From contig NZ_JASAMB010000012.1 of the NCBI RefSeq assembly GCF_029948125.1, positions 62,001 through 126,000 on the forward strand: a DNA stretch of 64,000 nt, written 5' to 3'. The stretch comes from Catellatospora sp. KI3. GTDB taxonomy: Bacteria > Actinomycetota > Actinomycetes > Mycobacteriales > Micromonosporaceae. Positions 1 through 64,000 of this stretch are shown in pieces (position 1 is the stretch's first letter; each line of letters starts with the position of its first letter). The translations under genes and the position numbers were made by a program. Under the pieces are notes generated by a model. It searched no databases. It was not told the origin of the DNA and worked only from the letters and a program-made list of their open reading frames with translations.

Positions 1-1853
1 TCTCCGGCCCGGGCGGCATGGGCAAGACCGCCCTGGCCGTGCACTGGGCGCGCCGGGTCATCGACCGCTACCCCGACGGGCAGCTGTTCCTCGACCTGCG
101 CGGCCACGACCCGGCCACCGCCATGCCCGCCGCCGAGGCCGTGGCCCACCTGCTGCGGTCCCTGGGCGTCACCGCCGACGCGGCACCGCACGACCTCGGC
201 CGCTACCGCTCCGCCCTGCACGAGCGGCGCATGCTCATCCTGCTCGACGACGCCGCCACCGCCGAACAGATCGCGCCGCTGGTCCCGCCCGACGGCAACA
301 GCCTGCTCGTGGTCACCAGCCGCCACCAGCTCACAGCCCTGGCCCTGGACCACGAGGTGGTGGCGATCAGCCTCGACACCCTCCCGCACGCCGACGCGTC
401 GCTGCTGCTGCGCCGGGTCCTCGGCCACGACCGGGTCGACCGCGAGCCGGCCCACGCCGACCGGCTGGTCGACCTGTGCGGACGGCTGCCCCTGGCCCTG
501 CGCATCGCCGCCGCCAAACTCGCCGCCCGGCCACTGCGGCCGCTGGCCGAACTCGTCGCCGACCTCACCGGCGGGGACCGCCTCGACACGCTCACCGTGC
601 CCGGCGACTCCCGCAGCGTACGGGCGGTGTTCGCCTCGGCGTACCAGACGCTGAGCCCGCCGGCCGCGGCCCTGTTCCGGCGCCTGGGCCACCATCCCGG
701 GCCCACCTTCACCGCGCACCTGGCCGCCGCGGTGGCGGGCCGGCCCGTGGCCGAAGCCCTCGACGAACTCGCCGCCGTGCACCTGGTCACCGAGGTCGCC
801 GACGGCCGATACCGCTTCCACGACCTGATCCGGCTCTACGCCGTCGAACGCTGCGGCCCCGACGAGGCGCAGCGGGCCCGCGCGGCGACCCTCACCTGGT
901 ACCTGGCCCTGGCCGAGACCGCCAACCAGACCCTCGAACCCGCCCGCGACCGGGTCAAACTGTCCTGGCACAGCCCGCCCCCGAACCTGCCGCCGCTGCC
1001 CGACGCCGCCACGGTCCTGTCCCTGCTCGACGGCGAACGCCCCAACCTGCTGCCCGTCGCCCGCCACGCCGCCGCCCACGGTGAACCGCAGGTCACCTGG
1101 CAGCTGACCTACCTGCTGGCCAGCTACTACACCCACCGCGGCCACTGGGCCGCCTACGCCGAGATCTGCCGCGAAGGCCTGACCGCCGCCCTGCGCCTGG
1201 ACGACCCGGTCGGCGAGCGGCTCATGCGCAGCGGCCTGGGGGTGGCCTGCAACGTCACGCACCGCCACGAGGACGCCCTGCGGCAGCTCACCCGGGCCCT
1301 GGAGCTCATGCGCGAGGGCGGCGACCAGCGCGGCCAGGGCATGGCGCTGAACAACATCGCCCACGCACACGCCCAGCTCGGGCGGCTGCCCGACGCCCGC
1401 GACGCCTTCACGCAGGCGCTGGACCTGCACACCGCCGACGACCACCTGCCCGGGATCACCCTCGCGCTGAACAACATCGCCGACATCCACACCCAGCTCG
1501 GCGACTTCGACCTGGCCCACGTAGCACTCGACCGGGCGCTGCGGCTGGCCCGCGACCTCGGCAGCGCCCACCTGGAGGGCGCCGTGCTGCAGAACCTCGG
1601 CGAGGCCCGGCTGGCCGCCGGGGATGAGGACGGGGCCCTGCACCACTTCGGGCTGGCCCTGGCGATCCGCCGCCGCAACGGCGAGAAGCGGCGCGAGGCC
1701 GAGACGTCCAATGCCATCGGCCTCGTCCACCTGTCGCGCGGCGAGCACGCCAGCGCCCTGGACCACTTCGGGCGGGCGCTGGCACGGTGCCGCGAGCTCG
1801 ACGACCGGGGCCTGGAGGCGCGGACCCTGGCCAACATGTCCCTACTGGGCTAA
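1..1853 (+). CDS. AfsR/SARP-like STAND regulator, 3' part (5' end outside window)
   Basis: This gene enters the window in the P-loop, so the N-terminal DNA-binding and BTAD domains, if present, lie to the left. What is visible is an NB-ARC/AP-ATPase (Walker A GPGGMGKTALA at the edge, LILLDDA Walker B, VVTSR sensor motif, CGRLPLALRIAA GxP-type motif), then a linker ending in a winged-helix-like YRFHDLIRLYA stretch, then about 300 residues of TPR repeats containing ALNNIA and LGEARLA. Such proteins are ATP-dependent cytoplasmic activators. It is strongly similar along its length to the complete 1,005-residue regulator at 55821-58838, so a SARP N-terminus is likely but not seen. Its TAA stop overlaps by 3 nt the TAG stop of the convergent secreted-protein gene, leaving no room for a separate terminator. 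Confidence 0.9.
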   Translation, partial: SGPGGMGKTALAVHWARRVIDRYPDGQLFLDLRGHDPATAMPAAEAVAHLLRSLGVTADAAPHDLGRYRSALHERRMLILLDDAATAEQIAPLVPPDGNSLLVVTSRHQLTALALDHEVVAISLDTLPHADASLLLRRVLGHDRVDREPAHADRLVDLCGRLPLALRIAAAKLAARPLRPLAELVADLTGGDRLDTLTVPGDSRSVRAVFASAYQTLSPPAAALFRRLGHHPGPTFTAHLAAAVAGRPVAEALDELAAVHLVTEVADGRYRFHDLIRLYAVERCGPDEAQRARAATLTWYLALAETANQTLEPARDRVKLSWHSPPPNLPPLPDAATVLSLLDGERPNLLPVARHAAAHGEPQVTWQLTYLLASYYTHRGHWAAYAEICREGLTAALRLDDPVGERLMRSGLGVACNVTHRHEDALRQLTRALELMREGGDQRGQGMALNNIAHAHAQLGRLPDARDAFTQALDLHTADDHLPGITLALNNIADIHTQLGDFDLAHVALDRALRLARDLGSAHLEGAVLQNLGEARLAAGDEDGALHHFGLALAIRRRNGEKRREAETSNAIGLVHLSRGEHASALDHFGRALARCRELDDRGLEARTLANMSLLG

Positions 1854-2719
1854 CGCCAGAGCGTCACCTTGGCGGTGCCGGTCACGACGGTGCCGCCCGA
1901 GTAGTAGGTGACGGTGAGGTTGAAGTACTTCCAGCTCTGCGTGAAGGCGTGCGGCAGCAGCTGGACGGGCACGTACACGCCGGTCTGCCCGGCGGGGACG
2001 GTGAGCGTGCGGTTGACGGCCACGTAGTCCAGCCCGGCCGTCAGGTCCCCGTCGGAGGTCCGCACGGTCACCACCTGGTCCAGTGTGGACGGGTTGTTCG
2101 TGGCCAGCGGGGTGCTGACGATGTTGCCCGGTTCGATGGTGCACGGCACGACGGTGCCCGGGTCGGGCTTCGGCGACGGCGTCGGCGAGGGCGAGGGCGG
2201 CGGCGACGTACGGGGATCGAGCAGGCACAGGCGGCTGTCCGCGGTCACGGCGCGGATCGAGGTGTCGTTGTCGAAGATCCGGCCCCGGCCGGTGGCGGCG
2301 GCGATCCGTACGTCCGGGCTGGGGTTGGTGAGGGTGACCGTGAAGTCCTCCAGCAGCGCCTCGGTCACCGCGTCCCCGACGATGACCGCCTGGATCTGCC
2401 GGAGGCCGCTGTCGCCCGCGGGCCACTGCAGCACCCCGCCGGCCAGCGCGAAGTCGCCGGGCCGGTGCGCGGTGCCGTCGGTGACCGCGTACGACACCGA
2501 GCCGGCCGCGGCGCACGACGCCGTGTACACGGTGAAGGTCAGGGTGGCGGCGGCCTCGGAGACGGTGACCTGGGGGTCGATCGCCACCGACCGCTGGCAG
2601 TCGGCGGCCGCGCGCGGTTGGTCGCCGACGGCGGTGGCGGCGATGACGGTGGCCAGCGCCACCGCACCGGCGACGAGCGCGGGAAGCATCCTCGATTTCA
2701 TCGTCATGCAGCGCATCAT
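1850..2719 (-). CDS. Secreted Calx-beta domain protein
   Basis: Predicted exported protein of about 289 residues. It has a hydrophobic signal peptide (LPALVAGAVALATVIAATAV, probably cleaved near AAA-DC), one clear Calx-beta fold with the signature VTVSEAAATLTF and ending FDNDTS, a Pro/Ser-rich linker (SPPPSPSPTPSPKPDPG), and a second shorter Calx-beta-like unit (DYVAVNRTLTVPAGQTG) at the C-terminus. Calx-beta domains bind Ca2+ or act as extracellular spacer domains; no catalytic motif is seen. Several in-frame ATGs are clustered (2719, 2716, 2707, 2701) with no good ribosome-binding site, so the exact start is uncertain. A related single Calx-beta protein lies at 59885-60385, also close to an AfsR-like gene. 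Function unknown. Confidence 0.8.
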   Translation of the reverse strand: MMRCMTMKSRMLPALVAGAVALATVIAATAVGDQPRAAADCQRSVAIDPQVTVSEAAATLTFTVYTASCAAAGSVSYAVTDGTAHRPGDFALAGGVLQWPAGDSGLRQIQAVIVGDAVTEALLEDFTVTLTNPSPDVRIAAATGRGRIFDNDTSIRAVTADSRLCLLDPRTSPPPSPSPTPSPKPDPGTVVPCTIEPGNIVSTPLATNNPSTLDQVVTVRTSDGDLTAGLDYVAVNRTLTVPAGQTGVYVPVQLLPHAFTQSWKYFNLTVTYYSGGTVVTGTAKVTLWR

Positions 2720-3062
2720 CGGGCATCGGGCTTGTGATGAGCTTGTGGCCGGCGTGCCAAAAACATCCACGCTGCCGGATGGGATGGACCACTCGCCGCC
2801 GACCCTCCACCCCACCTGATCTTTTGTCCGGCCGGACGCACCGAACAACCGACTCGCGCCGCCTTTTCGTACGGTCGGCCCGGCTGTCCCGCCGCCCGGC
2901 GTCGGGTGGTCGGACGGGGCTGCGGGGTGGACAGGCAGAAAACCCGGCGGGCGCTGGACGGTGAGCGACCGGTGGCAGAGGGTATGGGATGCGCCAGTCC
3001 TCGGTGGCCCGGCGGGTATGTCGCGCCCGCCGCCACCGCCAGTACGCCCCTTCGGAGTGCCC
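2720..3062. other. Divergent intergenic region
   Basis: A stretch of 343 bp between two divergently transcribed secreted-protein genes. It must carry both promoters. I see no convincing -35/-10 pair or operator palindrome and no conserved small ORF. Confidence 0.4.
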
Positions 3063-5594
3063 GTGACACCTCGTTCGACCATGCCCCGCCGTGCCCTCGC
3101 CGCGCTCGCCGCGCTGGCGCTCACCGCGGCGGGCGTCAGCGCGGCCGTACCAGCGGCCGCCGCGCCCAACCACACCACGGTGGTCAAGGCGGTGCCCTCC
3201 TCCGCCACGCCCGACATCAAGAACGGCACCGTCAACGCCATCTACGACGCGGGCACGAAGATCATCGCGGCCGGCGACTTCACCACCGTCCGCAACCGCG
3301 GCACCGAAGTGGACATCACCCGCAACTATGTGCTGGCCTTCGACAAGGCCACCGGCACGGTCGACACCGCGTTCGCGCCGACCGTCGACAGCGAGGTCTC
3401 CGCCGTCATCGCCGGACCCACCACGGGCACGGTCTACATCGCGGGCAAGTTCAACACCGTCAACGGGGTCACCCGGCGCAAGGTCGCCCTGCTCAACGTC
3501 AGCACCGGCGCGGTGGTCACCAGCTTCGCCGGGCCCGCCTTCAACGGCGCGGTCAAGGACGTGGCCCTGGCCGGCAACCGGCTGCTGGTCGGCGGCATCT
3601 TCACCACCGCCGGCAACACCGTCCCCCGCGGCGGCCTCGCCTCCCTCAACGCCACCACCGGCGCGGTCGACAGCTACCTGACCACCACCCTGACCGAGAA
3701 CCACAACTACGACGGGGTCAGCGGCTCCAGCGCCGGAGTCGGCGCCAGCAAGCTCGCGCTGTCGCCCAACGGCCAGGTGCTCGTGGTGATCGGCAACTTC
3801 AAGAAGGCCGACGCGGTCCTGCACGACCAGATCGTGAAGCTGGACCTCGGCCCGAGCGCGGCGACGATCGCCGCCTGGAACACCACCCGCTACACCCCGC
3901 GCTGCGCCTGGTGGGCGTTCGACTCGTACATGCGCGACATCGCGTACGCGCCCGACAGCAGCTACTTCGTGGTCGTGTCCACCGGCGCCCCGAACGCGGG
4001 CACGCTGTGCGACGCCGCCGCCCGCTGGGAGACCGCCGCCACCGGCACGGACACCCAGCCGACCTGGGTCGACTACACCGGCGGCGACACGTTCCTGTCG
4101 GTCGACATCAGCGAGCAGGCCGTCTACGTCGGCGGGCACTCCCGCTGGCTCAACAACAGCTTCGGCGGCGACAGCGCGGGCCCCGGCGCGGTCGGCCGGG
4201 CCAGCATCGCCGCCCTCGACCCGCTCAACGGCCTGCCGCTGGCCTGGAACCCGGGCCGGCACCCGCGCGGCGTCGGCGCCTCCGAGATGCTGGTCACCCC
4301 GAGCGGCCTGTGGGTCGGCTCCGACACCGCCTTCATCGGCGACCACCAGTACCGGCGCGAGCGGATCGCGTTCTTCCCGCTGACCGGCGGCAGCGCCCCG
4401 CACCCGACCACCACGGCCGCGCTGCCCGGCAACGTGTACCGGGCGGGCGTGCCCGTACCGACCAATGTGCTCTACCGCGTCAACGCGGGCGGGTCCGCGG
4501 TCGCCGCGACCGACAACGGCCCGGACTGGGCGGGCGACGACGGCGGCAGCCCCAGCCCGTACCACAACACCGACAGCAGCACCGCCGGGTACGGGACCGT
4601 GCCGACCGTGGACGCCACCGTGCCCGCGGGCACCCCGGCCGCGCTGTTCTCCTCCGAGCGCTGGGACCCGGGCTCGGCCCCGGAGATGAGCTGGCAGTTC
4701 CCGGTCACCGCCGGGACCGAGGTCGAGGTCCGGCTCTACTTCGCCAACCGGTACGGCGGCACCGCCTCGCCCGGCTCCCGGGTCTTCAACGTGGCCCTGG
4801 ACGGCACGACCGTGCTCGCCAACCTGGACCTGTCGGGGTCGGCCGGGCACGACGTCGGCACCATGCGCTCCTTCACCGTCGTCAGCGACGGCTCGGTGGA
4901 CCTCGACTTCGGCCACGTGGTCGAGAACCCGCTGATCAACGGCATCGAGATCGTCAAGACCGGGCCGCCGCCGGCCGGCAACGCCGACGACGTGCTGGTC
5001 CGGTCCTACGACGGGGCGACCACCGTCGGGGCGACCAGCGCGGTCGCCAACCCCGACAGCACGGCCTGGTCGACGGTGCGGGGCGGCTTCTGGGTCGGCG
5101 GCACGCTGTTCTACGGCATGAACGGCGCGCTGTGGCGGCGTACCTTCAACGGCACCGCCTTCGGCACGGCGACGCTGGTCGACCCGTACCACGACGCGTA
5201 CTGGGACACCGTGGACAACGACTCCGGCCAGACGTACGCCGGCTCGACGGTGAACTTCTACGCCGAGATCCCGAACGTGACCGCGATGCTCTACACGGCC
5301 GGGCGGGTCTACTACACCCTGGCCGGGTCGAACGAGCTGTACTGGCGCTGGTTCACCCCCGACAGCGGGGTCGTCGGCGCCGACAAGTTCACCGTCGCGG
5401 GCGTGGGCGGCATGGCCGACGCGGGCGGGCTGCTCCTGTCGGGCACCACCCTCTACAAGGTCAACCGCAGCACCGGCGACCTCTCGTCCACCGCGTGGGC
5501 CGGTGGCGTGCCGAGCGGGTCGTTCACGGTACGCAGCGGACCGTCCCTCGACGGCACCGACTGGCGGGCGAAGCTCCTGTTCATCGCCCCCTGA
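3063..5594 (+). CDS. Secreted delta-60/malectin-domain protein
   Basis: A secreted protein of 843 residues. The GTG at 3063 is chosen because GGAG lies 5 nt upstream and it is followed directly by an Ala-rich signal peptide (MPRRALAALAALALTAAG, cleavage near AAAAPN). Residues about 50-450 form repeated beta-blades of the delta-60 type (IIAAGDFTTV, VYIAGKFNTVNG, LLVGGIFTTAGN), probably a beta-propeller. Near residues 520-630 is a malectin/di-glucose-binding-like domain (EVEVRLYFANRYGG, FNVALDGTTVLANLDL, LINGIEIVK). A last beta-rich region (VLVRSYDG to FIAP) resembles another propeller. Malectin domains bind carbohydrate, so a wall- or glycan-binding surface role is plausible. No catalytic residues were identified. 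A strong hairpin follows the stop. Confidence 0.85.
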   Translation: MTPRSTMPRRALAALAALALTAAGVSAAVPAAAAPNHTTVVKAVPSSATPDIKNGTVNAIYDAGTKIIAAGDFTTVRNRGTEVDITRNYVLAFDKATGTVDTAFAPTVDSEVSAVIAGPTTGTVYIAGKFNTVNGVTRRKVALLNVSTGAVVTSFAGPAFNGAVKDVALAGNRLLVGGIFTTAGNTVPRGGLASLNATTGAVDSYLTTTLTENHNYDGVSGSSAGVGASKLALSPNGQVLVVIGNFKKADAVLHDQIVKLDLGPSAATIAAWNTTRYTPRCAWWAFDSYMRDIAYAPDSSYFVVVSTGAPNAGTLCDAAARWETAATGTDTQPTWVDYTGGDTFLSVDISEQAVYVGGHSRWLNNSFGGDSAGPGAVGRASIAALDPLNGLPLAWNPGRHPRGVGASEMLVTPSGLWVGSDTAFIGDHQYRRERIAFFPLTGGSAPHPTTTAALPGNVYRAGVPVPTNVLYRVNAGGSAVAATDNGPDWAGDDGGSPSPYHNTDSSTAGYGTVPTVDATVPAGTPAALFSSERWDPGSAPEMSWQFPVTAGTEVEVRLYFANRYGGTASPGSRVFNVALDGTTVLANLDLSGSAGHDVGTMRSFTVVSDGSVDLDFGHVVENPLINGIEIVKTGPPPAGNADDVLVRSYDGATTVGATSAVANPDSTAWSTVRGGFWVGGTLFYGMNGALWRRTFNGTAFGTATLVDPYHDAYWDTVDNDSGQTYAGSTVNFYAEIPNVTAMLYTAGRVYYTLAGSNELYWRWFTPDSGVVGADKFTVAGVGGMADAGGLLLSGTTLYKVNRSTGDLSSTAWAGGVPSGSFTVRSGPSLDGTDWRAKLLFIAP

Positions 5595-5602
5595 CCGACG
5601 CG

Positions 5603-5647
5603 GAGGGCGTCCAGGCCGGCTTCTCACGAGCCGACCTGGACGCCCTC
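5603..5647. terminator. Bidirectional hairpin terminator
   Basis: A perfect 13-bp inverted repeat (GAGGGCGTCCAGG and its complement) lies at 5603-5615/5635-5647. After one mismatch it continues with a 5-bp CGGCT/AGCCG stem and a 7-nt loop. It sits between the convergent malectin gene and the small minus-strand gene. No U-tract, which is usual for actinomycete terminators. Confidence 0.8.
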
Positions 5648-5696
5648 TGCCGTGTCCGGCGGAGAGTGCGCCCGGTGACCCGGAATACTCGGTCGT

Positions 5697-6008
5697 TCAG
5701 TCGTCGAAGGGCTCGTCGTCGTGCCAGCGCCAGCCGCAGGTGCCGTCGTCGAAGATCTTCAGCCAGTACTCAGCGACGGGATCGCCCTCGGGGTAGGTCA
5801 GGGAGGTCGCGGCGAGCATCCGGCGGTGAGCCTCGACGTCCTCTGCGGCGCCGGTTGCCTCCGACTCGGTGAAGAGCGGGCGGATGGCGTCGAACCCGGG
5901 CAGGGCTTCGACACGCCCGTGCATCCAGGGGAAGTCGCCGCCGGTCACGATGATCCGTGCGACCAGCACACCGTCGTGATGCAACCCCCAGGTACCTGCT
6001 TCACTCAT
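5697..6008 (-). CDS. Small conserved-type hypothetical protein
   Basis: A soluble acidic protein of 103 residues starting MSEAGTWGL. It has no signal peptide or membrane segment. Visible features are VLVARIIVTGGDFPWMHGR near the N-terminus, FDAIRPLFTESEA in the middle, and an acidic Trp-rich tail (YWLKIFDDGTCGWRWHDDEPFDD). I recognise no domain. The ATG at 6008 is preferred over the one at 6017 (MHRM) because it gives the typical compact start, but no ribosome-binding site decides between them. It faces the malectin gene and lies downstream of the protease gene on the same strand, 87 bp away. Confidence 0.65.
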   Translation of the reverse strand: MSEAGTWGLHHDGVLVARIIVTGGDFPWMHGRVEALPGFDAIRPLFTESEATGAAEDVEAHRRMLAATSLTYPEGDPVAEYWLKIFDDGTCGWRWHDDEPFDD

Positions 6009-6095
6009 GCGATGCATGGTGCCATGCGACTGCGCCGGGCAGACTGATGTTCGTGCCCGGCACCGGTTCCCGGTGCCGGGCATGACGCACGTCGG

Positions 6096-6965
6096 TCAGA
6101 GCAGGCTCACGCCGTACGCGTCGGCGGCCTCGCGGACCGGCTGGAAGAAGGTCGTGCCGCCCGAGCGGCAGTCGCCGCTGCCGCCGGAGGTCAGGCCGAT
6201 GGCCTTGTTGCCGTCGTAGAGCGGGCCGCCGGAGTCGCCGCCCTCGGCGCAGACGGTGGTCTGGATCAGGCCGCCGACCTTGCCGCCGGGGTGGCCGCTG
6301 TAGCGCACCGATACGTTGAGCGCGGTGACCTTGCCGCTGTGCACGCCGGTGGTCGACCCGTCCCGGGTGACGGACTCGCCCACGAACGCGTCGGCGACGG
6401 TGTAGCCGCCCGAGTGGCTCAGCGACGTGTTGTCGTAGCGCACCAGCGCGTAGTCGTTGCCGGGGAAGCTGTACCCGGTGGTCGCGCCGATCAGGGTCGT
6501 CTGCGCCGAGTTGGTGTACCAGGTGCTCACCAGCGTGCCGCAGTGCCCGGCGGTCAGCAGGTAGTAGACGCCGCCCTTGACCACGTTGAAGCCGAGCGAG
6601 CAGCGGTAGCCGCCGCCGTAGATGGCGTCGCCGGGCGACACCGTCGGGCGGAACACCCCGGCGTTGCGCTCGATGCGCAGCGCACCCGCGTTCGCTCCGG
6701 CGGCCTGCTTCAGGGTGGCCAGCGCGGCGGGCGATACGGTGGCGTCGGCGGTGACCACGACCCGCCCGGCGGCGGTGTCGGTGTACCAGGAGATGCCGAC
6801 GACGCCGGACCGGTCGACCGCGGCGTCGACCGCGGCGAGGGTGTCGGCGCCGAAGCGCGGGGCGGCGGTCGCGGCCGCGGGCTGAACGAAGGCGGCGAGG
6901 GTGACCGCGCCGACGGCGGCCATGAGCAGCCGGCTGGTACGGGTACGTTGCGGAGTAGTGGTCAC
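6096..6965 (-). CDS. Secreted streptogrisin-like serine protease (S1 family)
   Basis: A secreted chymotrypsin-fold endopeptidase of 289 residues. It has a signal peptide (residues 1 to about 35), a short pro-region (about 36-112, resembling the alpha-lytic/streptogrisin propeptide), and a mature S1 domain. The catalytic triad is visible: His141 in LLTAGHC, Asp171 in GNDYALV and Ser245 in GGDSGGPL. Paired cysteines (C122/C142, C239/C266) match the two disulfides of streptogrisins. The start is GTG, supported by AGGAGG 7 nt upstream. It acts outside the cell on proteins and is probably self-processed. The pro-region is short compared with streptogrisins that need it as a foldase. Confidence 0.93.
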
Positions 6966-7313
6966 TGGGCGTCCTCCTGGAGGGTCGGCGGGACGTTGGG
7001 GTCGGTCCCGTCCGTACGCCGCCGAGCGCCTCCCGGTCGGTCAGGCGTATCCGCGACGTACCGGCCCAGTATCCAAATACGTCGATTTTGCTTTCAAGTG
7101 TCGCCAGTCCCCCACCCAGGCACAAATACGTGCACATCCGCGTCGCGGCCAAGCATAGGGGGACACAACAGCGCCATCGCCTATCCACCGTTCGGTGGAT
7201 GGGCGACTGTGTAGACACCGCAAGGGCCGTCTGCGGTCTGCAAGGCTTTGCGGAGGTGTCGGCTGTTTGACATACCGGCTGGTTACTAGTTTCGAGCTGG
7301 TACCGGTTTACCA
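6966..7313. other. Divergent intergenic region of lower GC
   Basis: A 348-bp region between the protease and the NACHT gene. It is noticeably more AT-rich than its surroundings at 7070-7160. It carries a 28-bp near-perfect palindrome (7178-7205, listed separately). TTGACA at 7267-7272 is a possible -35 for the NACHT gene, but no well-spaced -10 follows and no Shine-Dalgarno is seen before its ATG. No small ORF is convincing. Confidence 0.4.
7178..7205. promoter_or_regulatory. 28-bp near-perfect palindrome upstream of the NACHT gene
   Basis: The core ATCCACCG-TT-CGGTGGAT is perfect and extends to 13-bp arms with a single G/T mismatch. It ends 108 bp before the NACHT start. It could be an operator for an unlinked repressor or a leader hairpin with a 2-nt loop. 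Confidence 0.5.
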
Positions 7314-10300
7314 ATGGACTACGTGGGCGGTGCCTTTAAATTTCTGTCCGCTGTAGCGGTCAAACCCGCAGCGGAGGCGGCACAGCGCAACGACCAGATC
7401 GTCGCCGTCCTGCGCAAGCTCCGCCTGGAAGGACCGGTGCCACCTGCGGACTTCGGAGCGCTGTACGCCCGCACTGTGATCGACGTCCTCTACGGCAAGC
7501 CCGCACCCGTGCTCGCACTGTTCCGCGACCAATACGTCCGGCAGGCGTTCACCGACTCATTCCACTCGGACGACTACAGCCGGTTACTCGAAGAGGTCGC
7601 CGGCGCGGTCGAACGCAATGCAGAGTCCAGCGAGTTCGGACATCTGCCATACCGGATCGCCGATGAGATCGGGCCGGTCATCGAGCGGTTCCACTACTGG
7701 GTGACGCGAAGCCGGACGCCAGCACAGGCCCGTTTCGAAAACAAGCTCGACGCACTGCAGGTCCACTTCGAGAATCAGCTCGACGCACTACCGGCCAGGA
7801 TCGCCGCCGATCTGCTGGAAATACCGGCGGACAAGTTCGGCGAGATGGCACGTGTTGCGTTGGCCCGCCAGGACGAGGAGCAGCACCGGCAGGAGCGCGA
7901 GCCCCATCGGGGCAGCGCGACACCGCTGGAGCGCCTGAACTCCGATGTCCGAGCCTGGTTCGCCACCCTCAACTACCGGGTCACCGCTGAGCTCGGCCAC
8001 GATGACACCACGTACAGCTGGACGCTTCGGGCACCGGTCACACCGGGCAGGTACGGGACCGTGGTGATCCTGGTGGTGGACGGTGAGCTGATGAAGCATT
8101 ATGTCAGCCGCGCGATCGAGGCGGTCCGAGAGCATGCGGCTGATGGAGCGTGGGTAATCGCCCAACAGCGGATCAGCCCATCCGCGCGCCAAGGGGCAGC
8201 CGAAATGCCGTCGGTCCTGTGCCTGACCTTCGACGATCTAATCGACCTCAACGCCGACTTCGAGCCATACCTCGACTGGCTGGAGGACACAGTCAGGAAA
8301 CTGCGGATGGAGCAGCGATACGTCGAGCTGTCCTGTCGACGGGAGGAGCCTGGCGAAGAGCAGCCCAGTCTCTACGACTGGAAGGACGGCGGGCTCACCG
8401 AGTACGTTCACCGATGGCTGGCTGACCCCGCTAAGGAGCACCTGTCCGTGCTGGGTGAGTTCGGCACCGGAAAGAGCTGGTTCGCGCTGCACTTCGCCTG
8501 GCGCCTCGGTCGCCTGTGGCGCGAGGCCAAGCGACGTGGGCTGCCCCGCCCCAGGCTACCCCTGCTGATCCCGCTGCGGACGTATGCGAAAGCCGCGACG
8601 GTCGAGTCGGTCATCTCCCAGTTCTTCTTCGCCGAGCATCAGCTTGAGCTGAACTACCGCACCTTCCAGCACCTCAACAAGATGGGACGGCTGCTACTCA
8701 TCTTCGACGGCTTCGACGAGATGGCCGCCCGGGTCGACCGCAACGTCATGGTCAGCAACTTCTGGGAGCTGGCCAAGGTCGCCGAGCCCGGTGCGAAGGT
8801 ACTGCTCAGCAGCCGTACCGAGCACTTCCCTGATGCGGAGGGTACCCGTCAGCTACTGGCTGGCAACGTGCACGCGGCCGCGGTATCCGATGTCGAACCG
8901 CTCCGCTTCGACATCATCGAGATAGCACCGATGGACGTCGACCAGATCCGCGCGGTGCTGACCGGGATCACCGACGAGTACAACGTCAAAGTCGTGATGA
9001 ACAACGAGGAACTGCGTGACCTGCTGCGCCGCCCGGTCATGTCGGAGCTGGTCCTTGAGGCGCTGCCCGACATCGGCGCCGGCCAGCGCATCGACATGGC
9101 ACGGGTCTACCTCTACGCCGTCCGGCGCAAGATGGATCGCGACATCCGCGAAGGGCGAACCTTCACCGGCCGCCCCGACAAGCTCTACTTCCTCTGCGAG
9201 CTAGCGTGGGAGATGCTGTCGACCAGCACAATGAGCCTGAACTACCGCGAGTTCCCGGACCGTCTGCGAACGCACTTCGGCACCGCCGTCAGCTCCCCCA
9301 AAGACATCGACCACTGGGATCAGGACATGCGCTCCCAGACCCTCCTGGTCCGCAACGCCGACGGCGACTACAGCCCGGCCCACCGCTCGCTGCTGGAGTT
9401 CTTCGTCGCCTACAAGCTCGGCGCGGAGCTCGGCCTGCTGGATGACGACTTCCTCGACCTCGTGAACGCCGACCCCCGCTCCGATGGCAGCCACTACCGC
9501 TGGTCGGAGTACTTCATGCAACACCGCACCAATGGAGCTCTGCCCGCGCTGAGCCGGTTCACGGCTGAAGCCTCCGATCGGCTCGCCTCGACATTCGGCA
9601 GAGCACTCAACGAATTCACCACGTTCCAATTCCTATGGTCGATGATCTCGGGCACCGACCAGGTCAAGGACCAACTATTGGCACTCGCCAGAACCACAGG
9701 ATCCCTACCCGATCCTCAGAACCTCGGCGGCAACTGCCTTAACCTCCTCAGATTCGCAGCACCCGACCTGGCCGGGGTTAATCTCGCCGGTGCGAACCTC
9801 GCCGGCGCCAATCCCCACCACGACCTGGCGATTTCCAGTCTCGCCCACGCCGATCTGCGAGGTGCAGACCTGTCCGGGGTGGCTATGCGGTGGACAAGCA
9901 TCACCGGAGCCGACCTGACGGGTGCCTTCATCACCGACGTCGAGGTGCTGCGGACGTTCACACCCCAGGTTGCGGTGACAAGCTTCGGATCAATTGTATG
10001 CACCGACTTTGGCGCCTTGACCGACTCGGCCGTCTGGGAGAACGGGAACCTTCACGACTCCCCGGAGCACGAAAAAATCGGACCGACCGACCGCAGAAGA
10101 AGTGTCGCCGCGCTGACCAACGGGCAAGTCGCGATCAGCGCAACAAACGGCCTCATCGTACGCGATCCGGACGGCTCCACCCGCCGCGCGCTTCAAGGCA
10201 GGTCAGTAGTACAGATAGTGCCGATGGAATGGCGGTCGGAGCCCGCGATGGCCGTCCTTACCCGGCATAAAGGGATCAACCAATACTGCATCGTATTAGA

Positions 10301-10952
10301 GGACGGCCTGAGACCGGTGGCGCAGTTCGATCCACCCGACCCTTTGCGCCACGCATTGACCTCCAGAGTGCAGATGCGGTACACACGCTCTGGCGAGCTA
10401 CGCCTCCTCTATTCATCACTGGCAGGCCAGTCGGAGATGTTTGCACTGCTCGATGACGGTCGATGGGGACGCTCCATTTCACTCAAATATCGGACAGTGT
10501 GGGCTTCTGACTTCCTGCTTCAACACTCGGAGACGAGGAAAGGATCTTGGACAGTCGATCTGCTGGACCTAGACGGGCAGTCCGTCTGGCAGCGTAGCGT
10601 CGAATCCTCAGCCGAATTGCCATCGTCCAACCTGCTTGTCGTCCCGACCTACGTGGTCATCGTTGGAACCGGCCGAGGGGTGAGCGCCTGGCCGATGCCG
10701 ACTGGACCCGCACTCTGGGAGCACGAGGTTGCGCTGGGGGTCGAAAAGGTGATCGCACACCCGGATGGCCAGTCGTTCCTGTCGGTGTCCGGCTCTGGAG
10801 AGATCGCTCACCGGCTCATCTCCAACGGAGAGATCATCTCTAGGACGTCCGTCAATGATCACCTGCGGGGCACAAGGTTCTCAAGAGCGTGCGGCTTCAA
10901 CGAACTGGTTCTGGACAGTCTGGAATTAGCCGGGGCAGTAATCGTCCCCTGA
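7314..10952 (+). CDS. NACHT NTPase with pentapeptide repeats and C-terminal propeller (bacterial NLR-like)
   Basis: A 1,212-residue cytoplasmic STAND protein. In order: an all-alpha N-terminal domain (about 1-115); a short coiled segment with an internal repeat (FENKLDALQV/FENQLDALPA, about 143-165); a region around 210-340 resembling a degenerate Mrr-type restriction-endonuclease fold (LNYRV, YGTVVILVVDGE, GAWVIAQQRISPSAR, LTFDDLID); a NACHT module with Walker A GEFGTGKSW (about 380), Walker B LLLIFDGFDEM (about 461) and LLSSRTEHF (about 497); pentapeptide repeats of ANLAG/ADLRG/ADLSG type (about 815-870); and a beta-rich C-terminus (880-1212) that looks like a propeller. Bacterial NACHT proteins of this general type act in anti-phage defence. 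It is monocistronic, of lower GC and more mixed codon use than its neighbours, which suggests transfer. The effector and trigger are unknown. Confidence 0.9.
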   Translation: MDYVGGAFKFLSAVAVKPAAEAAQRNDQIVAVLRKLRLEGPVPPADFGALYARTVIDVLYGKPAPVLALFRDQYVRQAFTDSFHSDDYSRLLEEVAGAVERNAESSEFGHLPYRIADEIGPVIERFHYWVTRSRTPAQARFENKLDALQVHFENQLDALPARIAADLLEIPADKFGEMARVALARQDEEQHRQEREPHRGSATPLERLNSDVRAWFATLNYRVTAELGHDDTTYSWTLRAPVTPGRYGTVVILVVDGELMKHYVSRAIEAVREHAADGAWVIAQQRISPSARQGAAEMPSVLCLTFDDLIDLNADFEPYLDWLEDTVRKLRMEQRYVELSCRREEPGEEQPSLYDWKDGGLTEYVHRWLADPAKEHLSVLGEFGTGKSWFALHFAWRLGRLWREAKRRGLPRPRLPLLIPLRTYAKAATVESVISQFFFAEHQLELNYRTFQHLNKMGRLLLIFDGFDEMAARVDRNVMVSNFWELAKVAEPGAKVLLSSRTEHFPDAEGTRQLLAGNVHAAAVSDVEPLRFDIIEIAPMDVDQIRAVLTGITDEYNVKVVMNNEELRDLLRRPVMSELVLEALPDIGAGQRIDMARVYLYAVRRKMDRDIREGRTFTGRPDKLYFLCELAWEMLSTSTMSLNYREFPDRLRTHFGTAVSSPKDIDHWDQDMRSQTLLVRNADGDYSPAHRSLLEFFVAYKLGAELGLLDDDFLDLVNADPRSDGSHYRWSEYFMQHRTNGALPALSRFTAEASDRLASTFGRALNEFTTFQFLWSMISGTDQVKDQLLALARTTGSLPDPQNLGGNCLNLLRFAAPDLAGVNLAGANLAGANPHHDLAISSLAHADLRGADLSGVAMRWTSITGADLTGAFITDVEVLRTFTPQVAVTSFGSIVCTDFGALTDSAVWENGNLHDSPEHEKIGPTDRRRSVAALTNGQVAISATNGLIVRDPDGSTRRALQGRSVVQIVPMEWRSEPAMAVLTRHKGINQYCIVLEDGLRPVAQFDPPDPLRHALTSRVQMRYTRSGELRLLYSSLAGQSEMFALLDDGRWGRSISLKYRTVWASDFLLQHSETRKGSWTVDLLDLDGQSVWQRSVESSAELPSSNLLVVPTYVVIVGTGRGVSAWPMPTGPALWEHEVALGVEKVIAHPDGQSFLSVSGSGEIAHRLISNGEIISRTSVNDHLRGTRFSRACGFNELVLDSLELAGAVIVP

Positions 10953-10979
10953 GCTGCGACCTGTCCCATGCGGGAACAC

Positions 10980-11017
10980 CGTGGTGGTGCCTGCGCTCCC
11001 GTGCAGGCACCACCACG
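10980..11017. terminator. Bidirectional hairpin terminator
   Basis: Perfect 15-bp arms (CGTGGTGGTGCCTGC and complement) with an 8-nt loop, between the convergent NACHT gene and the end of the ten-gene minus operon. Confidence 0.85.
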
Positions 11018-11023
11018 CCGCAT

Positions 11024-12025
11024 TCAGCTGCGCAGTGTCGGCAGGACGCGGCGGCCCAGCAGGTCCACGCCGCGCATCGGGGTGAGCCCGTGCGGGGTGC
11101 CGAACTCGATCCGGGTCACCCCGGCCGCGAACACCGCCTCGGCCTGCGCGGCGATCTGGTGCGGCGTACCGGAGAACGCGAACAGATCCAGCAGGTCACC
11201 GCTGATCAGCGCACCTGCCTCCACATGCTCGCCGCGTCCGACGTGCGCCTGCACCCGGGCCAGCAGCTCCGGGTCGATCTCGACGGTCGGGTCGAGGTCG
11301 GCCACCACGGCCAGGTACATCGCGACCTCGGTCCGGGCCAGGCTCCGCGCGGCCTCGCCGTCCTCGTCGACCACGGTCACCGCGCCCAGGGTCAGCCCGA
11401 CCTCGGACGGCGCCCGCCCGGCCTTGACGGCGGCAGCGTCGAGCCAGCCCCGCATCGTCTTGCCCATGGCCGGGTTGGCCGACCCGCCGACCTTCACATC
11501 GTCGGCGACGGTCGCGGCCAGCTCGGCGGTCCGCTGCCCCCACGTACCGACCAGCAGCGGCACGCGCGGCCGGTGCGGGGTGTAGCGCAGCGCCGTCCCG
11601 GGTGCGATCGACAGCTCTCTTCCGCGGTAACCGGCGGGGTCCTGGCCGAGCAGCAGGTTCACCACGTCGACGGTCTCGCGCAGCCGCCGCAGCGGCCGCT
11701 CCTGCGGCACCCCGACCTGGTCCAGCCACGTGCCCCGGGCCAGGCCCAGGTAGGCGCGGCCCTGCGAGGCGATGTCCAGGGCCGCGATCTGGCCGGCGAT
11801 CTCGGCCGGATGCATCGTGTACGGGTTCAGGCACGCGGGCCCCAGCCCGATCCGGCTCGTATGCTGCGCCGCCACCAGCAGCGGGAAGATCGGCGGCTGG
11901 TACATCAGGTCGCCGAAGACGGACAGCACGTCGAAGCCGTGCCGTTCGGCGAGCTGGGCGATGGCGGCGTACTCGGCGGCGGTCTTGTCGGACTGGACGC
12001 CGAGTCCGATGAGGCGCTGGGTCAT
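11024..12025 (-). CDS. LLM-class (luciferase-like) flavin/F420-dependent oxidoreductase
   Basis: A 333-residue TIM-barrel of the bacterial luciferase-like family (start MTQRLIGLGVQSD). Family features seen are HGFDVLSVFGDLMYQPP, the SRIGLGPACLNPYTMHP segment, the GRAYLGLARGTWLDQVG loop and VPLLVGTWGQRTAELAATVADDV, typical of F420-dependent dehydrogenases of the 5,10-methylenetetrahydromethanopterin-reductase type. The substrate cannot be read from sequence. It is the last gene of the dipeptide-transporter operon and overlaps the previous gene by 4 nt (ATGA), so it is translationally coupled. The longer ORF upstream of 12025 is a shadow of the overlapping gene. F420 use is inferred from family and host, not shown. 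Confidence 0.85.
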   Translation of the reverse strand: MTQRLIGLGVQSDKTAAEYAAIAQLAERHGFDVLSVFGDLMYQPPIFPLLVAAQHTSRIGLGPACLNPYTMHPAEIAGQIAALDIASQGRAYLGLARGTWLDQVGVPQERPLRRLRETVDVVNLLLGQDPAGYRGRELSIAPGTALRYTPHRPRVPLLVGTWGQRTAELAATVADDVKVGGSANPAMGKTMRGWLDAAAVKAGRAPSEVGLTLGAVTVVDEDGEAARSLARTEVAMYLAVVADLDPTVEIDPELLARVQAHVGRGEHVEAGALISGDLLDLFAFSGTPHQIAAQAEAVFAAGVTRIEFGTPHGLTPMRGVDLLGRRVLPTLRS

Positions 12026-12345
12026 GTCAGCTCGTCCGTGGGGATGGTGCGGCGGCCGGTGCGCTCGATGCGCATGATCAGCCGCTCGTCGGGGTCGGGG
12101 CAGGCGACGTGGCAGTCGGTTTCGAGCCAGTCCCCCGGCGGCAGCGGGCGCTGCTTGGCAGGCAGCAGCGGCATGCACGCGGCCAGGGCGTACAGGCAGA
12201 AGTGGCCGCCGGGCGGGGTGGACAGCCGGTTGGACTCGGTCAGGTCGATGTAGTCGCCGACCTTCAGTCCGCACACGGACCGGCCTTCGATCCGTTCGAC
12301 GACGACGCGCAGGTCGTACAGGTCGGTCACGGGCTGGTCGGTCAT
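12022..12345 (-). CDS. TIGR04076 family protein
   Basis: A small cytoplasmic protein of 107 residues matching my recollection of the TIGR04076 pattern: VVVERIEGRSVCGLKVGDYIDL near the N-terminus (a Cys followed by a KVGD turn), an FCLYALAACMPLLPAKQR core, and a CPDPDERLIMRIER strand at the end. The family has conserved cysteines and no established biochemical role; members are often found next to oxidoreductases, as here. Start and stop both overlap neighbours by 4 nt, so its dose is tied to the operon. Family assignment is from remembered motifs. Confidence 0.75.
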   Translation of the reverse strand: MTDQPVTDLYDLRVVVERIEGRSVCGLKVGDYIDLTESNRLSTPPGGHFCLYALAACMPLLPAKQRPLPPGDWLETDCHVACPDPDERLIMRIERTGRRTIPTDELT

Positions 12346-12725
12346 GACAGCTCCTCGGCGTGGTGGTGGACGATGCGCCAGCCGGTCTCGTCGCGGCGCA
12401 GCACGTCGGTGACGCGGAAGACGTCGTCGCGGCCGCCGTCGGCGTACCGGGCGCGCAGCAGGTAGCGGGCCAGGCCGGTCTCGCCCCAGGCCTCGGTGAG
12501 CAGCTCCTCGGGGGCGACGGTGACCGCGCCCCGGGCGGGGGCGCTGGTGCGGGCGGCGGCGCGGCGGTCGCGCAGGTCGTCGAGGGCGGGCAGGCCGTGC
12601 AGCAGGGCGGGGGCGTCGGACTCCCACATGGTCAGGTCGGGGTGCAGGTGGGCGTCGAAGCCGGGGCGGTCGCCGAGGGAGCGGTACATCGCGGTGATGA
12701 CCGCGGCGATGTCGGACGTGGTCAC
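12342..12725 (-). CDS. NTF2/SnoaL-like small protein
   Basis: A 127-residue single-domain protein with the alpha+beta cone pattern of the NTF2/SnoaL superfamily: an N-terminal helix (IAAVITAMYRSLG), HLHPDLTMWESD, then strands ending in VFRVTDVLRRDETGWRIVHHHAEEL, a typical SnoaL-like C-terminus. Such folds serve as isomerases, cyclases, hydrolases or ligand binders, so no reaction is assigned. The GTG start at 12725 overlaps the upstream DUF885 stop (GTGA) and its stop overlaps the TIGR04076 start (ATGA). The much longer ORF on this strand is an out-of-frame extension. Confidence 0.75.
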   Translation of the reverse strand: MTTSDIAAVITAMYRSLGDRPGFDAHLHPDLTMWESDAPALLHGLPALDDLRDRRAAARTSAPARGAVTVAPEELLTEAWGETGLARYLLRARYADGGRDDVFRVTDVLRRDETGWRIVHHHAEELS

Positions 12726-14383
12726 GGTCGGTCCTTGGGGGTGAGGGCGGTGAGGGTGGCGCGCAGCGGGTCCAGGCCCATCGGGCCCAGCCGCAGCGCG
12801 TCGGCGTGGAACCGCTTGCGGTCGAACGAGGCTCCGGCGCGGGTCTCGGCGTCGTGGCGGGCCTGGGCCCACAGCCGGGCGCCGGCCTTGAACGCGAGCG
12901 CCTGCCCCGGCCAGCCGAGGTAGCGGTCCACTTCGAAGCGGGCGGTGGCGCGGTCGAGCCCGGCCACGGTGGCGAGGAAGTCGACGGCCAGTTCGGTGGT
13001 CCAGGCGGTGGCGTCGGTGAAGCCGTTGCCGGCCGGGATGGGGGCGTCCAGGTGCAGGCCCATGTCGATGACGATGCGGGCGGCGCGCCAGATCTGGCCG
13101 CAGAGCATGCCGAGGCGTTCGGCGGGCCCGCGGTAGAGGCCGAGTTCGTCGGCCAGGCGCTCGGCGTAGTGGGCCCAGCCCTCGGCGTAGCCGTGGACGT
13201 GGCAGAGGTGGCGCTGCCACGGGTGCAGCTCGTCGGTGGTCATGGTGATGGCGAACTGCAGGTGGTGGCCGGGCAGGCCCTCGTGGTACAGGGTGCCGAC
13301 GTGGCTCCATACCGGGATCTCGGCCTGGCCGCCGGGGACCGCCCACCAGATGCCGCCGGGGCGGGTGAGGGCGGCGTCGGGCGGGGTGTAGTACATGACG
13401 CCGGAGGCCGCCGGGCTGAGCCGGCACTGCACCTTGCGGGTCCGGGCCGGGATGTCGAAGTGGGTGCCGTCGAGGGCGTCGGTGACCTGCTCGACGCGCT
13501 CGTTGAGCCACTGCTCCAGGGCCGGTCCGGTGGCGACCCGCCACGCCGGGTCGGCGTCCAGCGCGGCCATGGCCGAGGCGGTGTCGGGGTGGCCGAGTTC
13601 GGCGGCGACCTGCCGCATCTGCTCCGCCGTGCGGCGCAGCTCGTCCCAGCCGTACGCGTACAGCTCGTCGAGGTCGACCCGCGCGCCGAGGAAGCTGCGG
13701 GAGGTGACGGCGTACAGGTCGCGGCCGACGCCGTCGACGGTCCCCGCGCGCGGGGCCAGCTCGGTGCGCAGGAAGTCGACGAACCGGCCGGTCGCCGCGA
13801 CGGCCTGGTCGGCTCCTGCGACGAGCCGGTCGTGGCACCCGCCGCCGGGGTGGGCGGACACGAGCCTGCCGTAGAAGTCGTCGGTGGTGATCCAGGCGGT
13901 GGCCTGGTCGGCGACGGCGAGGACCTGGCGGCGGGCGACGAGGTGACCCCGGTCGGCGGCGTCGCGCAGGGTCGAGGCGTAGGCGTCCAGGGCGTCGCCG
14001 AGCGCTTCCAGGTGCTCGGCGACGACGGTCCAGTCGGCTTCGGTGTCGCGGGGCAGTTGGTCGAAGACCTGGCGGGTCAGGTGCACCGGGGTCGCCAGCG
14101 GTGCGAGCAGCCGGGTGGTGAACCCGGCGTCGTACAGGGCGAGGTCGCTCTCCAGCCGGTCGACCAGGGCGGCCTTGAGGGCGCGTTCGGCGGTCGTGGC
14201 GGCGGTCGCGGTGCGCGCCTGCGCCAGGGTGCGCCGGTCCAGGTCGGTGCGGGCGGCGAACCCGGCCGGGGACAGGTCGCCGAACCGCAGCGGCAGCGGG
14301 CGGCCGACGACGTCGGCGGCGTCGGGGTCGATCGCGGCGAGTGCGGCAAGGTAGGCGTCGGCGACCTCGGTGACGGTGCTCAT
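12722..14383 (-). CDS. DUF885 family metallopeptidase-like protein
   Basis: A 553-residue cytoplasmic protein of the DUF885 family. The zinc-peptidase-like signature is visible as YHEGLPGHHLQ (about residues 365-375), the family's version of an HExxH helix, followed by EGWAHYAERLADELG (about 399-413) that supplies further ligands. There is no signal peptide, so it probably acts on imported peptides. A known relative class hydrolyses small peptides, but its exact specificity is not inferable. It overlaps the amidohydrolase upstream and the NTF2-like gene downstream by 4 nt each. Together with the amidohydrolase it would supply intracellular peptide hydrolysis after uptake by the linked ABC transporter. 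Confidence 0.85.
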   Translation of the reverse strand: MSTVTEVADAYLAALAAIDPDAADVVGRPLPLRFGDLSPAGFAARTDLDRRTLAQARTATAATTAERALKAALVDRLESDLALYDAGFTTRLLAPLATPVHLTRQVFDQLPRDTEADWTVVAEHLEALGDALDAYASTLRDAADRGHLVARRQVLAVADQATAWITTDDFYGRLVSAHPGGGCHDRLVAGADQAVAATGRFVDFLRTELAPRAGTVDGVGRDLYAVTSRSFLGARVDLDELYAYGWDELRRTAEQMRQVAAELGHPDTASAMAALDADPAWRVATGPALEQWLNERVEQVTDALDGTHFDIPARTRKVQCRLSPAASGVMYYTPPDAALTRPGGIWWAVPGGQAEIPVWSHVGTLYHEGLPGHHLQFAITMTTDELHPWQRHLCHVHGYAEGWAHYAERLADELGLYRGPAERLGMLCGQIWRAARIVIDMGLHLDAPIPAGNGFTDATAWTTELAVDFLATVAGLDRATARFEVDRYLGWPGQALAFKAGARLWAQARHDAETRAGASFDRKRFHADALRLGPMGLDPLRATLTALTPKDRP

Positions 14384-15621
14384 CGGGCGAACCTCCGGGT
14401 CAGATTCGTGTCGTCGCGGTACACGACGCCGCCCTTCATGACCAGGTGCAGGGTGCGCAGCGCGCCGATGTCGCGGGTCGGGTCGTCGCGCAGCACGATC
14501 AGGTCGGCGTGCTTGCCGGCCTCGACGGTGCCGAGCCGCTCGTCGGCGCCGAGCCACTGCGCGGGCCGTACGGTGGCGGACTTGAGCGCGTCGGCGGTGC
14601 TCATCCCGGCGTCGACCATGAACTCCAGCTCGCGGACGGTCGCGGTGGTCTCGTCGTAGCCCGCGTGCGGCGGCATGTCGCTGCCCAGCGCGATCGGCAC
14701 GCCGTTGCGGATGGCCAGCTGCAGGCTCTCCCAGTGCCGGGGTCCGGCGCCCAGGGCCCGGTCCATCAGCCAGCCGGGTACGCCTGAGTCGCGGAAGAAC
14801 TGCTCGCAGCGGCTGACCACGATCGTGGGCACGTACCAGACGCCGCGCGCGGCCATCAGCTTCGTGACGTCGTCGGTGAGTTCGTAGCCGTGCTCGACGC
14901 AGTCCAGTCCCAGCTCGACGGCGCGGCGGACCGAGTCGGCCGGTCCGGCGTGGGCGGTGACCTTGCGGCCCCAGTCGTGGGCGACCTGGATGACGGCGGC
15001 CATCTCGTCGTCGAGCAGCTGCGGGGTGTCGATGGCCTCGTGCTGCCCGGCGATGCCGCCGGAGATGCACACCTTGATCAGGTCGGCGCCCGCGCGGATC
15101 TGCTGGCGGGTGAGCTTGCGGAAACCGTCGGCGCCGTCGGCCTCGAGGGCGTCGGCGTCCCAGCCGTGGCCGCCGGTGCAGCACAGGGCGTGCCCGGCGG
15201 TGAAGATGCGCGGCCCGTCGACGGCGCCCTTGTCGATGGCCTTGCGCAGGGCGAAGTCGGCGTACCGGCTCTCGCCGACCAGGCGGGCGGTGGTGATGCC
15301 CGCGTGCAGGGTGCGCCGGGCCGAGTCGGCCATCAGCAGCACCAGTTCGGCCTGGTCGGAGCGGTGCACCTCGTCGCCGAAGTGGCCGGGCAGGCCGAGC
15401 GACAGGTGGACGTGCATGTTGGTCAGGCCGGGCATGAGGTACCCGCCGCCGAGGTCGACGACGGTCCGGCCGGGGGCTTCGGCCAGTACGTCGTCGACGG
15501 GTCCGACGGCGCGGATCATGCCGGCGGGGTCGACCCATACCGCGTGGTCGGGGTGGACGGTGTCGCTGACGGCGTCGTAGACGGAGCAGTTGACGAGCAC
15601 CTGCTCGACTGGGCGGAACAT
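14380..15621 (-). CDS. Metal-dependent amidohydrolase, prolidase-like
   Basis: A 413-residue amidohydrolase-superfamily enzyme. Metal ligands are visible: H70xH72 (NMHVHLS), the likely carboxylated Lys183 (LIKVCISGG), His224 (VTAHAG), His244 (VEHGYEL) and Asp315 (GSDMPPH). This K-H-H-D pattern and the N-terminal beta-sandwich (GGGYLMPGLTNMHVH) match the imidazolonepropionase-like/Xaa-Pro or Xaa-Arg dipeptidase branch, suggesting hydrolysis of an imported dipeptide or cyclic amide. The start has a strong AAGGAGG site that overlaps the TAA of the ATPase gene just upstream (9-nt gap). Its last bases overlap the DUF885 start. Substrate assignment to proline peptides is inferred from context only. 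Confidence 0.85.
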   Translation of the reverse strand: MFRPVEQVLVNCSVYDAVSDTVHPDHAVWVDPAGMIRAVGPVDDVLAEAPGRTVVDLGGGYLMPGLTNMHVHLSLGLPGHFGDEVHRSDQAELVLLMADSARRTLHAGITTARLVGESRYADFALRKAIDKGAVDGPRIFTAGHALCCTGGHGWDADALEADGADGFRKLTRQQIRAGADLIKVCISGGIAGQHEAIDTPQLLDDEMAAVIQVAHDWGRKVTAHAGPADSVRRAVELGLDCVEHGYELTDDVTKLMAARGVWYVPTIVVSRCEQFFRDSGVPGWLMDRALGAGPRHWESLQLAIRNGVPIALGSDMPPHAGYDETTATVRELEFMVDAGMSTADALKSATVRPAQWLGADERLGTVEAGKHADLIVLRDDPTRDIGALRTLHLVMKGGVVYRDDTNLTRRFAR

Positions 15622-15630
15622 GCTGCCTCC

Positions 15631-16581
15631 TTACAGGTGGGCGGGCTGGGGCTGGTGGAGCCAGCAGGCGACGGCGGCCGACGGTCCGGTCGCGACGGTG
15701 GGCGGTGCTTCGGCGCAGCGGTCGAAGGCGTGCGGGCAGCGGGGCGCGAACCGGCACCCGGACGGCGCGTTCGCCGGGTCCGGCACCTCGCCCGCCAAGG
15801 TCGCGGGCAGCACCGGCTCGGCGCTGATGCGGGGCACAGCGTCGATCAGAGCACGGGTGTACGGGTGGAGCGGCTGTTCCCACAACCGGCGGGTCGGCGC
15901 CGCCTCGACGATCTTCCCGAGGTACATGACGGCGGTGACGTCGGCGATCTCGTGCACCAGCGCCAGGTCGTGCGAGATGAACAGCATGCCCATCCCGAGT
16001 TCTCGGACCAGCCCCACCAGCAGGTTCACCACCTGCGCCTGCGACGAGGCGTCCAGGGCGGTGACCGGCTCGTCGGCGATGATCACCCGGGGCTGCGGGG
16101 CCAGGGCGCGGGCGATGGCCAGCCGCTGGCGCTGCCCGCCGGAGAACTGGTGCGGGTAGCGGGCGGCCGCGGTGGCGGGCATGCCGACTCGGTCGAGCAG
16201 CTCGGCGACGCGGGCGCGCCGGGCCGGGCCGGCCACCTCGGCCGGTACGCCGTCGAGCAGCTGCTCGCCGACGGCGCGGCGCGGGTTGAGCGAGGCGTAC
16301 GGGTTCTGGAACACCATCTGCAGCCCGACCTCGTCGGCGTTGCGGCGGCGCCAGCCCAGCGGGGTGACCGGCCGTCCGGCGTAGCGGACCTGGCCGGCGC
16401 TGGGGGCGGTCAGCCCGGCGGCGACCCGGGCCAGCGACGACTTGCCGCACCCCGACTCCCCGACCAGCCCGACGATCTGCCCCGGCGCGACGGCCAGGTC
16501 CACCCCGGCCACGGCCCGGACGGGGGCGCGGCCGCGCGGCTTGTGCTCGACGTGCACGGCCTCGATCTCCAGCAGCGTCAC
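15631..16581 (-). CDS. dppF: Oligopeptide/dipeptide ABC transporter ATPase, DppF/OppF type
   Basis: The second ATPase subunit of a peptide importer, 316 residues. Walker [11 protein letters not shown]-loop LQMVFQNPYASLNP, signature FSGGQRQRLAIARALA, Walker B VIIADEPVTALD and the C-terminal oligopeptide-transporter extension with an HPYTRALI motif and a Cys cluster (CRFAPRCPHAFDRC) are all present. The GTG start at 16581 overlaps the preceding ATPase stop (GTGA). It works in the cytoplasm bound to the two permeases and heterodimerises with the DppD-type subunit. Confidence 0.92.
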   Translation of the reverse strand: MTLLEIEAVHVEHKPRGRAPVRAVAGVDLAVAPGQIVGLVGESGCGKSSLARVAAGLTAPSAGQVRYAGRPVTPLGWRRRNADEVGLQMVFQNPYASLNPRRAVGEQLLDGVPAEVAGPARRARVAELLDRVGMPATAAARYPHQFSGGQRQRLAIARALAPQPRVIIADEPVTALDASSQAQVVNLLVGLVRELGMGMLFISHDLALVHEIADVTAVMYLGKIVEAAPTRRLWEQPLHPYTRALIDAVPRISAEPVLPATLAGEVPDPANAPSGCRFAPRCPHAFDRCAEAPPTVATGPSAAVACWLHQPQPAHL

Positions 16582-17555
16582 GCCGCCACCTCCAACTCGG
16601 TACGGATCACGCACGCCGAGGTGCGGTCGGGCCCCGCCGGGTGCAGGGGCGGCACGGCGGTGCGGCACTCGTCGCGTACGTGCGCGCAGCGGGTGCTGAA
16701 CGCGCAGCCGGGCGGCAGTTCGCCGGGGGCGGGCGGGCTGCCCGGGATCGGGGTGAGCGCCACACCGGTCTGGCCGCCGTGCGGGCGGGCGCCCAGCAGC
16801 GCGGCCGTGTACGGGTGCCGGGGTCCGGTCAGCAGCGCCCCGGTCGGCCCGGCCTCGACGACCCTGCCGGCGTAGAACACGTAGCTGCGGGCGGTCAGGG
16901 CACTGAGCACGCCGAGGTCGTGGGTGATGAACGCGACGGCGAGCCCGGTGTCGCGGCGCAGCCGGTCCAGCAGCGCCAGGATGCCGGCCTGGACGGTGAC
17001 GTCCAGGGCGGTGGTCGGCTCGTCGGCGATGAGCAGGCGCGGCTGGGCGGCCAGGGCGCCGGCGATCGCGACGCGCTGGCGCATGCCGCCGGAGAACTGG
17101 TGCGGGTAGGCGCGCAGGGCCCGTTCGGGGTCGGGCAGGCGTACCTGGTCGAGCAGGTCGACGGCGCGGCGCTGCGCGGCCTTGCGGTTCATGCCGAGGT
17201 GGATGCGCATGTGCTCGGTGAGCTGCGTGCCGACGGTGAGCATGGGGTGCAGGGCGGCGGTGGGGTCCTGGAAGACCATGGCGATGCCGCGGCCGCGTAC
17301 CCGCTGCCAGCCCTTGCGGTCGAGGGTGAGCAGCTCCCGGCCGTCGAAGCGGGCCGAGCCGGTGGTCTTCGCACCGGGCGGCAGCAGGCCGAGGACGGTC
17401 TGGGCGGTCATGCTCTTGCCGCAGCCGCTCTCCCCCGCGATGCCGACGAGCTCGCCCTCGCCGACGGTCAGGGACACGTCGTGCAGGATCGGCAGGGGTC
17501 CGCGGGGTCCGGGCAGGGCCACGGCGAGGCGGTCGATGTCGAGGAGTGCGCCCAT
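16578..17555 (-). CDS. dppD: Oligopeptide/dipeptide ABC transporter ATPase, DppD/OppD type
   Basis: A 325-residue ATPase with Walker [26 protein letters not shown], signature [16 protein letters not shown], Walker [13 protein letters not shown], the switch His in FITHDLGV and the peptide-transporter C-terminal extension (HPYTAALLG, then [14 protein letters not shown]). The start at 17555 lies 2 nt after the permease stop. Order and spacing make it part of the continuous operon from the binding protein to the luciferase-like gene. Confidence 0.92.
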
Positions 17556-17557
17556 CG

Positions 17558-18463
17558 TCAGCGTCCGTTCATGTAGCGGGGGTCGAGGCGGTCGCGCAGC
17601 GCGTCGCCGAGGACGTTGAAGGCCAGCACGACGGTGAGGATGGCCAGGCCGGGGAAGACGCTGACCCACCACATGGACAGGTCCTGGGCGCCCAGCGCCA
17701 CCATCGAGCCCCATTCGGCGGCGGGCGGTCGCGGGCCGAGGCCGAGGAAGGACAGGGCGGCCAGCAGCAGTACGGCGTTGCCGAGTTCCAGGGTGGCCAG
17801 CACGATCGCCGGGCCGACGCTGTTGGGCAGCACGTCGCGGCGCAGCGTGGTGATCGGGCCGACGCCCAGCAGCCGGGAGGCGTTGAGGTAGTCCTCGCCC
17901 CGGATGGTGAGCACCGCGCTGCGGATGACCCTGGCGTACACCGGCCAGGAGACGATGACCAGGGCCAGGATCGCGTTGCCGGTGCTCGGGCCGAACGCGG
18001 CGGTGACCGCCATCGCGAGGATGATCTGCGGGAACGCGAACACCAGGTCGGTCAGCCGCATCACGGCCTCGTCGAGGAACCGGCCGACGTACCCGGCGAC
18101 CAGGCCCAGCAGGCCGCCGAGCAGCAGCGCGAGCGCCACGATGGCCAGCGCCAGCGGAATGGACAGGCGGGCGCCGTAGACGACGCGGCTGAACACGTCG
18201 CGGCCCAGCGAGTCGGTGCCGAACCAGTGGGCGCCGCTGGGGCCCTGGTAGGTGTCGACGCTCTGCGCGATCGGGTCGTACGGGGCGATCAGCGGCGCGG
18301 CCAGGGCGATCAGCAGCCACGCGGCGAGGATGCTCAACGCCACCACGGTGACCGGCTGGCGCCAGATGGGACGGCCGGCGGTGGCGCCGCGCACCCGGCG
18401 CAGCCAGCGGCGGCGGTTCAACGGCTTGGCGAGCTTGGGGTCTACTTCGGCGAGGCTTGTCAT
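17558..18463 (-). CDS. dppC: Dipeptide-type ABC transporter permease, DppC/OppC type
   Basis: A 301-residue inner-membrane permease. It has the N-terminal OppC_N segment with one membrane helix (TVVALSILAAWLLIALAAPL), the HWFGTDSLGRDVFSRVVYGARLS motif typical of DppC, five further helices and the EAA-type cytoplasmic loop (YLNASRLLGVGPITTLRRDVLP). It ends LRDRLDPRYMNGR, characteristic of the family. It overlaps the DppB-type stop by 4 nt (ATGA) and pairs with that protein to form the pore. Confidence 0.92.
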   Translation of the reverse strand: MTSLAEVDPKLAKPLNRRRWLRRVRGATAGRPIWRQPVTVVALSILAAWLLIALAAPLIAPYDPIAQSVDTYQGPSGAHWFGTDSLGRDVFSRVVYGARLSIPLALAIVALALLLGGLLGLVAGYVGRFLDEAVMRLTDLVFAFPQIILAMAVTAAFGPSTGNAILALVIVSWPVYARVIRSAVLTIRGEDYLNASRLLGVGPITTLRRDVLPNSVGPAIVLATLELGNAVLLLAALSFLGLGPRPPAAEWGSMVALGAQDLSMWWVSVFPGLAILTVVLAFNVLGDALRDRLDPRYMNGR

Positions 18464-19557
18464 TGCAAACGGATCCTGGGGTCGATGAGTCCGTACAGCA
18501 GGTCGACGGCGAGGTTGACCAGCGTGTAGACCAGGGCCACGAACAGGCTGGCGCCGAGGATCGCGGGCAGGTCCAGCGCGCTGGCGCTGCGGTAGGCGTA
18601 CTGGCCCAGCCCCGGCCAGCCGAAGATGTTCTCGACCAGCACCGTGCCCGACAGCAGCGACGCGAACGCCAGGCCGGAGACGGTGATGACGGGGACGAGG
18701 CCGGCGCGCAGCAGGTGGCGGCGCAGCACGAGGCTGGTGGGCAGGCCCTTGGCGTACGCGGCCTTGATGTAGTCGTGCTGGAGCACCTCCAGCATCGAGG
18801 AGCGCACGAACCGGACCAGGATCGCCACGGTGAGGCAGGTCAGCACGAGCACCGGCAGGACCAGGTGCTGGGCGGCGTCCCAGGCCAGTTCCCACTGCCC
18901 GGACAGGGCGGCGTCGACGGTGTACATGCCGGTGACGGTGTCGGGCGGGGTGAACCCCGGGGACAGGCGGCCGCCGCTGGGTGACAGTCCGAGCTGGTAG
19001 AAGAACAGGTACAGCACGACCAGCGACAGCCAGAACGGCGGGGTGGACAGGCCGAGCAGCGCCCCGACCCGGATGAGCTGGTCGGTGAGGCGGCCGTTGC
19101 GGACCGCGGCGAGCATGCCGATGCCGGTGCCGAGCAGCAGCGCCAGCAGCATGGTCGGGATGGCCAGCTCCATGGTCGCGGGCACGTAGTGCAGCAGGTC
19201 CTCGACCACGGCGCGGCCGGTCTGCTGCGAGGTGCCCAGGTCGCCGGAGAGCAGGTGCTGCAGGTAGTGCCAGTACTGCAGGTACACCGGCTGGTCCAGG
19301 CCCCACTTGGCGCGGAACGCCGCGACGGCGGCCGGGTCGTTGAGGGCCTGGTCGGACAGGTTGGCCGTGACCGGGTCGCCGGGCACGACCTGGACCAGGC
19401 CGAACGTCAGGACGGTGACGCCCAGCAGGAGTCCGGCGGTGATGACCAGCCGCTTGGCCAGGTAGGCCAGCATGGGGTGCCGGTGGCTGAGGCGGGGGCG
19501 GGGCCCGGGGGCGGCCGTGGTGGCCGCTCCCGGGTTGTCCGTGGTGCGCGTGGTCAT
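18460..19557 (-). CDS. dppB: Dipeptide-type ABC transporter permease, DppB/OppB type
   Basis: A 365-residue permease with an N-terminal tail of about 28 residues, a first helix with the TFGLVQVVPGDPV motif, the KWGLDQPVYLQYWHYL periplasmic region, and the EAA loop (YIKAAYAKGLPTSLVLRRHLLR). It ends VDLLYGLIDPRIRL, as in DppB proteins. Its ATG directly abuts the TAA of the binding-protein gene with no spacer, so translation probably relies on coupling or on a ribosome-binding site inside the upstream gene. Confidence 0.92.
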   Translation of the reverse strand: MTTRTTDNPGAATTAAPGPRPRLSHRHPMLAYLAKRLVITAGLLLGVTVLTFGLVQVVPGDPVTANLSDQALNDPAAVAAFRAKWGLDQPVYLQYWHYLQHLLSGDLGTSQQTGRAVVEDLLHYVPATMELAIPTMLLALLLGTGIGMLAAVRNGRLTDQLIRVGALLGLSTPPFWLSLVVLYLFFYQLGLSPSGGRLSPGFTPPDTVTGMYTVDAALSGQWELAWDAAQHLVLPVLVLTCLTVAILVRFVRSSMLEVLQHDYIKAAYAKGLPTSLVLRRHLLRAGLVPVITVSGLAFASLLSGTVLVENIFGWPGLGQYAYRSASALDLPAILGASLFVALVYTLVNLAVDLLYGLIDPRIRLQ

Positions 19558-21165
19558 TTACCTGGTACCGATCGCGGCGAGGTCGAGCTGCCAGCCGGCC
19601 GGGGTGTACTCGACTCCGGTCAGGTCGGGCGTGGCGACGTTCATGCCGGAGTTGTTGGCGATCACGAGGTACGGCGAGTGCTGGTTCATCAGCCGCTGCC
19701 AGTCCTTCATCGCCTCGGCGCGGGCGGCCGGGTCCAGCGTGGACACGACCTTCTCACCGGCGGCGACGACGGCCGGGTCGGCCCGCTCGACGGTCCAGCC
19801 GGCACGCAGGGCGCTGCCCGCCCCGGGTGCCATGTTGTTGACCAGCGAGTCGGCGACCGGGTAGTTGAGGCTCTGCGGGCTGAAGCCCATCGCCATCTTG
19901 CCGCTGCGCATCACGTCCAGGAACGAGGTCAGCGGCTGCGGGTTGAGCTCCAGGGTGATCCCGGCCTCGGCGGCGTCGCCCTGCACCTTGGTGGCGACCG
20001 TGCCGAGGTCGACGCCCCGGTAGGTGATCGTCGGGTAGGTGAACTTCACCGTCGGCTTGCTCAGCCCTGCCTCGGCCAGCAGCTGCTTGGCCAGGTTGAC
20101 GTCGCGCTTGCCCTCCTCGCCCGCGGGCAGGGTGCCGGGGAAGGCGGGGGCGACCAGTCCGGCGCCGGGGCCGGCGCCCTTGCCGTACAGCGCCGCGACG
20201 CCCTGGTAGTCGATCGAGGCCCGCAGCGCCTGGCGGAACTTCGGGTTCGACGTCACCGGCGACACCGCCGGGTCGGCGTTGAGGATGAGGTAGTAGATGG
20301 TGTCCTGGACGCCCGAGGTGAGCAGCGTGTCGGGCAGGCCGTCGAGCAGCTTGCCGGAGATGTCCAGCGACACCTCGGCGGAGGTGGCCCGGGACATGGT
20401 CAGCTTCTGGGTCTGCACGTCCATGTTGCGCAGCACCACCCGGTTGAACCGGGGCTTGGCGCCCCAGTAGTTCGGGTTGGCCTCCAGCACGACCTGCGAG
20501 GACGGGTCGTAGGACTTCAGCGTGTACGGGCCGCTGCCGGCGGAGGTCTTGTCGAAGAACTGCTGCGCGGTGTCGGCCGAGGCGGCGTCGGCGCTGTCGG
20601 TGGCTCCGTTGGCCTTGGCGACCTTGGAGTTGACCACGCCGGTCGCCGACATGGCCAGCACGACCGGGACGTTGGGGTTGGGCTGGGCCGAGGTGACCAC
20701 GACGGTCTTGTCGTCGGTCTTGCTCGCGGTCAGGTCGGTGACCATGACGGCGGGGCTGGCCTTGACGTTCTTCAGCCGGTTGAGGCTGAACACCACGTCA
20801 TCGGCGGTCAGCGGCGTGCCGTCGGAGAACTTCACGCCCTCGCGCAGCTTGAACGTGAACGTCTTGGCGTCGGCGGAGGCCTCGTAGGACTCGGCCAGTT
20901 CCGGCACCGGCTTGCTGACGTCGGAGCCCTTGAACGTGAGCAGGGTGTCGTAGAGGGCGTGGGTGGCGGTGACGCCGGTCGCCTCGTACACCCGGCCTGG
21001 GTCCAGGGTCTTGATCACGAACGAGGTGTCGACGGTGAGGGTGTCGGCGGCGGCCTGGGTGCCGCTGCCGCCGCTGCCGGCGGTGCACGCGGCGGTGGCC
21101 GAGGCGGTGGTGAGGGCGACGAGCGCGAGCGCTGCGGCGCGGAGTCGGCGGGGGTTCACCGACAT
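19558..21165 (-). CDS. dppA: ABC transporter substrate-binding lipoprotein, family 5 (peptide type)
   Basis: A 535-residue SBP_bac_5 lipoprotein and first gene of the ten-gene minus operon. The lipobox is ATAAC with Cys27 as lipid anchor. Family motifs seen are YDTLLTF, FKLREGVKFSDGTPLTADDVVFSLNRL and KFRQALRASIDYQGVAALYG. The start at 21165 is supported by AGGA about 6 nt upstream. It captures peptide-like or imino-acid-like ligands outside the membrane and delivers them to the DppB/DppC pore. It is transcribed from the divergent promoter pair at 21382-21417, giving a leader of about 215 nt. Family 5 proteins also bind nickel, opines and oligosaccharides, so ligand identity is open. Confidence 0.92.
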   Translation of the reverse strand: MSVNPRRLRAAALALVALTTASATAACTAGSGGSGTQAAADTLTVDTSFVIKTLDPGRVYEATGVTATHALYDTLLTFKGSDVSKPVPELAESYEASADAKTFTFKLREGVKFSDGTPLTADDVVFSLNRLKNVKASPAVMVTDLTASKTDDKTVVVTSAQPNPNVPVVLAMSATGVVNSKVAKANGATDSADAASADTAQQFFDKTSAGSGPYTLKSYDPSSQVVLEANPNYWGAKPRFNRVVLRNMDVQTQKLTMSRATSAEVSLDISGKLLDGLPDTLLTSGVQDTIYYLILNADPAVSPVTSNPKFRQALRASIDYQGVAALYGKGAGPGAGLVAPAFPGTLPAGEEGKRDVNLAKQLLAEAGLSKPTVKFTYPTITYRGVDLGTVATKVQGDAAEAGITLELNPQPLTSFLDVMRSGKMAMGFSPQSLNYPVADSLVNNMAPGAGSALRAGWTVERADPAVVAAGEKVVSTLDPAARAEAMKDWQRLMNQHSPYLVIANNSGMNVATPDLTGVEYTPAGWQLDLAAIGTR

Positions 21166-21381
21166 GCGGTTCCTACCTTCCTTCGGGCCGGTCCACGGGA
21201 GGGAGGATTTCCGGGGACCGGCGGTTCCGGGGGCCGGCATGCGGCCGGCGGCGCGCCTTCGGGTGTACGGATTCGGCCCGGTGCAACCGGTGTCGGCCGT
21301 ACGTGTTCGATGTGGACGGACACGTCGTGCCCGGTGCTGTGCAGTAAGGGCTGGTAACAGTGGTGCTCATTACCGCTCTGG

Positions 21382-21411
21382 TTGACCACACTAAACATGC
21401 TCGTGTAGTTT
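21382..21411 (+). promoter_or_regulatory. Predicted promoter of the XRE-cupin operon
   Basis: TTGACC at 21382-21387 and TAGTTT at 21406-21411 with an 18-bp spacer. Transcription would start near 21418, giving a leader of about 36 nt before the ATG at 21454, which has GGAGG 5 nt upstream. Confidence 0.6.
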
Positions 21412-21417
21412 AGTCAA
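21388..21417 (-). promoter_or_regulatory. Predicted promoter of the dipeptide-transporter operon
   Basis: On the minus strand, TTGACT (21417-21412) and TAGTGT (21393-21388) with an 18-bp spacer. It almost completely overlaps the opposing promoter, so the two polymerases should exclude each other. Confidence 0.55.
21390..21414. promoter_or_regulatory. Candidate operator for the XRE-cupin regulator
   Basis: Inverted repeat ACTAAAC (21390-21396) and GTTTAGT (21408-21414) with an 11-bp centre. It covers the -10 of both opposing promoters, so one bound dimer could control both operons. It is AT-rich against the local background. Confidence 0.6.
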
Positions 21418-21453
21418 ACAAGTTCAGCAAAACTTATCTAGTTGGAGGCCCCG

Positions 21454-21990
21454 ATGCTCGGCGACAGGCTCCGTGAGCTGCGCCAGCAGCACGGCTATAC
21501 GCTGCGCCAGCTTGCCGCCGAAGCCGACGTCTCGTCGGCCCTGCTAAGCCAGATTGAAAACGGGGCGACCGACCCGAGCCTGTCGACCCTGCGCAAACTC
21601 GCCCGGGTGTTCGACACCTCGATCGCGATGCTGTTCAGCGAACCCGACGCCCCGGCGGTGTACATCAGCCGCCCCGGCGCCCGCAGCCGCCTGGCCGCAC
21701 CCCCCGGCCAGATCTCCTACGACCGGCTCACCCCCGGCCGGGGCGACCTCGAAGTGCTGCAGGCCGACCTCGACCCGGGCGACGCCAGCTCCGCCCAGCC
21801 GTGGTCGCACCCGTCCACCGAGTGCGCCATCGTGCTGGCGGGCACCGTCACCGCCGAGATCGGCGGCAGCACCTACCAGCTCACCACCGGCGAGTCGGTC
21901 ACCTTCGACTCCCGCCTGCCCCACCGCTACCTCAACACCAGCACCGAACCGGCCCGCCTGGTCATCGCGGTGACGCCGCCGACCCCCTAG
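21454..21990 (+). CDS. XRE-family regulator with C-terminal cupin domain
   Basis: A 178-residue regulator. The N-terminal helix-turn-helix (about 1-58) contains LGDRLRELRQQHGYTLRQLA and VSSALLSQIENGATDPSLSTLRKLA. A cupin_2 domain (about 105-175) has the HPSTECAIVLAGTVTAEIGG and TGESVTFDSRLPHRYLN motifs and would bind a small effector. The ATG at 21454 is used rather than an in-frame TTG at 21442 because GGAGG lies 5 nt upstream of the ATG. Such regulators often control amino-acid or polyamine catabolism and their own promoter. It heads the five-gene plus-strand operon and probably binds the palindrome at 21390-21414, controlling both arms. Confidence 0.9.
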   Translation: MLGDRLRELRQQHGYTLRQLAAEADVSSALLSQIENGATDPSLSTLRKLARVFDTSIAMLFSEPDAPAVYISRPGARSRLAAPPGQISYDRLTPGRGDLEVLQADLDPGDASSAQPWSHPSTECAIVLAGTVTAEIGGSTYQLTTGESVTFDSRLPHRYLNTSTEPARLVIAVTPPTP

Positions 21991-22062
21991 ACACCCCATC
22001 GCACCACCGCACAGCCCGCCGGACCGGCGGGCCGATGCCCCCTGCGCCACGGAAGGACCGCC

Positions 22063-22980
22063 ATGGACCGCGACAGCGTCGACTGGCACGGCTACATCCC
22101 CGCCGTCACCACCCCGTTCACCGCCGACGGCGACCTCGACCTGCCCGCCTGGGCCGCCCAGCTCGACTGGCTTGCCGACCAGCGGATGCACGGCATCGTC
22201 GTGGCCGGCACCACCGGCGAGTGGTTCAGCCTCACTGAACAGGAGCGCGCCGAGCTGTTCCACGCCGCCGCGCGGCAGGTCGGCGACCGGATGACCGTGC
22301 TGGGCGGCTGCAACGCGTACACCGCCGCCGAGGCGATCCGGCACGCCCGCGCCGCCCAGGCCGCCGGGCTGCACGGCATCCTGCTGACCCCGCCGCCGTA
22401 CGTCGTGCCCAGCCGGGAGGAGATCCTCGCCTTCTACCGGGACGTGTCGAAGGCCGTCGACATCCCGCTGTGCGTCTACAACTGGCCCCGCGGCACCGGC
22501 GTCGACCTCGACACCGAGCTGCTGACCCGGCTCGCCGACCTGCCCACGGTCGTCGCCGTCAAGAACAGCACCCCGGACTTCGGCGGCTTCGTCAAGGGCC
22601 TGGTCGCGCTGCGGCACCGGGTCCGCTACTTCGGCATCCCCACCAACGAGACCGGCATCGAGCTGCTCACCCGCATCGGCGGCGACGGCCTCATGGGCGC
22701 CGGGGCCGTGCTCGGCGCCGACCACCCCGACTTCTTCCGCGCCGTCGCCGGCGGCGACCTCGACCGGGCCCGGCACCTCGGCGCCCGCGACCGCGTGCTG
22801 ATGGAGAACTGGTTCGGCGCCGACTACGGCGCCAGCTTCGCCAGCGCCCAGGCCATCCTCAAGTACGCGCTGACCCTGCGCGGCGTCCCGGCCGGGCACG
22901 TCCGCCGCCCCCTGCTGCCGCTCACCGCCGACCAGCAGGCCCGGGTCCGGGCCACGCTGACCGACCTCGGCCTGCGCTGA
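22063..22980 (+). CDS. DapA-family lyase/deaminase, possible pyrroline-hydroxycarboxylate deaminase
   Basis: A 305-residue class I aldolase-type TIM barrel of the DHDPS/NAL family. The Schiff-base lysine is Lys167 (VVAVKNST), the conserved Tyr is Tyr139 (CVYNWPRGTG), and the GTTGEWFSL loop replaces the GTTGE-SPTL of true DapA, so biosynthetic DapA function is unlikely. Start ATG with GGAAGGA upstream. It sits directly before a D-amino-acid-oxidase-like gene, a small 2Fe-2S protein and an FAD/BFD protein. The same set occurs in hydroxyproline degradation (LhpC with LhpBEF), where the DapA-family member is the 1-pyrroline-4-hydroxy-2-carboxylate deaminase. That specificity is inferred from context. 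A sugar-acid lyase is an alternative. Confidence 0.8.
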   Translation: MDRDSVDWHGYIPAVTTPFTADGDLDLPAWAAQLDWLADQRMHGIVVAGTTGEWFSLTEQERAELFHAAARQVGDRMTVLGGCNAYTAAEAIRHARAAQAAGLHGILLTPPPYVVPSREEILAFYRDVSKAVDIPLCVYNWPRGTGVDLDTELLTRLADLPTVVAVKNSTPDFGGFVKGLVALRHRVRYFGIPTNETGIELLTRIGGDGLMGAGAVLGADHPDFFRAVAGGDLDRARHLGARDRVLMENWFGADYGASFASAQAILKYALTLRGVPAGHVRRPLLPLTADQQARVRATLTDLGLR

Positions 22981-24149
22981 TGGCGCGCTACGACGCGGTG
23001 GTCGTCGGCGGCGGCCTGCTGGGCTGCGCCGTCGCCTGGCACCTCGCCCGCGCCGGCACCCGCGTCCTGGTCGTGGAGAAGGACCAGCTCAACCGGCACG
23101 CCTCCGGCCAGAACGCGGGCAGCCTGCACTTCCAGCTCGAATACCGCATGGTCGAGCACGGCGACGACGCGGCCCGGCTGGCCGCCCGCGCCCTGCCGCT
23201 GCACCTGGACGCCATGCGCGCCTGGGCCGGGCTGGAGACCGACCTCGGCCGCCCCTGCGGCGTCGCCCAGCGCGGCGGACTGATGCTCGCCGAGACCCCG
23301 GCGCAGGTCGCCGCCCTGGACCGCAAAGCCGCCCTGGAGCGCGAGTACGGCCTCGACGTCGAGATCCTCGAAGGGGAGCGGCTGCGCGAGCTGGCACCGT
23401 ACCTGGCCGACAGCGTCCGGGCCGCCGCGCTGCTGCCCGGCGAGGGCAAGGCCAACCCGAGGCTGGTCACCCCGGCGTTCGCCCACGCCGCCACCGCCCA
23501 CGGCGCCGAGATCCGCACCGGCCACCGCGTCACCGCCCTGCACCGCGACGGCGGCCGCTGGCACCTGACCGGCGCCGACGGCCGGCTCGACACCGCCGAC
23601 ACGGTCGTGCTCGCCGCCGGGGTGTGGACCACCGAACTCGCCGCGATGGCCGACGTCAGGCTGCCCGCCTTCCCGGTCGGGCTCACCATGAGCGCCACCG
23701 CCCGCACCGCCCCGCTGCTGCCGCACCTGGTGCAGCACGTCGGGCGGCGGCTGTCGATGAAGCAGACCGGTGAGGGCAACATCCTGCTCGGCGGCGGCTG
23801 GCCCGCCAAGCTCGTCACCCGCCACGGCCGCGTCGACCTCGACCACAACCCCGAGCTGCGCTACGAGTCGCTGACCGGCAACGCCGACGCCGCCCGGGTC
23901 GTGCCCGCCGTCATGGGCCTGCCCGTCATCCGGTCCTGGACCGGCATGACCACGCTCACCCCCGACCAGCTGCCGCTGCTCGGCCCGATCCCCCGCCGCC
24001 CCGGCCTGTACGCCGCCACCGGCGGCTCCGCGTTCACCCTCGGGCCCACCTACGCCCGCCTGCTGGCCGCGACGCTGCTGGGCGGGCAGCCCGACCTGTC
24101 GCTGGACGACTACTCCCCCGCCCGGTTTGGAGCCCTGAACTTTGTCTGA
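22980..24149 (+). CDS. FAD-dependent DAO-family oxidoreductase, dehydrogenase subunit (LhpB/HcnC/OoxB-like)
   Basis: A 389-residue DAO-superfamily flavoprotein. The FAD-binding motif VVVGGGLLGCAVAWHLARAG is near the N-terminus, RHASGQNAGSLHFQLEY corresponds to the substrate-side loop of HcnC/D-hydroxyproline dehydrogenase-like proteins, and LGPTYARLLAATLLGG closes the FAD site. ATG shares one base with the upstream TGA (TGATG), so the two are coupled. With the next two genes it should form a membrane-associated heteromeric imino/amino-acid dehydrogenase that passes electrons through 2Fe-2S to the respiratory chain. Candidate substrates are cis-4-hydroxy-D-proline, D-proline, opines or glycine; context favours (hydroxy)proline. 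Confidence 0.85.
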   Translation: MARYDAVVVGGGLLGCAVAWHLARAGTRVLVVEKDQLNRHASGQNAGSLHFQLEYRMVEHGDDAARLAARALPLHLDAMRAWAGLETDLGRPCGVAQRGGLMLAETPAQVAALDRKAALEREYGLDVEILEGERLRELAPYLADSVRAAALLPGEGKANPRLVTPAFAHAATAHGAEIRTGHRVTALHRDGGRWHLTGADGRLDTADTVVLAAGVWTTELAAMADVRLPAFPVGLTMSATARTAPLLPHLVQHVGRRLSMKQTGEGNILLGGGWPAKLVTRHGRVDLDHNPELRYESLTGNADAARVVPAVMGLPVIRSWTGMTTLTPDQLPLLGPIPRRPGLYAATGGSAFTLGPTYARLLAATLLGGQPDLSLDDYSPARFGALNFV

Positions 24150-24426
24150 CCCCACCCGTACCGCCCTGCGGCGGCCGAGCCCCACCACCATCGACGTCGA
24201 CGGCGAACCGGTCACCGCCTACCCCGGCGAGTCCCTGGCCACCGCGCTGCTGGCCGCCGGGCGGCGCGCCACCGGCGCCACCGCCTCGGGTGCCGCGCGG
24301 GCGCCGTACTGCAACATGGGCGTCTGCTTCGAATGCGTCGTCACCGTCGACGACCGCCCCTTCCAGCGCTCCTGCCTGGTCCGGGTCCAGCCCGGACTCA
24401 GCGTCCGCACCGGAGCCCCGCGGTGA
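24142..24426 (+). CDS. Small 2Fe-2S ferredoxin-like subunit (LhpF/HcnA-like)
   Basis: A 94-residue plant-type ferredoxin fold with the ligand set Cys57-x4-Cys62-x2-Cys65-x12-Cys78 (YCNMGVCFEC, then RSCL), the arrangement of HcnA and the gamma subunit of D-hydroxyproline dehydrogenase. It starts at a TTG overlapping the previous stop by 8 nt, with GGAG 9 nt upstream; no better start exists in frame. Its stop overlaps the GTG of the following gene (GTGA). It should bridge the two flavoprotein subunits. Confidence 0.85.
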   Translation: MSDPTRTALRRPSPTTIDVDGEPVTAYPGESLATALLAAGRRATGATASGAARAPYCNMGVCFECVVTVDDRPFQRSCLVRVQPGLSVRTGAPR

Positions 24427-25877
24427 ACCCGGAGCCTGACGTCGTCGTGGTCGGCGCGGGCCCGGCCGGACTCGCCGCCGCCGCGGTCCTCGGCCGCCAC
24501 GGGGCACGCGTGCTCGTCGTCGACGAGCAGCAGCGGCCCGGCGGCCAGATCTACCGGCAGCCGCCGACCGGCTTCACCCGCCCCGACCGGCACGCCAGGG
24601 CCGGGCAGGCGCTGCTGGCCGAGGCCGCGGCGGCACCGAATGTCGGCTGGCTGCCCGACAGCACCGCGTGGGGTGTGTTCGGCACCCGGGCCGGGCTCGA
24701 CGACTACGCCGGACCGGCCCCGGGGCCCGGCCGCATCCGGGTCGGCGTGCACACCCCGGCGGGCGGCCGCATGCTGGAACCCGCCGCGCTGCTGCTCACC
24801 GCGGGCGCGTACGACCTGCCCGTACCGTTCCCCGGCTGGACCCTGCCCGGCGTGCTCACCGCCGGTGGCGTGCAGACCTTCGTCAAGGCGCAGGGACTGC
24901 TGCCCGGGCGGCGCGTCGTGCTGGCCGGCGGGCACCCGCTGCTGCTGGTCGTTGCCGCGCAGCTGGTCGAGGCCGGCGCGACGGTGGTGGAGGTCGCGTT
25001 CAGCCAGCACCTGCGCACCCTGGTACCCGGACCACGCGACCTGCTCGCCGCCCTGGGCAGCGCGGGCAAGCTCGCCGAGGGCGCCGCCGCGCTGGCCACC
25101 CTGCACCGCGCCCGGGTGCCGATCCGGTTCGGCACCGCCGTCAGCTCGGCCGCCGGCGCCGACGCCGTCACCTCCGTCACCCTGTCCCGGGTGGACCCCG
25201 CCGGAGCGCCCGTCGCGGGCGGCGAGCGGGCCCTCGCCTGCGACGTGCTCGCGCTCGGGTACGGCTTCGTGCCCTCCACCGAGCTGGCCCGGCAGGCCGG
25301 TTGCGCGGTGCGGTGGCGGCCCGCCGAGGGCGGCTGGGTCGTCGAGCACGACGAATGGCTGCGCACCTCCGTGCCCGGCGTCAGCGCCGCCGGGGAGCTG
25401 ACCGGTGTCGCCGGAGCGGAGCAGGCCGAGGTCGAGGGGCGGCTCGCCGCGTACGGCATCCTGCGGGAGCTCGGGCGGCTCGACGCCGCCCGCGCGCGCA
25501 CCCTGGCCCGGCCCGTACGCAGGCTGCTGGCCCGGCGGCGGCGCTTCGCCGCCGCCGTCCTCAGCCGGTTCGCCCCCGCTGCTGCGCTGCTGGACGCGCT
25601 GCTCACCGACGACACGGTGGTGTGCCGGTGCGAGGAGGTACGGGCCGGCGACATCAGCCGCGCCCTGTGCGACCACCCGCACCTGGGCACCGCCAACGCC
25701 GTGAAGCTGCTGACCCGCGCGGGCATGGGCCTGTGCCAGGGCCGGTCCTGCGCGCCGGCGGTGTGTCGGCTCGTCGCGCAGACCGGCCGCACCGCCCAGC
25801 AGGTCGGCACGTTCACCGCGCAGGCGCCCGTGAAACCGGTCCCGCTGGCCGTGCTGGCCGCCGACCGGGCCGTTTAG
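24423..25877 (+). CDS. FAD/NAD-binding oxidoreductase with BFD-like 2Fe-2S domain (LhpE/HcnB-like)
   Basis: The 484-residue large subunit. The Rossmann FAD motif VVVVGAGPAGLAAAAVLG is at residues 7-24, followed by a GGQIYRQPP segment. A second dinucleotide motif region (VVLAGGHPLLLVVAAQLVEAGA) and a C-terminal BFD-like 2Fe-2S domain with CRCEEV (about 400) and GLCQGRSCAP (about 436-445) follow. This matches HcnB/OoxA and the alpha subunit of D-hydroxyproline dehydrogenase. The second GxGxxG is degenerate (AGGHPLL), fitting a structural rather than NAD-binding role. GTG start overlaps the ferredoxin stop. Last gene of the plus-strand operon. Confidence 0.85.
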   Translation: MNPEPDVVVVGAGPAGLAAAAVLGRHGARVLVVDEQQRPGGQIYRQPPTGFTRPDRHARAGQALLAEAAAAPNVGWLPDSTAWGVFGTRAGLDDYAGPAPGPGRIRVGVHTPAGGRMLEPAALLLTAGAYDLPVPFPGWTLPGVLTAGGVQTFVKAQGLLPGRRVVLAGGHPLLLVVAAQLVEAGATVVEVAFSQHLRTLVPGPRDLLAALGSAGKLAEGAAALATLHRARVPIRFGTAVSSAAGADAVTSVTLSRVDPAGAPVAGGERALACDVLALGYGFVPSTELARQAGCAVRWRPAEGGWVVEHDEWLRTSVPGVSAAGELTGVAGAEQAEVEGRLAAYGILRELGRLDAARARTLARPVRRLLARRRRFAAAVLSRFAPAAALLDALLTDDTVVCRCEEVRAGDISRALCDHPHLGTANAVKLLTRAGMGLCQGRSCAPAVCRLVAQTGRTAQQVGTFTAQAPVKPVPLAVLAADRAV

Positions 25878-26001
25878 CCCTCGGCGGCCCCGCTCTTGGG
25901 GCATCACCGCGCGGAGGAGCACCGGCAGGCCGCGTAGGCCGACCTGCGGATGGCCGAAGCCGTCCGGGCACCCCGCAAGCCGACCTGCCGCCGAAGACCG
26001 G

Positions 26002-26032
26002 ACCGGCCAGGTTGCACCGCGGCCTGGCCGGT
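26002..26032. terminator. Hairpin terminator between convergent genes
   Basis: Perfect 10-bp arms ACCGGCCAGG/CCTGGCCGGT with an 11-nt loop, between the dehydrogenase operon and the DUF305 lipoprotein. A weaker GCCCC/GGGGC hairpin lies at 25887-25902, directly after the plus-strand stop. Confidence 0.7.
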
Positions 26033-26042
26033 ACGCGGACGG

Positions 26043-26711
26043 TCAGCTGGTCGGGCTGGGTGTGGGAGCCGGCGTGCCCCCGGCCAGCTGGCGCAGTTGC
26101 TGCAGGGTCGCGTTCGCGGTGGTCTGCAGCTGGGTGGCCAGCTGCTTGGCGTCCTGGTCCTCGCCGCTGGATATCTCACCGTCGACCAGGGCGAGCGCGT
26201 CCTGCTGCAGCGTGCTCATCACCTGTACGAACGCCTGGTCGAACTGCTCGCCGCTCAGGCCCTGCAGCTGCTGCAGGCCGGGCATGGGGGTCGCCGTCGT
26301 CCCTGGACTGGCCGAAGCGGAGGCCTCGGGCATGCCGGGGCTGGCCTCGGGCAGACTGGGACTGGCGGGCAGACCGGGGCTGGCGGACGGCAGCGTCAGG
26401 CCCTTCTGGGTGAGCCAGGCCTTCAGCTGATCGAGCTGCGTCGAGTAGGTCTGCTGGATCTGGGTGGCCAGCTGCTTGAGTTCGGTGCTGGCGGCCTGCC
26501 CGGCGGCCATACCGGCTGCCTGCACCACCTGCTCGTGGTTGGCGATCATCTGCTGGACGAACTGGACGTCGGTACCGGACACCTGCGACGGGCTGGGTTG
26601 TCCGGCCCACTGCGGCGCGGGCACGGACTGGCTCGTCGCACAGCCGGTCAACGCAGCGGTGCCCAGCAGTACAGCTGCGACGATCGTGATCGGGCGGGCA
26701 GCGGGCGGCAT
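26043..26711 (-). CDS. DUF305-type lipoprotein
   Basis: A 222-residue exported lipoprotein. The signal sequence ends in the lipobox LTGC (Cys24). The mature part has two ferritin-like helical-pair segments of DUF305 type: FVQQMIANHEQVVQAAGMAA and the C-terminal FDQAFVQVMSTLQQDALALVDGE. They are separated by a low-complexity linker rich in Pro, Ser and Ala (about residues 108-142). DUF305 proteins are often linked to copper or metal handling, but here the usual MIxHH motif is reduced to NHEQ, so metal binding is doubtful. ATG with GAGGAG upstream. Monocistronic. Confidence 0.8.
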   Translation of the reverse strand: MPPAARPITIVAAVLLGTAALTGCATSQSVPAPQWAGQPSPSQVSGTDVQFVQQMIANHEQVVQAAGMAAGQAASTELKQLATQIQQTYSTQLDQLKAWLTQKGLTLPSASPGLPASPSLPEASPGMPEASASASPGTTATPMPGLQQLQGLSGEQFDQAFVQVMSTLQQDALALVDGEISSGEDQDAKQLATQLQTTANATLQQLRQLAGGTPAPTPSPTS

Positions 26712-26792
26712 GGCACTCTCCTCATTGATGCGAGAAATCTTCGCCCACCATATGCCCGAACTGCACCTTTTAATGGGGTATCACCCGACATC

Positions 26793-26830
26793 GGCGGGCG
26801 GACCCGCCACCGCGACGGGCGTTCGCGCCC
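26793..26830 (-). terminator. Hairpin pair downstream of the MerR gene
   Basis: Two short stem-loops follow the MerR stop on the minus strand: GGGCG-TTCG-CGCCC (26817-26830, tetraloop) and GGCGGG-CGGA-CCCGCC (26793-26808). Together they form a plausible terminator before the DUF305 promoter. Confidence 0.5.
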
Positions 26831-26840
26831 ACCACGCGAA

Positions 26841-27167
26841 TCAGCGGTCGTCCAGGCGACGGCGCAGCACCTCGATCATCATGTTCGCGGCCGCCAACTG
26901 GTACTCCAGATCGACGATGCGCACCGCCGCGTCCAGTCGCATGCCGTCGTCGACGAGGTGACGGGCGCGGTCGGCGCGCTGCAGATCCTCATGGGTGTAG
27001 CGGCGGTGGCCGCCGTCGGACCGGTGCGACTGAAACAGCCCGGCGGTCTCCACAGCGCGTAGGAACGCCGGCGTGACACCGATGGCCTGCGCCGCAGTGC
27101 CCATCGCATACCCCGGGAAGTCGGCGTCACCCAGCACCGGGGGACGGCCCTGCGACGGCTCGGTCAT
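26841..27167 (-). CDS. MerR-family regulator next to Hsp20 (HspR-like)
   Basis: A 108-residue MerR-type protein. The winged helix-turn-helix (YAMGTAAQAIGVTPAFLRAVETAGLF, then HRRYTHEDLQRA) is followed by a dimerising helix (LVDDGMRLDAAVRIVDLEYQLAAANMMIEVLRRRL). It lacks an effector domain, as in HspR-type repressors. It lies directly downstream of an Hsp20 gene on the same strand, which suggests it controls that gene, possibly through the repeats at 27775-27798. A 14-bp hairpin between the two genes should reduce readthrough. ATG at 27167; the longer in-frame ORF to 27284 runs through the hairpin and is not used. Confidence 0.85.
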   Translation of the reverse strand: MTEPSQGRPPVLGDADFPGYAMGTAAQAIGVTPAFLRAVETAGLFQSHRSDGGHRRYTHEDLQRADRARHLVDDGMRLDAAVRIVDLEYQLAAANMMIEVLRRRLDDR

Positions 27168-27189
27168 CAACGATCCGTTCTCCGCAACA

Positions 27190-27229
27190 GGCTCGGCCCC
27201 GTGCCAGCGAACCCGCACGGGGCCGAGCC
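27190..27229 (-). terminator. 14-bp hairpin between hsp20 and merR
   Basis: Perfect arms (GGCTCGGCCCCGTG and complement) with a 12-nt loop, 9 nt after the Hsp20 stop. It is placed to attenuate transcription before the downstream MerR gene. Confidence 0.8.
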
Positions 27230-27237
27230 GCGTTCGA

Positions 27238-27720
27238 TCAGCTCCTGGCACCGGCCAGCGTACGGTCCTCGCCCACCTGGCCACTGATCATCTTGTGCCC
27301 CTCGCGGCCGGACAGCGTGGCGTCCGCGCCGCGGGTGACCTCGATCCGGCGCGGCTTGGCGCGCTCGGCGACCGGGATGGTCAGCGTCAGCACGCCGTCG
27401 CGGTAGTCCGCGCGGATGGCCTCCACGTCGAGCCCGTCGCCGAGCACGAGCTGGCGGCTGTACCGGCCGGCGGGCCGCTCCGACACCAGGTACGACGAGT
27501 CCTCGGGGTCGCTGCGGCGGCGCTCGCCGCGCACCGTCAGCGTGCCGTTCTCAGCCGAGACGTCGAGGCTGTCGACGTCGATGCCGGGCATGTCGAACCG
27601 GACCACGAAGGTGTCGCCCGTGCGCAGGCAGTCCATGGGCATCGGCGACGGCGTGCGAGCCGTGCCGAACACCTCACCGGCGAGCCGGTCGAAGTCGCGA
27701 AACGGGTCGAAACGCATCAT
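27238..27720 (-). CDS. Small heat-shock protein Hsp20 (alpha-crystallin family)
   Basis: A 160-residue holdase chaperone. The short N-terminus (MMRFDPFRDFDRLAGEVFG) is typical of actinobacterial Hsp18-like proteins. The alpha-crystallin domain (about 35-130) has FVVRFDMPGIDVDSLDV, LTVRGERR and the closing DGVLTLTIPV motif. A C-terminal tail follows. GGGAGG lies 11 nt before ATG 27720; an in-frame TTG at 27726 is better spaced, so the start could be two codons further upstream. It keeps unfolded proteins soluble under stress in the cytoplasm. Predicted promoter at 27778-27805 with an embedded inverted repeat, likely bound by the adjacent MerR protein. Confidence 0.92.
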   Translation of the reverse strand: MMRFDPFRDFDRLAGEVFGTARTPSPMPMDCLRTGDTFVVRFDMPGIDVDSLDVSAENGTLTVRGERRRSDPEDSSYLVSERPAGRYSRQLVLGDGLDVEAIRADYRDGVLTLTIPVAERAKPRRIEVTRGADATLSGREGHKMISGQVGEDRTLAGARS

Positions 27721-27777
27721 GATCAACACACCTCCCAGATGAGTACCTCAGGCAAGCCTCCCGCTCGCCTGACAGCT

Positions 27778-27805
27778 ATTCTATAGCCACTGCTACAGAT
27801 TTCAA
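27778..27805 (-). promoter_or_regulatory. hsp20 promoter with embedded operator
   Basis: Minus-strand TTGAAA (27805-27800) and TAGAAT (27783-27778) with a 16-bp spacer. Inside it lies CTATAGC-N4-GCTACAG (27781-27798, one mismatch), and a further GCTAT/ATAGC dyad overlaps the -10 (27775-27787). This is the expected place for a repressor such as the linked MerR protein. Confidence 0.6.
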
Positions 27806-27838
27806 GTCACGGCGAGCATAGGTTTCGGTGCGGCCGGC

Positions 27839-28492
27839 TCAGCGCCCGGCCGCTCCCAGCCCCACCGGCGAGCCCGGGAGCCGGTCCGGCATCGGGGTGA
27901 TGACCGACCAGTGCTCGACGATCATCGCCCGGTCCAGCCGGTACAGGTCGTAGAACGCCGCCGGTTCGTCATGCACGCCGCCGGTGCACACGACGAAGAC
28001 GAACTCGCCCTCGGCCACGGTCAGGTGGCGGCGGCGGTAGCACATCAGCCGGTTCGACAGCGCCGCGCACATCGGGGCGACCCCGCTGCCGAGCGCGGCG
28101 GTGTGCTGGATGAGGTCGGTGACGACGAAGTGGCTGACGTTCGACAGCTCGCCGCCGATGAGCACGTGATCGGTGTAGTAGTCCACGAGGCGGCGGCTGA
28201 GCTTAGTCTGCTCGGGGTGTTCGGGCTGGTCGGGAGCGCACGACCCGACCGTGTCGGTCGAAGGCTGCAGCGCGACCCACCGCTCGGCCGTCCGGGCCCC
28301 GGCCAGCCTGATGATCTCGAACCCGATGAAGTCGGGGGCATCGCCGTACCCGGTGAACCGCGCCTGCACCACGACCAGATCGCCGTCGGCGATCACCCGC
28401 AGTGCGCTGCCCGAACTCTCCACGCCCAGCACGCGCAGCCGCTGGGTCGCGTCACTTCGTGAACGTACCGGCAGTTGACCCGTAGTCGTCAT
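27839..28492 (-). CDS. SnoaL/NTF2-like two-part hypothetical protein
   Basis: A 217-residue cytoplasmic protein. The second half matches the predicted SnoaL-like aldol-condensation family: LVDYYTDHVLIGGELSNVSHFV, LIQHTAALGSG, VAEGEFVFVVCTGGVHDEPAAFYDLYRLDRAMIVEHWSVI. The first half contains another short barrel-like segment (VIADGDLVVVQARFTG, GFEIIRLAGARTAERWVALQP), so the protein may be a tandem of two NTF2-like units, the first degenerate. ATG at 28492 with GAGGGG upstream. It is divergent from the SDR gene. No substrate is suggested by context. Confidence 0.75.
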   Translation of the reverse strand: MTTTGQLPVRSRSDATQRLRVLGVESSGSALRVIADGDLVVVQARFTGYGDAPDFIGFEIIRLAGARTAERWVALQPSTDTVGSCAPDQPEHPEQTKLSRRLVDYYTDHVLIGGELSNVSHFVVTDLIQHTAALGSGVAPMCAALSNRLMCYRRRHLTVAEGEFVFVVCTGGVHDEPAAFYDLYRLDRAMIVEHWSVITPMPDRLPGSPVGLGAAGR

Positions 28493-28607
28493 GACAACCC
28501 CTCGGAGTGACCAGATCCGTGGGCGTACCCGGCCCGAGCGGGCGACAAACCAGCCCTCACCAGGGGCAGGCTGCGTAAACCGACGGTGAGCCGGGTACTG
28601 CCACCCG

Positions 28608-29570
28608 ATGCCACTGACACGGTCACTCAGCGAGTCCACCGTCGTGATCACCGGCGCGTCCAGCGGCATCGGCGCCGCCACCGCGCTGACCCTGGCCCGG
28701 CGCAGCACCCGGCTCGTGCTCGCCGCCCGCAGCAAGCAGGGCCTGACCGACATCGGCGACGAATGCCGCCGGCTCGGCGCGCCGACCCTGGAACTGCCCA
28801 CCGACACCGCCGACGCCCGCGCCGTCGAGCAGCTCGCCGCCGACGCCGAGGCACACTTCGGCCGCGTCGACGCCTGGATCAACAACGCGGGGGTAGCCGT
28901 CTACGGCAGGCTGCGGGACCTGCCGGTGGAGCAGGTCCGGCGCACCATCGACGTGGACGTCTTCGGCTACCTGCACGGCGTTCAGGCGGCCCTGCCGAGG
29001 CTGCGCGCCGCGGGCGGCGGCGTACTGATCATGGTCGGCTCGGTGCTGTCCGAGGTGTCCCTGCCCTACCTCGGCGCGTACGTCATGGCCAAGCACGCGG
29101 TGCAGGGCCTGGCCGACTCGCTGCGCCAGGAGCTGCAGGCCGACGGGATCGACGAGGTGTCGGTGTGCACCGTGCTGCCCGCCTCGATCGACACTCCCCT
29201 GTTCGCCTGGGCCGCCAACTACACGGAACGGGAGGTCCTGGCGCCCCGCCCGCTGAGTTCGCCGCAGCACGTCGCCGACCGCATCGTCCACCTGCTGCAG
29301 TACCCGCGCCGGCAGAGCCTGGTCGGCACGGGCGCCGCCAGCGTCATGTGGCCGTGGCGGCTGGCCCCGGCCCTGGCCGAGCGCCTGCTCGTCTGGTACG
29401 GCCAGACGGCGCAGTTCGGCCGCCCCGCACCGCCGTCGCCGGGCAACCTGTTCGACCCGGTCGAGCAGCCGCGCCGCATCGACGGCGGCCGCCGCCTGCC
29501 CCTGGCCGCCCTCGCCGGCATCCCCGCCGCCGCCCTCTCCCAGGCCCGCCGCCACCTCCTCGGCGGGTGA
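28608..29570 (+). CDS. Short-chain dehydrogenase/reductase with C-terminal extension
   Basis: A 320-residue classical SDR. The NAD(P) motif TGASSGIG (15-22), NNAG (92-95), and the catalytic Ser145, Tyr158 and Lys162 (SVLSEVSLPYLGAYVMAKHA) are present. An extra C-terminal region of about 90 residues contains VMWPWRLAPALAERLLVWYGQ, seen in a subgroup of actinobacterial SDRs possibly associated with the membrane. An Arg-rich stretch after the glycine loop (ARRSTRLVLAARSKQG) favours NADPH. No strong ribosome-binding site is seen before ATG 28608. Substrate unknown. Confidence 0.85.
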   Translation: MPLTRSLSESTVVITGASSGIGAATALTLARRSTRLVLAARSKQGLTDIGDECRRLGAPTLELPTDTADARAVEQLAADAEAHFGRVDAWINNAGVAVYGRLRDLPVEQVRRTIDVDVFGYLHGVQAALPRLRAAGGGVLIMVGSVLSEVSLPYLGAYVMAKHAVQGLADSLRQELQADGIDEVSVCTVLPASIDTPLFAWAANYTEREVLAPRPLSSPQHVADRIVHLLQYPRRQSLVGTGAASVMWPWRLAPALAERLLVWYGQTAQFGRPAPPSPGNLFDPVEQPRRIDGGRRLPLAALAGIPAAALSQARRHLLGG

Positions 29571-29590
29571 CCCGCCGCGCGACAGTGGAC

Positions 29591-29650
29591 GCAGTTTCGG
29601 GGAAAGTGCTGGAATCCGGGCCGTGATTCGCGCAGTCTCCCCGAAACTGC
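29591..29650. repeat. 60-bp REP-like intergenic palindrome
   Basis: Two 26-nt arms (29591-29616 and 29625-29650) pair at 22 of 26 positions around an 8-nt loop; the outer 13 bp (GCAGTTTCGGGGA and complement) are perfect. It lies between the convergent SDR and phosphotransferase genes, so it may end both transcripts, but its length and mismatch pattern resemble a dispersed REP-like element. Confidence 0.7.
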
Positions 29651-29674
29651 ACTCTCACCAGGCCCGGAGGGCGG

Positions 29675-30457
29675 TCAGGAGGCGGGTCGGCGCCAGAAGG
29701 GGGATGGGAGTTCGGCGACCTCGGCGCCGGAGCGTTCCAGGTCCGCGGCCCACGGGAGCATGCGCTGGAAGGTCGGCTCGCCTGCCCCGGCCAGCTGCCG
29801 GATCATCGCGACGTTGCGCCCGACCCGGCCGATGATCGCGTCCCGGATCGCGGTCCGGTCGGCGGTGTAGCCGTACGCGTCCAGCAGCAGGTGGAAGCGA
29901 CGGTGCCGGTCGGCCGGGTCACCGAATCCGACCTGCTCGGCGAGCTCCGCCGTCAGCAGCGGCACCCAGGTCAGCGCCGAGAAGGCCAGATCGTCCTCGC
30001 GCCGGGACGGGCTGGCGGTGTCCCAGTCGACGAAGCCGACCAGGGCGCCGTCGGCCCACACGGCGTTCCACGGCGACGCGTCCAGATGGGCGATCAGCAG
30101 GCCCGGCTGCCACGGCCGACCGGTGAACCAGACGGGGTCGCCGGCAGGCCGATACGCCTCGGTCGCATCGTGCAGACGCCGCAGCCAGGCACCGACCTGC
30201 CTCAGCGCGTCGTCGGAGCGCAGCCACTCCGGCCAGGGCATCGTCTCGCCCAAGGTCTGGCCGGGCAGGAACGTCAGTCGCTCGCGACCCTGGTCGTCGA
30301 AGCCCCGGGCGCGCGGGGCGCCGTCGAAGCCGACCTCCTCCAGCTGCCGCAGCACCGTGTGCACGGTCGCCGTCCACGGCTGCACGGGGCGGCGGACCTC
30401 GTCGCCGACGCGTACAGCTCCGAAACTGCGCCCGCCGGGCAGCCGTTGTTCGGTCAT
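29675..30457 (-). CDS. Aminoglycoside phosphotransferase (APH) family protein
   Basis: A 260-residue kinase-fold protein. The catalytic loop HLDASPWN (124-131) and the metal-binding GFVDWDTA (Asp144) are clear. The glycine-rich N-lobe is degenerate, as in many APH-family proteins. FLPGQTLGETMPWPEWL is the usual linker to the C-lobe. The family phosphorylates small molecules such as choline, homoserine, antibiotics or sugars. Nothing here identifies the substrate, so a resistance role should not be assumed. Convergent with the SDR gene and divergent from the serine hydrolase. Confidence 0.85.
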   Translation of the reverse strand: MTEQRLPGGRSFGAVRVGDEVRRPVQPWTATVHTVLRQLEEVGFDGAPRARGFDDQGRERLTFLPGQTLGETMPWPEWLRSDDALRQVGAWLRRLHDATEAYRPAGDPVWFTGRPWQPGLLIAHLDASPWNAVWADGALVGFVDWDTASPSRREDDLAFSALTWVPLLTAELAEQVGFGDPADRHRRFHLLLDAYGYTADRTAIRDAIIGRVGRNVAMIRQLAGAGEPTFQRMLPWAADLERSGAEVAELPSPFWRRPAS

Positions 30458-30587
30458 CCCACGGTTCTACCGTGATCAGACGTCCGCCGCGACCGAATAC
30501 CCGGCTCCGCCGACGCGACCCAGACGGGCTGAGCGCCGCGGCGTATGTGGTTGTGAAGGCCCGGGGCCGTCGCTACAGTCCGCCGAC

Positions 30588-31475
30588 GTGATCGAATCTC
30601 TGTGGTCTGGCGACCGCTGGCAGCGCCGCCTGCGGGCGGCCGAGATCCACTCGCTGGTCGTGCAGCACGCGGGGCGTACCGAATGCGCGTGGTTCCGCCG
30701 GCACGGTGGCGATGACCGGCCCGTCAACCTGCACTCCGTGACCAAGAGCATCACTGGCTCCCTCGCCGGGCCCGACCGCCTCGACCTCGGCTCGTCGGTG
30801 CTGTCGCACCTTCCCCATGTCACCGTCGACGATCAGCGCAAGCACGCCATCACCGTCGAACACCTGCTCGCCATGACCTCTGGCCTGCGGTGGCCCGAGT
30901 GGGAGGAGTGGGGCGGCTACGCCAGGCCCATGACCGGCAGCAGCGACCAGCTGCGGACCATCCTCGCGCCGCCGCTGGTGGCCGAACCCGGCACCGCGAT
31001 GTGGTACTCCAGCGGCTCGTCACACCTGCTGGGCGCGGTGCTGCGCCATGCCGTCGGGCACACTGTCGCACAGCTGGCGGAGCAGTGCCTGTTCAAGCCG
31101 CTGCGCATCAGGCAGTGGCGGTTCCACGCCGACCGCCACGGCTACAGCCACGCGGGGTACGGGCTGAGCCTGCGCCCCACTGACCTGGCCCGGTTGGGCA
31201 GCGGGCTGCTGAGCGGCGACCTGGTGCCCGCCGAGTGGCTGCGGCAGTGCTGGCAGCCGCGCACCTACACGTATCCGCACGTCGGCGCATACGGCTGGCA
31301 CTGGTGGGTCGACACCGAACTCGGCATGGTGTTCGCCTTCGGCAAGGGCGGACAGCTGCTGGCGCTGTTCCCCGCCCAGGAACTGGTCATCGTGATGACC
31401 GGTGACGCCTATGGCGACGCGACCACACCCCTGCGACTCATCCGCGAGGCGCACGCCGCCCGGTCGACGCCGTAA
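30588..31475 (+). CDS. Serine hydrolase, class C beta-lactamase/DD-peptidase fold
   Basis: A 295-residue serine hydrolase. The SxxK motif is SVTK (in LHSVTKSITG), the second motif is YSS (AMWYSSGSSHLLG), and the third is represented by KGG (FAFGKGGQLL). There is no signal peptide, so the enzyme is probably cytoplasmic and acts as an esterase or amidase rather than on the cell wall. The GTG at 30588 is chosen because upstream sequence in frame is out-of-frame with the divergent phosphotransferase gene and lacks hydrolase features. The stop lies only 2 nt before the convergent gene's stop, leaving no separate terminator. Confidence 0.8.
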   Translation: MIESLWSGDRWQRRLRAAEIHSLVVQHAGRTECAWFRRHGGDDRPVNLHSVTKSITGSLAGPDRLDLGSSVLSHLPHVTVDDQRKHAITVEHLLAMTSGLRWPEWEEWGGYARPMTGSSDQLRTILAPPLVAEPGTAMWYSSGSSHLLGAVLRHAVGHTVAQLAEQCLFKPLRIRQWRFHADRHGYSHAGYGLSLRPTDLARLGSGLLSGDLVPAEWLRQCWQPRTYTYPHVGAYGWHWWVDTELGMVFAFGKGGQLLALFPAQELVIVMTGDAYGDATTPLRLIREAHAARSTP

Positions 31476-31477
31476 CC

Positions 31478-32086
31478 CTACCGGGCGTGCAGCGCCACAC
31501 CCGGTCGCGGCCTTGCGGCCAGCGCAAGGATGAGGTCCCCGGCCGACGCCTCGACCGGGGACCCCCGCCCGGCTTCCCAGGCCAGGTCGGTGGCACGAAG
31601 CAGCCGCCCGGTGGGGTCGACGCCGAAGTGGCCGCTCGCGCCGCCGGTGGTCAGCGTGTCGAGCACGAGCCGGGTGGCCGTGTCGTCGGCCGTTCTCGGG
31701 AGCCCGATCGCCGAGGTGATGTCGAGACCGTGGATGACGGCGTGGCTGAGCGCCCCGGCCGCACCGCCGCCAGGCGGTGCCCACGCCGCCATGGCCTCGC
31801 CGCGCAGGTCGGCCAGGAGCAGGTCGAACGGCAGGTCGCCGTCCCTGCGGGCCACCTTCTCCGACAGGGCGCCGAAGTCGTGCCCGACGGCCGCGAGCTC
31901 CGCCAGGAACGACGGGCCGTCGTACCGGGCGGCCATCGTCATGTGGGCGACGACGTGCCGCACGGCCCAGCCCGTACACAGCGAGGGCTCGTCGGCCACC
32001 GAGGCGGGCCGACTCGCCAGCGCATCCGCCAGGGCCCGCAGCTGCGGCCCGACCAGTGCCTGCGCATGGTTGTCCACGGCGTTCAT
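31478..32086 (-). CDS. Maleylpyruvate isomerase-like (MDMPI/DinB) protein
   Basis: A 202-residue four-helix DinB/MDMPI-type protein. The pattern LRALADALASRPASVADEPSLCTGWAVRHVVAHMTMAARYD matches the mycothiol-dependent family: the CxGWxVxxVxxH motif supplies a metal-binding His, and a second His is in HAVIHGLDI. Actinobacteria use such proteins in thiol-dependent isomerisation or detoxification. It is the last gene of the ArsR-SRPBCC operon and overlaps the SRPBCC gene by 4 nt. Confidence 0.82.
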   Translation of the reverse strand: MNAVDNHAQALVGPQLRALADALASRPASVADEPSLCTGWAVRHVVAHMTMAARYDGPSFLAELAAVGHDFGALSEKVARRDGDLPFDLLLADLRGEAMAAWAPPGGGAAGALSHAVIHGLDITSAIGLPRTADDTATRLVLDTLTTGGASGHFGVDPTGRLLRATDLAWEAGRGSPVEASAGDLILALAARPRPGVALHAR

Positions 32087-32544
32087 CCGTTCTTCTCGGT
32101 GGCGGCGAGGGCCGCGATGTAGGCGGCGGCCCGGTCGAGCGCCGTGCTCCAGCCCGCGCGGGCCTGCGGCGTGCGCATCCACGGGGGCAGGCCGCGCTGG
32201 GTGGTCACGACTTCGGTGGTGCCGTCGCCGAGGTCGACGAGGGTCACCTCGCTGAGGACCCCGGAGTCGAGTTCGCGCCACGACACGTACCGCGGCGGGT
32301 CGACCTCGACGTAGACCGCGCGCATGGTGAAGGTCTCGCCGTTCACGTCGTTGACCATCGTGGTCTCGAAGGCGCCGCCGGGCCGCAGGTCGAGCACGAT
32401 GCTCCCCGGTGGCGTGTGCGTGCCGGCCGGACCCCAGAACTCGGCCAGGTGCTCCGGCGTCGTCAGGCAGGTGAACACGAGGTCGCGCGGCGCCCGGTGG
32501 ACGTGGCGGACGGTGAAGTCGCCCTCGGCGGACGGGACGGTCAT
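32083..32544 (-). CDS. SRPBCC (AHSA1-like) domain protein
   Basis: A 153-residue START/AHSA1-type ligand-binding fold. It has HVHRAPRDLVFTCLTTPEHLAEFWGP, LDLRPGGAFETTMV, FTMRAVYVEVDPPRYVSW and the C-terminal helix GWSTALDRAAAYIAALA. These proteins are commonly encoded next to an ArsR repressor, as here, and bind hydrophobic small molecules. It is coupled by 4-nt overlaps to both neighbours. Ligand unknown. Confidence 0.87.
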   Translation of the reverse strand: MTVPSAEGDFTVRHVHRAPRDLVFTCLTTPEHLAEFWGPAGTHTPPGSIVLDLRPGGAFETTMVNDVNGETFTMRAVYVEVDPPRYVSWRELDSGVLSEVTLVDLGDGTTEVVTTQRGLPPWMRTPQARAGWSTALDRAAAYIAALAATEKNG

Positions 32545-32882
32545 CGCTGCTCCCCGCCCAGGCGCCGGAGGTGTTCGGCCAGCCGGTCGTGCCGGTCGTG
32601 CCACTCGGTGCGCCTGGCGTCGATCCATGCCAGCACCTCGACCAGCCGGTCGACCTCCAGGCTGGCCGGGCGGGCCTGGGCGACATGCCGCCGCGACACG
32701 AGCCCGGCGTCGGCCAGGACTTTGAGGTGGCGGGACACGGCCTGCTGGGTCAGCGCGAACGGCTCGGTCAGCTCCTTGACCGTGGCGTCGCCCCGCGACA
32801 GCCGCGCGACGATCGCCACCCGGGTCGGGTCGGCCAGCGCCATGAAGGTGCGGGCCAGATTCTCCGCGGTAGCAGCTTCCAC
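32541..32882 (-). CDS. ArsR-family repressor, probably leaderless
   Basis: A 113-residue ArsR/SmtB-type winged helix (LARTFMALADPTRVAIVARLSRGDATVKELTEPFALTQQAVSRHLKVLADAGLVSRR). No metal-binding cysteine pair is seen, as in the ArsR members that pair with SRPBCC proteins. An in-frame TTG at 32900 would extend it by 6 residues, but that codon lies inside the palindromic operator and has no ribosome-binding site. The GTG at 32882 falls 6-7 nt after the predicted -10, so the mRNA probably begins at its own start codon. It likely represses the three-gene operon. Confidence 0.87.
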   Translation of the reverse strand: MEAATAENLARTFMALADPTRVAIVARLSRGDATVKELTEPFALTQQAVSRHLKVLADAGLVSRRHVAQARPASLEVDRLVEVLAWIDARRTEWHDRHDRLAEHLRRLGGEQR

Positions 32883-32888
32883 AACTGG

Positions 32889-32917
32889 ATACTTGCACAA
32901 CGAATTCGTTGTGTAAA
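32889..32917 (-). promoter_or_regulatory. arsR promoter with perfect 18-bp operator in the spacer
   Basis: Minus-strand TTTACA (32917-32912), 17-bp spacer, AAGTAT (32894-32889). The spacer region contains CACAACGAATTCGTTGTG (32896-32913), a perfect 18-bp palindrome extending to 22 bp with one mismatch. A dimer bound here would block polymerase. The predicted transcript start coincides with the GTG at 32882. Confidence 0.7.
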
Positions 32918-32960
32918 GCCCGTGACCAGCGATGGCGCACGCGCGGGCAGTCGATACCGG

Positions 32961-33953
32961 TCAGCCGGCCTTCCGGACCACGCTGCCACCGCGCCGGGGC
33001 CGGCGGGCGGCTACCGACACGGGCCGGACCGGTGGGCGCACCCGCCGCCACCACAGCCGCTGCACGGTGAGGGTGAGAGCGCCCGCGACCACGATCGCGG
33101 CCAGGTTGATCAGCAGCTGCAGCGCCGAGCCCCAGGCCTCGTCGGCCACACCGTAGGCGGCCGCCACCGCGACGTTGGCGGCCGCGGGCACCGTCGTCAC
33201 CGAGATCAGCACCCCGATCAGCGCACCCGAGCGGGCCGAGGTGATCGACACCATCCCGGCGATCCCGGCCAGGAAGCCGACGACCCACGACAGCGCGTCC
33301 GGCCGCCAGATGAAATCGGTGTACGGCCGCTCGGCCAGCAGCATCGACCGGTCGACCAGCCCGGCCGCGGTCATCAGCCAGGTCGCCGCGACCGTGGCGG
33401 CCATCGCCACCGGAAAGCCCACCGCCAGCGCCGCGGCCGAGCGCGCGACCATCGGGCGGCGGCCCTGCACCAGGCCGATGCTCAATCCGGCCAGCGGCCC
33501 GAACTCCGGCCCGACGACCATCGCGCCGACGATGAGGATCGGCTGGTCGAGCAGCACCCCCACGGCGGCGATGATGGTCGCGACGATAAGGAGCACCAGG
33601 TACGTCGCCGACAGCCGCGTGTCCTGCCCAGTGCGGTGCTCGATCTCCTCCCACACCACGGCATCGGCGCCGGTCCCGGGCGTACGGGCAGCCGCCAGCT
33701 GTGCGGCGTCGGACAGGACGACCGCCGACTCGTCGATAGCGATCGCGCCCTCATGCTCGACGCCCAGCGTGCGCAGGTGGTCCAGGACCGCGTTGGCGCC
33801 CTCCCGGGCCACGTCGCACAGGATCACATCCCCGAGCGGTTCTACGGCCGCACCGGGAAGGACCGCAAGGTGGGCGACCGCCCCGTCGGCCGCCAGCGCC
33901 TTGACGACGGCGTCGGACAGGTGCGGCGGCGCGATGATTCGAAGGTGAAGCAC
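32961..33953 (-). CDS. DUF389 membrane protein
   Basis: A 330-residue DUF389/TIGR00341-type protein. A soluble N-terminal ferredoxin-like domain (VLHLRIIAPPHLSDAVVKALAADG) is followed by six or so membrane helices, including the family motif ILIVGAMVVGPEFGPLAGLSIGLVQGR. A basic cytoplasmic tail rich in Arg ends the protein. GTG 33953 is chosen because GGAGG lies 5 nt upstream and directly precedes the conserved N-terminal strand; the longer ORF to 34028 has no such site. Function of the family is not established; transport is suspected. Confidence 0.87.
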   Translation of the reverse strand: MLHLRIIAPPHLSDAVVKALAADGAVAHLAVLPGAAVEPLGDVILCDVAREGANAVLDHLRTLGVEHEGAIAIDESAVVLSDAAQLAAARTPGTGADAVVWEEIEHRTGQDTRLSATYLVLLIVATIIAAVGVLLDQPILIVGAMVVGPEFGPLAGLSIGLVQGRRPMVARSAAALAVGFPVAMAATVAATWLMTAAGLVDRSMLLAERPYTDFIWRPDALSWVVGFLAGIAGMVSITSARSGALIGVLISVTTVPAAANVAVAAAYGVADEAWGSALQLLINLAAIVVAGALTLTVQRLWWRRVRPPVRPVSVAARRPRRGGSVVRKAG

Positions 33954-34135
33954 GAATTCCTCCGGGGTGGACTGGCGTCGAGCATTGCGCATGTCACCTC
34001 TTCCCGGATAACCGGCCCCGACACCCATCGGAACGCCGATTTTCCGTGGCGCCCGAGGTTTCGCGCGGCGCCGGCGCGGATATCGAGAGGCGACCGGCCG
34101 TCAACCGGCCCGATACGCCGAGTGCGAGGTAGAGC

Positions 34136-34324
34136 ATGTCCTTCCTGTTCGATCCCGACAGCATGGTCGTCACGACCGCGCTGGAGCTGCTGGACTCGCA
34201 TCAGCCGGTATCGGTCGAGGACTCGACCTGCGAAGCCTGCGGGGCGCAGTCGCCCTGCGACACCGCGGTCAACGCGCGCCAGGTCGAACTGGCCACTGAC
34301 TTCTCCCGCCGCTTCCCCGGCTGA
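34136..34324 (+). CDS. Small Cys-containing hypothetical protein
   Basis: A 62-residue protein with ATG preceded by GAGGTAGAGC. It has an amphipathic N-terminus (MSFLFDPDSMVVTTALELLDSH), then CEACGAQSPC, which could bind zinc or a cluster through three cysteines, then a helical tail (NARQVELATDFSRRF). It resembles small actinobacterial proteins of unknown function. No partner gene is obvious; DUF389 is divergent from it. Confidence 0.6.
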   Translation: MSFLFDPDSMVVTTALELLDSHQPVSVEDSTCEACGAQSPCDTAVNARQVELATDFSRRFPG

Positions 34325-34393
34325 CCGGTCCTGGCTGGGACCTCGTGCTCCGGACACCGACGTCCTACGCTCGACGCAGACGGAGGTGAGCCG

Positions 34394-34513
34394 GTGCGTG
34401 TGCTGGTGCGGTTCGTCGGCCGGGCGATCGCGGCAGCCGCCGTTAGGAGTGCGGTACGACACCGCGCCCGTCGAGCAGGGCCTCCCAGGTCAGATCTCGA
34501 CCGCCCGGAATGA
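34394..34513 (+). pseudogene. Possible 5' gene remnant at the left edge of the accessory segment
   Basis: A strong GGAGGTGAGCCG site precedes a GTG that opens a 39-codon frame (VRVLVRFVGRAIAAAAVRSA onward). The start looks like that of a real actinobacterial gene, but the frame ends inside the 3' end of the convergent dam gene. I read it as the possible stump of a gene cut when the herA-nurA-dam segment arrived. It could also be chance. Confidence 0.3.
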
Positions 34514-35536
34514 CGCATCGTCAGGGAATTTGGGCAGGGTCGTGATGACGAGCTCGTCTTTTGGGCCGCGGCCGGTGCGGCCGCTGGCGGAGTAGCGAAG
34601 CTCGACGAGTCTCTTTTGAACGCGCCACTGCCGCACGCCAGGGCTGTGCGGCTGCACCGTCTTGGCCTGGTAGAGAGCGCGGATATCGGCGTGGTCGTCA
34701 TAGGACAGCACCCACCGGTAGGGAACGTGATGCAGAAGCTGAGCGGCAAGCTGCAGGTGATTGAACGCGGCGTACTCGGCCGTGTAGAGACGGTCTGCCT
34801 TGTCCACGTAAGGAGGATCAAGGTAGACGACGACGTCGCCGCTGGCGGCGTACTCCGGGAACTGCTCTCCGAAAAGCTTGAGGGTCTGCTGCCACTCACC
34901 GCGCCAGGCCGCCACGAGCCGTCCGGACCTGTACAGGTCGCCGACGAATCGGATGCGCTCAGCCAAGGCGTCCTTGTTGAATCGGCAGCCGATCGCGTAG
35001 TCCGATTCTTGTTTGCGTCCGCCGATGGGGCCGGCACGGCCATGCAGGATGCCGGAGAACGTGGTGCGGTTGAGGAAGAGGCACTTGACGGCGAGTTCAG
35101 GATCGTCAGGCGATTTCTGCTCGTAAGCGCGCCAGTAGTCCCAACGGTCGAGCGTCACCGGCTCGTCGATCATGCGATCGACCAGCCACTCAGGCCGCGT
35201 GGCGGCCGTGATCCAAAAGTTGGCGACGAGGGGGTCGGCGTCACCGATGATCGCATGGGAGACAATGCCGTCGGCCAGCAGGCGAAGTGTCGTGGCCGCT
35301 CCGCCTGCGAACGGCTCCAGGAAGAAGGGCGGCTTCTTGGCGTTGGCCTTGATCAGCTCGGCGATGCAACGGGCGATGCCGCTCTTGGCGCCCGGGTAGC
35401 GCAGCGGGCTGAGGTAGCGCATCGAGGCCCGATCCGGGTTCGGGAGCGGTCCGGCCTTGACGGTGGACGCGGTGGCAGCCTCGCTTGAGGCTGGCACCGC
35501 ATCGATGGGGCGGCCCCCGTTCGCCCTCTTCGTCAT
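34490..35536 (-). CDS. dam: Dam-type N6-adenine DNA methyltransferase
   Basis: A 348-residue D12-class adenine methyltransferase. SAM-binding motifs are YPGAKSGIARCIAELI and FLEPFAGGAATTLRLL; the catalytic motif is DPPY in VVYLDPPYVDKADRLY (about 238-241). RWVLSYDDHADIRALY is the usual post-catalytic strand. A Pro/Ala-rich N-terminal extension of about 35 residues precedes the domain. It is last in the herA-nurA-dam operon and overlaps nurA by 4 nt (ATGA). Methylation of host DNA could mark self against the HerA/NurA nuclease, though the target sequence is not readable (Dam relatives often use GATC). GC and codon use are less extreme than in flanking genes. Confidence 0.9.
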   Translation of the reverse strand: MTKRANGGRPIDAVPASSEAATASTVKAGPLPNPDRASMRYLSPLRYPGAKSGIARCIAELIKANAKKPPFFLEPFAGGAATTLRLLADGIVSHAIIGDADPLVANFWITAATRPEWLVDRMIDEPVTLDRWDYWRAYEQKSPDDPELAVKCLFLNRTTFSGILHGRAGPIGGRKQESDYAIGCRFNKDALAERIRFVGDLYRSGRLVAAWRGEWQQTLKLFGEQFPEYAASGDVVVYLDPPYVDKADRLYTAEYAAFNHLQLAAQLLHHVPYRWVLSYDDHADIRALYQAKTVQPHSPGVRQWRVQKRLVELRYSASGRTGRGPKDELVITTLPKFPDDASFRAVEI

Positions 35537-36891
35537 TGCGCCATGCCCAGCTTCTGCTGCGCGACGAGCTTAAGTACGTCGGTGCCCACGCCGATGGGAT
35601 ATGCGGCAGTTCCGTGGGCCAAGGCGATCGGTACCAGCGCGTTGAGGTACATGGTTGAGCCAGTCCGGTCGATTACGTCGAGGATGGCAGGCATCGTCGG
35701 ATAGTGCTGAGGCTCGGGGCGCCCGCCCTGCTTGCTGTAGGGCGTTCCGGTGGCTGGCGGGATGGTGACGACGAGTACGCGTCCATCTGTGGCGCGATAG
35801 ATGAACTTGCGGCCCCAGTAGGTGGCCTGACCGTAGTTCTTCGGGTTGGGGTTGTTGGTTACGTGTGCGATGACCTCGTCATCGATCACAAGGAGCTGGC
35901 CAGGCTCCAGGACGTCGTAGCGTGCCATCGCTTCGGCGAAGTCGACGAACTCGCTGGACTTCTCCACGCCGCAGATAAACGGACCGAGCGTCCCGGGCTG
36001 GGTCATCGACTGGATGAACGCCAACGTGGGGGTCTTCAGGGGTGCGGTAACGCCTTGCGCCGCGAGAGGGCCGTCGACGATGAACAGCGTCTTGGGGAGG
36101 TAGGAGTTGCGGGCGGATCGCCACAGCAGGGTCATAAGGCCGATGACGACCAGGAGCTCGACGATCTGCATCAGGCGGGTCAGCGGCAGCTCGTTCGTCC
36201 CCTCGTCGGTAACGTCTTCGGTGAGCCGCAGCTTGTCGATCGGCACGACCTCGGCGCTGCACGCGGGGCAGGTGGTGCCGGTGGGCTCCACCGCGATGTT
36301 CTTCTGAGGGCAGGCGACGCAGTCGACCGGGATGGTGCTGGCGGGCCGGTCCGGTGTTCCGTGCAGCAGGTACAGCAGCTCCAGCAAGGTCTGGTTGAGG
36401 CCGTTGACCTCGACCCGTTTGCGCTGGAACAGGTCGAATACGGCCTCGCGCCAGGACTGCTTGATGTCGATGCCCTGGCGGGTGTAGGCACCGGCGGTGG
36501 GCAGGTCGAGGGCGACCAGCGCCCTCCGGGCCGCCTGGTGCAGGACCACCGGGTCCACGAAGCGCTCCTGGCGTTGCGTCTCCAGCGCGCCAAGATCGAG
36601 ATAGACGGCCCCGGCTTGGACGTAGCCATAGCGGACCGAAGGCAGCCCCGCCCGCGCCTCGACGACCATGCGGGAGCCGTCGACCGCGATGGCGTGGCTC
36701 AGGGTCGCGGCCGCGCCGTCGGGCACAAGCTCTGAACGCTTCTTGATCTTGCCCGCGAGCCACTGCGTATCAGCAAGGTGCTCAACCGGCACGTAGAACT
36801 CCGCGCGCTCAGCAAGCGCGCGGACCACCGTATAGGTGTGTGCAGTGCGGCTGGCTCGCTCGAAGCCGCCGTGTCCATCGTCGTAGGGCAT
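35533..36891 (-). CDS. nurA: NurA-type nuclease with zinc-ribbon insert
   Basis: A 452-residue protein resembling NurA 5'-3' nucleases. AIAVDGSRM (Asp at about 67) supplies the first metal-binding Asp, and LFIVDGPLAAQG (about 269-280) looks like the second RNase-H-like strand. FICGVEKSSEFVDFAE and WGRKFIYRATDG occur at the expected C-terminal places. An insert carries CVACPQKN and CPACSAEV (about 191-211), a four-Cys zinc ribbon unusual for archaeal NurA. It lies 18 nt downstream of a HerA-type ATPase, the normal partner, with which it would form a DNA-translocating nuclease. Identification rests on these motifs plus context. ATG with GGGAGAACGGG upstream. Confidence 0.75.
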   Translation of the reverse strand: MPYDDGHGGFERASRTAHTYTVVRALAERAEFYVPVEHLADTQWLAGKIKKRSELVPDGAAATLSHAIAVDGSRMVVEARAGLPSVRYGYVQAGAVYLDLGALETQRQERFVDPVVLHQAARRALVALDLPTAGAYTRQGIDIKQSWREAVFDLFQRKRVEVNGLNQTLLELLYLLHGTPDRPASTIPVDCVACPQKNIAVEPTGTTCPACSAEVVPIDKLRLTEDVTDEGTNELPLTRLMQIVELLVVIGLMTLLWRSARNSYLPKTLFIVDGPLAAQGVTAPLKTPTLAFIQSMTQPGTLGPFICGVEKSSEFVDFAEAMARYDVLEPGQLLVIDDEVIAHVTNNPNPKNYGQATYWGRKFIYRATDGRVLVVTIPPATGTPYSKQGGRPEPQHYPTMPAILDVIDRTGSTMYLNALVPIALAHGTAAYPIGVGTDVLKLVAQQKLGMAQ

Positions 36892-36909
36892 CCCGTTCTC
36901 CCGGCAAGA

Positions 36910-39063
36910 TCAGAGGAGGGTACCCTGAGTGGGTGGAGGCACCAGAGCCGACTCGCCCGCGACCGCGCGAGCCTCGTTGACGACCTCCAGGCCGTAGCGA
37001 TCGATCTGCACCGGCACGATGAACGGTGACGACATGGTCTTCAGCCGCACGTAGCCCTTGTCCTCAGCCTTGATGATGCTGTCTGCGTGCGCGGCGAAGT
37101 CGTAGAAGCGCGACAGTTCCTGCACCTCGCGGGTGTTGTTCAGGTGAGCGACGACCCAGTTCTTGGTGTTGGCGAGCACCTCGTGTGCGACGCCCGTCAC
37201 CTCCTGCGTCGCATATACGAGGCCGATGTTGAGCTTCGCAGCCTCCTTCGCAAGATCCACCCATGGGTCGGAGCGATCTTTGTCGAACTTGCGCCGGTCG
37301 AACAGGTTGTGCGCCTCCTCGACCACGACCTGGATGCTCGGCGGCTTTGTCCCGGAGGTAAAGATCTCGGTCTGCTTGGCGATCAACCGGTAGACGATCG
37401 CCTCAGACAGCCGCTTGATCACAGCCTCCGCGCCCAGGTGCAGGTCAACGATGATCACGCGCCCCGCAACGAGATCCTCGTGGATCTCGTCGGCGACATC
37501 GCGCTTGGTGTTCTCGTTGTGGAAACGGTTGAGCTTGATCAAGTTACGGTAGCCGCGGACCCGGCTACTCAGGGACTGCCCGGTAAAGATCGGCTCCGTC
37601 GACTGCCAGCGCACGTCATCGGTGAACTCCTTCGCCGCGACGCTGCCTGCCTCCCGCAAGTCGATAACCTTCTGAACCACTTCAATCATGTTCTCGGCAC
37701 GGATCGCGCACATGCCGTTTCCGTTAGGCAACAGCCGCAGAAGTGGCTCCTTGGCCTCCTCCTCACCGTCGCTGGGTGCTGGCTTCGGGGGGTCGATGGC
37801 CTCGCGAAGCTCCTTCTTCACCGGCACGAGCACGCTGTACCCGGTCGGCGGCTTGAAGCCAGCCTTCAGCAGGGACGCGTACAAGGCCAGACGCCCTCGC
37901 TGTGCGTACGCCGTGGCACGGCGGTCGCTGCGGTCGTCCTCGAAGCTTGCCTGCGCAAAGTCCTGCACGTATCCCGACGAGCTGTCAGCAAGCTCGCCCG
38001 CCACCATGGCCTGCACCGCGCCGATTTGCTGGGGATCGAAGAAGTTGATGCCGAGCGGCCGCACGTGCGACTGCGAGCCATCCGCGCCGAACTTGTAGAT
38101 GCTCACGTGATTCGGGCCGATGGCCGCGATCTCCGTGCCGTCCTGGGTGTTCGGGTTGGCGTACTCGCCTTGCGGGTCGAAGATCAGTTGTCCGATTGGT
38201 GCCTCGCCCATCCGCCTGCGCCGTTCGGACACCATGAACACGCGGGCGGTCACGGTCTTCATCGTGTTGGACTTGCCCATCCGGGTCATGCCGAACATGC
38301 CGGTCTTCTGGCCGACGAAGTCCTCGACGTTGATCTCGACTGCTGCGTCAGCGTGGCCTGCGGCCCGAGCGCGACGCCGCGTCGAGGAGTACCGCACGAC
38401 GCCGATCCGCACACGCTGGACACTCTGGTCCGCGACGGGCTTGAGATAGGAGGCGATGGAGGACAGCCCATCGCCAATGGGCTTGTACACGCGGTACGTA
38501 GCGGTAGCGTAGAAGTTGTCGACGTCATGTCCCCAGTCCAGGACCATCTCGCCGTCGAGCTGCTCCTCGTAGAAGGTGCCGAGGATGCGGCAATCCAGGC
38601 CAGTGAAGGAGATCCGTTCCTTCGTGTACGGGTCGATGCCAAGTACGTCGTCGGTCGTGGGTATGCGCCCACCGACCAAGGCTTGCCGCAGAGCCTCTTC
38701 GCGCACGCTCAGCAGATCGCGTTCCATCGCGAGGTTCGCGACTCCTTCGACGCGCAGGAGAAGAACCTCATCATCGTCAGGATCGCTAACCTTGCGGCCG
38801 GAGATGTCACGTGCCGTCGCCAGCAGGAAGCAGAATGGCGGGATGCCACCAGCATCGGCCTTCCACTTGTCGGCGGTCAGAACCAGCGCTCGCTCGTAAT
38901 CCAAGCGGTACACGCCGCCGACCTCAACTGCCCGCGACGGATCAAGAAGCTCGCGTTGCAACAACGATCCACGCCCGACTCCCGGGACCAGCTCGACCAC
39001 ATCGACCCCCTTCGTGTCCCCGAGATCGTACTCAATCCTTACGACACAGAGTGGCCCCGTCAC
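36910..39063 (-). CDS. herA: HerA-family hexameric DNA-translocating ATPase
   Basis: A 717-residue HerA/DUF87 ATPase. A HAS-barrel-like N-terminal domain (about 1-120) is followed by the RecA/FtsK-like core: Walker A GMTRMGKSN (about 258-266), a Walker-B-like IFDPQGEY strand, and Walker B VVVEEAHNLF (about 579-588). A conserved TQEVTGVAHEVLANTKNWV segment carries the sensor/arginine-finger region, and NFFDPQQIGAVQAMV is typical of HerA. A charged insert lies about residues 400-440. The GTG at 39063 (VTGPLCVVRIEYD) begins the HAS-barrel; the ORF upstream is a shadow of the IS110 gene. HerA pumps dsDNA into NurA. IS110 has landed about 140 bp upstream of the start. Confidence 0.88.
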   Translation of the reverse strand: MTGPLCVVRIEYDLGDTKGVDVVELVPGVGRGSLLQRELLDPSRAVEVGGVYRLDYERALVLTADKWKADAGGIPPFCFLLATARDISGRKVSDPDDDEVLLLRVEGVANLAMERDLLSVREEALRQALVGGRIPTTDDVLGIDPYTKERISFTGLDCRILGTFYEEQLDGEMVLDWGHDVDNFYATATYRVYKPIGDGLSSIASYLKPVADQSVQRVRIGVVRYSSTRRRARAAGHADAAVEINVEDFVGQKTGMFGMTRMGKSNTMKTVTARVFMVSERRRRMGEAPIGQLIFDPQGEYANPNTQDGTEIAAIGPNHVSIYKFGADGSQSHVRPLGINFFDPQQIGAVQAMVAGELADSSSGYVQDFAQASFEDDRSDRRATAYAQRGRLALYASLLKAGFKPPTGYSVLVPVKKELREAIDPPKPAPSDGEEEAKEPLLRLLPNGNGMCAIRAENMIEVVQKVIDLREAGSVAAKEFTDDVRWQSTEPIFTGQSLSSRVRGYRNLIKLNRFHNENTKRDVADEIHEDLVAGRVIIVDLHLGAEAVIKRLSEAIVYRLIAKQTEIFTSGTKPPSIQVVVEEAHNLFDRRKFDKDRSDPWVDLAKEAAKLNIGLVYATQEVTGVAHEVLANTKNWVVAHLNNTREVQELSRFYDFAAHADSIIKAEDKGYVRLKTMSSPFIVPVQIDRYGLEVVNEARAVAGESALVPPPTQGTLL

Positions 39064-39209
39064 GGACAGTTCGCCGTTACCCGATTGGGGGTTTTCCCGG
39101 CGGCTCGGGCACGAGTCGATTACGCAGCATCGCCGCCCTTCGGCCACGCCGCGGTTGCGGCGCGGCCGAGTCAGCGTCGCGATGTGCTCGCCTGATGCTC
39201 CTATGGATG

Positions 39210-40268
39210 TCAAGCGCTTGTGATCGCGGCGAAGTCGGCCAGTAGCGCTTCGTGTACTTCGCGGACGATGTAGCGCTTGAGGCAGCGCATGATCTCTTTC
39301 TTGGTCAGACCCTGCTTGGTGCGTCGGTCGACGTAGTCGCGGGTGCGTGGGTCCCAGCGCATGCGGCAGAGCGCGATGGTGTGCAGGGCGCTGTTGGCGG
39401 CCCGGTCGCCGCCGCGGTTGAGGCGGTGGCGGTCGGTGCGTCCGGAGCTGGCGGGGATCGGCGCGGCGCCGCACAGGTGTGCCAGGGCTGCTTCCGAGCG
39501 CAGCCGGTCGGGGTTGTCACCGGCGGTGGCCAGCAGCTGTCCGGCGACTTCCGGGCCGACGCCCTTGAGCGCGCTCAGCCGTGGCGCGGTGCGGGCGATC
39601 ACCGGACGCAGCCGCCGGTCGGCTTGAGCGATCTCGGCGTCGAGAGCCTGGACGCGGCCGGCGACCGCGGCCAGTGCGGCCCTGGTCGCCTGGGCCGGGT
39701 CGGTCATGGCGGTGTCGTCGCAGTTCAGGCCTGCGCAGGCGGTGACCGTCATGGCGGTGCTCAGTCCGGCCAGGTCGGCGCGGATGTCCTCGGGTGCCGC
39801 CGTGATCAGGCCGTGAAGCTGGTTGAGCGCCGCGGTGCGTGCCTTGACCGCGCCCCGGCGGGCCACGCGCAGGGCGCGGATGGCCTCGACCGGGCCGGTG
39901 CGGGTCTTAGGTGTTCCGGTCGCCTGTCCGGACAGTGCGGCGCGGGCTGCGGCGACGGCGTCGATCGGGTCGGACTTGCCTTTGGTCCGGCGGGTCTTGC
40001 GGTCGGGCCGGTCGACCTCGACCAGGTCGACGCCTTCGCCGGTCAGGTAGCGGGCCAGGCCGGCTCCGTAGGCGCCGGTGCCCTCGATCCCTACCTTGAC
40101 CGGCCGCCCGTGTGAGCGCAGCCAGGCCAGTAGCTGCCGGTAGCCCGCCGCAGTCGCGGGAAACTGCTGGTCTGCCAGTACCCGGCCGGTCTGGTCGATC
40201 ACGGCGGCGTGGTGGGTCTTGCCGTGGGTGTCTATCCCGCCCGTGACCGGGCGCTTCTTGGCTGCCAT
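39210..40268 (-). CDS. IS110-family transposase (DEDD + Tnp20)
   Basis: A 352-residue bridge-RNA-type recombinase. The RuvC-like DEDD set is intact: Asp12 (GGIDTHGKTHHAAVID), Glu62 (VGIEGTGAYG), Asp100 and Asp103 (KSDPIDAVAAARAA). The C-terminal transposase-20 domain has LKGVGPEVAGQLLA and AHLCGAAPIPASSGRTDRHRLNRGG, with the catalytic Ser-type region near ANSALHTIA. The length is complete, so the element may be active. The start is ATG 40268 after GAGGCGACGG; the upstream extension in frame has no family similarity. The stop codon TGA is embedded in the outward-facing TTGACA. Confidence 0.93.
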   Translation of the reverse strand: MAAKKRPVTGGIDTHGKTHHAAVIDQTGRVLADQQFPATAAGYRQLLAWLRSHGRPVKVGIEGTGAYGAGLARYLTGEGVDLVEVDRPDRKTRRTKGKSDPIDAVAAARAALSGQATGTPKTRTGPVEAIRALRVARRGAVKARTAALNQLHGLITAAPEDIRADLAGLSTAMTVTACAGLNCDDTAMTDPAQATRAALAAVAGRVQALDAEIAQADRRLRPVIARTAPRLSALKGVGPEVAGQLLATAGDNPDRLRSEAALAHLCGAAPIPASSGRTDRHRLNRGGDRAANSALHTIALCRMRWDPRTRDYVDRRTKQGLTKKEIMRCLKRYIVREVHEALLADFAAITSA

Positions 40269-40370
40269 GCTGGAACCGTCGCCTCTTTCGCTTGCACCGA
40301 ACAGAGTCGGCACGCACCCGCCGGGACGGCGGACAAGACAGTGACGGGACCTCTTGCACAGGCTCCTATG
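40269..40370 (-). ncRNA. Candidate bridge-RNA region of the IS110 left end
   Basis: About 100 nt between the left-end core and the transposase start. IS110 elements encode their guide (bridge) RNA in this non-coding end. A CCGCC-GGGA-CGGCGG type hairpin is visible around 40318-40333. The space is shorter than in IS621, so the RNA would have to run into the coding sequence. I cannot place its loops or guides. Confidence 0.35.
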
Positions 40371-40546
40371 AAGTCACATGCCCGACCAGTGACGTGCAGG
40401 AACGGGCACCCGGACGGTCGACGAATCCTCACGAGGACAGAAATCGTCGGTCAGGCGGTGGGTCAGACCGCCCAGGTGACCCGCTCCTACATCCTCACTG
40501 TCAGGCGTCCATCGTGGTGACACAGACCAAATGCTACGGTGAAGCC
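40371..40546. other. Spacer between IS110 and tnpB
   Basis: A 176-bp segment. It contains a hairpin GGCGG/CCGCC near 40464-40480 and a CTGTCA/TGACA dyad around 40498-40521, one of which may belong to the left end of the TnpB element. An ORF beginning in the IS core (ATG 40368) runs 50 codons (MKSHARPVTCRNGHPDGR onward) to 40520. It could be a fragment of a host gene but is not supported enough to call. Confidence 0.3.
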
Positions 40547-41758
40547 GTGAAGCTGGTGGTGCAGGTCAAGCTCCAGCCCACGCCGCAGCAGGCGTCGTCG
40601 CTGGAAGCGACCCTGCGAGCCTGCAACACGGCGGCTTGTGAAGCGGCCGCCGTGGCACGCCGGACCGGCGTCTATCGCAACTACGACCTGCGCAGAGACG
40701 TCTACCAAGCGGTCAAGGGCGAGCATCGGCTCGGCGCGCAAGCGGCCCAGCACGTGATCAAGAAGGTCAGCGACGCGTACAAGACGCTGTCGTCCAACAT
40801 CCGGGCCGGCAACCTCGGCAGGCCTGGATCAAAACGCCGCCGTGACGCCGAGTCTAGGCCGGTGTCATTTCGATGGGATGCCGCGCAGCCCTACGACGCG
40901 CGGATGCTGTCCTGGCAGGCAGACGCCGGTACCGTGTCGATCTGGACTGTCGACGGCCGATGCAAGGGCGTGGCGTACACCGGGTCACCGCAACAGCTCA
41001 AAGCCGTGGCAAGCCTGCCGCTCGGGGAGTGCGACCTGGTCCACCGCGACGGCATGTGGTTTCTGTACGCCACGGTCGAGGTAGCCGAGCAGGCGACGTA
41101 CGAACCTGACGGCTTCCTCGGCGTGGACATGGGCATCGCCAACATCGCCTACGACTCCGACGGCAACCGCCATGCCGGAACACGGCTCAACGGCTACCGC
41201 CGCCGCCAGCAGAGGCTGCGAAAACGGCTGCAGACCAAATCCACGAAGTCGGCGCGCAGGCTGCTGGCCCGGCGCCGCCGCAAGGAAACGCGCCACGCCG
41301 CGAACGTCAACCACCTCATCGCCAAGACCATCGTGACCGAGGCTGCACGCACCGGCCGCGGCATCGCCGTCGAAAAACTGACGGGCATCCGCGACCGGGT
41401 CCGGCTCCGAAAGCCCCAACGGGTCACCCTTTCCTCATGGTCTTTCCACCAACTCGGCGCGTTCCTGACCTACAAGGCACACCGAGCTGGTGTCCCACTG
41501 GTCCAGGTCGACCCGCGCTACACCTCCCAGACCTGCAACCGGTGCGGGCACCGCGACAAACGCAACCGGCCCGATCAGGAAACGTTCACCTGTCGATCGT
41601 GCGGGGTCGTTGCCCACGCCGATCACAATGCGGCCCTCAACATCGCCCAACGCGGTGTCGAGGACTGGGGCGCAGTCAATCGCCCGCACGCGGCCTCACC
41701 TCGTAGCCAGCCAGGACGAGAGACCTGCAAGCCTGGCCCTTCAGGGCCGGGTAGTTGA
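40547..41758 (+). CDS. tnpB: TnpB RNA-guided nuclease (lone IS200/IS605-type accessory gene)
   Basis: A 403-residue TnpB. The N-terminal wedge begins VKLVVQVKLQPTPQQASSLE. The split RuvC nuclease has Asp194 (GVDMGIANIAYD), Glu276 (IAVEKLTGI) and Asp359 (HADHNAALNIA). The zinc finger is CNRCGH (Cys330 onward) and CRSCG. All catalytic residues are kept, so RNA-guided dsDNA cleavage is possible. No TnpA is nearby, so the element is non-autonomous or domesticated. GTG 40547 is chosen at the conserved N-terminus with GGTGA upstream; in-frame GTGs at 40514 and 40517 would add about 10 residues. The C-terminal tail after NIAQRG is low-complexity and overlaps the expected omega RNA. Confidence 0.93.
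   Translation: MKLVVQVKLQPTPQQASSLEATLRACNTAACEAAAVARRTGVYRNYDLRRDVYQAVKGEHRLGAQAAQHVIKKVSDAYKTLSSNIRAGNLGRPGSKRRRDAESRPVSFRWDAAQPYDARMLSWQADAGTVSIWTVDGRCKGVAYTGSPQQLKAVASLPLGECDLVHRDGMWFLYATVEVAEQATYEPDGFLGVDMGIANIAYDSDGNRHAGTRLNGYRRRQQRLRKRLQTKSTKSARRLLARRRRKETRHAANVNHLIAKTIVTEAARTGRGIAVEKLTGIRDRVRLRKPQRVTLSSWSFHQLGAFLTYKAHRAGVPLVQVDPRYTSQTCNRCGHRDKRNRPDQETFTCRSCGVVAHADHNAALNIAQRGVEDWGAVNRPHAASPRSQPGRETCKPGPSGPGS
41640..41758 (+). ncRNA. Candidate omega RNA (right-end RNA) of the TnpB element
   Basis: TnpB guides are transcribed from the 3' end of tnpB through the right end. Here a hairpin CCTGGCCC-TTCA-GGGCCGGG (41732-41751, one G-U pair) followed by GTAGTTGAC looks like the right-end stem. 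The guide would be the flank just after about 41759. The 5' limit given is arbitrary. Confidence 0.45.
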
Positions 41759-41768
41759 CCGGATCCGG

Positions 41769-42278
41769 GTGACGTTGCGGCCGGACGAACGTGGTGCCGC
41801 CCACGCCGACCTGCGACGGCAGGTGCCCAGGGTGCTACCCCTGCCCGAGGATCTGCCCGACGACGCCGTGGTCGGCCACGATGTCACCGCGAGCCCTTCG
41901 GGCGGCTACCGGCTCTTCGAGCGCGTCTGGTCCGGTGCCGGCGCCGCCAAGACCATGTCGCTCGATCTGAGCAGCTCCGACGACGGCATCACGGTGCATG
42001 CGGCACCCACCTCAGCGGTGTATCCGCGCCTGTGGGCATCGCGCCGCCTGTTCACGCTGGCACCCGGCGAGGCGGCCCGCTACGAGGCCAACTTCCGGTT
42101 CCGGGGCTGCCAGTGCACGGCGAACTGGTGGTATGAGGAGTGGACGGTCAACATCGCCAACGCCGCCGCGACGCCGGAGCTGTTCCTCGAGCGCACCCCG
42201 CGCCACCAGGTCGATCACCGCGTCAACCTCTACGGCGCGCACAGCCCGAAGCGCACCGGATCCGCGCACCGGCGGTAG
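41769..42278 (+). CDS. Hypothetical protein, possibly 5'-truncated by the TnpB element
   Basis: A frame of 169 codons from GTG 41769, starting only 10 nt after the tnpB stop. It contains RVTLRPDERGAAHADLRRQV, GGYRLFERVWSGAG, MSLDLSSSDDGITVHAAPTSA and a Cys/Trp-rich FRGCQCTANWWYEEWTVNIANAA, which look like a structured beta-rich domain; I do not recognise the family. The frame is open upstream through the end of tnpB, and no clear ribosome-binding site precedes the GTG, so it may be the 3' part of a larger gene cut by the element. Codon use matches the high-GC host genes, not the herA-nurA-dam block. Confidence 0.55.
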   Translation: MTLRPDERGAAHADLRRQVPRVLPLPEDLPDDAVVGHDVTASPSGGYRLFERVWSGAGAAKTMSLDLSSSDDGITVHAAPTSAVYPRLWASRRLFTLAPGEAARYEANFRFRGCQCTANWWYEEWTVNIANAAATPELFLERTPRHQVDHRVNLYGAHSPKRTGSAHRR

Positions 42279-42287
42279 CCTGCCCGG

Positions 42288-42680
42288 TCAGGGCAGGTGC
42301 GCGCGCATCCAGGCGCGGCAGCTCTCGGCGTCAGGGTGGGCGCAGTCGGCGAGGTGGCGCAGCAGGGCTTCGGCGGTACGCAGCAGCGCGATCTTCTCGA
42401 TCACCTCGGGCAGCTTGCCCGCCGCGTACCGTGCCCGCTGCTGCGGATCGGAGGCGTCCAGGATCAGCATTATCTCCTCGACGCTGGCGCCCAGCCCTTG
42501 GCACAACCTGATCATCTCGGCCCGGTCCAGGTCCGCCGCCTGGTACCGGCGATGGCCGTTGACCAGCCGCTGCGGCACCAGCAGCCCTTCGGCGTCCCAG
42601 TAGCGCAGCGTGGTGGCGGGCACCTTCGACCGGGCGGCGAACTCCGCCACGGTCCACTGCGCGGTGCTCGGCTCGGCCAC
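42288..42680 (-). CDS. MerR-family regulator
   Basis: A 130-residue MerR protein. The winged helix has WTVAEFAARSKVPATTLRYWDAEGLL, then NGHRRYQAADLDRAEMIRLCQGLG; the dimerisation helix is SVEEIMLILDASDPQQRARY, then LPEVIEKIALLRTAEALLRHLADC. A C-terminal CAHPDAESCRAW with two Cys could sense thiol-reactive or metal species, but this is speculative. GTG start at 42680. It is divergent from the NAD(P)-binding gene and an 18-bp palindrome lies between them, 21 bp upstream of its start. Confidence 0.87.
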   Translation of the reverse strand: MAEPSTAQWTVAEFAARSKVPATTLRYWDAEGLLVPQRLVNGHRRYQAADLDRAEMIRLCQGLGASVEEIMLILDASDPQQRARYAAGKLPEVIEKIALLRTAEALLRHLADCAHPDAESCRAWMRAHLP

Positions 42681-42697
42681 GGCACGCTCCCGCTCGC

Positions 42698-42728
42698 TTG
42701 ACTTCGAGTCGACTCGAAGGTGTGGCAT
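42698..42728 (+). promoter_or_regulatory. MerR-type promoter with perfect 18-bp operator
   Basis: TTGACT (42698-42703), a 19-bp spacer typical of MerR activation, and TGGCAT (42723-42728). CTTCGAGTCGACTCGAAG (42702-42719) is a perfect palindrome in the spacer. It drives the NAD(P)-binding gene and is probably bound by the divergent MerR protein. Confidence 0.65.
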
Positions 42729-42773
42729 GCACCGTACCCACGCACCGGCGATGGGTTGAAGGTGAGGAGCCAC

Positions 42774-43439
42774 ATGTCCATTCGCATCACCGTGCTCGGC
42801 GCCACCGGCCGGGTCGGCGCCCTCGTGGTCCGGCAGGCCCTGGCCCAGGGTCGGCAGGTGACCGTCCTGGTCCGCGACGCGGGGCGGCTGCCCGCCGACC
42901 TGCCGGGCCGCAGCGGCCTGCGGGTCGTGACCGGACAGATCGACGATCCGGTGGCGGTGGCCGAGGCGGTGAGCCCGGCCCCGGACGCGGTCGTCGTCTG
43001 CGCCGGGCTGCGCTACCGGCGCGGTCACCCGTGGAGTGGTGTCGCGGGCCGGTCCGACGTCGTGCCGGCAGCGGTGCGCGCCCTGCTCCCGGCCGTGCCG
43101 CCCAGCACCAGGCTGGTGCTGCTCAGCGCCGTCGGCGTCGGCGAGTCGTGGCAGCGCCTGCCGTGGATCGCCAGGGCCGTCATCGGTACGAGTTCACTGC
43201 GTACGGCGTACCGGCAACTCGGTGCGGCCGAGCGGCTGCTGGCCGGGGTGCCGAACCCGGTGACCGTGGTCCGCGCGGTGACGCTCACGGACGGACCGGG
43301 CAGCGGGCGGACGGTGAACGCCACCGGGCGCCCGCTGCGCGGCAATCCGACGGTGCCCCGGGCGGACGTGGCCGCGCTGCTGCTCGACTGCTCGGCCGAG
43401 GCGCACCAGGGCTCGCGCGTGCTCGTCGCGGCGGCCTGA
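42774..43439 (+). CDS. NAD(P)-binding, atypical SDR (NmrA/NAD(P)H-binding type)
   Basis: A 221-residue Rossmann protein. ITVLGATGRVGALVVRQALAQG is the GATGxxG motif of atypical SDRs (SDR_a5-like); VVVCAGLRYRRGHPW and LVLLSAVGVGESWQ follow. The active-site YxxxK is not evident, as in NmrA or flavin-reductase-like members. GGTGAGGAG precedes ATG 42774. It is controlled by a MerR-type promoter, suggesting induction by a small molecule and a redox or detoxification role. A 14-bp hairpin follows the gene. Confidence 0.82.
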   Translation: MSIRITVLGATGRVGALVVRQALAQGRQVTVLVRDAGRLPADLPGRSGLRVVTGQIDDPVAVAEAVSPAPDAVVVCAGLRYRRGHPWSGVAGRSDVVPAAVRALLPAVPPSTRLVLLSAVGVGESWQRLPWIARAVIGTSSLRTAYRQLGAAERLLAGVPNPVTVVRAVTLTDGPGSGRTVNATGRPLRGNPTVPRADVAALLLDCSAEAHQGSRVLVAAA

Positions 43440-43449
43440 CCGGCGCCGA

Positions 43450-43496
43450 CGCCGACTGTGCCCGAACGGGGCAGCCGCCGCCGGGCACAGTCGGCG
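43450..43496 (+). terminator. Hairpin terminator after the NAD(P)-binding gene
   Basis: Perfect 14-bp arms CGCCGACTGTGCCC and complement (43450-43463/43483-43496) with a 19-nt loop, starting 10 nt after the stop. Confidence 0.8.
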
Positions 43497-43548
43497 GGCA
43501 GTAGAACGTTATTGCGATCTTCGATGTCTGGGAGTACAACAAATTCAC

Positions 43549-43592
43549 TGTGTTCGATATCGGAAAAAGGCGCCATGTCGCCATCGAACACA
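43549..43592. promoter_or_regulatory. Inverted repeat upstream of the alpha-galactosidase gene
   Basis: TGTGTTCGAT (43549-43558) and ATCGAACACA (43583-43592), perfect 10-bp arms separated by 24 bp, ending 19 nt before the GTG. Either paired half-sites for a regulator or a leader hairpin that brings the ribosome-binding site near a stem. Confidence 0.45.
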
Positions 43593-43611
43593 CTCCGTCC
43601 CAGGAGGAATC

Positions 43612-45684
43612 GTGCGCAGACTCGCTCTCCTGCTCGCGGTCGGGCTGACCGCGGCGATCGCACCGGTGGGCCCGCCCGCCCAGGCGTCCACCCCGGTGGT
43701 CCAGACCACGGCCCCGACGATGGGCTGGAACAGCTGGAACCGGTTCGGCTGCAACATCGACGAGAACCTGATCCGGGCGACCGCCGACGCGATCGTGGCC
43801 AAGGGCCTCGACACCGCCGGATACCGGTACGTCAACATCGACGACTGCTGGATGGCACCCACCCGCGACGCCCAGGGCCGGCTCCAGGCCGACCCCGTCC
43901 GCTTCCCCTCCGGCATCGCGTCCCTGGCCGCGTACGTACACGGCAAGGGCCTGAAGCTCGGCATCTACTCCTCGGCCGGCACCGCGACCTGCCAGGGGCT
44001 GCCCGCGAGCCTCGACCACGAGGTCGTCGACGCGCAGACCTGGGCCTCGTGGGGCGTCGACCTGCTGAAGTACGACAACTGCAACAACCTGGGCCGACCC
44101 GCGATCCAGCGGTACAAGGCGATGGGCGACGCGCTGAAGGCGGCCGGGCGCCCGATCGTCTACAGCATCTGCAACTGGGGCGACGACACGCCGTGGATCT
44201 TCGGGCCGAACGTGGGCGGCAGCCTCTGGCGCACCACCGGTGACATCAGCGACTCGTGGAACAGCATGACCGGCATCCTGGACCAGCAGGCCGGGCTGGA
44301 GCCGTTCGCGCGCCGGGGCGCCTACAACGACCCGGACATGCTGGAGGTCGGCAACGGCGGCATGACCACCGCCGAGTACACGTCGCACTTCAGCCTCTGG
44401 GCGCTGCTCAACGCGCCGCTGCTGCTGGGCAACGACCTGCGCTCGGTCAACGACACCACCCTGTCCATCGTCCGCAACGCCGACGTGATCGCGGTTGACC
44501 AGGATTGGGGCGGCTCCCAGGGGCGGCGGGTGCGCGACGACGGCGAGACCGAGGTCTGGGCCAAGCCGATGTCCGACGGCTCGGTCGCGGTGGTGCTGTT
44601 CAACCGTACGGCCGCCACCGCCACGGTCGCGACCAGCGCGGCCGAGCTCGGCCTGGGCGGGTCGTCGAGCTACAACCTGAAGAACCTCTGGTCCGGTGCC
44701 ACGTCCACCAGCACCGGCGCAGTCTCGGGCAGCGTCGCCTCGCACGGCGTGGTCATGTACCGGATCAGCCGGTCCGGCACCACCCAGGCCGCCCCGGCCG
44801 CAGGGACGTACCAGGTCGGCGACATGGCCTGGCTGGCCTCGACCAACCGCTGGGGTCCGGCCGAGCGCAACCGGTCCAACAAGGAGCAGGCGGCCGGGGA
44901 CGGCACCACCCTGACCATCAACGGCACCACGTACGCCAAGGGCGTCGGCGTGCACGCCGACAGCTCGGTGCACCTGTGGCTGGGGCGGGCCTGCCCGCTG
45001 TTCACCGCCCAGGTCGGCATCGACGACGAGGTCAGCAGCGCGGCCGCGGGCGTCCGCTTCCAGGTCTACGGGGACGGGAAGCTGCTGGCCTACACCGACG
45101 TCAAGACCGCCAGCCAGGGCGCGACCACGCTGAGCGTGCCCACGGCCGGGTACGCGACGCTGGAGCTGCGGGCCGCCGACGGCCGCAACGGCATCGACTA
45201 CGACCACGGCGACTGGGGCGCGGCGACGCTCACCTGCACCACGGCCGGCACCGGGTCGAACGCCTCCGACCTGGCCTGGACCTCGTCCAGCAACGGCTGG
45301 GGCGCGGCCGAGCGCGACCAGTCCAACGGCGAGACCGCCACCGGTGACGGCGTCGTGCCGGTGGTCGGCGGCGTCAGCTACGTCAAGGGCATCGGTACGC
45401 ACGCCGCCAGCGACATCGCGCTCGCGCTCAACGGCACCTGCCAGCGCTTCACGGCGGTGGTCGGGATCGACGGCGAGGTGACGTCGGCGGCGGCCAGCTC
45501 GGTCTTCACGGTGGTCGCGGACGGGGTCACGCTCTGGACGAGCCCCACGCTGCGCGCCGGGGCCGCCGCCACGGTGGACGTGAGCGTGGCCGGTCGGTCC
45601 ACGCTCCGGCTGGTGGTCGCCGACGCTGGTGACGGCAACGCCTATGACCACGGCAGTTGGGGTGGAGTGCGCTTGAGCTGCTGA
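43612..45684 (+). CDS. Secreted GH27 alpha-galactosidase with two NPCBM domains
   Basis: A 690-residue secreted glycosidase. After the signal peptide (1 to about 25, cut near AQA-ST) comes a GH27 (beta/alpha)8 domain with MGWNSWNRFGC, nucleophile Asp155 (LLKYDNCN) and the acid/base region GAYNDPDMLEVG (240-242). A C-terminal beta domain ends near residue 390. Two NPCBM/CBM51 modules follow (about 405-545 and 550-690), recognisable by YAKGVGVHADSSVHLWL/YVKGIGTHAASDIALAL, DYDHGDW and AYDHGSW. It releases terminal alpha-galactose from oligo- and polysaccharides outside the cell. GTG start with AGGAGG 4 nt upstream. Confidence 0.95.
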   Translation: MRRLALLLAVGLTAAIAPVGPPAQASTPVVQTTAPTMGWNSWNRFGCNIDENLIRATADAIVAKGLDTAGYRYVNIDDCWMAPTRDAQGRLQADPVRFPSGIASLAAYVHGKGLKLGIYSSAGTATCQGLPASLDHEVVDAQTWASWGVDLLKYDNCNNLGRPAIQRYKAMGDALKAAGRPIVYSICNWGDDTPWIFGPNVGGSLWRTTGDISDSWNSMTGILDQQAGLEPFARRGAYNDPDMLEVGNGGMTTAEYTSHFSLWALLNAPLLLGNDLRSVNDTTLSIVRNADVIAVDQDWGGSQGRRVRDDGETEVWAKPMSDGSVAVVLFNRTAATATVATSAAELGLGGSSSYNLKNLWSGATSTSTGAVSGSVASHGVVMYRISRSGTTQAAPAAGTYQVGDMAWLASTNRWGPAERNRSNKEQAAGDGTTLTINGTTYAKGVGVHADSSVHLWLGRACPLFTAQVGIDDEVSSAAAGVRFQVYGDGKLLAYTDVKTASQGATTLSVPTAGYATLELRAADGRNGIDYDHGDWGAATLTCTTAGTGSNASDLAWTSSSNGWGAAERDQSNGETATGDGVVPVVGGVSYVKGIGTHAASDIALALNGTCQRFTAVVGIDGEVTSAAASSVFTVVADGVTLWTSPTLRAGAAATVDVSVAGRSTLRLVVADAGDGNAYDHGSWGGVRLSC

Positions 45685-45690
45685 ATCAAA

Positions 45691-45725
45691 CCGCCGCCGC
45701 GACTCGGGTCGAGTCGCGGCGGCGG
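45691..45725. terminator. Bidirectional hairpin terminator
   Basis: Perfect 16-bp arms (CCGCCGCCGCGACTCG and complement) with a 3-nt loop, between the alpha-galactosidase stop and the convergent secreted-protein stop. Confidence 0.88.
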
Positions 45726-45730
45726 TCGTG

Positions 45731-46546
45731 TCACGGGGTGGCGGCTGGGAAGTTCCTCACCGGGCACGTGTTCGGGGTCGCCGGGTCCACCAGCTTCAAC
45801 GCGTGCGCGATGCCGTCCTCGGGCACCTGCGGCAGCTCGGGTTCCCGGTCCCCGACGAACACCAGGGCATGCCATCCGGTGACGGTGGCCGTGTACTTCG
45901 TACACCCGTCGACGACCGCCGCCGACTGGCCGGACGCTGCGGCGGTCCGGTTGCGGACGTAGGTGGACGGCGTACCCGCTGTGCTGCTGACCAGGTAGAG
46001 ATGCTGGGCTGCGGTGGGTGTGGTGGCCCAGAACGCCTGGCCAGAGGTGAGCCAGATGTCGGCGATGGAGACGATGTCGTGATCGGCCAGGACCGCGAAG
46101 GCCAGGTCCGGATCGGACGCGCCGGTGCTGCCCGGGTGCGTGACCGCCGGCAGCACGATCGTGCTCGCCCCGGTCTGGCGCTCGACCGAGTAGGTCCCCG
46201 ACCCGCTGTACGCGGTGACCGTCGCCAGGTAGCGGCCGACCGGCCGGAACCCGCTGTTGGAGTTGACCGCGATGAAGTCGGTGCGGCCGGTGCCCTGCGT
46301 GCTGGTGCCCAGGGCGGTGCCGCCGCCGGAGAGCGCGAGGTCGAAGTCGCCGCTGCCCGGTGACTGCAGCGCGACCACCGACCAGTAGGTGTCGGTAGTG
46401 CTGTAGTGGTAGGACTGCGGCGTGGCCGACAGGGTGACCGAGTCGTTCGACAGGTATACGGACGCCGCGGCGATGCCTGGTGCGGCCAGCACCAGCAGTC
46501 CGGTGGCAGCCGCGGCGGCGAGAGCGGCGAGACGGCGAGGTGACAC
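45731..46546 (-). CDS. Secreted hypothetical beta-rich protein
   Basis: A 271-residue exported protein. GTG 46546 is chosen because GGAGG lies 4 nt upstream; an Ala-rich signal peptide (RRLAALAAAAATGLLVLAA) follows. The mature part is beta-rich and Ser/Thr-rich (VYLSNDSVTLSATPQSYHYS, FDLALSGGGTALG, GRYLATVTAYSGSGTYSVE), resembling bacterial pre-peptidase or jelly-roll modules. Two Cys near the end (DGCTKY, NTCPVRNF) may form a disulfide. I do not recognise a family. It is convergent with the alpha-galactosidase gene. Confidence 0.7.
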   Translation of the reverse strand: MSPRRLAALAAAAATGLLVLAAPGIAAASVYLSNDSVTLSATPQSYHYSTTDTYWSVVALQSPGSGDFDLALSGGGTALGTSTQGTGRTDFIAVNSNSGFRPVGRYLATVTAYSGSGTYSVERQTGASTIVLPAVTHPGSTGASDPDLAFAVLADHDIVSIADIWLTSGQAFWATTPTAAQHLYLVSSTAGTPSTYVRNRTAAASGQSAAVVDGCTKYTATVTGWHALVFVGDREPELPQVPEDGIAHALKLVDPATPNTCPVRNFPAATP

Positions 46547-46658
46547 TGTTCCTCCAGGGGTGGTCACCGCGACGGTAGCCCCGAAACAAGATCCAGGCTG
46601 TCGGGTTGCCGATCAGTTCAGGCCTGTCGCGGGCCTTCGTCGGCAACCTGTCACGCGC

Positions 46659-46695
46659 CTGCCGTCGGACCGGCGCACCGCCGGTCCGACGGCAG
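46659..46695 (-). terminator. Hairpin terminator of the GH43-like gene
   Basis: Perfect 16-bp arms (CTGCCGTCGGACCGGC and complement) with a 5-nt loop, 24 nt beyond the GH43-like stop. Confidence 0.85.
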
Positions 46696-46719
46696 CCGGC
46701 CGTACCGATCGGGCGCCGG

Positions 46720-47706
46720 TCAGACGGCGCGGGCGACCGCGATGGTGGCGTCGAGGCGGGGTCCTGCCTCGTAGAACATGTACTGCACGCCGCCGTCGGT
46801 GCCGAAGGACGGGGCGGCGCTGCGGCCCCGGTCGGGAGCGCCGTCCAGGGCGTAGTGGAACACCCCGAGGTGCACCTCGCGGTCGAAGCTGTTGCCGACC
46901 TCGGTGAGGTACATGTCGCCGCTGCCGCCGTGGTAGACGATGTAGGCGGTTTCGTTGCGCTTGAGCAGGTGTGCGCCGGAGATGTCGGTCTGCCCGTCCG
47001 GGCCGGGGGTGACCAGCGGGGTGGGGTCGTAGGACCAGGACTTGCCGTCGGCCGACCACCCCCAGAAGATCTTGCGGGTACCGCCGGTGACGCCCATGAA
47101 CACCATGACGTACTTGTTCCCGAGGCCGGGCACCGCGTGCTCGAACACCCGGGCGTACGACGTCTCGGTGGCGCCCGGGATGACGCCGGTGTGCAGCACC
47201 CGCCCGAAGTAGGTGAAGTTGACGCCGTCGGTGGACCAGGCCATCCGGGTCGTGTGGTTCTCGCCGTGGTAGTACAGGTAGAACTTCGAGTTCGCGGCGT
47301 TCCAGATGACGTGCGGCGACGACACGTGGCTCACCGAGTAGTGCGGTGACCACACGTTCTTCACGATCGGGTTGTTCGGGTACTCGGTGAACTGGCCGCC
47401 CAGCGAGTTGCCGTAGGCCAGGCAGATGCCGCCGGGGGCGTCGTGCGGGGCGTAGTAGAGGTAGTACCGGGCCAGCGGGGCGGCGAGCTTGTCGTACACC
47501 CCGCGGATGCACGGGAAGATCAGCTCGCCGGTGGGGTTGTAGCGCAGGTTGGCCTTGGTGAACGGGGTCCCGAGGTACTTGTACGTCGGGAAGCCGGCCG
47601 GGGCGGCGTGGGCGGTGCCGCCGAGCAGCGTGGCCGCGCCGAGCCCGCCGGCCGCCACCGCGGCGGTGCCCTTGAGGAGCTGCCGCCGGTTGAGGGACGG
47701 GTTCAT
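46720..47706 (-). CDS. Tat-exported GH43-like five-bladed propeller protein
   Basis: A 328-residue exported protein. The twin-arginine signal is NRRQLLKGTAAVAAGG. The mature protein is a five-bladed beta-propeller of the GH43/GH32 superfamily type: LARYYLYYAPHD, SSPHVIWNAANSKFYLYYHGEN, TRMAWSTDGVNFTYFG, KIFWGWSADGKSWSYDP, AYIVYHGGSGDMYL. An Asp in APHDAPGG and a Glu in GENHTTR are candidate acids but no GH43 triad can be placed confidently, so it may be a distant hydrolase or a binding protein. Divergent from the LacI operon with a CTAATACGAATTAG operator 78 bp upstream. ATG with AGGAGG. Confidence 0.75.
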   Translation of the reverse strand: MNPSLNRRQLLKGTAAVAAGGLGAATLLGGTAHAAPAGFPTYKYLGTPFTKANLRYNPTGELIFPCIRGVYDKLAAPLARYYLYYAPHDAPGGICLAYGNSLGGQFTEYPNNPIVKNVWSPHYSVSHVSSPHVIWNAANSKFYLYYHGENHTTRMAWSTDGVNFTYFGRVLHTGVIPGATETSYARVFEHAVPGLGNKYVMVFMGVTGGTRKIFWGWSADGKSWSYDPTPLVTPGPDGQTDISGAHLLKRNETAYIVYHGGSGDMYLTEVGNSFDREVHLGVFHYALDGAPDRGRSAAPSFGTDGGVQYMFYEAGPRLDATIAVARAV

Positions 47707-47783
47707 CGGTGGTGCCTCCTGTCGATGGAGTTAACCGAAAGTAACCGGAAGTCTGGGCGTCGGCGCGCGGGTGCGTCAAGGGG

Positions 47784-47797
47784 CTAATACGAATTAG
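47784..47797. promoter_or_regulatory. LacI-family operator 1
   Basis: CTAATACGAATTAG: CTAAT/ATTAG arms around a central CG, the LacI-type pseudo-palindrome. It lies 78 bp upstream of the GH43-like start. Confidence 0.7.
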
Positions 47798-47836
47798 TTC
47801 AGGAGATTCGATCGCGCTCGATTTGCCGCCGAGGTC

Positions 47837-47865
47837 TTGACGAACCCGGAGGGCGGCAGCAATAT
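47837..47865 (+). promoter_or_regulatory. Predicted promoter of the lacI glycan operon
   Basis: TTGACG (47837-47842), 17-bp spacer, CAATAT (47860-47865). The start would be near 47872, so operator 2 lies just inside the leader. Confidence 0.5.
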
Positions 47866-47883
47866 GTCATCTCACCGAAACAA

Positions 47884-47897
47884 CTAATGCGCATTAG
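47884..47897. promoter_or_regulatory. LacI-family operator 2 (perfect palindrome)
   Basis: CTAATGCGCATTAG is a perfect 14-bp palindrome with the same CTAATNCGNATTAG consensus as operator 1, exactly 100 bp away. It overlaps the transcribed leader of lacI, 21 nt before the GTG. Confidence 0.75.
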
Positions 47898-47918
47898 CCA
47901 GAGGATTGGACACGTACC

Positions 47919-48980
47919 GTGACCGGAGCAGCCCGCAGGCGGGTGACCCAGCAGGACATCGCCCGGATGACCGGGGTCAGCCAGGCCACCGTCTCGCTCG
48001 TGCTCAACGGGCGCGCCGAGGACAGCGTGAAGCTGTCGGCCGAGACCCGCGAGCGGGTGCTGCGCGCGATCGCCGAGACCGGCTACGTCGCCGACCCGAT
48101 CGCGCGGCGGCTGGCCGCCCGGCACAACCGCATCCTGGGCGTGTTCACCTACGAGCCGGTGTTCCCCAGCGCCAACAGCGACTTCTACCACCCGTTCCTG
48201 GTCGGCATCGAGCAGCAGGCCGAGCAGCTCGGCTGCGACCTGCTGCTGCTGACCAGCGCGCCGGTCGTCGACGGCCAGCGCCGCATCTTCCACCAGGACA
48301 ACCGGCTGCGCCTGGCCGACGGCAGCATCCTGCTGGGCCGCTCGCTGGACCGCTCCGACCTGGCCCGGCTGCTGGCCGAGGAGGTGCCGTTCGTGTCGAT
48401 CGGCCGCCGCGACGACGCGGGCGGCCCGGTGCCCAGCGTCGGCGCCGACTACCCAGCCGCGGTCGCGGTGCTGGTGCGCCGGGCCGTCGAGCTGGGCCAT
48501 GAGCGCCTGGCGTACCTGGGCCAGGGCGCCGGACCGGAGTCGTGGGCCGACCGTATGCGCGGGTTCCGCACCGCCGTCGCGGGCGCCGGGGTCACCGGCG
48601 TGCACTACCCCACCCGCGAACCCTCCGGTACACCCGCGGAGGCCACCGAGCCCGGCCCGGACCTGGCCGCGGCGCTGGACGCCGCGCTGGCCGCCGGGGT
48701 TACGGCGGTGCTGGCCGAGGAGCACGCCGACGGGGTGGCGCTGCACGAGCTGGCCCGCTCGCGCGGGGTGCGGCTGTCCATCGCGACGCTCGGCGAGCCG
48801 ACCCGGGCCGCGCCGGCCACCGAGACCGAGTTCACCAGCCTGCGGATCCCCCGGCAGGCGATGGGCGCCCAGGCCGTCGAGGTCCTGATGGCGGTCATCG
48901 AGGGCACGCCCGGACCGCGCCAGCGGCTGCTGCCGTGCGAGGTCGTGCCCGGCACCACGCTCATCGAAAGAGGTATCTGA
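47919..48980 (+). CDS. LacI-family transcriptional regulator
   Basis: A 353-residue LacI/GalR regulator. The helix-turn-helix is VTQQDIARMTGVSQATVSLVLNGR with the hinge DPIARRLAARHNRILGVFTYE. The periplasmic-binding-protein-like domain (about 70-353) has FYHPFLVGIEQQAEQLGCDLLLLTS, PFVSIGRRDDAGG and an ending of IPRQAMGAQAVEVLMAVIEG, then VVPGTTLIERG. GTG start at 47919. It heads a sugar-uptake operon and should repress both that operon and the divergent GH43-like gene through the two CTAATNCGNATTAG sites, released by a sugar ligand. Confidence 0.92.
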   Translation: MTGAARRRVTQQDIARMTGVSQATVSLVLNGRAEDSVKLSAETRERVLRAIAETGYVADPIARRLAARHNRILGVFTYEPVFPSANSDFYHPFLVGIEQQAEQLGCDLLLLTSAPVVDGQRRIFHQDNRLRLADGSILLGRSLDRSDLARLLAEEVPFVSIGRRDDAGGPVPSVGADYPAAVAVLVRRAVELGHERLAYLGQGAGPESWADRMRGFRTAVAGAGVTGVHYPTREPSGTPAEATEPGPDLAAALDAALAAGVTAVLAEEHADGVALHELARSRGVRLSIATLGEPTRAAPATETEFTSLRIPRQAMGAQAVEVLMAVIEGTPGPRQRLLPCEVVPGTTLIERGI

Positions 48981-48981
48981 C

Positions 48982-50559
48982 ATGCGGGCTGAGATCCTGG
49001 TCGTCGGCGGCGGCCTGGGCGGCGTCGCGGCGGCGCTGGGTGCGCTGCGGGCCGGTCGCCGGGTCGTGCTCACCGAGGAGTACGACTGGCTCGGCGGCCA
49101 GCTGACCAGCCAGGCCGTCCCCCCGGACGAGCACAGCTGGGTGGAGCAGTTCGGGGTGACCGCGAGCTACCGCGCGCTGCGCGAGGGCATCCGCGACCAC
49201 TACCGGCGGCACTACCCGCTGACGCCGGCGGCGCGGGCGTGGCGCGAGCTGAACCCCGGCGGCGGGCACGTCAGCCGCCTGTGCCACGAGCCGCGGGTGG
49301 CGGTGGCGGTGATCGAGGCGATGCTGGCGCCGTACCGGTCGTCGGGGCGGTTGACGGTGCTGCAGCCGTACCGGCCGGTGGCCGCCGAGGTGGACGGCGA
49401 CCGGGTCGGCGCGGTGACCGTGCAGCACTGCCGCACCGGCGAAGAAATCACCATCGAGGCTGCGTACGTGCTGGACGCGACCGAGACCGGCGAGCTGCTG
49501 CCGCTGACCGGCACCGAGTACGTCACCGGCTTCGAGTCCCGCCACGACACCGGCGAGCCGAGCGCACCGGATGCGGCGCAGCCGATGAACATGCAGGCGG
49601 TGTCGGTGTGCTTCGCGATCGACCACGTCGACGGCGACCACACCATCGACAAGCCCGCCCAGTACGACTTCTGGCGCGCGTACCGGCCGGACTTCTGGGG
49701 CGACCGGCTGCTGTCGTTCCGCTCCCCCAACCCGCGCACGCTGGCGATCAGCGAGCGCAGCTTCACCCCGAACCCCGACGACGACCCGCTGTCGGTCGTC
49801 GCGGACCAGCGGTTGAGCCCCGGCGACGGCAACCTCTGGACGTTCCGGCGCATCGCGGCCCGCAAGCTGTTCGCGCCCGGCACGTACGACAGCGACATCT
49901 GCCTGGTCAACTGGCCGATGATCGACTATTTCGAGGGCCCGGTCATCGACGTGCCGGACGCGGCGGAGCACCTGGCCAACGCGCGGCAGCTGTCGCTGTC
50001 GGTCCTCTACTGGCTGCAGACCGAGGCCGGGTTCCCCGGGCTGCGGCTGCGCGGCGACGTCACCGGCGGCTCGGCCGACGGCCTGGCGGTCGCGCCCTAC
50101 ATCCGCGAGTCGCGGCGGATCCGGGCCGAGTACACCGTGGTCGAGCAGGACCTGTCGCTGGCCGTACGCGGCGACAAGGGCGCGGTGTCCTACCACGACG
50201 CGGTCGGGGTCGGCATGTACCGCATCGACCTGCACCCCTCCACCGGCGGCGACAACTACATCGACGTCGGGTCCTGCCCCTTCGAGATCCCTCTCGGCGC
50301 GCTGATCCCGCGCCGGATGGAGAACCTGCTGCCCGCGGGCAAGAACATCGGCACCACCCACATCACCAACGGCTCGTTCCGGCTGCATCCGGTCGAGTGG
50401 AACGTCGGTGAGGTCGCGGGGGCGCTGGCCGCGTACAGCCTGTCGCACGAGACCACGCCGCGAGGCGTGCGCAACAGCCCCGAGCTGCTCTCGGGGTTCC
50501 AGGCACAGCTGGTCCGCGACGGCGTCGAGCTGCGCTGGCCCGACGTGTCCGGTTACTGA
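48982..50559 (+). CDS. FAD-dependent oxidoreductase (FAD_oxidored type) in a glycan operon
   Basis: A 525-residue flavoprotein. N-terminal FAD motif EILVVGGGLGGVAAALGALRAG, then EEYDWLGGQLTSQ, is typical of the PF12831-type family; LDATETGELLPLTG and GENLLPAGKNIGTTHITNG-like (MENLLPAGKN) elements follow. There is no signal peptide, so it acts in the cytoplasm, possibly oxidising or dehydrating an imported sugar or sugar acid. ATG lies 1 nt after the lacI stop. Members are frequent in actinobacterial sugar loci, but the reaction is not known to me. Confidence 0.82.
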   Translation: MRAEILVVGGGLGGVAAALGALRAGRRVVLTEEYDWLGGQLTSQAVPPDEHSWVEQFGVTASYRALREGIRDHYRRHYPLTPAARAWRELNPGGGHVSRLCHEPRVAVAVIEAMLAPYRSSGRLTVLQPYRPVAAEVDGDRVGAVTVQHCRTGEEITIEAAYVLDATETGELLPLTGTEYVTGFESRHDTGEPSAPDAAQPMNMQAVSVCFAIDHVDGDHTIDKPAQYDFWRAYRPDFWGDRLLSFRSPNPRTLAISERSFTPNPDDDPLSVVADQRLSPGDGNLWTFRRIAARKLFAPGTYDSDICLVNWPMIDYFEGPVIDVPDAAEHLANARQLSLSVLYWLQTEAGFPGLRLRGDVTGGSADGLAVAPYIRESRRIRAEYTVVEQDLSLAVRGDKGAVSYHDAVGVGMYRIDLHPSTGGDNYIDVGSCPFEIPLGALIPRRMENLLPAGKNIGTTHITNGSFRLHPVEWNVGEVAGALAAYSLSHETTPRGVRNSPELLSGFQAQLVRDGVELRWPDVSGY

Positions 50560-50589
50560 GTGTTTCCGACTATGGAGTTGGAGTTCCTG

Positions 50590-51870
50590 ATGAGAATACG
50601 CGGCCTGCTCGCCGCCGCCACCGCCGGTCTGCTGACGCTCGGTCTGGCCGCCTGCGGCGCGGACGAGCCCGAGGCGTCGACCGGCCCGGTCTCGCTGCGG
50701 ATGACGGTGTGGACCTCCAACGAGGCGCACCTGAAGCTGTTCAACGAGATCGCCGACGCGTACAAGGCGAAGAACCCCCGGGTCACCGAGGTCAAGTTCG
50801 ATCCGATCCCGTTCGAGAGCTACACCACCACGCTGACCACCCAGATCGCGGGCGGCAACGGCCCGGACCTGGCCTGGGTGCTGGAGAGTTCGGCACCTGA
50901 CTTCGTCGGCTCCGGCGCGCTGCTGCCGCTGGACGACACCCTGGCCAAGGCCGACGGCTACGACACCGCCGACCTCAGCCCGGCCGCCACGAACCTGTGG
51001 AAGAACGACGGCAAGCTGTACGCGTACCCGTTCAGCACCTCGCCGTTCGGGGTGTTCGTCAACAACGACCTGCTCACCGCCGCCGGTCAGCCCACCCCCG
51101 CGCAGCTGATCGCCAAGAACGAGTGGACCTGGGACAAGGCGGTCGCCACCGCCTCGGCCTCGCACGCCAAGAACGGCAAGGGCGGCCTGGTCGTCCGCGA
51201 CTTCGACTACAAGACCTGGGACAACCTGGCCACCGTGTGGACCGGCTGGGGCGCGCAGGCCTGGAGCGCCGACGGCAGGACCTGCGGCTTCGACCAGCAG
51301 CCGATGGTCGACGCGATGACGTTCCTGCACAAGGCGATCTTCACCGACCAGGCTCTGCCCGGACCCGGCACGACCGCAGACTTCTTCGCCGGTGACGCCG
51401 CGATGACCATCACCCAGATCTCGCGGGCCTCGCTGCTCAAGGACGCGAAGTTCGGCTGGGACCTGGTGCCGCTGCCCAGCGGGCCCAAGGGCGGCTACTC
51501 GGTGATCGGGCAGGCCGGTCTCGGGGCGCTGCGCAAGGGCAAGAGCCCGGACGTGGCCGCGGACTTCCTGGCCTTCTTCACCAACCCGGAGAACTCGGCG
51601 AAGCTCGCGGCGTACTTCCCGCCGCCGCGCACCTCGCTGCTGACCGCCGACACCCTGGCCAAGACCAACCCGCTGCTCAAGCCCGAGCAGCTGCAGTCGG
51701 TGGTGATCAACGGCATCAGTACCGGGGTGGTCAAACCCAGCCATAGCGGCCAGGCCGAGATCGCCCAGGCGGTCCGGTCGGCGCTCGACCCGCTGTGGAA
51801 GGCCGACGCCGACGTCAAGACCGTGCTCGGCGGCGTCTGCACCGCGATCAACCCCCTGCTGAGCAAGTGA
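50590..51870 (+). CDS. Sugar ABC transporter substrate-binding lipoprotein (family 1)
   Basis: A 426-residue SBP_bac_1 lipoprotein with lipobox LAAC (Cys22). Family motifs are FNEIADAYKAKNPRVTEVKF, ITTQIAGGNGPDLAWV-like (TLTTQIAGGNGPDLAWV) and WDLVPLPSGPKGGYSVIG. ATG 50590 is chosen over the ATG at 50560 because GGAG lies upstream and the signal peptide begins there. It binds an oligosaccharide outside the cell for the two permeases encoded next. No ATPase gene is present, so a shared MsiK-type ATPase encoded elsewhere is expected. Confidence 0.93.
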   Translation: MRIRGLLAAATAGLLTLGLAACGADEPEASTGPVSLRMTVWTSNEAHLKLFNEIADAYKAKNPRVTEVKFDPIPFESYTTTLTTQIAGGNGPDLAWVLESSAPDFVGSGALLPLDDTLAKADGYDTADLSPAATNLWKNDGKLYAYPFSTSPFGVFVNNDLLTAAGQPTPAQLIAKNEWTWDKAVATASASHAKNGKGGLVVRDFDYKTWDNLATVWTGWGAQAWSADGRTCGFDQQPMVDAMTFLHKAIFTDQALPGPGTTADFFAGDAAMTITQISRASLLKDAKFGWDLVPLPSGPKGGYSVIGQAGLGALRKGKSPDVAADFLAFFTNPENSAKLAAYFPPPRTSLLTADTLAKTNPLLKPEQLQSVVINGISTGVVKPSHSGQAEIAQAVRSALDPLWKADADVKTVLGGVCTAINPLLSK

Positions 51871-52760
51871 AACGACCGTTCTGGACCGGTAGCCGGCGCG
51901 ACCACCTCGCCGGCTACCTGTTCATCGCCCCCCAGCTCATCGGGTCGGTGCTGTTCGTCTTCACCCCGCTGGCGCTGACCGCCTGGTACAGCCTGCACGA
52001 GTGGAACGTGCTCGCCGACACCTTCACCTTCACCGGCACCGACAACTACCAGGCCCTGCTGGACGACCCGCGTCTGGGCGACGTGCTGGCCGCGACCGGC
52101 CTGTTCTCGGTCGGCCTGGTGGTGCTGAACCTGACCCTGGCGCTGCTGCTGGCGGTGCTGCTCAACCAGCGGCTGCGCGGCACGACGTTCTTCCGCACCG
52201 TGTTCTTCTCCCCCGTCGTGGTCAGCCTGGTCGCCTGGACCATCGTGTGGGGCTTCCTGCTCCAGGACGACGGCGGCGTCAACGGCCTGCTCAAGGCCGT
52301 CGGCGTCGACGGTCCGAACTGGCTGCGCGAGGGCGGCACCGCGATGGTGTCGGTGATCGTGGTGCAGGTGGTCAAGAACGTCGGCCTGAACATGGTGCTG
52401 TTCCTGGCGGCGCTGCAGGGCGTGCCCGGCAGCCTGTACGAGGCGGCCACCGTCGACGGCGCCAGCCGGTGGCGGCAGTTCCGCAGCGTGACCGTGCCGA
52501 TGATCAGTCCGACCATCCTGCTCACCTCGATCATCACGGTGGTCGGGTCGCTGCAGGTGTTCGCGCAGATCGCGGTGCTCACCCAGGGCGGCCCGGGGAC
52601 CTCCACCACGGTGCTCGTCTACTACCTGTACCAGCAGGCGTTCCAGTTCCATCACTTCGGCTACGGCGCGACGCTGTCGGTGCTGCTGTTCGCGATCGTG
52701 CTGCTGCTGACCGTCGCGCAGTGGCGCATGCGCAGGAAGTGGGTCTTCCATGAGTCGTAG
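51867..52760 (+). CDS. Sugar ABC transporter permease (MalF/UgpA type)
   Basis: A 297-residue permease with six membrane helices. The first helix is GYLFIAPQLIGSVLFVFTPLAL, and the EAA loop is LYEAATVDGASRWRQFRSVTVPMISP. The GTG start overlaps the binding-protein stop (GTGA), and the 3' end overlaps the next permease by 11 nt. Confidence 0.93.
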   Translation: MKRPFWTGSRRDHLAGYLFIAPQLIGSVLFVFTPLALTAWYSLHEWNVLADTFTFTGTDNYQALLDDPRLGDVLAATGLFSVGLVVLNLTLALLLAVLLNQRLRGTTFFRTVFFSPVVVSLVAWTIVWGFLLQDDGGVNGLLKAVGVDGPNWLREGGTAMVSVIVVQVVKNVGLNMVLFLAALQGVPGSLYEAATVDGASRWRQFRSVTVPMISPTILLTSIITVVGSLQVFAQIAVLTQGGPGTSTTVLVYYLYQQAFQFHHFGYGATLSVLLFAIVLLLTVAQWRMRRKWVFHES

Positions 52761-53580
52761 GGCCAAGACCGCCGTCTACGGCGTGCTGTGCCTGCTGGCG
52801 CTGCCGTTCCTGTTCCCGACCTGGTGGATGCTGACCTCGTCGGTCAAGCCGGTGAACGAGGTCTTCGCGTTCCCGCCGACGCTGTGGCCCGACACGTTCA
52901 GCCTCGACGCCTACCGGGAGGCGTTCACGCTGCAGCCGTTCGCCCGGCAGTACTTCAACAGCATGTACATCGCGGCGCTGGTCACGGTCGGCACGCTGGC
53001 GGTGTCGGCCATGGCCGGGTACGCGTTCGCCCGCATCCGGTTCCGGGGCGCGAACGTGCTGTTCCTGGTGGTGCTGACGGGGCTGCTCATCCCGAGCGAG
53101 GTCACCATCGTGCCGCTGTTCCAGATGTTCCACGGCTGGGGCATGGTCGACACGCACTGGCCGCTGATCCTGGTGCCGGTCCTGGGCGCACCCAGCGTGC
53201 TGGCCACGTTCATCATGCGCCAGTTCTTCCTGGCCCTGCCGTACGAGCTGGAGGAGGCGGGCCGGGTGGACGGGCTGGGCCGGTTCGCGCTGTTCCGCCG
53301 GATCGCGCTGCCGCTGGCCCGCCCGGCGCTGGGCGCGGTGGCGATCTTCACGTTCCTGCACAGCTGGAACCTGTACCTCGAACCGATCGTGTTCCTGTCC
53401 TCGGCCGAGAAGTTCACGCTGCCGCAGGCGCTGACGCAGTTCGTCGACGCCTACGGCGGCCCGATGTGGGACGTGCAGCTGTCGGCGGCGTCGATGACCG
53501 CGCTGCCGGTGCTGGCCGTGTTCGTCATCGCGCAGCGGCAGTTCATCGAGGGCCTGGCCCACACGGGCGTGAAGGGCTGA
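52750..53580 (+). CDS. Sugar ABC transporter permease (MalG/UgpE type)
   Basis: A 276-residue permease with six helices (first: VYGVLCLLALPFLFPTWWML), NSMYIAALVTVGTLAVSAMAGYAFARIRF and the EAA loop LEEAGRVDGLGRFALFRRIALPLARP. It ends RQFIEGLAHTGVKG, the usual MalG-like terminus. It starts inside the upstream permease gene with AGGAAG upstream and forms the pore with it. Confidence 0.93.
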   Translation: MSRRAKTAVYGVLCLLALPFLFPTWWMLTSSVKPVNEVFAFPPTLWPDTFSLDAYREAFTLQPFARQYFNSMYIAALVTVGTLAVSAMAGYAFARIRFRGANVLFLVVLTGLLIPSEVTIVPLFQMFHGWGMVDTHWPLILVPVLGAPSVLATFIMRQFFLALPYELEEAGRVDGLGRFALFRRIALPLARPALGAVAIFTFLHSWNLYLEPIVFLSSAEKFTLPQALTQFVDAYGGPMWDVQLSAASMTALPVLAVFVIAQRQFIEGLAHTGVKG

Positions 53581-53584
53581 CCCG

Positions 53585-54541
53585 GTGCCGATCACCGAAC
53601 GGGACCCCGAGGCCTACCGCAGCACCCTGCGGGCGCCGGACGACTTCGACGAGTTCTGGGCGCGGACGCTGGCCGAGGCGGCGTCGCGGCCGCTGGACGC
53701 GGTGTTCGCCCCGGCGTGGCGGCGGACCGTCGAGGTGTACGACGCCACCTTCGCCGGGTTCGGCGGCGACCCGGTCAAGGCGTGGCTGGCCGTGCCCGCC
53801 GGTGCGACCGGGCCGCTGCCGTGCGTGGTGGAGTTCCCGGGCTACGGCGGCGGGCGAGGGCTGGCCCACCAGTGCCTGCTCTACGCCGCCGCCGGGTACG
53901 CGCACCTGTTCATGGACGTACGCGGCCAGGGCAGCGGCTGGCGGCACGGCCATACCCCCGATCCGGCCGGGGCGGACCCGCACTTCCCCGGCTTCCTCAC
54001 CCGCGGCGTGCTCGACCCGCGCACGTACTACTACCGGCGGGTCATCACCGACGCGGTCCGGGCCGTGGCCGCCGCCCGGACCCACCCGCTGGTCGACCCC
54101 GATCGGGTCGCCGTCACGGGCGAGAGCCAGGGCGGCGGCCTGGCCCTTGCCGTCGCCGCGCTGGTGCCCGGCCTGGTCGCGGCCGCACCGGACGTCCCGT
54201 TCCTGTGCGACATGCGCCGTGGCGCGCAGCTGGCCACGGCCGGGCCCTACCCAGAGCTGGCCGGCTACCTCGGGGTTCACCGCGACAGCGAGCGGCAGGT
54301 CTTCCATACGCTCTCCTACTTCGACGGAGTGCTGTTCGCCGCGCGGGCCCCGGTCCCGGCGCTGTTCAGCGTGGCGCACATGGACGCCAGCTGCCCGCCG
54401 TCGACCGTGTACGCCGCCTACCACCGCTACGCCGGGCCCAAGGCCATCGAGGTGTACCCGTTCAACGGGCACCAGGGCGGCGAGGCGGTCCAGGACGCGG
54501 CCCGCCTGGACTTCTTCGACCGCGCGTTCGGGCTGAGGTGA
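53585..54541 (+). CDS. Acetylxylan esterase/cephalosporin-C deacetylase family (AXE1)
   Basis: A 318-residue alpha/beta hydrolase of the CE7/AXE1 family. Ser181 in GESQGGG, Asp267 in VAHMDASCPP and His296 in FNGHQGGE form the triad. FMDVRGQGSGW is the family's RGQ motif and supplies part of the oxyanion hole. There is no signal peptide, so it removes acetyl groups from imported, acetylated oligosaccharides in the cytoplasm. GTG start 4 nt after the permease stop. It implies that the transported glycan is acetylated, for example xylan- or pectin-derived. Confidence 0.92.
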   Translation: MPITERDPEAYRSTLRAPDDFDEFWARTLAEAASRPLDAVFAPAWRRTVEVYDATFAGFGGDPVKAWLAVPAGATGPLPCVVEFPGYGGGRGLAHQCLLYAAAGYAHLFMDVRGQGSGWRHGHTPDPAGADPHFPGFLTRGVLDPRTYYYRRVITDAVRAVAAARTHPLVDPDRVAVTGESQGGGLALAVAALVPGLVAAAPDVPFLCDMRRGAQLATAGPYPELAGYLGVHRDSERQVFHTLSYFDGVLFAARAPVPALFSVAHMDASCPPSTVYAAYHRYAGPKAIEVYPFNGHQGGEAVQDAARLDFFDRAFGLR

Positions 54542-54543
54542 AC

Positions 54544-54581
54544 GACGGCGGGGGCCCCGGCCCGGCAGGGCCCCCGCCGTC
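54544..54581. terminator. Bidirectional hairpin terminator
   Basis: Perfect 14-bp arms GACGGCGGGGGCCC and complement with a 10-nt loop, between the esterase and the convergent secreted-protein gene. Confidence 0.87.
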
Positions 54582-54587
54582 AGCGGG

Positions 54588-55649
54588 TCACCCCTGCTCG
54601 CGTCCGACGGTGACGTCGTAGCGGACGCCGCCGATGTCGGTCGGCTGCGCACCCGCCTGACCGGGACCGAACTGGGCGACCGTGATCGGGAAGACGCCCG
54701 TGGCCGGCTCGGCGGCGAAGAACGTCAGCAGCACCTGCGGCCGCTCACCCGGGTTGATGGTGATACCGGCGATCCGCGCCTTGGCCAGGTCGAGGATCGC
54801 GATCTTCGTACCGCCGATGCGCTGGATCGCGGTGCCCCGCGCCCCGGCCGCCACCCAGCGCTGGAACAGGTTGGCGCCGAGGTCCACCACGACCTTGCCG
54901 CCGACGGCCGCGAAGTGCCGGTCGGCCCCCTCGCCGAAGACGAGGTCGTTGGCGGTGGGCACGCCGGCCACGTTGCCGATCGCGAACGGCACCGTGGTGC
55001 CGGAGCTGCTGCTGGTGACGACCGGGATCGGGGCCACGTTGTGCCACGAGATGTTGTTGTTGGCCGTCGTGTTGGCCACCGTGTTGGGGCCCTCGAACGT
55101 GAACGGGTCGGTCGGCGACACCCACCGGCTGAGCAGGCAGAAGTGGGCACCCGGGGCCGGGCCGTCATCGGGCACGTTGACCCACGGGATGGTGATCGTG
55201 GTGACGCCCGGCGACGAGGCCACCGCCACCGCGCCGATCTGGGTCCAGTCGGCCGGCCACTGGGCGGCGCCGCCGAGCAGCGTCCAGTAGACGTTCATGA
55301 CGCCGTTGCTGACGCCGCTGCCGTAGGGCCCGGGGTTGTTCAGCGTGATGAAGATGTAGGCGGTGCCGCCGACGGTCAGCGGCTGGTCGGAGGCGCAGCC
55401 GAGCGCCGTCGCGCACACCTTGATGTCGGGGCTGGCCCAGAACGGCAGCGCCGACGGGTTGGGCTCCGTACCGATGTCGCCGACCTGGTCGCGGGTGAAG
55501 GCGTCGGTGCGGGTGCCGGCGGGTGGCGGTGCGTGGTCACCGGCGGCCACGGCGACCCCGGCCGCCGAGACGACCGCCAGGGCGGCCAGGGCGGCGCCCA
55601 GCGCCAGTCGCAGACCGCGTCGACGCGCGGGCCGACTCTCTGTGTTCAT
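54588..55649 (-). CDS. Secreted hypothetical protein, beta-rich
   Basis: A 353-residue exported protein. The signal peptide is basic then hydrophobic (RPARRRGLRLALGAALAALAVVSAAG, cleaved near AVA-AG; written in part). The mature protein is beta-rich with ALPFWASPDIKVCATALGCAS, TAYIFITLNNPGPYGSGVSNG, HFCLLSRWVSPTDPFTFEG and NNNISWHNVAPIPV, resembling proteins annotated only as hypothetical in actinomycetes; cysteines are probably disulfide-bonded. ATG 55649 with GGAGG about 6 nt upstream. It is divergent from the SARP regulator, and the heptamer repeats lie between them, so that regulator may control it. Confidence 0.7.
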   Translation of the reverse strand: MNTESRPARRRGLRLALGAALAALAVVSAAGVAVAAGDHAPPPAGTRTDAFTRDQVGDIGTEPNPSALPFWASPDIKVCATALGCASDQPLTVGGTAYIFITLNNPGPYGSGVSNGVMNVYWTLLGGAAQWPADWTQIGAVAVASSPGVTTITIPWVNVPDDGPAPGAHFCLLSRWVSPTDPFTFEGPNTVANTTANNNISWHNVAPIPVVTSSSSGTTVPFAIGNVAGVPTANDLVFGEGADRHFAAVGGKVVVDLGANLFQRWVAAGARGTAIQRIGGTKIAILDLAKARIAGITINPGERPQVLLTFFAAEPATGVFPITVAQFGPGQAGAQPTDIGGVRYDVTVGREQG

Positions 55650-55715
55650 GGAGATCCTCCTGCCGTGTACTGCGCCGGTGGTCACCAACGCATTGGCAGA
55701 CTCCTATCAACTGGC

Positions 55716-55744
55716 GGCTGTCATCCGGCTGCGAGATGGTTGTC
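55716..55744. promoter_or_regulatory. Three direct heptamer repeats, candidate SARP binding site
   Basis: GGCTGTC-ATCC-GGCTGCG-AGAT-GGTTGTC: three heptamers with 4-bp spacers, an exact 11-bp period. This is the classic layout bound by SARP winged helices. A TATTCT (55764-55769) that could be a -10 for the SARP gene lies 19 bp beyond the last repeat. Confidence 0.6.
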
Positions 55745-55820
55745 GCCTTTGTCGATCACCTCGTATTCTCAGCAAAGAGATCGGTAGTCATGACTGCCTT
55801 GCGTCGCGGAGGAGGCCCAG

Positions 55821-58800
55821 GTGCCACCGACCGGATCAGCTCCCGCCGAGCCGCCGCCGCCCATCCGGCTACTCGGCCCCATCGAGGTGACCGGACCCGC
55901 CGGCCCTGCCGTGTTCACCGGCAACCGCCAGCCCGCCCTGGTGGGGCTGCTGGCACTGGGCGCACCCGACACCGTGTCCCGGACCTGGCTGGTCGACGGC
56001 CTGTGGGGGGAGGAGCCGCCGCGTACGGCCGTGAAGACCCTGCACAGCCACATCGCCCGGCTGCGGCAGGCCCTGGACGAGTGCGGCCTGGTCGACCTGG
56101 TGCACACCAACGACTCCGGCTACCAGCTCGCCATCGACCCCGCCGCCGTCGACACGCACCGCTTCGAACGCGAGGTGCGGCTGGCCCGCGAGGAGCTGGC
56201 CGAGGGCGCCGACACGGCGGCCGTGCGCCGGCTGCACCGCGCGCTGGACCTGTGGCGCGGTGACGCCTTCGCCGGCGCCGAGGCGTACGGCTGGGCCGCG
56301 GGGGAACTGGTCCGGCTCGGGGAGGTCAGGCTCGCCGCGCTGTGCGACCTGTGGGAGGGCGAGCTGCGCCTCGGGCGGCACACCGCGGCCGTCGGCGAAC
56401 TGCAGCGGCTGCTGGTGCGGTACCCGTTCCACGAGCGCCTGGTCGGACTCGCGCTGATCGCCCTGTACCGGTGCGGCCGGACCACCGACGCGCTCAACCT
56501 GTACCACCTGCTCCGGGTCCACCTCCGCGAGGAGCTGGGCGCCGAACCCGGCTCCGACCTGGCCGTCCTCTACGTGCAGATGCTGCGCCGCGATCCCGTG
56601 CTGGACCACCGCGGACCGCCGCCGGTCCTGGCGTCGGCACCGGCGCCGCTCACCCGGCCCCGCCCCCGCCCCGCCGAGCTGCCCGGCCCGGTCGGGCACT
56701 TCACCGGCCGCCGCGCCGAACTGCGGCAGCTGGACGCGGTGGCCGCCGACCCCGCCGTCCGGGTGGTGGTCATCTCCGGCGCGGCCGGCATGGGCAAGAC
56801 CGCCCTGGCCGTGCAGTGGGGCCACCGGGCCGCCGCCGACTTCCCCGACGGGCAGGTCTACCTGGACCTGCGCGGCCACGACCCGGCGATCGCGGTGCCC
56901 GCGGCCGAGGCCCTGGCCCACGTCCTGGCCAGCCTCGACCAGCCCGACCGCGGCGGCCCCGCCGACGGCCTCGACCGCGTCGGCCTCTACCGCTCCCTGA
57001 CCCGCGACCGGCGGATGCTGATCCTGGCCGACAACGCCGGCACCGTCGCGCAGATCCTGCCGCTGGTCCCGGCCAACACCACCACGCTGCTGGTGGTGAC
57101 CTCCCGGCACCGGCTGACCGCGCTGAAGACCCATCACGCCGTCAAAGTCGTCGACCTCGACGCGCTGCGCCCCGACGAGGCGCTGGACCTGCTCGACACC
57201 GTGCTGGGCTCGCACCGGCTGGCCCGCGAGCCCGACAGCGCCGCCCGGCTGGTCGAGCTGTGCGACCGCATGCCGCTGGCCCTGCAGATCGCGGCCGCCA
57301 AGCTGTCCTCCCGGCCGATGCGCGACATCGCCGACCTGACCGACGAGCTGACCACGGGCGAGCGCCTGGACGAGCTGTCGGTCGAGGGCGACTCCCGCAA
57401 CCTGCGCACGGTCTTCGCGACCACGTACGAGGTGCTGGAGCCGGTCACCGCCCGGGTGTTCCGCGCGCTGGGCCTGCACCCGGGCGCCACCTTCGGCCCG
57501 CACCTGGCCGCCGCCGCGGCCGACGTCGCACCCGCCGCGGCCCGGCGCGCACTGGACGAACTGGCCGCCGTGCACCTGGTCACCGAGGTCGCCAACGGCC
57601 GCTACCGCTTCCACGACCTGATCCGCCTGTACGCGCGCGAATGCGCCCACCGCGGCGAGCCCGAGCAGGCCCAGGCCGGCATCGTCGCCCGGATCCTCGA
57701 CTGGTACCTGGCCGTCACCGACGCCGCCAACAAGATCGTCGACCGGGGCCGGGACCGGGTCCGCGTCGCCATCGACCACCCGCCGGCGACGCTGCCGTTC
57801 CGGGCCGAGGCCGACCAGGCGCTGTCGTTCCTCGACGGCGAGCGCGACAACCTGCTGCCGGTCATGACCTGCGCCATGGACCACGGCCGCCCCGGCACGG
57901 CATGGCAGATGACCTACCTGGTCACCGGCTTCTTCGACTCCCGCGGCCACTGGACCCAGCGCATCCAGCTCTGCCGCCTGGGCCTGGCCGCCGCCCGCGC
58001 CGCCGGGGACCCGGTGGCCGAGGGCCTGATGGGCAGCGGGCTGGGCGTGGCTTACCTGACGACCCGCAACTTCGACGACGCGCTGACCACCCTGACCCAG
58101 GCCCTGGAGGTGCTGCAGACCCAGGGCGACAAGCGGGGCGAGGCGCACGTGCGCAACAACATCGCGGTCACCCTGGCCAGCGCCCGGCGCTTCCCCGAGG
58201 CCGTCGACGCCTACGGCCAGGCGCTGGCCCTGCACCTGGCCGAGGGCAACCGGCTGGGCGTCGCGCTGACCCTGAGCAACCTCGGCGACGCCTACGTCCG
58301 CATGGGCCGGGCCGACCTGGCCCTGGACCACCTCAGCCGGGCGCTGGCCGCCAGCCGCGAGATCGGCAACGCGCGGCTGGAGGCCGCCGCGCTGGGCGGG
58401 CTCGGCCAGGCCCACCGCGACCTGGGCGAATGGGACCTGGCCACGGCCCGGTTCCATGACGCCCTGGTGCTGCGGCGCCAGACCGGCGACCGCCGCTACG
58501 AGGCCGAGACGCTGAACAACCTGGGCCTGACCGAGTACGCCCGGCAGCGGTTCACCTCGGCCACCGAGCACTTCCGCCAGGCCCTCACCCTCAGCCGGCA
58601 GCAGGCCGACCCGCACCAGGAGGCCATCGCGCTGGCCCACCTGGGCCGCATCGACCTCGCCGTGGGCGACGCCGCGGCGGCCGGCGAGCACCTCAGCCGG
58701 GCCCTGGCCGTCCGGGAACTGGCCCCCGACCCGTACGAATCCGATGCGATCCGCGCGGACCTGGACCGGCTCGCCGCCCGGACCGGCGGCTCGCCCCCGC

Positions 58801-58838
58801 GACAGCCCGGCGGGGGCGGCACCGGCCCGCCGCCGTGA
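55821..58838 (+). CDS. AfsR/SARP-family STAND regulator (full length)
   Basis: A 1,005-residue regulator. Domains in order: OmpR-like winged helix (about 15-100, with RTWLVDGLWGEEPPRTAVKTLHSHIARLR-type sequence), BTAD (about 108-255), a Pro-rich linker, NB-ARC ATPase with Walker A GAAGMGKTALA (about 319-329), LILADNAG, VVTSRH and CDRMPLALQIAA, a winged-helix-like RFHDLIRLYA segment, and TPR repeats (about 650-960). It binds direct repeats as an ATP-controlled activator and often governs secondary metabolism or secreted proteins. GTG start with GGAGGAGGCC upstream. The gene at 1-1853 is a close paralog. The divergent neighbour encodes a secreted protein; no biosynthetic gene cluster is visible. 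Confidence 0.93.
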   Translation: MPPTGSAPAEPPPPIRLLGPIEVTGPAGPAVFTGNRQPALVGLLALGAPDTVSRTWLVDGLWGEEPPRTAVKTLHSHIARLRQALDECGLVDLVHTNDSGYQLAIDPAAVDTHRFEREVRLAREELAEGADTAAVRRLHRALDLWRGDAFAGAEAYGWAAGELVRLGEVRLAALCDLWEGELRLGRHTAAVGELQRLLVRYPFHERLVGLALIALYRCGRTTDALNLYHLLRVHLREELGAEPGSDLAVLYVQMLRRDPVLDHRGPPPVLASAPAPLTRPRPRPAELPGPVGHFTGRRAELRQLDAVAADPAVRVVVISGAAGMGKTALAVQWGHRAAADFPDGQVYLDLRGHDPAIAVPAAEALAHVLASLDQPDRGGPADGLDRVGLYRSLTRDRRMLILADNAGTVAQILPLVPANTTTLLVVTSRHRLTALKTHHAVKVVDLDALRPDEALDLLDTVLGSHRLAREPDSAARLVELCDRMPLALQIAAAKLSSRPMRDIADLTDELTTGERLDELSVEGDSRNLRTVFATTYEVLEPVTARVFRALGLHPGATFGPHLAAAAADVAPAAARRALDELAAVHLVTEVANGRYRFHDLIRLYARECAHRGEPEQAQAGIVARILDWYLAVTDAANKIVDRGRDRVRVAIDHPPATLPFRAEADQALSFLDGERDNLLPVMTCAMDHGRPGTAWQMTYLVTGFFDSRGHWTQRIQLCRLGLAAARAAGDPVAEGLMGSGLGVAYLTTRNFDDALTTLTQALEVLQTQGDKRGEAHVRNNIAVTLASARRFPEAVDAYGQALALHLAEGNRLGVALTLSNLGDAYVRMGRADLALDHLSRALAASREIGNARLEAAALGGLGQAHRDLGEWDLATARFHDALVLRRQTGDRRYEAETLNNLGLTEYARQRFTSATEHFRQALTLSRQQADPHQEAIALAHLGRIDLAVGDAAAAGEHLSRALAVRELAPDPYESDAIRADLDRLAARTGGSPPRQPGGGGTGPPP

Positions 58839-58929
58839 CACCGCACCCCGCCGCATGATCGGATCGGTCCGGCGCGATCGGGCGCGGGCAGGGGCCCGTC
58901 GGCCAGGCTGGAGGTCGAAGGGAGGCCGC

Positions 58930-59799
58930 ATGATCTCGGCACTCAACCGGCTCGTCGACCTCGTCGAGCAGCACCTCACCGAGGAGCTGGACCTCGGCGG
59001 GCTGGCCGGGTCGCTCGGCACCACCGAGTACCACCTGCGCCGGATGTTCTCGTCGCTGGCGGGCATGCCGCTGTCGGAGTACATGCGCCGCCGCCGGATG
59101 ACCGTGGCCGCCGCCGACGTGGTCCGCGGGCAGGACGACCTGCTCGGGATCGCGGTCCGGTACGGGTACGGCTCGACCGAGGCGTTCGGCCGCGCGTTCC
59201 GGGCCGTGCACGGCGCCAACCCGGGCGACGTCCGCCGCGACGGCGGCCCCCTTCGGACACAACCGCAGCTCAGGTTCCGCCTGACCGTCGAAGGGAGCAT
59301 CCCCATGGACACCCGCATCGTCGAGCGCCCCGCGTTCCGCCTCATCGGGCACGCAGCCCGGGTGCCGCTGATCCACCACGGCGTCAACCCGCACATCCAG
59401 CAGCACATCGCCGCGCTGCCGGTGGCGGAGCACGCGCGGCTGAAGGCCCTCAGCACCGCCGAGCCCGGCGGCCTGCTGCAGGTCACCGACGGCGTCGATC
59501 CCGACGCGGTCGAGGGCACCGAGCTGACCTACCTGCACGGGGTCGCCGTGGCCGCCGACTCGCCCGCGCCCGGCGACCTCGACGCCATCGAGGTGCCGGC
59601 CGGGCGGTGGGCGGTCTTCCGCACGTCCGGGCCGTACCCGCAGACGCTGCAGACCACCTGGGCCGCCACGGCCACCGAGTGGTTCCCGTCCAACCCGTGG
59701 CGGCTGCGGCCGGGCCCGTCGATCGTCGCGATCCTCGACCGCGCCGCCGATTTCAGCACCGCGACCTGCGAACTGTGGCTGCCCGTCGAAGCGGCCTGA
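58930..59799 (+). CDS. AraC-family regulator with GyrI-like effector domain
   Basis: A 289-residue regulator. The N-terminal double helix-turn-helix (about 1-105) has LDLGGLAGSLGTTEYHLRRMFSSLAGMPLSEYMRRRRM and IAVRYGYGSTEAFGRAFRAVHG. The C-terminal GyrI/SOUL-like small-molecule-binding domain begins MDTRIVERPAFRLIGHAARVP and ends TATCELWLPV. This is the Rob/BltR-like architecture that senses drugs or other hydrophobic ligands. ATG with GGGAGG 5 nt upstream. Adjacent genes do not reveal its target. Confidence 0.9.
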   Translation: MISALNRLVDLVEQHLTEELDLGGLAGSLGTTEYHLRRMFSSLAGMPLSEYMRRRRMTVAAADVVRGQDDLLGIAVRYGYGSTEAFGRAFRAVHGANPGDVRRDGGPLRTQPQLRFRLTVEGSIPMDTRIVERPAFRLIGHAARVPLIHHGVNPHIQQHIAALPVAEHARLKALSTAEPGGLLQVTDGVDPDAVEGTELTYLHGVAVAADSPAPGDLDAIEVPAGRWAVFRTSGPYPQTLQTTWAATATEWFPSNPWRLRPGPSIVAILDRAADFSTATCELWLPVEAA

Positions 59800-59826
59800 G
59801 CACCGCCGCAGCATGACGTGGCGGCC

Positions 59827-59868
59827 CGGTGCCGCGAGGTCCACGGTCACGTGGACCTCGCGGCACCG
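59827..59868. terminator. Bidirectional hairpin terminator, 19-bp stem
   Basis: Perfect arms starting at 59827 (GGTGCCGCGAGGTCCACG core and complement) with a 4-nt loop, between the convergent AraC gene and the small Calx-beta gene. Confidence 0.88.
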
Positions 59869-59884
59869 CGTCCGGTACGCGCCG

Positions 59885-60385
59885 TCAGTGCTGTGCCGGC
59901 TTGACCGTCACGATCGCCATCGGTCTGGCCAGGCCCGCCCCCGAGACCGCGAACAGCTCCACCCCGAAGGTCCGGTCCTGGCTCGCGGGCGGATGGGGCA
60001 GCAGCTGGATCGCGATCTCGGCTGAGGACTGGTTCGGTTGGAGCACCAGCGTCCCCGAGTCGACGCCGACGTAGTCGATCCCCGGCCTGGCCGTCATGGC
60101 CACGGTCCGGAAGTGGGCCGTGACGGTGTTGCTGCGCGGGGGTGTCCGCAGCACCACCACCATGCACCGGGGCGGGCCCTCCCAGCACAGCGTGTCCAGC
60201 GGCTGCACGCAGCCGGCGCAGCCGCTGGCGGTCGGGCTGGGCAGCGGCGACGGGCTGATCAGCAGGGTCATGTCCACCGGGCGGATCGGTGCGGTGGCGG
60301 CGGGGCCGCCGGGCAGCAGGGTCACCGCCAGCAGCAGCGCGGCGGCGGCCGCGGTCAGCAGGGGCAGACGGAGCAGTCGTATCAC
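59885..60385 (-). CDS. Secreted Calx-beta-like protein
   Basis: A 166-residue exported protein. GTG 60385 is supported by AGGAAAGG upstream; signal peptide VIRLLRLPLLTAAAAALLLA follows. The mature part is one Calx-beta-like unit: RCMVVVLRTPPRSNTVTAHFRT, GIDYVGVDSGTLVLQPNQSS, AEIAIQLLPH, RTFGVELFAVSGAGLA. A CAGC motif and another Cys in LCWEG may be disulfide-bonded. It resembles the C-terminal unit of the protein at 1850-2719 (DYVAVNRTLTVPAGQTG). Function unknown. Confidence 0.75.
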   Translation of the reverse strand: MIRLLRLPLLTAAAAALLLAVTLLPGGPAATAPIRPVDMTLLISPSPLPSPTASGCAGCVQPLDTLCWEGPPRCMVVVLRTPPRSNTVTAHFRTVAMTARPGIDYVGVDSGTLVLQPNQSSAEIAIQLLPHPPASQDRTFGVELFAVSGAGLARPMAIVTVKPAQH

Positions 60386-60728
60386 GGGGCGCCTTTCCTG
60401 GCCGCCTCTTCTCGCCGCGGCCACTCCGACGGCGGGTAGGGGACGTCGACGGCCACGGCCAGGCTACGACCGGGCGGTTGTGAATCGGTTGTGACGGTTC
60501 GAAGACTCTCCGTGCGGTCCGGCGAGTTAGACTGGGGGTGACCGGTCCGGTCTGTTGGCTCCTGCCGTGAAATGGTACGAATCATTCGCGGCCCGTGGCG
60601 GACAGCCTCCGCTGCTGCCGCGTCATCTCATCTCCGAGACCCGACATCCAGTGTCCTCGCCTTCCCAGCCGGGCACGAGCGCGGGAACCAGCGCAGGGCG
60701 CTTTCCGAACCAGAGGCGGGACGCAGCC
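60386..60728. other. Divergent intergenic region
   Basis: A 343-bp region between the Calx-beta gene and the EEP gene. It must hold both promoters. I looked for a riboswitch-like structure and an additional small ORF and found neither convincing. The frame from 60555 into the EEP gene lacks family similarity. Confidence 0.4.
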
Positions 60729-61787
60729 ATGGAATCCATCCGTGTCGCCTGGTGGAACCTGCAGAACCTGTTCGACACCGACGACGACCCGATCTCGGCC
60801 GATCTCGAGTTCACCACCGCCAGCGGCTGGACACCCGCCGTCTTCCAGGCGAAGCTGTCCAACCTCGCCGATGCGGTCCGGGTCCTGCACAACGGCCGGG
60901 CACCCGAACTGTTCGGCGTGGCCGAGGTCGAGGGCGACGACGTCTTCGCCCAGCTGCTGCACGAGGTCGGCGAGCCGCATCTGAAGGTGGTCAAGGACAA
61001 GTCCGGCACCAGCGACCTGCGCGGTATCGACGTGTCCCTGGCCTACGACGAGCGCAAGCTGACCGTCGAGCAGTGCCGCTCCCACGTCGTGCACCTGCGC
61101 TACCCGACCCGCGACATCTTCGAGGTCGTCTTCCGCGTCAAGGACACCGGCGCGAGGCTGGTGGTCCTGGCCAGCCACTGGCCCTCGCGCCGCCAGGGCC
61201 GCTACGAGAGCGAGCCCTCCCGCATCGCGCTGGCCGAGAACGTGGCCTTCCTGGTACGCGACCACCTGCGCGTGGACGCCGAGACCTATCTGAAGCTGCG
61301 CGCCGACGGTGACCTCGACGCCGTACGGGCGCGCTGGGACACGCCGATCCTGCTGATGGGCGACCTCAACGACGAGCCGACCGACCGCAGTGTCGTATCG
61401 CATCTGCAAGCATCGAGCGAGCTGGACCGGGTGGTCGGGCCGACCAACGACATCGACGACTTCGAGAAGGAGCCGTCGGCGTACCGGGGGGACGACAACT
61501 TCCTCTACAACCCGATGTGGCGGTTCCTGGCGCCGGAGAGCACCGGCACGTTCTTCCTGGAGAGCACCCCGAACGAGGCGTTCGCCAACCGGTACCAGGT
61601 CCTGGACCAGTTCATCGCCTCGCGCGGGCTGCTGACCGGCGACGGGCTGCGGCTGGACCTGTCCAGCGTGTCGATCGTGGACGACCTCTCGGTCGCCACG
61701 CCGAGCAGGCGGCCCCGGCCCTTCAGCCGCAAGACCTTGAAGGGGACCTCCGACCACCTGCCCATCAAGGCCGTGCTGACGTACTGA
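60729..61787 (+). CDS. Endonuclease/exonuclease/phosphatase (EEP) family protein
   Basis: A 352-residue EEP-fold hydrolase without a signal peptide. Catalytic and metal motifs are visible: Asn in RVAWWNLQNLF, Glu in FGVAEVEGDD, His in VVLASHWPSR, GDLND (about 218-222) and SDHLP near the C-terminus. These enzymes cleave phosphodiesters in nucleic acids, lipids or small molecules; the WNLQNLF start is typical of bacterial secreted-nuclease or phospholipase relatives, but here it seems cytoplasmic. ATG 60729 begins exactly at the conserved strand, with GGGA upstream. It is convergent with the permease gene. Confidence 0.88.
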   Translation: MESIRVAWWNLQNLFDTDDDPISADLEFTTASGWTPAVFQAKLSNLADAVRVLHNGRAPELFGVAEVEGDDVFAQLLHEVGEPHLKVVKDKSGTSDLRGIDVSLAYDERKLTVEQCRSHVVHLRYPTRDIFEVVFRVKDTGARLVVLASHWPSRRQGRYESEPSRIALAENVAFLVRDHLRVDAETYLKLRADGDLDAVRARWDTPILLMGDLNDEPTDRSVVSHLQASSELDRVVGPTNDIDDFEKEPSAYRGDDNFLYNPMWRFLAPESTGTFFLESTPNEAFANRYQVLDQFIASRGLLTGDGLRLDLSSVSIVDDLSVATPSRRPRPFSRKTLKGTSDHLPIKAVLTY

Positions 61788-61858
61788 CGCACAAGCGAGC
61801 CCCGCGAACGATGTTTCGGGTGACCTGGGAGGTTCGGGGCCGTGCGTTGCGCGGCGGG

Positions 61859-62895
61859 TCAGTTCTGTCGGCGTCGGATCCACCAGAAGCAGGTGCCGAC
61901 GAGTGCGCCGGCGAAGGCGAGGAGGAGTCCGGTCTCCATCCACTGCAGGGGCCAGTAGTGGCTCGCGGGGTGGTAGCTGACCGTCTGGTGCAGGTCGTAC
62001 CTGGAAAGGCAGTCGCCGAGGTGAGGCAGTTCTGGGGCGTCGCCCCCGTCGGGAGGCAGTCGAGGTGGTCGGCGACGCGGGCCACCTGTCCCGCCGAGTT
62101 CTCGACCGGCGGCTGGGAGGTCAGCCAGGCGTCCTTCGGTACGGGCAGGCCGAAGCGGAAGTCGGTCTGGGTGCTTTGGAAGTCGTGGAACCGGCTCGTG
62201 GTGGCCTGGTCGATCGGGTAGGTGGTCGTGGTCGACGGCAGCAGGTGGGGTCGGATGAGGGCGGGCATGAGGATTTGGACGGCGGTGAACACGGCCAGCG
62301 TGATGGCCATGGCGGGCAGCGTCCGGCGTAGCAGCAGTCCCAGGGTGGTGCCCAGGGCGAAGGCGAACGCGGCGTAGCCGAGCGGGACGGTGCCGCGGGA
62401 GGCGAAGGTCATCGCCGCCCATCGGTCGCCGCCGAGGTGGTCCAGCGGCCCGGCCCACCAGCTCAGCAACCAGGTGAGCAGCGCGGTGGCGGCGATCGCG
62501 GCGACGCCGACGACGCCGAGCTTGACCGCGAGCCACCGGGTGCGCGTCACCGTCTGGTTCCAGGCGAGTTGGTGCGTGCCGGTCTCCAGTTCCCGCCCGA
62601 TCAGCGGCGCGCCCCAGAAGATGCCGATCACCGCCGGAACGGCGATGACGAGCAGCTGCAGGAGCATGAACATCAGCTCGTAGCTTCGCTGGAGTTGGCT
62701 GAGCTGGGCGCCCAATGCCCGTGCCGCGGCGGTCGACCCGTCGCAGGCGCCCATCGGGGCGCACCCGGCCAGTGCCGTGGCGTAGCTGTCGTGCATGCGC
62801 GACCCGGTCACCAGGAACAGGGCCGCCGCGGCGGCGAGCAGAGCCAGGCCGGTGACGGCCTGCGGGCGGAACTGCCGCCAGGTCAGCCAGATCAT
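61859..62895 (-). pseudogene. ABC-2 type exporter permease, frameshifted by 1 nt
   Basis: The frame from ATG 62895 (MIWLTWRQFRPQ) encodes a multi-helix ABC-2 permease up to QNCLT near 62025 and would then run into unrelated Arg/Ser-rich sequence. The next frame contains the natural ending LGDCLSRYDLHQTVSYHPASHYWPLQWMETGLLLAFAGALVG to the stop at 61859. The span is 1,037 nt, one short of 346 codons, so a single base is missing near 62019-62025 (probably a C in the run read ACCTCGG). This may be a true mutation or a sequence error. Intact, it would be the membrane half of a YtrBC-like exporter; it overlaps the ATPase gene by 4 nt. Confidence 0.8.
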
Positions 62896-63791
62896 CGCGC
62901 TGCTCCCGTCGGTCGCGTCGCGGCACCGGCGCCGGGGGCGGCGCCTCGCTCGAGGTAGGTCAGCACGAGGTCCTCCAGTTCGAGGTGTTCGGCGGACCAG
63001 TCGCCGGCGGGCAGTTCGCCTTCGCTTCGTACGACGAACGTGGACTGCCGGTCGGTGTGCTCCGCCGAGATGACGATCAGCCCTGCGGGCAGGTCGGACT
63101 CCTGGCGCCGCGCGCACACGATCCGGTGGTGCTGGGCGAGCAGTTCGTCGACTTCACCGGCGAGCCGCACGCGGGAGGAGACCAGCACGACGAGGTAGTC
63201 GCAGACGCGTTCGAGGTCGGAGATCAGGTGGGAGGAGAGGATGACGCTGGTGCCCTGCTCGGCGACCGACTCCATCAGATGCCGCAGGAAGTCGCGCCGT
63301 GCCAGCGGGTCGAGGCTGGCGACGGGTTCGTCGAGGATGAGCAGTTCGGGTCGCTTGGCCACCGCGAGGGTCAGGGCGAGCTGGGCGCGTTGGCCGCCGG
63401 AGAGCCTGCCCGCCTTCTGCCTCGGTTGGAGGCCGAGCTGCTCGATGCGGGCCTGGGCGAGCTTCGCGTCCCAGCCGGGGTTCATCCTGGCGCCGAGCGT
63501 CAGATGGTCGGCGACGGACAGGTTCGCGTAGGTGGGGGTGTCCTGGGCGACGTAGCCGACCCGCGCCAGTTGCGAGGTCGCGCCGTCGGGCTGTTCGCCC
63601 AGCACCTCGATCTGCCCCGTGGTCGGGGCGAGCATGCCGCAGGCGATCTTCAGCAGGGTGGTCTTGCCCGCGCCGTTGGGCCCGACCAGGCCGATGACGT
63701 GTCCCGGCGGGAGCTCCAGGGTGCAGTCGGCCAGCGCCTGGCGTCGGCCGTAGCTCTTGCCCAGCGCGTGGGCTTGCAGGATCGCTGTCAT
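62892..63791 (-). CDS. ABC exporter ATPase (YtrB/CcmA type)
   Basis: A 299-residue ATPase. Walker A GPNGAGKTT, Q-loop VGYVAQDTP, signature LSGGQRAQLALTLAVA, Walker B LLILDEPVASLD and switch His in SSHLISDL are present, with a C-terminal extension ending LTYLERGAAPG. Such ATPases pair with ABC-2 permeases to export antibiotics, lipids or peptides. ATG overlaps the upstream GntR stop (ATGA) and its stop overlaps the permease start. Confidence 0.92.
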   Translation of the reverse strand: MTAILQAHALGKSYGRRQALADCTLELPPGHVIGLVGPNGAGKTTLLKIACGMLAPTTGQIEVLGEQPDGATSQLARVGYVAQDTPTYANLSVADHLTLGARMNPGWDAKLAQARIEQLGLQPRQKAGRLSGGQRAQLALTLAVAKRPELLILDEPVASLDPLARRDFLRHLMESVAEQGTSVILSSHLISDLERVCDYLVVLVSSRVRLAGEVDELLAQHHRIVCARRQESDLPAGLIVISAEHTDRQSTFVVRSEGELPAGDWSAEHLELEDLVLTYLERGAAPGAGAATRPTGAAR

Positions 63792-64000
63792 TTCTCCTCT
63801 TCGTCGCTCTCGCGCAGGGTGTTCTGGAACATGGCCTCGATGCCCGGGGCGGTCAGGCCCGCCGCGCGGGCCTTGTCCATCCAGGCGCGCAGTTCCTGCT
63901 GCAGCGGCCCGTGCTCGGTGAGCGACGCGTGGCCGAGTGATCGGGTGATGAAGGTGCCCACCCCGGGCTTCGCGGCGGCCAGGCCGAGGTGTTCGAGTTC
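63788..64000 (-). CDS. GntR-family (YtrA-like) regulator, 3' end only
   Basis: Only the last 70 codons lie in the window: ELEHLGLAAAKPGVGTFITRSLG is the end of the GntR winged helix, followed by a short YtrA-type helical dimerisation tail (LQQELRAWMDKARAAGLT, then EAMFQNTLRESDEEEK). The stop overlaps the ATPase start by 4 nt, so it heads a GntR-ATPase-permease operon that probably responds to cell-envelope stress. Confidence 0.85.
   Translation of the reverse strand, partial: ELEHLGLAAAKPGVGTFITRSLGHASLTEHGPLQQELRAWMDKARAAGLTAPGIEAMFQNTLRESDEEEK

Follow-up and report, generated by a model that had tools for sequence, protein, structure and literature searches.

Three adjoining genes of Catellatospora sp. 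KI3, encoding a HerA-family motor, a NurA-fold nuclease, and a DNA methyltransferase, probably form an undescribed restriction-type defence, judging from the genes and their predicted folds. They lie in a 64,000-nucleotide stretch of DNA (the window) and combine a methyltransferase linked to a nuclease, one feature of restriction-modification, with a HerA ATPase adjoining an RNase H-like NurA nuclease, one feature of HerA-NurA pairs. We consider it likely that the trio acts as a three-gene module resembling restriction-modification, in which HerA would feed unmarked DNA to NurA while methylation protects self. This reading is based on the linkage and co-occurrence of the genes, the exchange of methyltransferase partners, folds closest to TdpB and TdpA, the absence of the segment from a same-genus genome (G005), and the defence-type neighbours of related loci. 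Related sets are found repeatedly across many bacteria and in some archaea.

Operon layout and mobile setting

All three genes are on the minus strand: the HerA-family hexameric DNA translocase (36910..39063; 717 aa), the NurA-fold nuclease (35533..36891; 452 aa), and a D12-class (alpha) DNA adenine-N6 methyltransferase (34490..35536; 348 aa). The end of the HerA gene at 36910 is separated from the NurA start at 36891 by an 18-nt gap, and the NurA end at 35533 overlaps the methyltransferase start at 35536 by 4 nt, confirming the genes, order, strand, and spacing of the operon originally predicted. The HerA start is uncertain: the open frame reaches 39474, and the GTG at 39063 is one possible start. 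Also as predicted, GC is lower over the trio (0.645) than in its flanks (0.729 at 24000-34330 and 0.722 at 42288-60000), and mobile elements lie on one side, where an IS110-family transposase gene (39210..40313, minus strand; PF01548 E 1.7e-26, PF02371 E 6.3e-19) and a TnpB-type gene (40292..41758, plus strand; PF07282 E 7.4e-25) are regarded as bystanders. Together with the trio, these genes make up an accessory segment (34331..41759) that is missing from G005: blastn at E up to 1e-8 aligned none of the 7.4-kb segment to the syntenic region, and its flanks align there at 82-91% identity. An artefact was considered and rejected, since relatives keep the trio in independent assemblies.

Alternatively, the trio could be a DNA-transfer module that processes DNA and exports it on behalf of a mobile element, the role proposed for TdtA-NurA of Thermus ICETh1, although we consider this unlikely. 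In the available portions of the source texts, the Thermus NurA/TdtA/methylase operon is on an active ICE, and deleting either tdtA or nurA eliminated DNA donation or severely reduced it (PMC5365140; PMC7767461). The co-transcribed T. thermophilus HB27 operon (TTC1877-TTC1880) is described there as encoding a type IIG enzyme, a NurA-like protein (377 aa), the HerA/FtsK-type TdtA, and a 410-aa PF01555 methylase (PMC5365140), and loss of the methylase as having only minor effects on donation (PMC7767461). By this description it resembles the window trio in its NurA-like nuclease, HerA/FtsK-type ATPase, methylase, and low-GC mobile segment (PMC5365140), but differs in its extra type IIG enzyme, its non-D12 methylase, and its reported role in DNA donation (PMC7767461); no type IIG or integrase gene was seen adjoining the window trio. 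Among relatives of the trio, some are on plasmids, and a Vibrio locus (L010) adjoins an integrase gene, both consistent with transfer.

Against transfer, the window trio has no ICE-type recombinase gene beside it, and the ends of the segment showed no flanking direct repeats. In a survey of the neighbours of 26 D12 loci (131 proteins; the 25 commonest of 78 families, as raw counts with no background rate, from which enrichment cannot be read), Phage_integrase accounted for 2/131, and no conjugation family was among those 25. Furthermore, the repeated methyltransferase exchange described below suits restriction better than export. Neighbours of these loci included PtuA/PDC-M01, type III restriction, Cas1, Cse1, Cas3, and DarT families, and a Vibrio phage-like element holds the trio alongside genes noted as Gabija and Shedu. 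A phage packaging or conjugation motor alone was also rejected, as a nuclease-methyltransferase partner is not expected there.

The motor-nuclease pair and its known relatives

The window HerA matches the Pfam HerA central domain (DUF87, PF01935; E 6.6e-9) and has a Walker A motif (GMTRMGKSN, residues 258-266; 38266..38292, minus strand) that is invariant save residue 262 across 46 aligned HerA proteins; Walker A and EEAH motifs were present in all 85 HerA proteins examined. Its AlphaFold2 model (pLDDT 86.0, pTM 0.85) best matches TdpA (8wfd_D, E 5.0e-26), which also ranks first among solved relatives in the profile search.

In a test set beforehand, structure prediction bore out the NurA fold of the 452-residue protein, with TdpB as the closest solved match. 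This similarity was found at the level of the model: for this protein Pfam and NCBIfam gave no family above cut-off, PADLOC gave none, and a sequence-profile search recovered neither a solved NurA nor TdpB. The PF09376 profile was matched by only 17 of 55 NurA relatives, the window protein not among them, and had no match in the window's genome, though it was present in 7/14 control genomes. An alignment search of viral contigs yielded no NurA relative, nor did a viral structure library yield a match at E up to 0.001. The four-cysteine zinc ribbon of the original prediction is complete in the window protein (Cys191, 194, 208, and 211; 36259..36321, minus strand), but it is common rather than universal among relatives, since Cys194 falls outside the list of positions at least 90% conserved in the 55 relatives (which includes Cys191, 208, and 211) and two CxxC pairs occur in 55/94 NurA proteins.

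TdpABC is a phosphorothioate-based anti-phage system in which TdpC forms the phosphorothioate and TdpAB is the motor-nuclease pair, which is blocked or stalled by the mark; complexes of TdpAB have been solved (8wet, 8wfd). The window trio shares with it a TdpA-type hexameric HerA motor and a TdpB-type NurA nuclease, but its HerA (717 versus 586 aa) and NurA (452 versus 358 aa) are longer, sequence search does not link TdpB to the window NurA, and no TdpC was seen. The trio is not classed as TdpABC because its third gene is a D12 methyltransferase. Whether it matches a named system, a point on which the prediction depended, thus has a divided answer: PADLOC has no family for NurA and only partial matches to HerA (its HerA, mad8, and DndH models), but among solved structures the nearest motor is TdpA and the nearest nuclease TdpB.

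Other HerA systems are more distant. Archaeal and Deinococcus HerA-NurA have the same motor-nuclease pair and folds, but the fold match is weaker than to TdpAB and they are described without a methyltransferase. We know of no methyltransferase partner in SIR2-HerA or DUF4297-HerA systems. These anti-phage systems, the former also called Nezha, likewise combine a HerA-type motor with an effector in the portion of PMC11291478 available, but the effector differs: no SIR2 or DUF4297 protein is beside the window HerA, whose partner is the NurA-fold protein, and they score below TdpA as HerA matches. BREX-related HerA/FtsK capture systems were rejected as candidates, with NurA having 0 occurrences in the available text of PMC12839542 and PMC10853773. 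Literature searches did not find this set described as a system. Its novelty is nevertheless narrowed by two precedents, TdpABC and the Thermus ICETh1 operon: a NurA/HerA-type/methylase operon, tied by experiment to DNA donation, had already been described, according to the part of PMC5365140 available.

Linkage and exchange of the methyltransferase

Of 93 loci gathered solely through NurA similarity, 80 carry a methyltransferase no more than 700 bp from the block, compared with 5/138 distant control genes. These are raw counts that retain near-identical loci such as L043-L045; merging near relatives at 50% NurA identity gives 20/21. The fraction rises to 80/84 on omitting nine loci that have no methyltransferase and whose contig stops less than 1.2 kb away (L032, L037, L039, L051, L053, L067, L071, L085, and L092), though short-flank loci showing a methyltransferase are retained in this figure, which favours linkage, and 80/93 is hence given alongside. 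The census drops 16 duplicate or sub-loci (L001-L005, L015, L035, L096-L102, L108, and L109), one of the relatives sets comprises the best 80 of 149, and L021 is counted as linked on the basis of its D12 match. Four loci lack a methyltransferase despite intact flanks (L007, L008, L058, and L081), and L058 also lacks HerA. Conservation of the trio as a unit elsewhere is borne out, with D12 enzymes at 28 of the linked loci.

Of 394 genomes of the class, the same 8 contain both HerA and NurA, and a D12 relative was present in all 8. This distribution bears on the least probable of the readings considered here, that HerA-NurA is a DNA-end repair pair beside which the methyltransferase lies by chance. 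The available text of PMC9960219 presents canonical HerA-NurA as machinery for end resection; however, presence in 8/394 genomes is too patchy for core repair, the 80/93 linkage argues against chance, and a study of the archaeal complex from 2026, in the portion available, itself questions end resection and points to a role in antiviral defence (PMC12977600).

The window methyltransferase matches PF02086 (E 6.5e-14) and, by profile, DpnII/Dam-type structures in the PDB. Its catalytic DPPY motif (residues 240-243; 34808..34819, minus strand) includes Asp240, Pro241, and Pro242, invariant in 29 sequences. Partners at the 80 linked loci are 28 D12, 35 SPPF, and 17 SPPY enzymes, and all 52 non-D12 partners are PF01555 methyltransferases. 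Since most partners belong to PF01555 (52/80) rather than D12 (28/80), the module is wider than the HerA-NurA-Dam trio first proposed. Sequence comparisons indicate that the partner has been replaced repeatedly: L104 and L103 share 84% identity in HerA and 80% in NurA but 34% in the methyltransferase, while the window and L023 share 63% in the methyltransferase but 31% in NurA and 38% in HerA. The D12 label requires 4 changes on the HerA-NurA tree, which covers 85 of 94 NurA rows, excluding nine without a HerA piece longer than 1500 bases.

The best PADLOC match of the window methyltransferase is the PD-Lambda-5_B model (PDLC04018, E 2.1e-64), which could instead point to two separate adjoining systems, one a HerA-NurA nuclease and the other an orphan or PD-Lambda-5-type methyltransferase. 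We find this very improbable. In its favour, HerA-NurA is absent from 9 of the 17 class genomes that have a D12 relative, and in 2/3 tested genomes of this kind PD-Lambda-5_A was identified next to D12; at trio loci, PD-Lambda-5_A was matched by 2/131 neighbours (L025 and L029 were negative), and the D12 enzyme of L065 may belong to a neighbouring system. However, PD-Lambda-5 pairs its D12-type methyltransferase with a different protein of ~450 aa, and PADLOC found no PD-Lambda-5_A among the genes examined beside the window trio. In addition, trio enzymes, save those of L010 and L104, group together in the D12 tree, separately from solo enzymes (the tree excludes L014 and L065, weak D12 matches that are both among the 28). 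Since most HerA-NurA loci adjoin an unrelated PF01555 enzyme, linkage is to methyltransferase function and not to one family.

A possible restriction mechanism

Under the restriction-type reading, the methyltransferase would mark host DNA with N6-methyladenine, as its D12 class suggests, and a HerA ring motor would dock on a NurA dimer, as in solved HerA-NurA and TdpAB, given the predicted folds. HerA would pump double-stranded DNA into the nuclease, degrading unmarked DNA such as an incoming phage or plasmid and sparing marked host DNA. Loading would most likely occur at DNA ends or breaks, and the methyl mark would most likely block or stall HerA-NurA, by analogy with phosphorothioate and TdpAB. 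Alternatively, the methyltransferase itself may recruit HerA-NurA to unmethylated sites. If true, the trio would represent a compact and widespread class of restriction-modification with a ring translocase feeding a nuclease, and would give concrete context to the debated role of HerA-NurA in repair, DNA donation, or antiviral defence. TdpABC and the methylation-based systems would, if so, share a single plan, in which a fixed motor-nuclease core works with interchangeable marking enzymes. The near-identical HerA-NurA but different methyltransferases of L103 and L104 make the question of mark reading directly testable in natural pairs.

More tentatively, HerA-NurA could be a general restriction core reading marks of many kinds, a doubtful but possible extension in which the ring would sense a chemical bump on threaded DNA and not sequence. 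The same motor-nuclease would then work with unrelated marking enzymes: D12 (N6-adenine), PF01555 enzymes with SPPF/SPPY motifs, which likely make N4-methylcytosine, and the phosphorothioate enzyme of Tdp. A change in specificity would take no more than an exchange of the marking gene, and restriction would proceed processively from DNA ends, not by site-specific cutting.

The operon and its motor

The original prediction had placed three genes on the minus strand at 34490-39063, and their location, the 18-nt gap and 4-nt overlap between them, and their lower GC (0.645 versus 0.72-0.73 in the surroundings) were all reproduced; HerA lies at 36910-39063, a NurA-fold nuclease at 35533-36891 and a D12 adenine methyltransferase at 34490-35536. 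HerA has the Pfam central domain with intact ATPase motifs, and the methyltransferase is of the D12 class, its Asp-Pro-Pro unchanged across 29 relatives. The middle protein gave no family match above cut-off; homologues on three plasmids carry NurA annotation in their records. With the AlphaFold2 model of HerA (pLDDT 86.0, pTM 0.85), Foldseek ranks 1-6 were all chains of TdpA, the motor of phosphorothioate-based TdpABC (best E 5.0e-26), followed by Thermococcus HerA (E 1.9e-18), and the sequence profile agrees with the fold (TdpA E 3.4e-36, runner-up 1.1e-17).

Linkage to methyltransferases

Within 394 genomes of Actinomycetes, NurA (profile, E ≤0.001) and HerA (E ≤1e-20) occurred in the same 8, all of them among the 17 with D12 relatives (E ≤1e-20). 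The nine D12 relatives from genomes without HerA-NurA (34-39% identity) are solo enzymes (L135-L143) that mostly adjoin a protein of ~450 aa; a GNRR motif was seen in the sequence starts at 6/9 loci, and PD-Lambda-5_A matched at two of three loci tested.

A wider census, blind to methyltransferases, gathered loci on NurA similarity; its sources were class relatives, plasmids and phages, together with the 80 best of 149 genome-contig relatives. At 80 of 93 non-duplicate loci, window excluded (79 from the motif scan plus L021 by its D12 match), a D12 gene or one with a methyltransferase motif lay ≤700 bp from the HerA-NurA block, against 5 of 138 control genes (≥300 aa, >2.5 kb away). Nine of the other 13 loci have a sequence end ≤1.2 kb from the block. 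Merging by NurA identity, with the window in and those nine out, left linkage at 57/60 (70%), 20/21 (50%) and 10/11 (40%). By record titles, members are haloarchaeal and, among bacteria, actinobacterial, Chloroflexi, Bacteroidetes-type, Firmicutes-type, cyanobacterial, proteobacterial and candidate-phylum.

The 80 partners comprise 28 D12 (two, L014 and L065, distant in kind), 35 SPPF and 17 SPPY enzymes, and all 52 of the latter two types matched PF01555. SPPF and SPPY motifs usually denote N4-cytosine methylation.

Partner exchange and possible function

SPPF genes lie upstream on the same strand (35/35), SPPY genes upstream (14) or downstream (3), and D12 genes, at 27 loci, on the same strand upstream (11) or downstream (10) or on the opposite strand (6). 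A rapid tree built from 85 HerA-NurA pairs implies at least six changes among the three labels and four for the D12 label, although the exact number is soft because several fall on long branches (L010, L014, L072, L083). Exchange is clearer from pairwise identities: 34% in methyltransferase, 84% in HerA and 80% in NurA for L104 versus L103; 40, 73 and 68% for L030 versus L024; and 63, 38 and 31% for the window versus L023. The L104 and L010 D12 enzymes cluster with the solo enzymes. That unrelated methyltransferases replace one another beside a nearly unchanged core points to a HerA-NurA pair that either senses a generic mark or takes its direction from the methyltransferase that accompanies it.

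In solved relatives, as described in PMC9960219, a NurA dimer carries the HerA ring, and by analogy we infer this arrangement for the window proteins. HerA-NurA would then pump and degrade unmarked DNA, with self DNA protected by methylation. Against this defence reading, a Thermus ICE operon of NurA, TdtA (a HerA/FtsK-type ATPase) and a methylase works in DNA donation, according to PMC5365140 and PMC7767461, and methyltransferases are absent from four loci with full flanks (L007, L008, L058, L081). In the open-access, non-preprint literature searched, no defence system made up of HerA, NurA and a methyltransferase was described, and by word counts the text of a 2026 review tabulating modification-based systems (PMC12904381) does not mention HerA, NurA or Tdp. 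Antiviral roles for HerA-NurA are proposed in a 2026 Thermococcus study (PMC12977600).

Genomic setting and individual loci

The same-genus genome G005 aligns on both sides of window 34331-41759 but holds ~2.1 kb of different sequence in its place, with no NurA match; NurA is present in 5/101 relatives. The 131 proteins neighbouring 26 D12 loci include, by PADLOC, two members each of PDC-M01/PtuA, PD-Lambda-5_A and type III restriction and, by Pfam, two integrases and single matches to Cas1, Cse1, Cas3 and DarT; these are raw counts from the 25 commonest of 236 (PADLOC) and 78 (Pfam) families. Matches at L018, L026, L030 and L016 were upheld when checked one by one.

In the Vibrio phage-like element L010 (1-5750), HerA and NurA occur with an integrase and a D12 gene in convergent orientation, and Gabija and Shedu genes are noted in the same record. 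On cyanobacterial plasmids, L007 (6623-10299) and L008 (6469-10149) consist of a small XRE regulator, HerA and NurA with no adjoining methyltransferase. L081 (6841-10365), a pair without a recognisable methyltransferase, falls in the SPPY part of the tree. A TnpA/TnpB element interrupts HerA in L009 (5006-8804; Deferribacter megaplasmid). In the window, a TnpB-type gene (40292-41758) adjoins an IS110 transposase gene, with no TnpA partner noticed, and the ARAGORN tRNA-Cys call at 33075-33154, within a DUF389 gene (32961-34028), is probably false.
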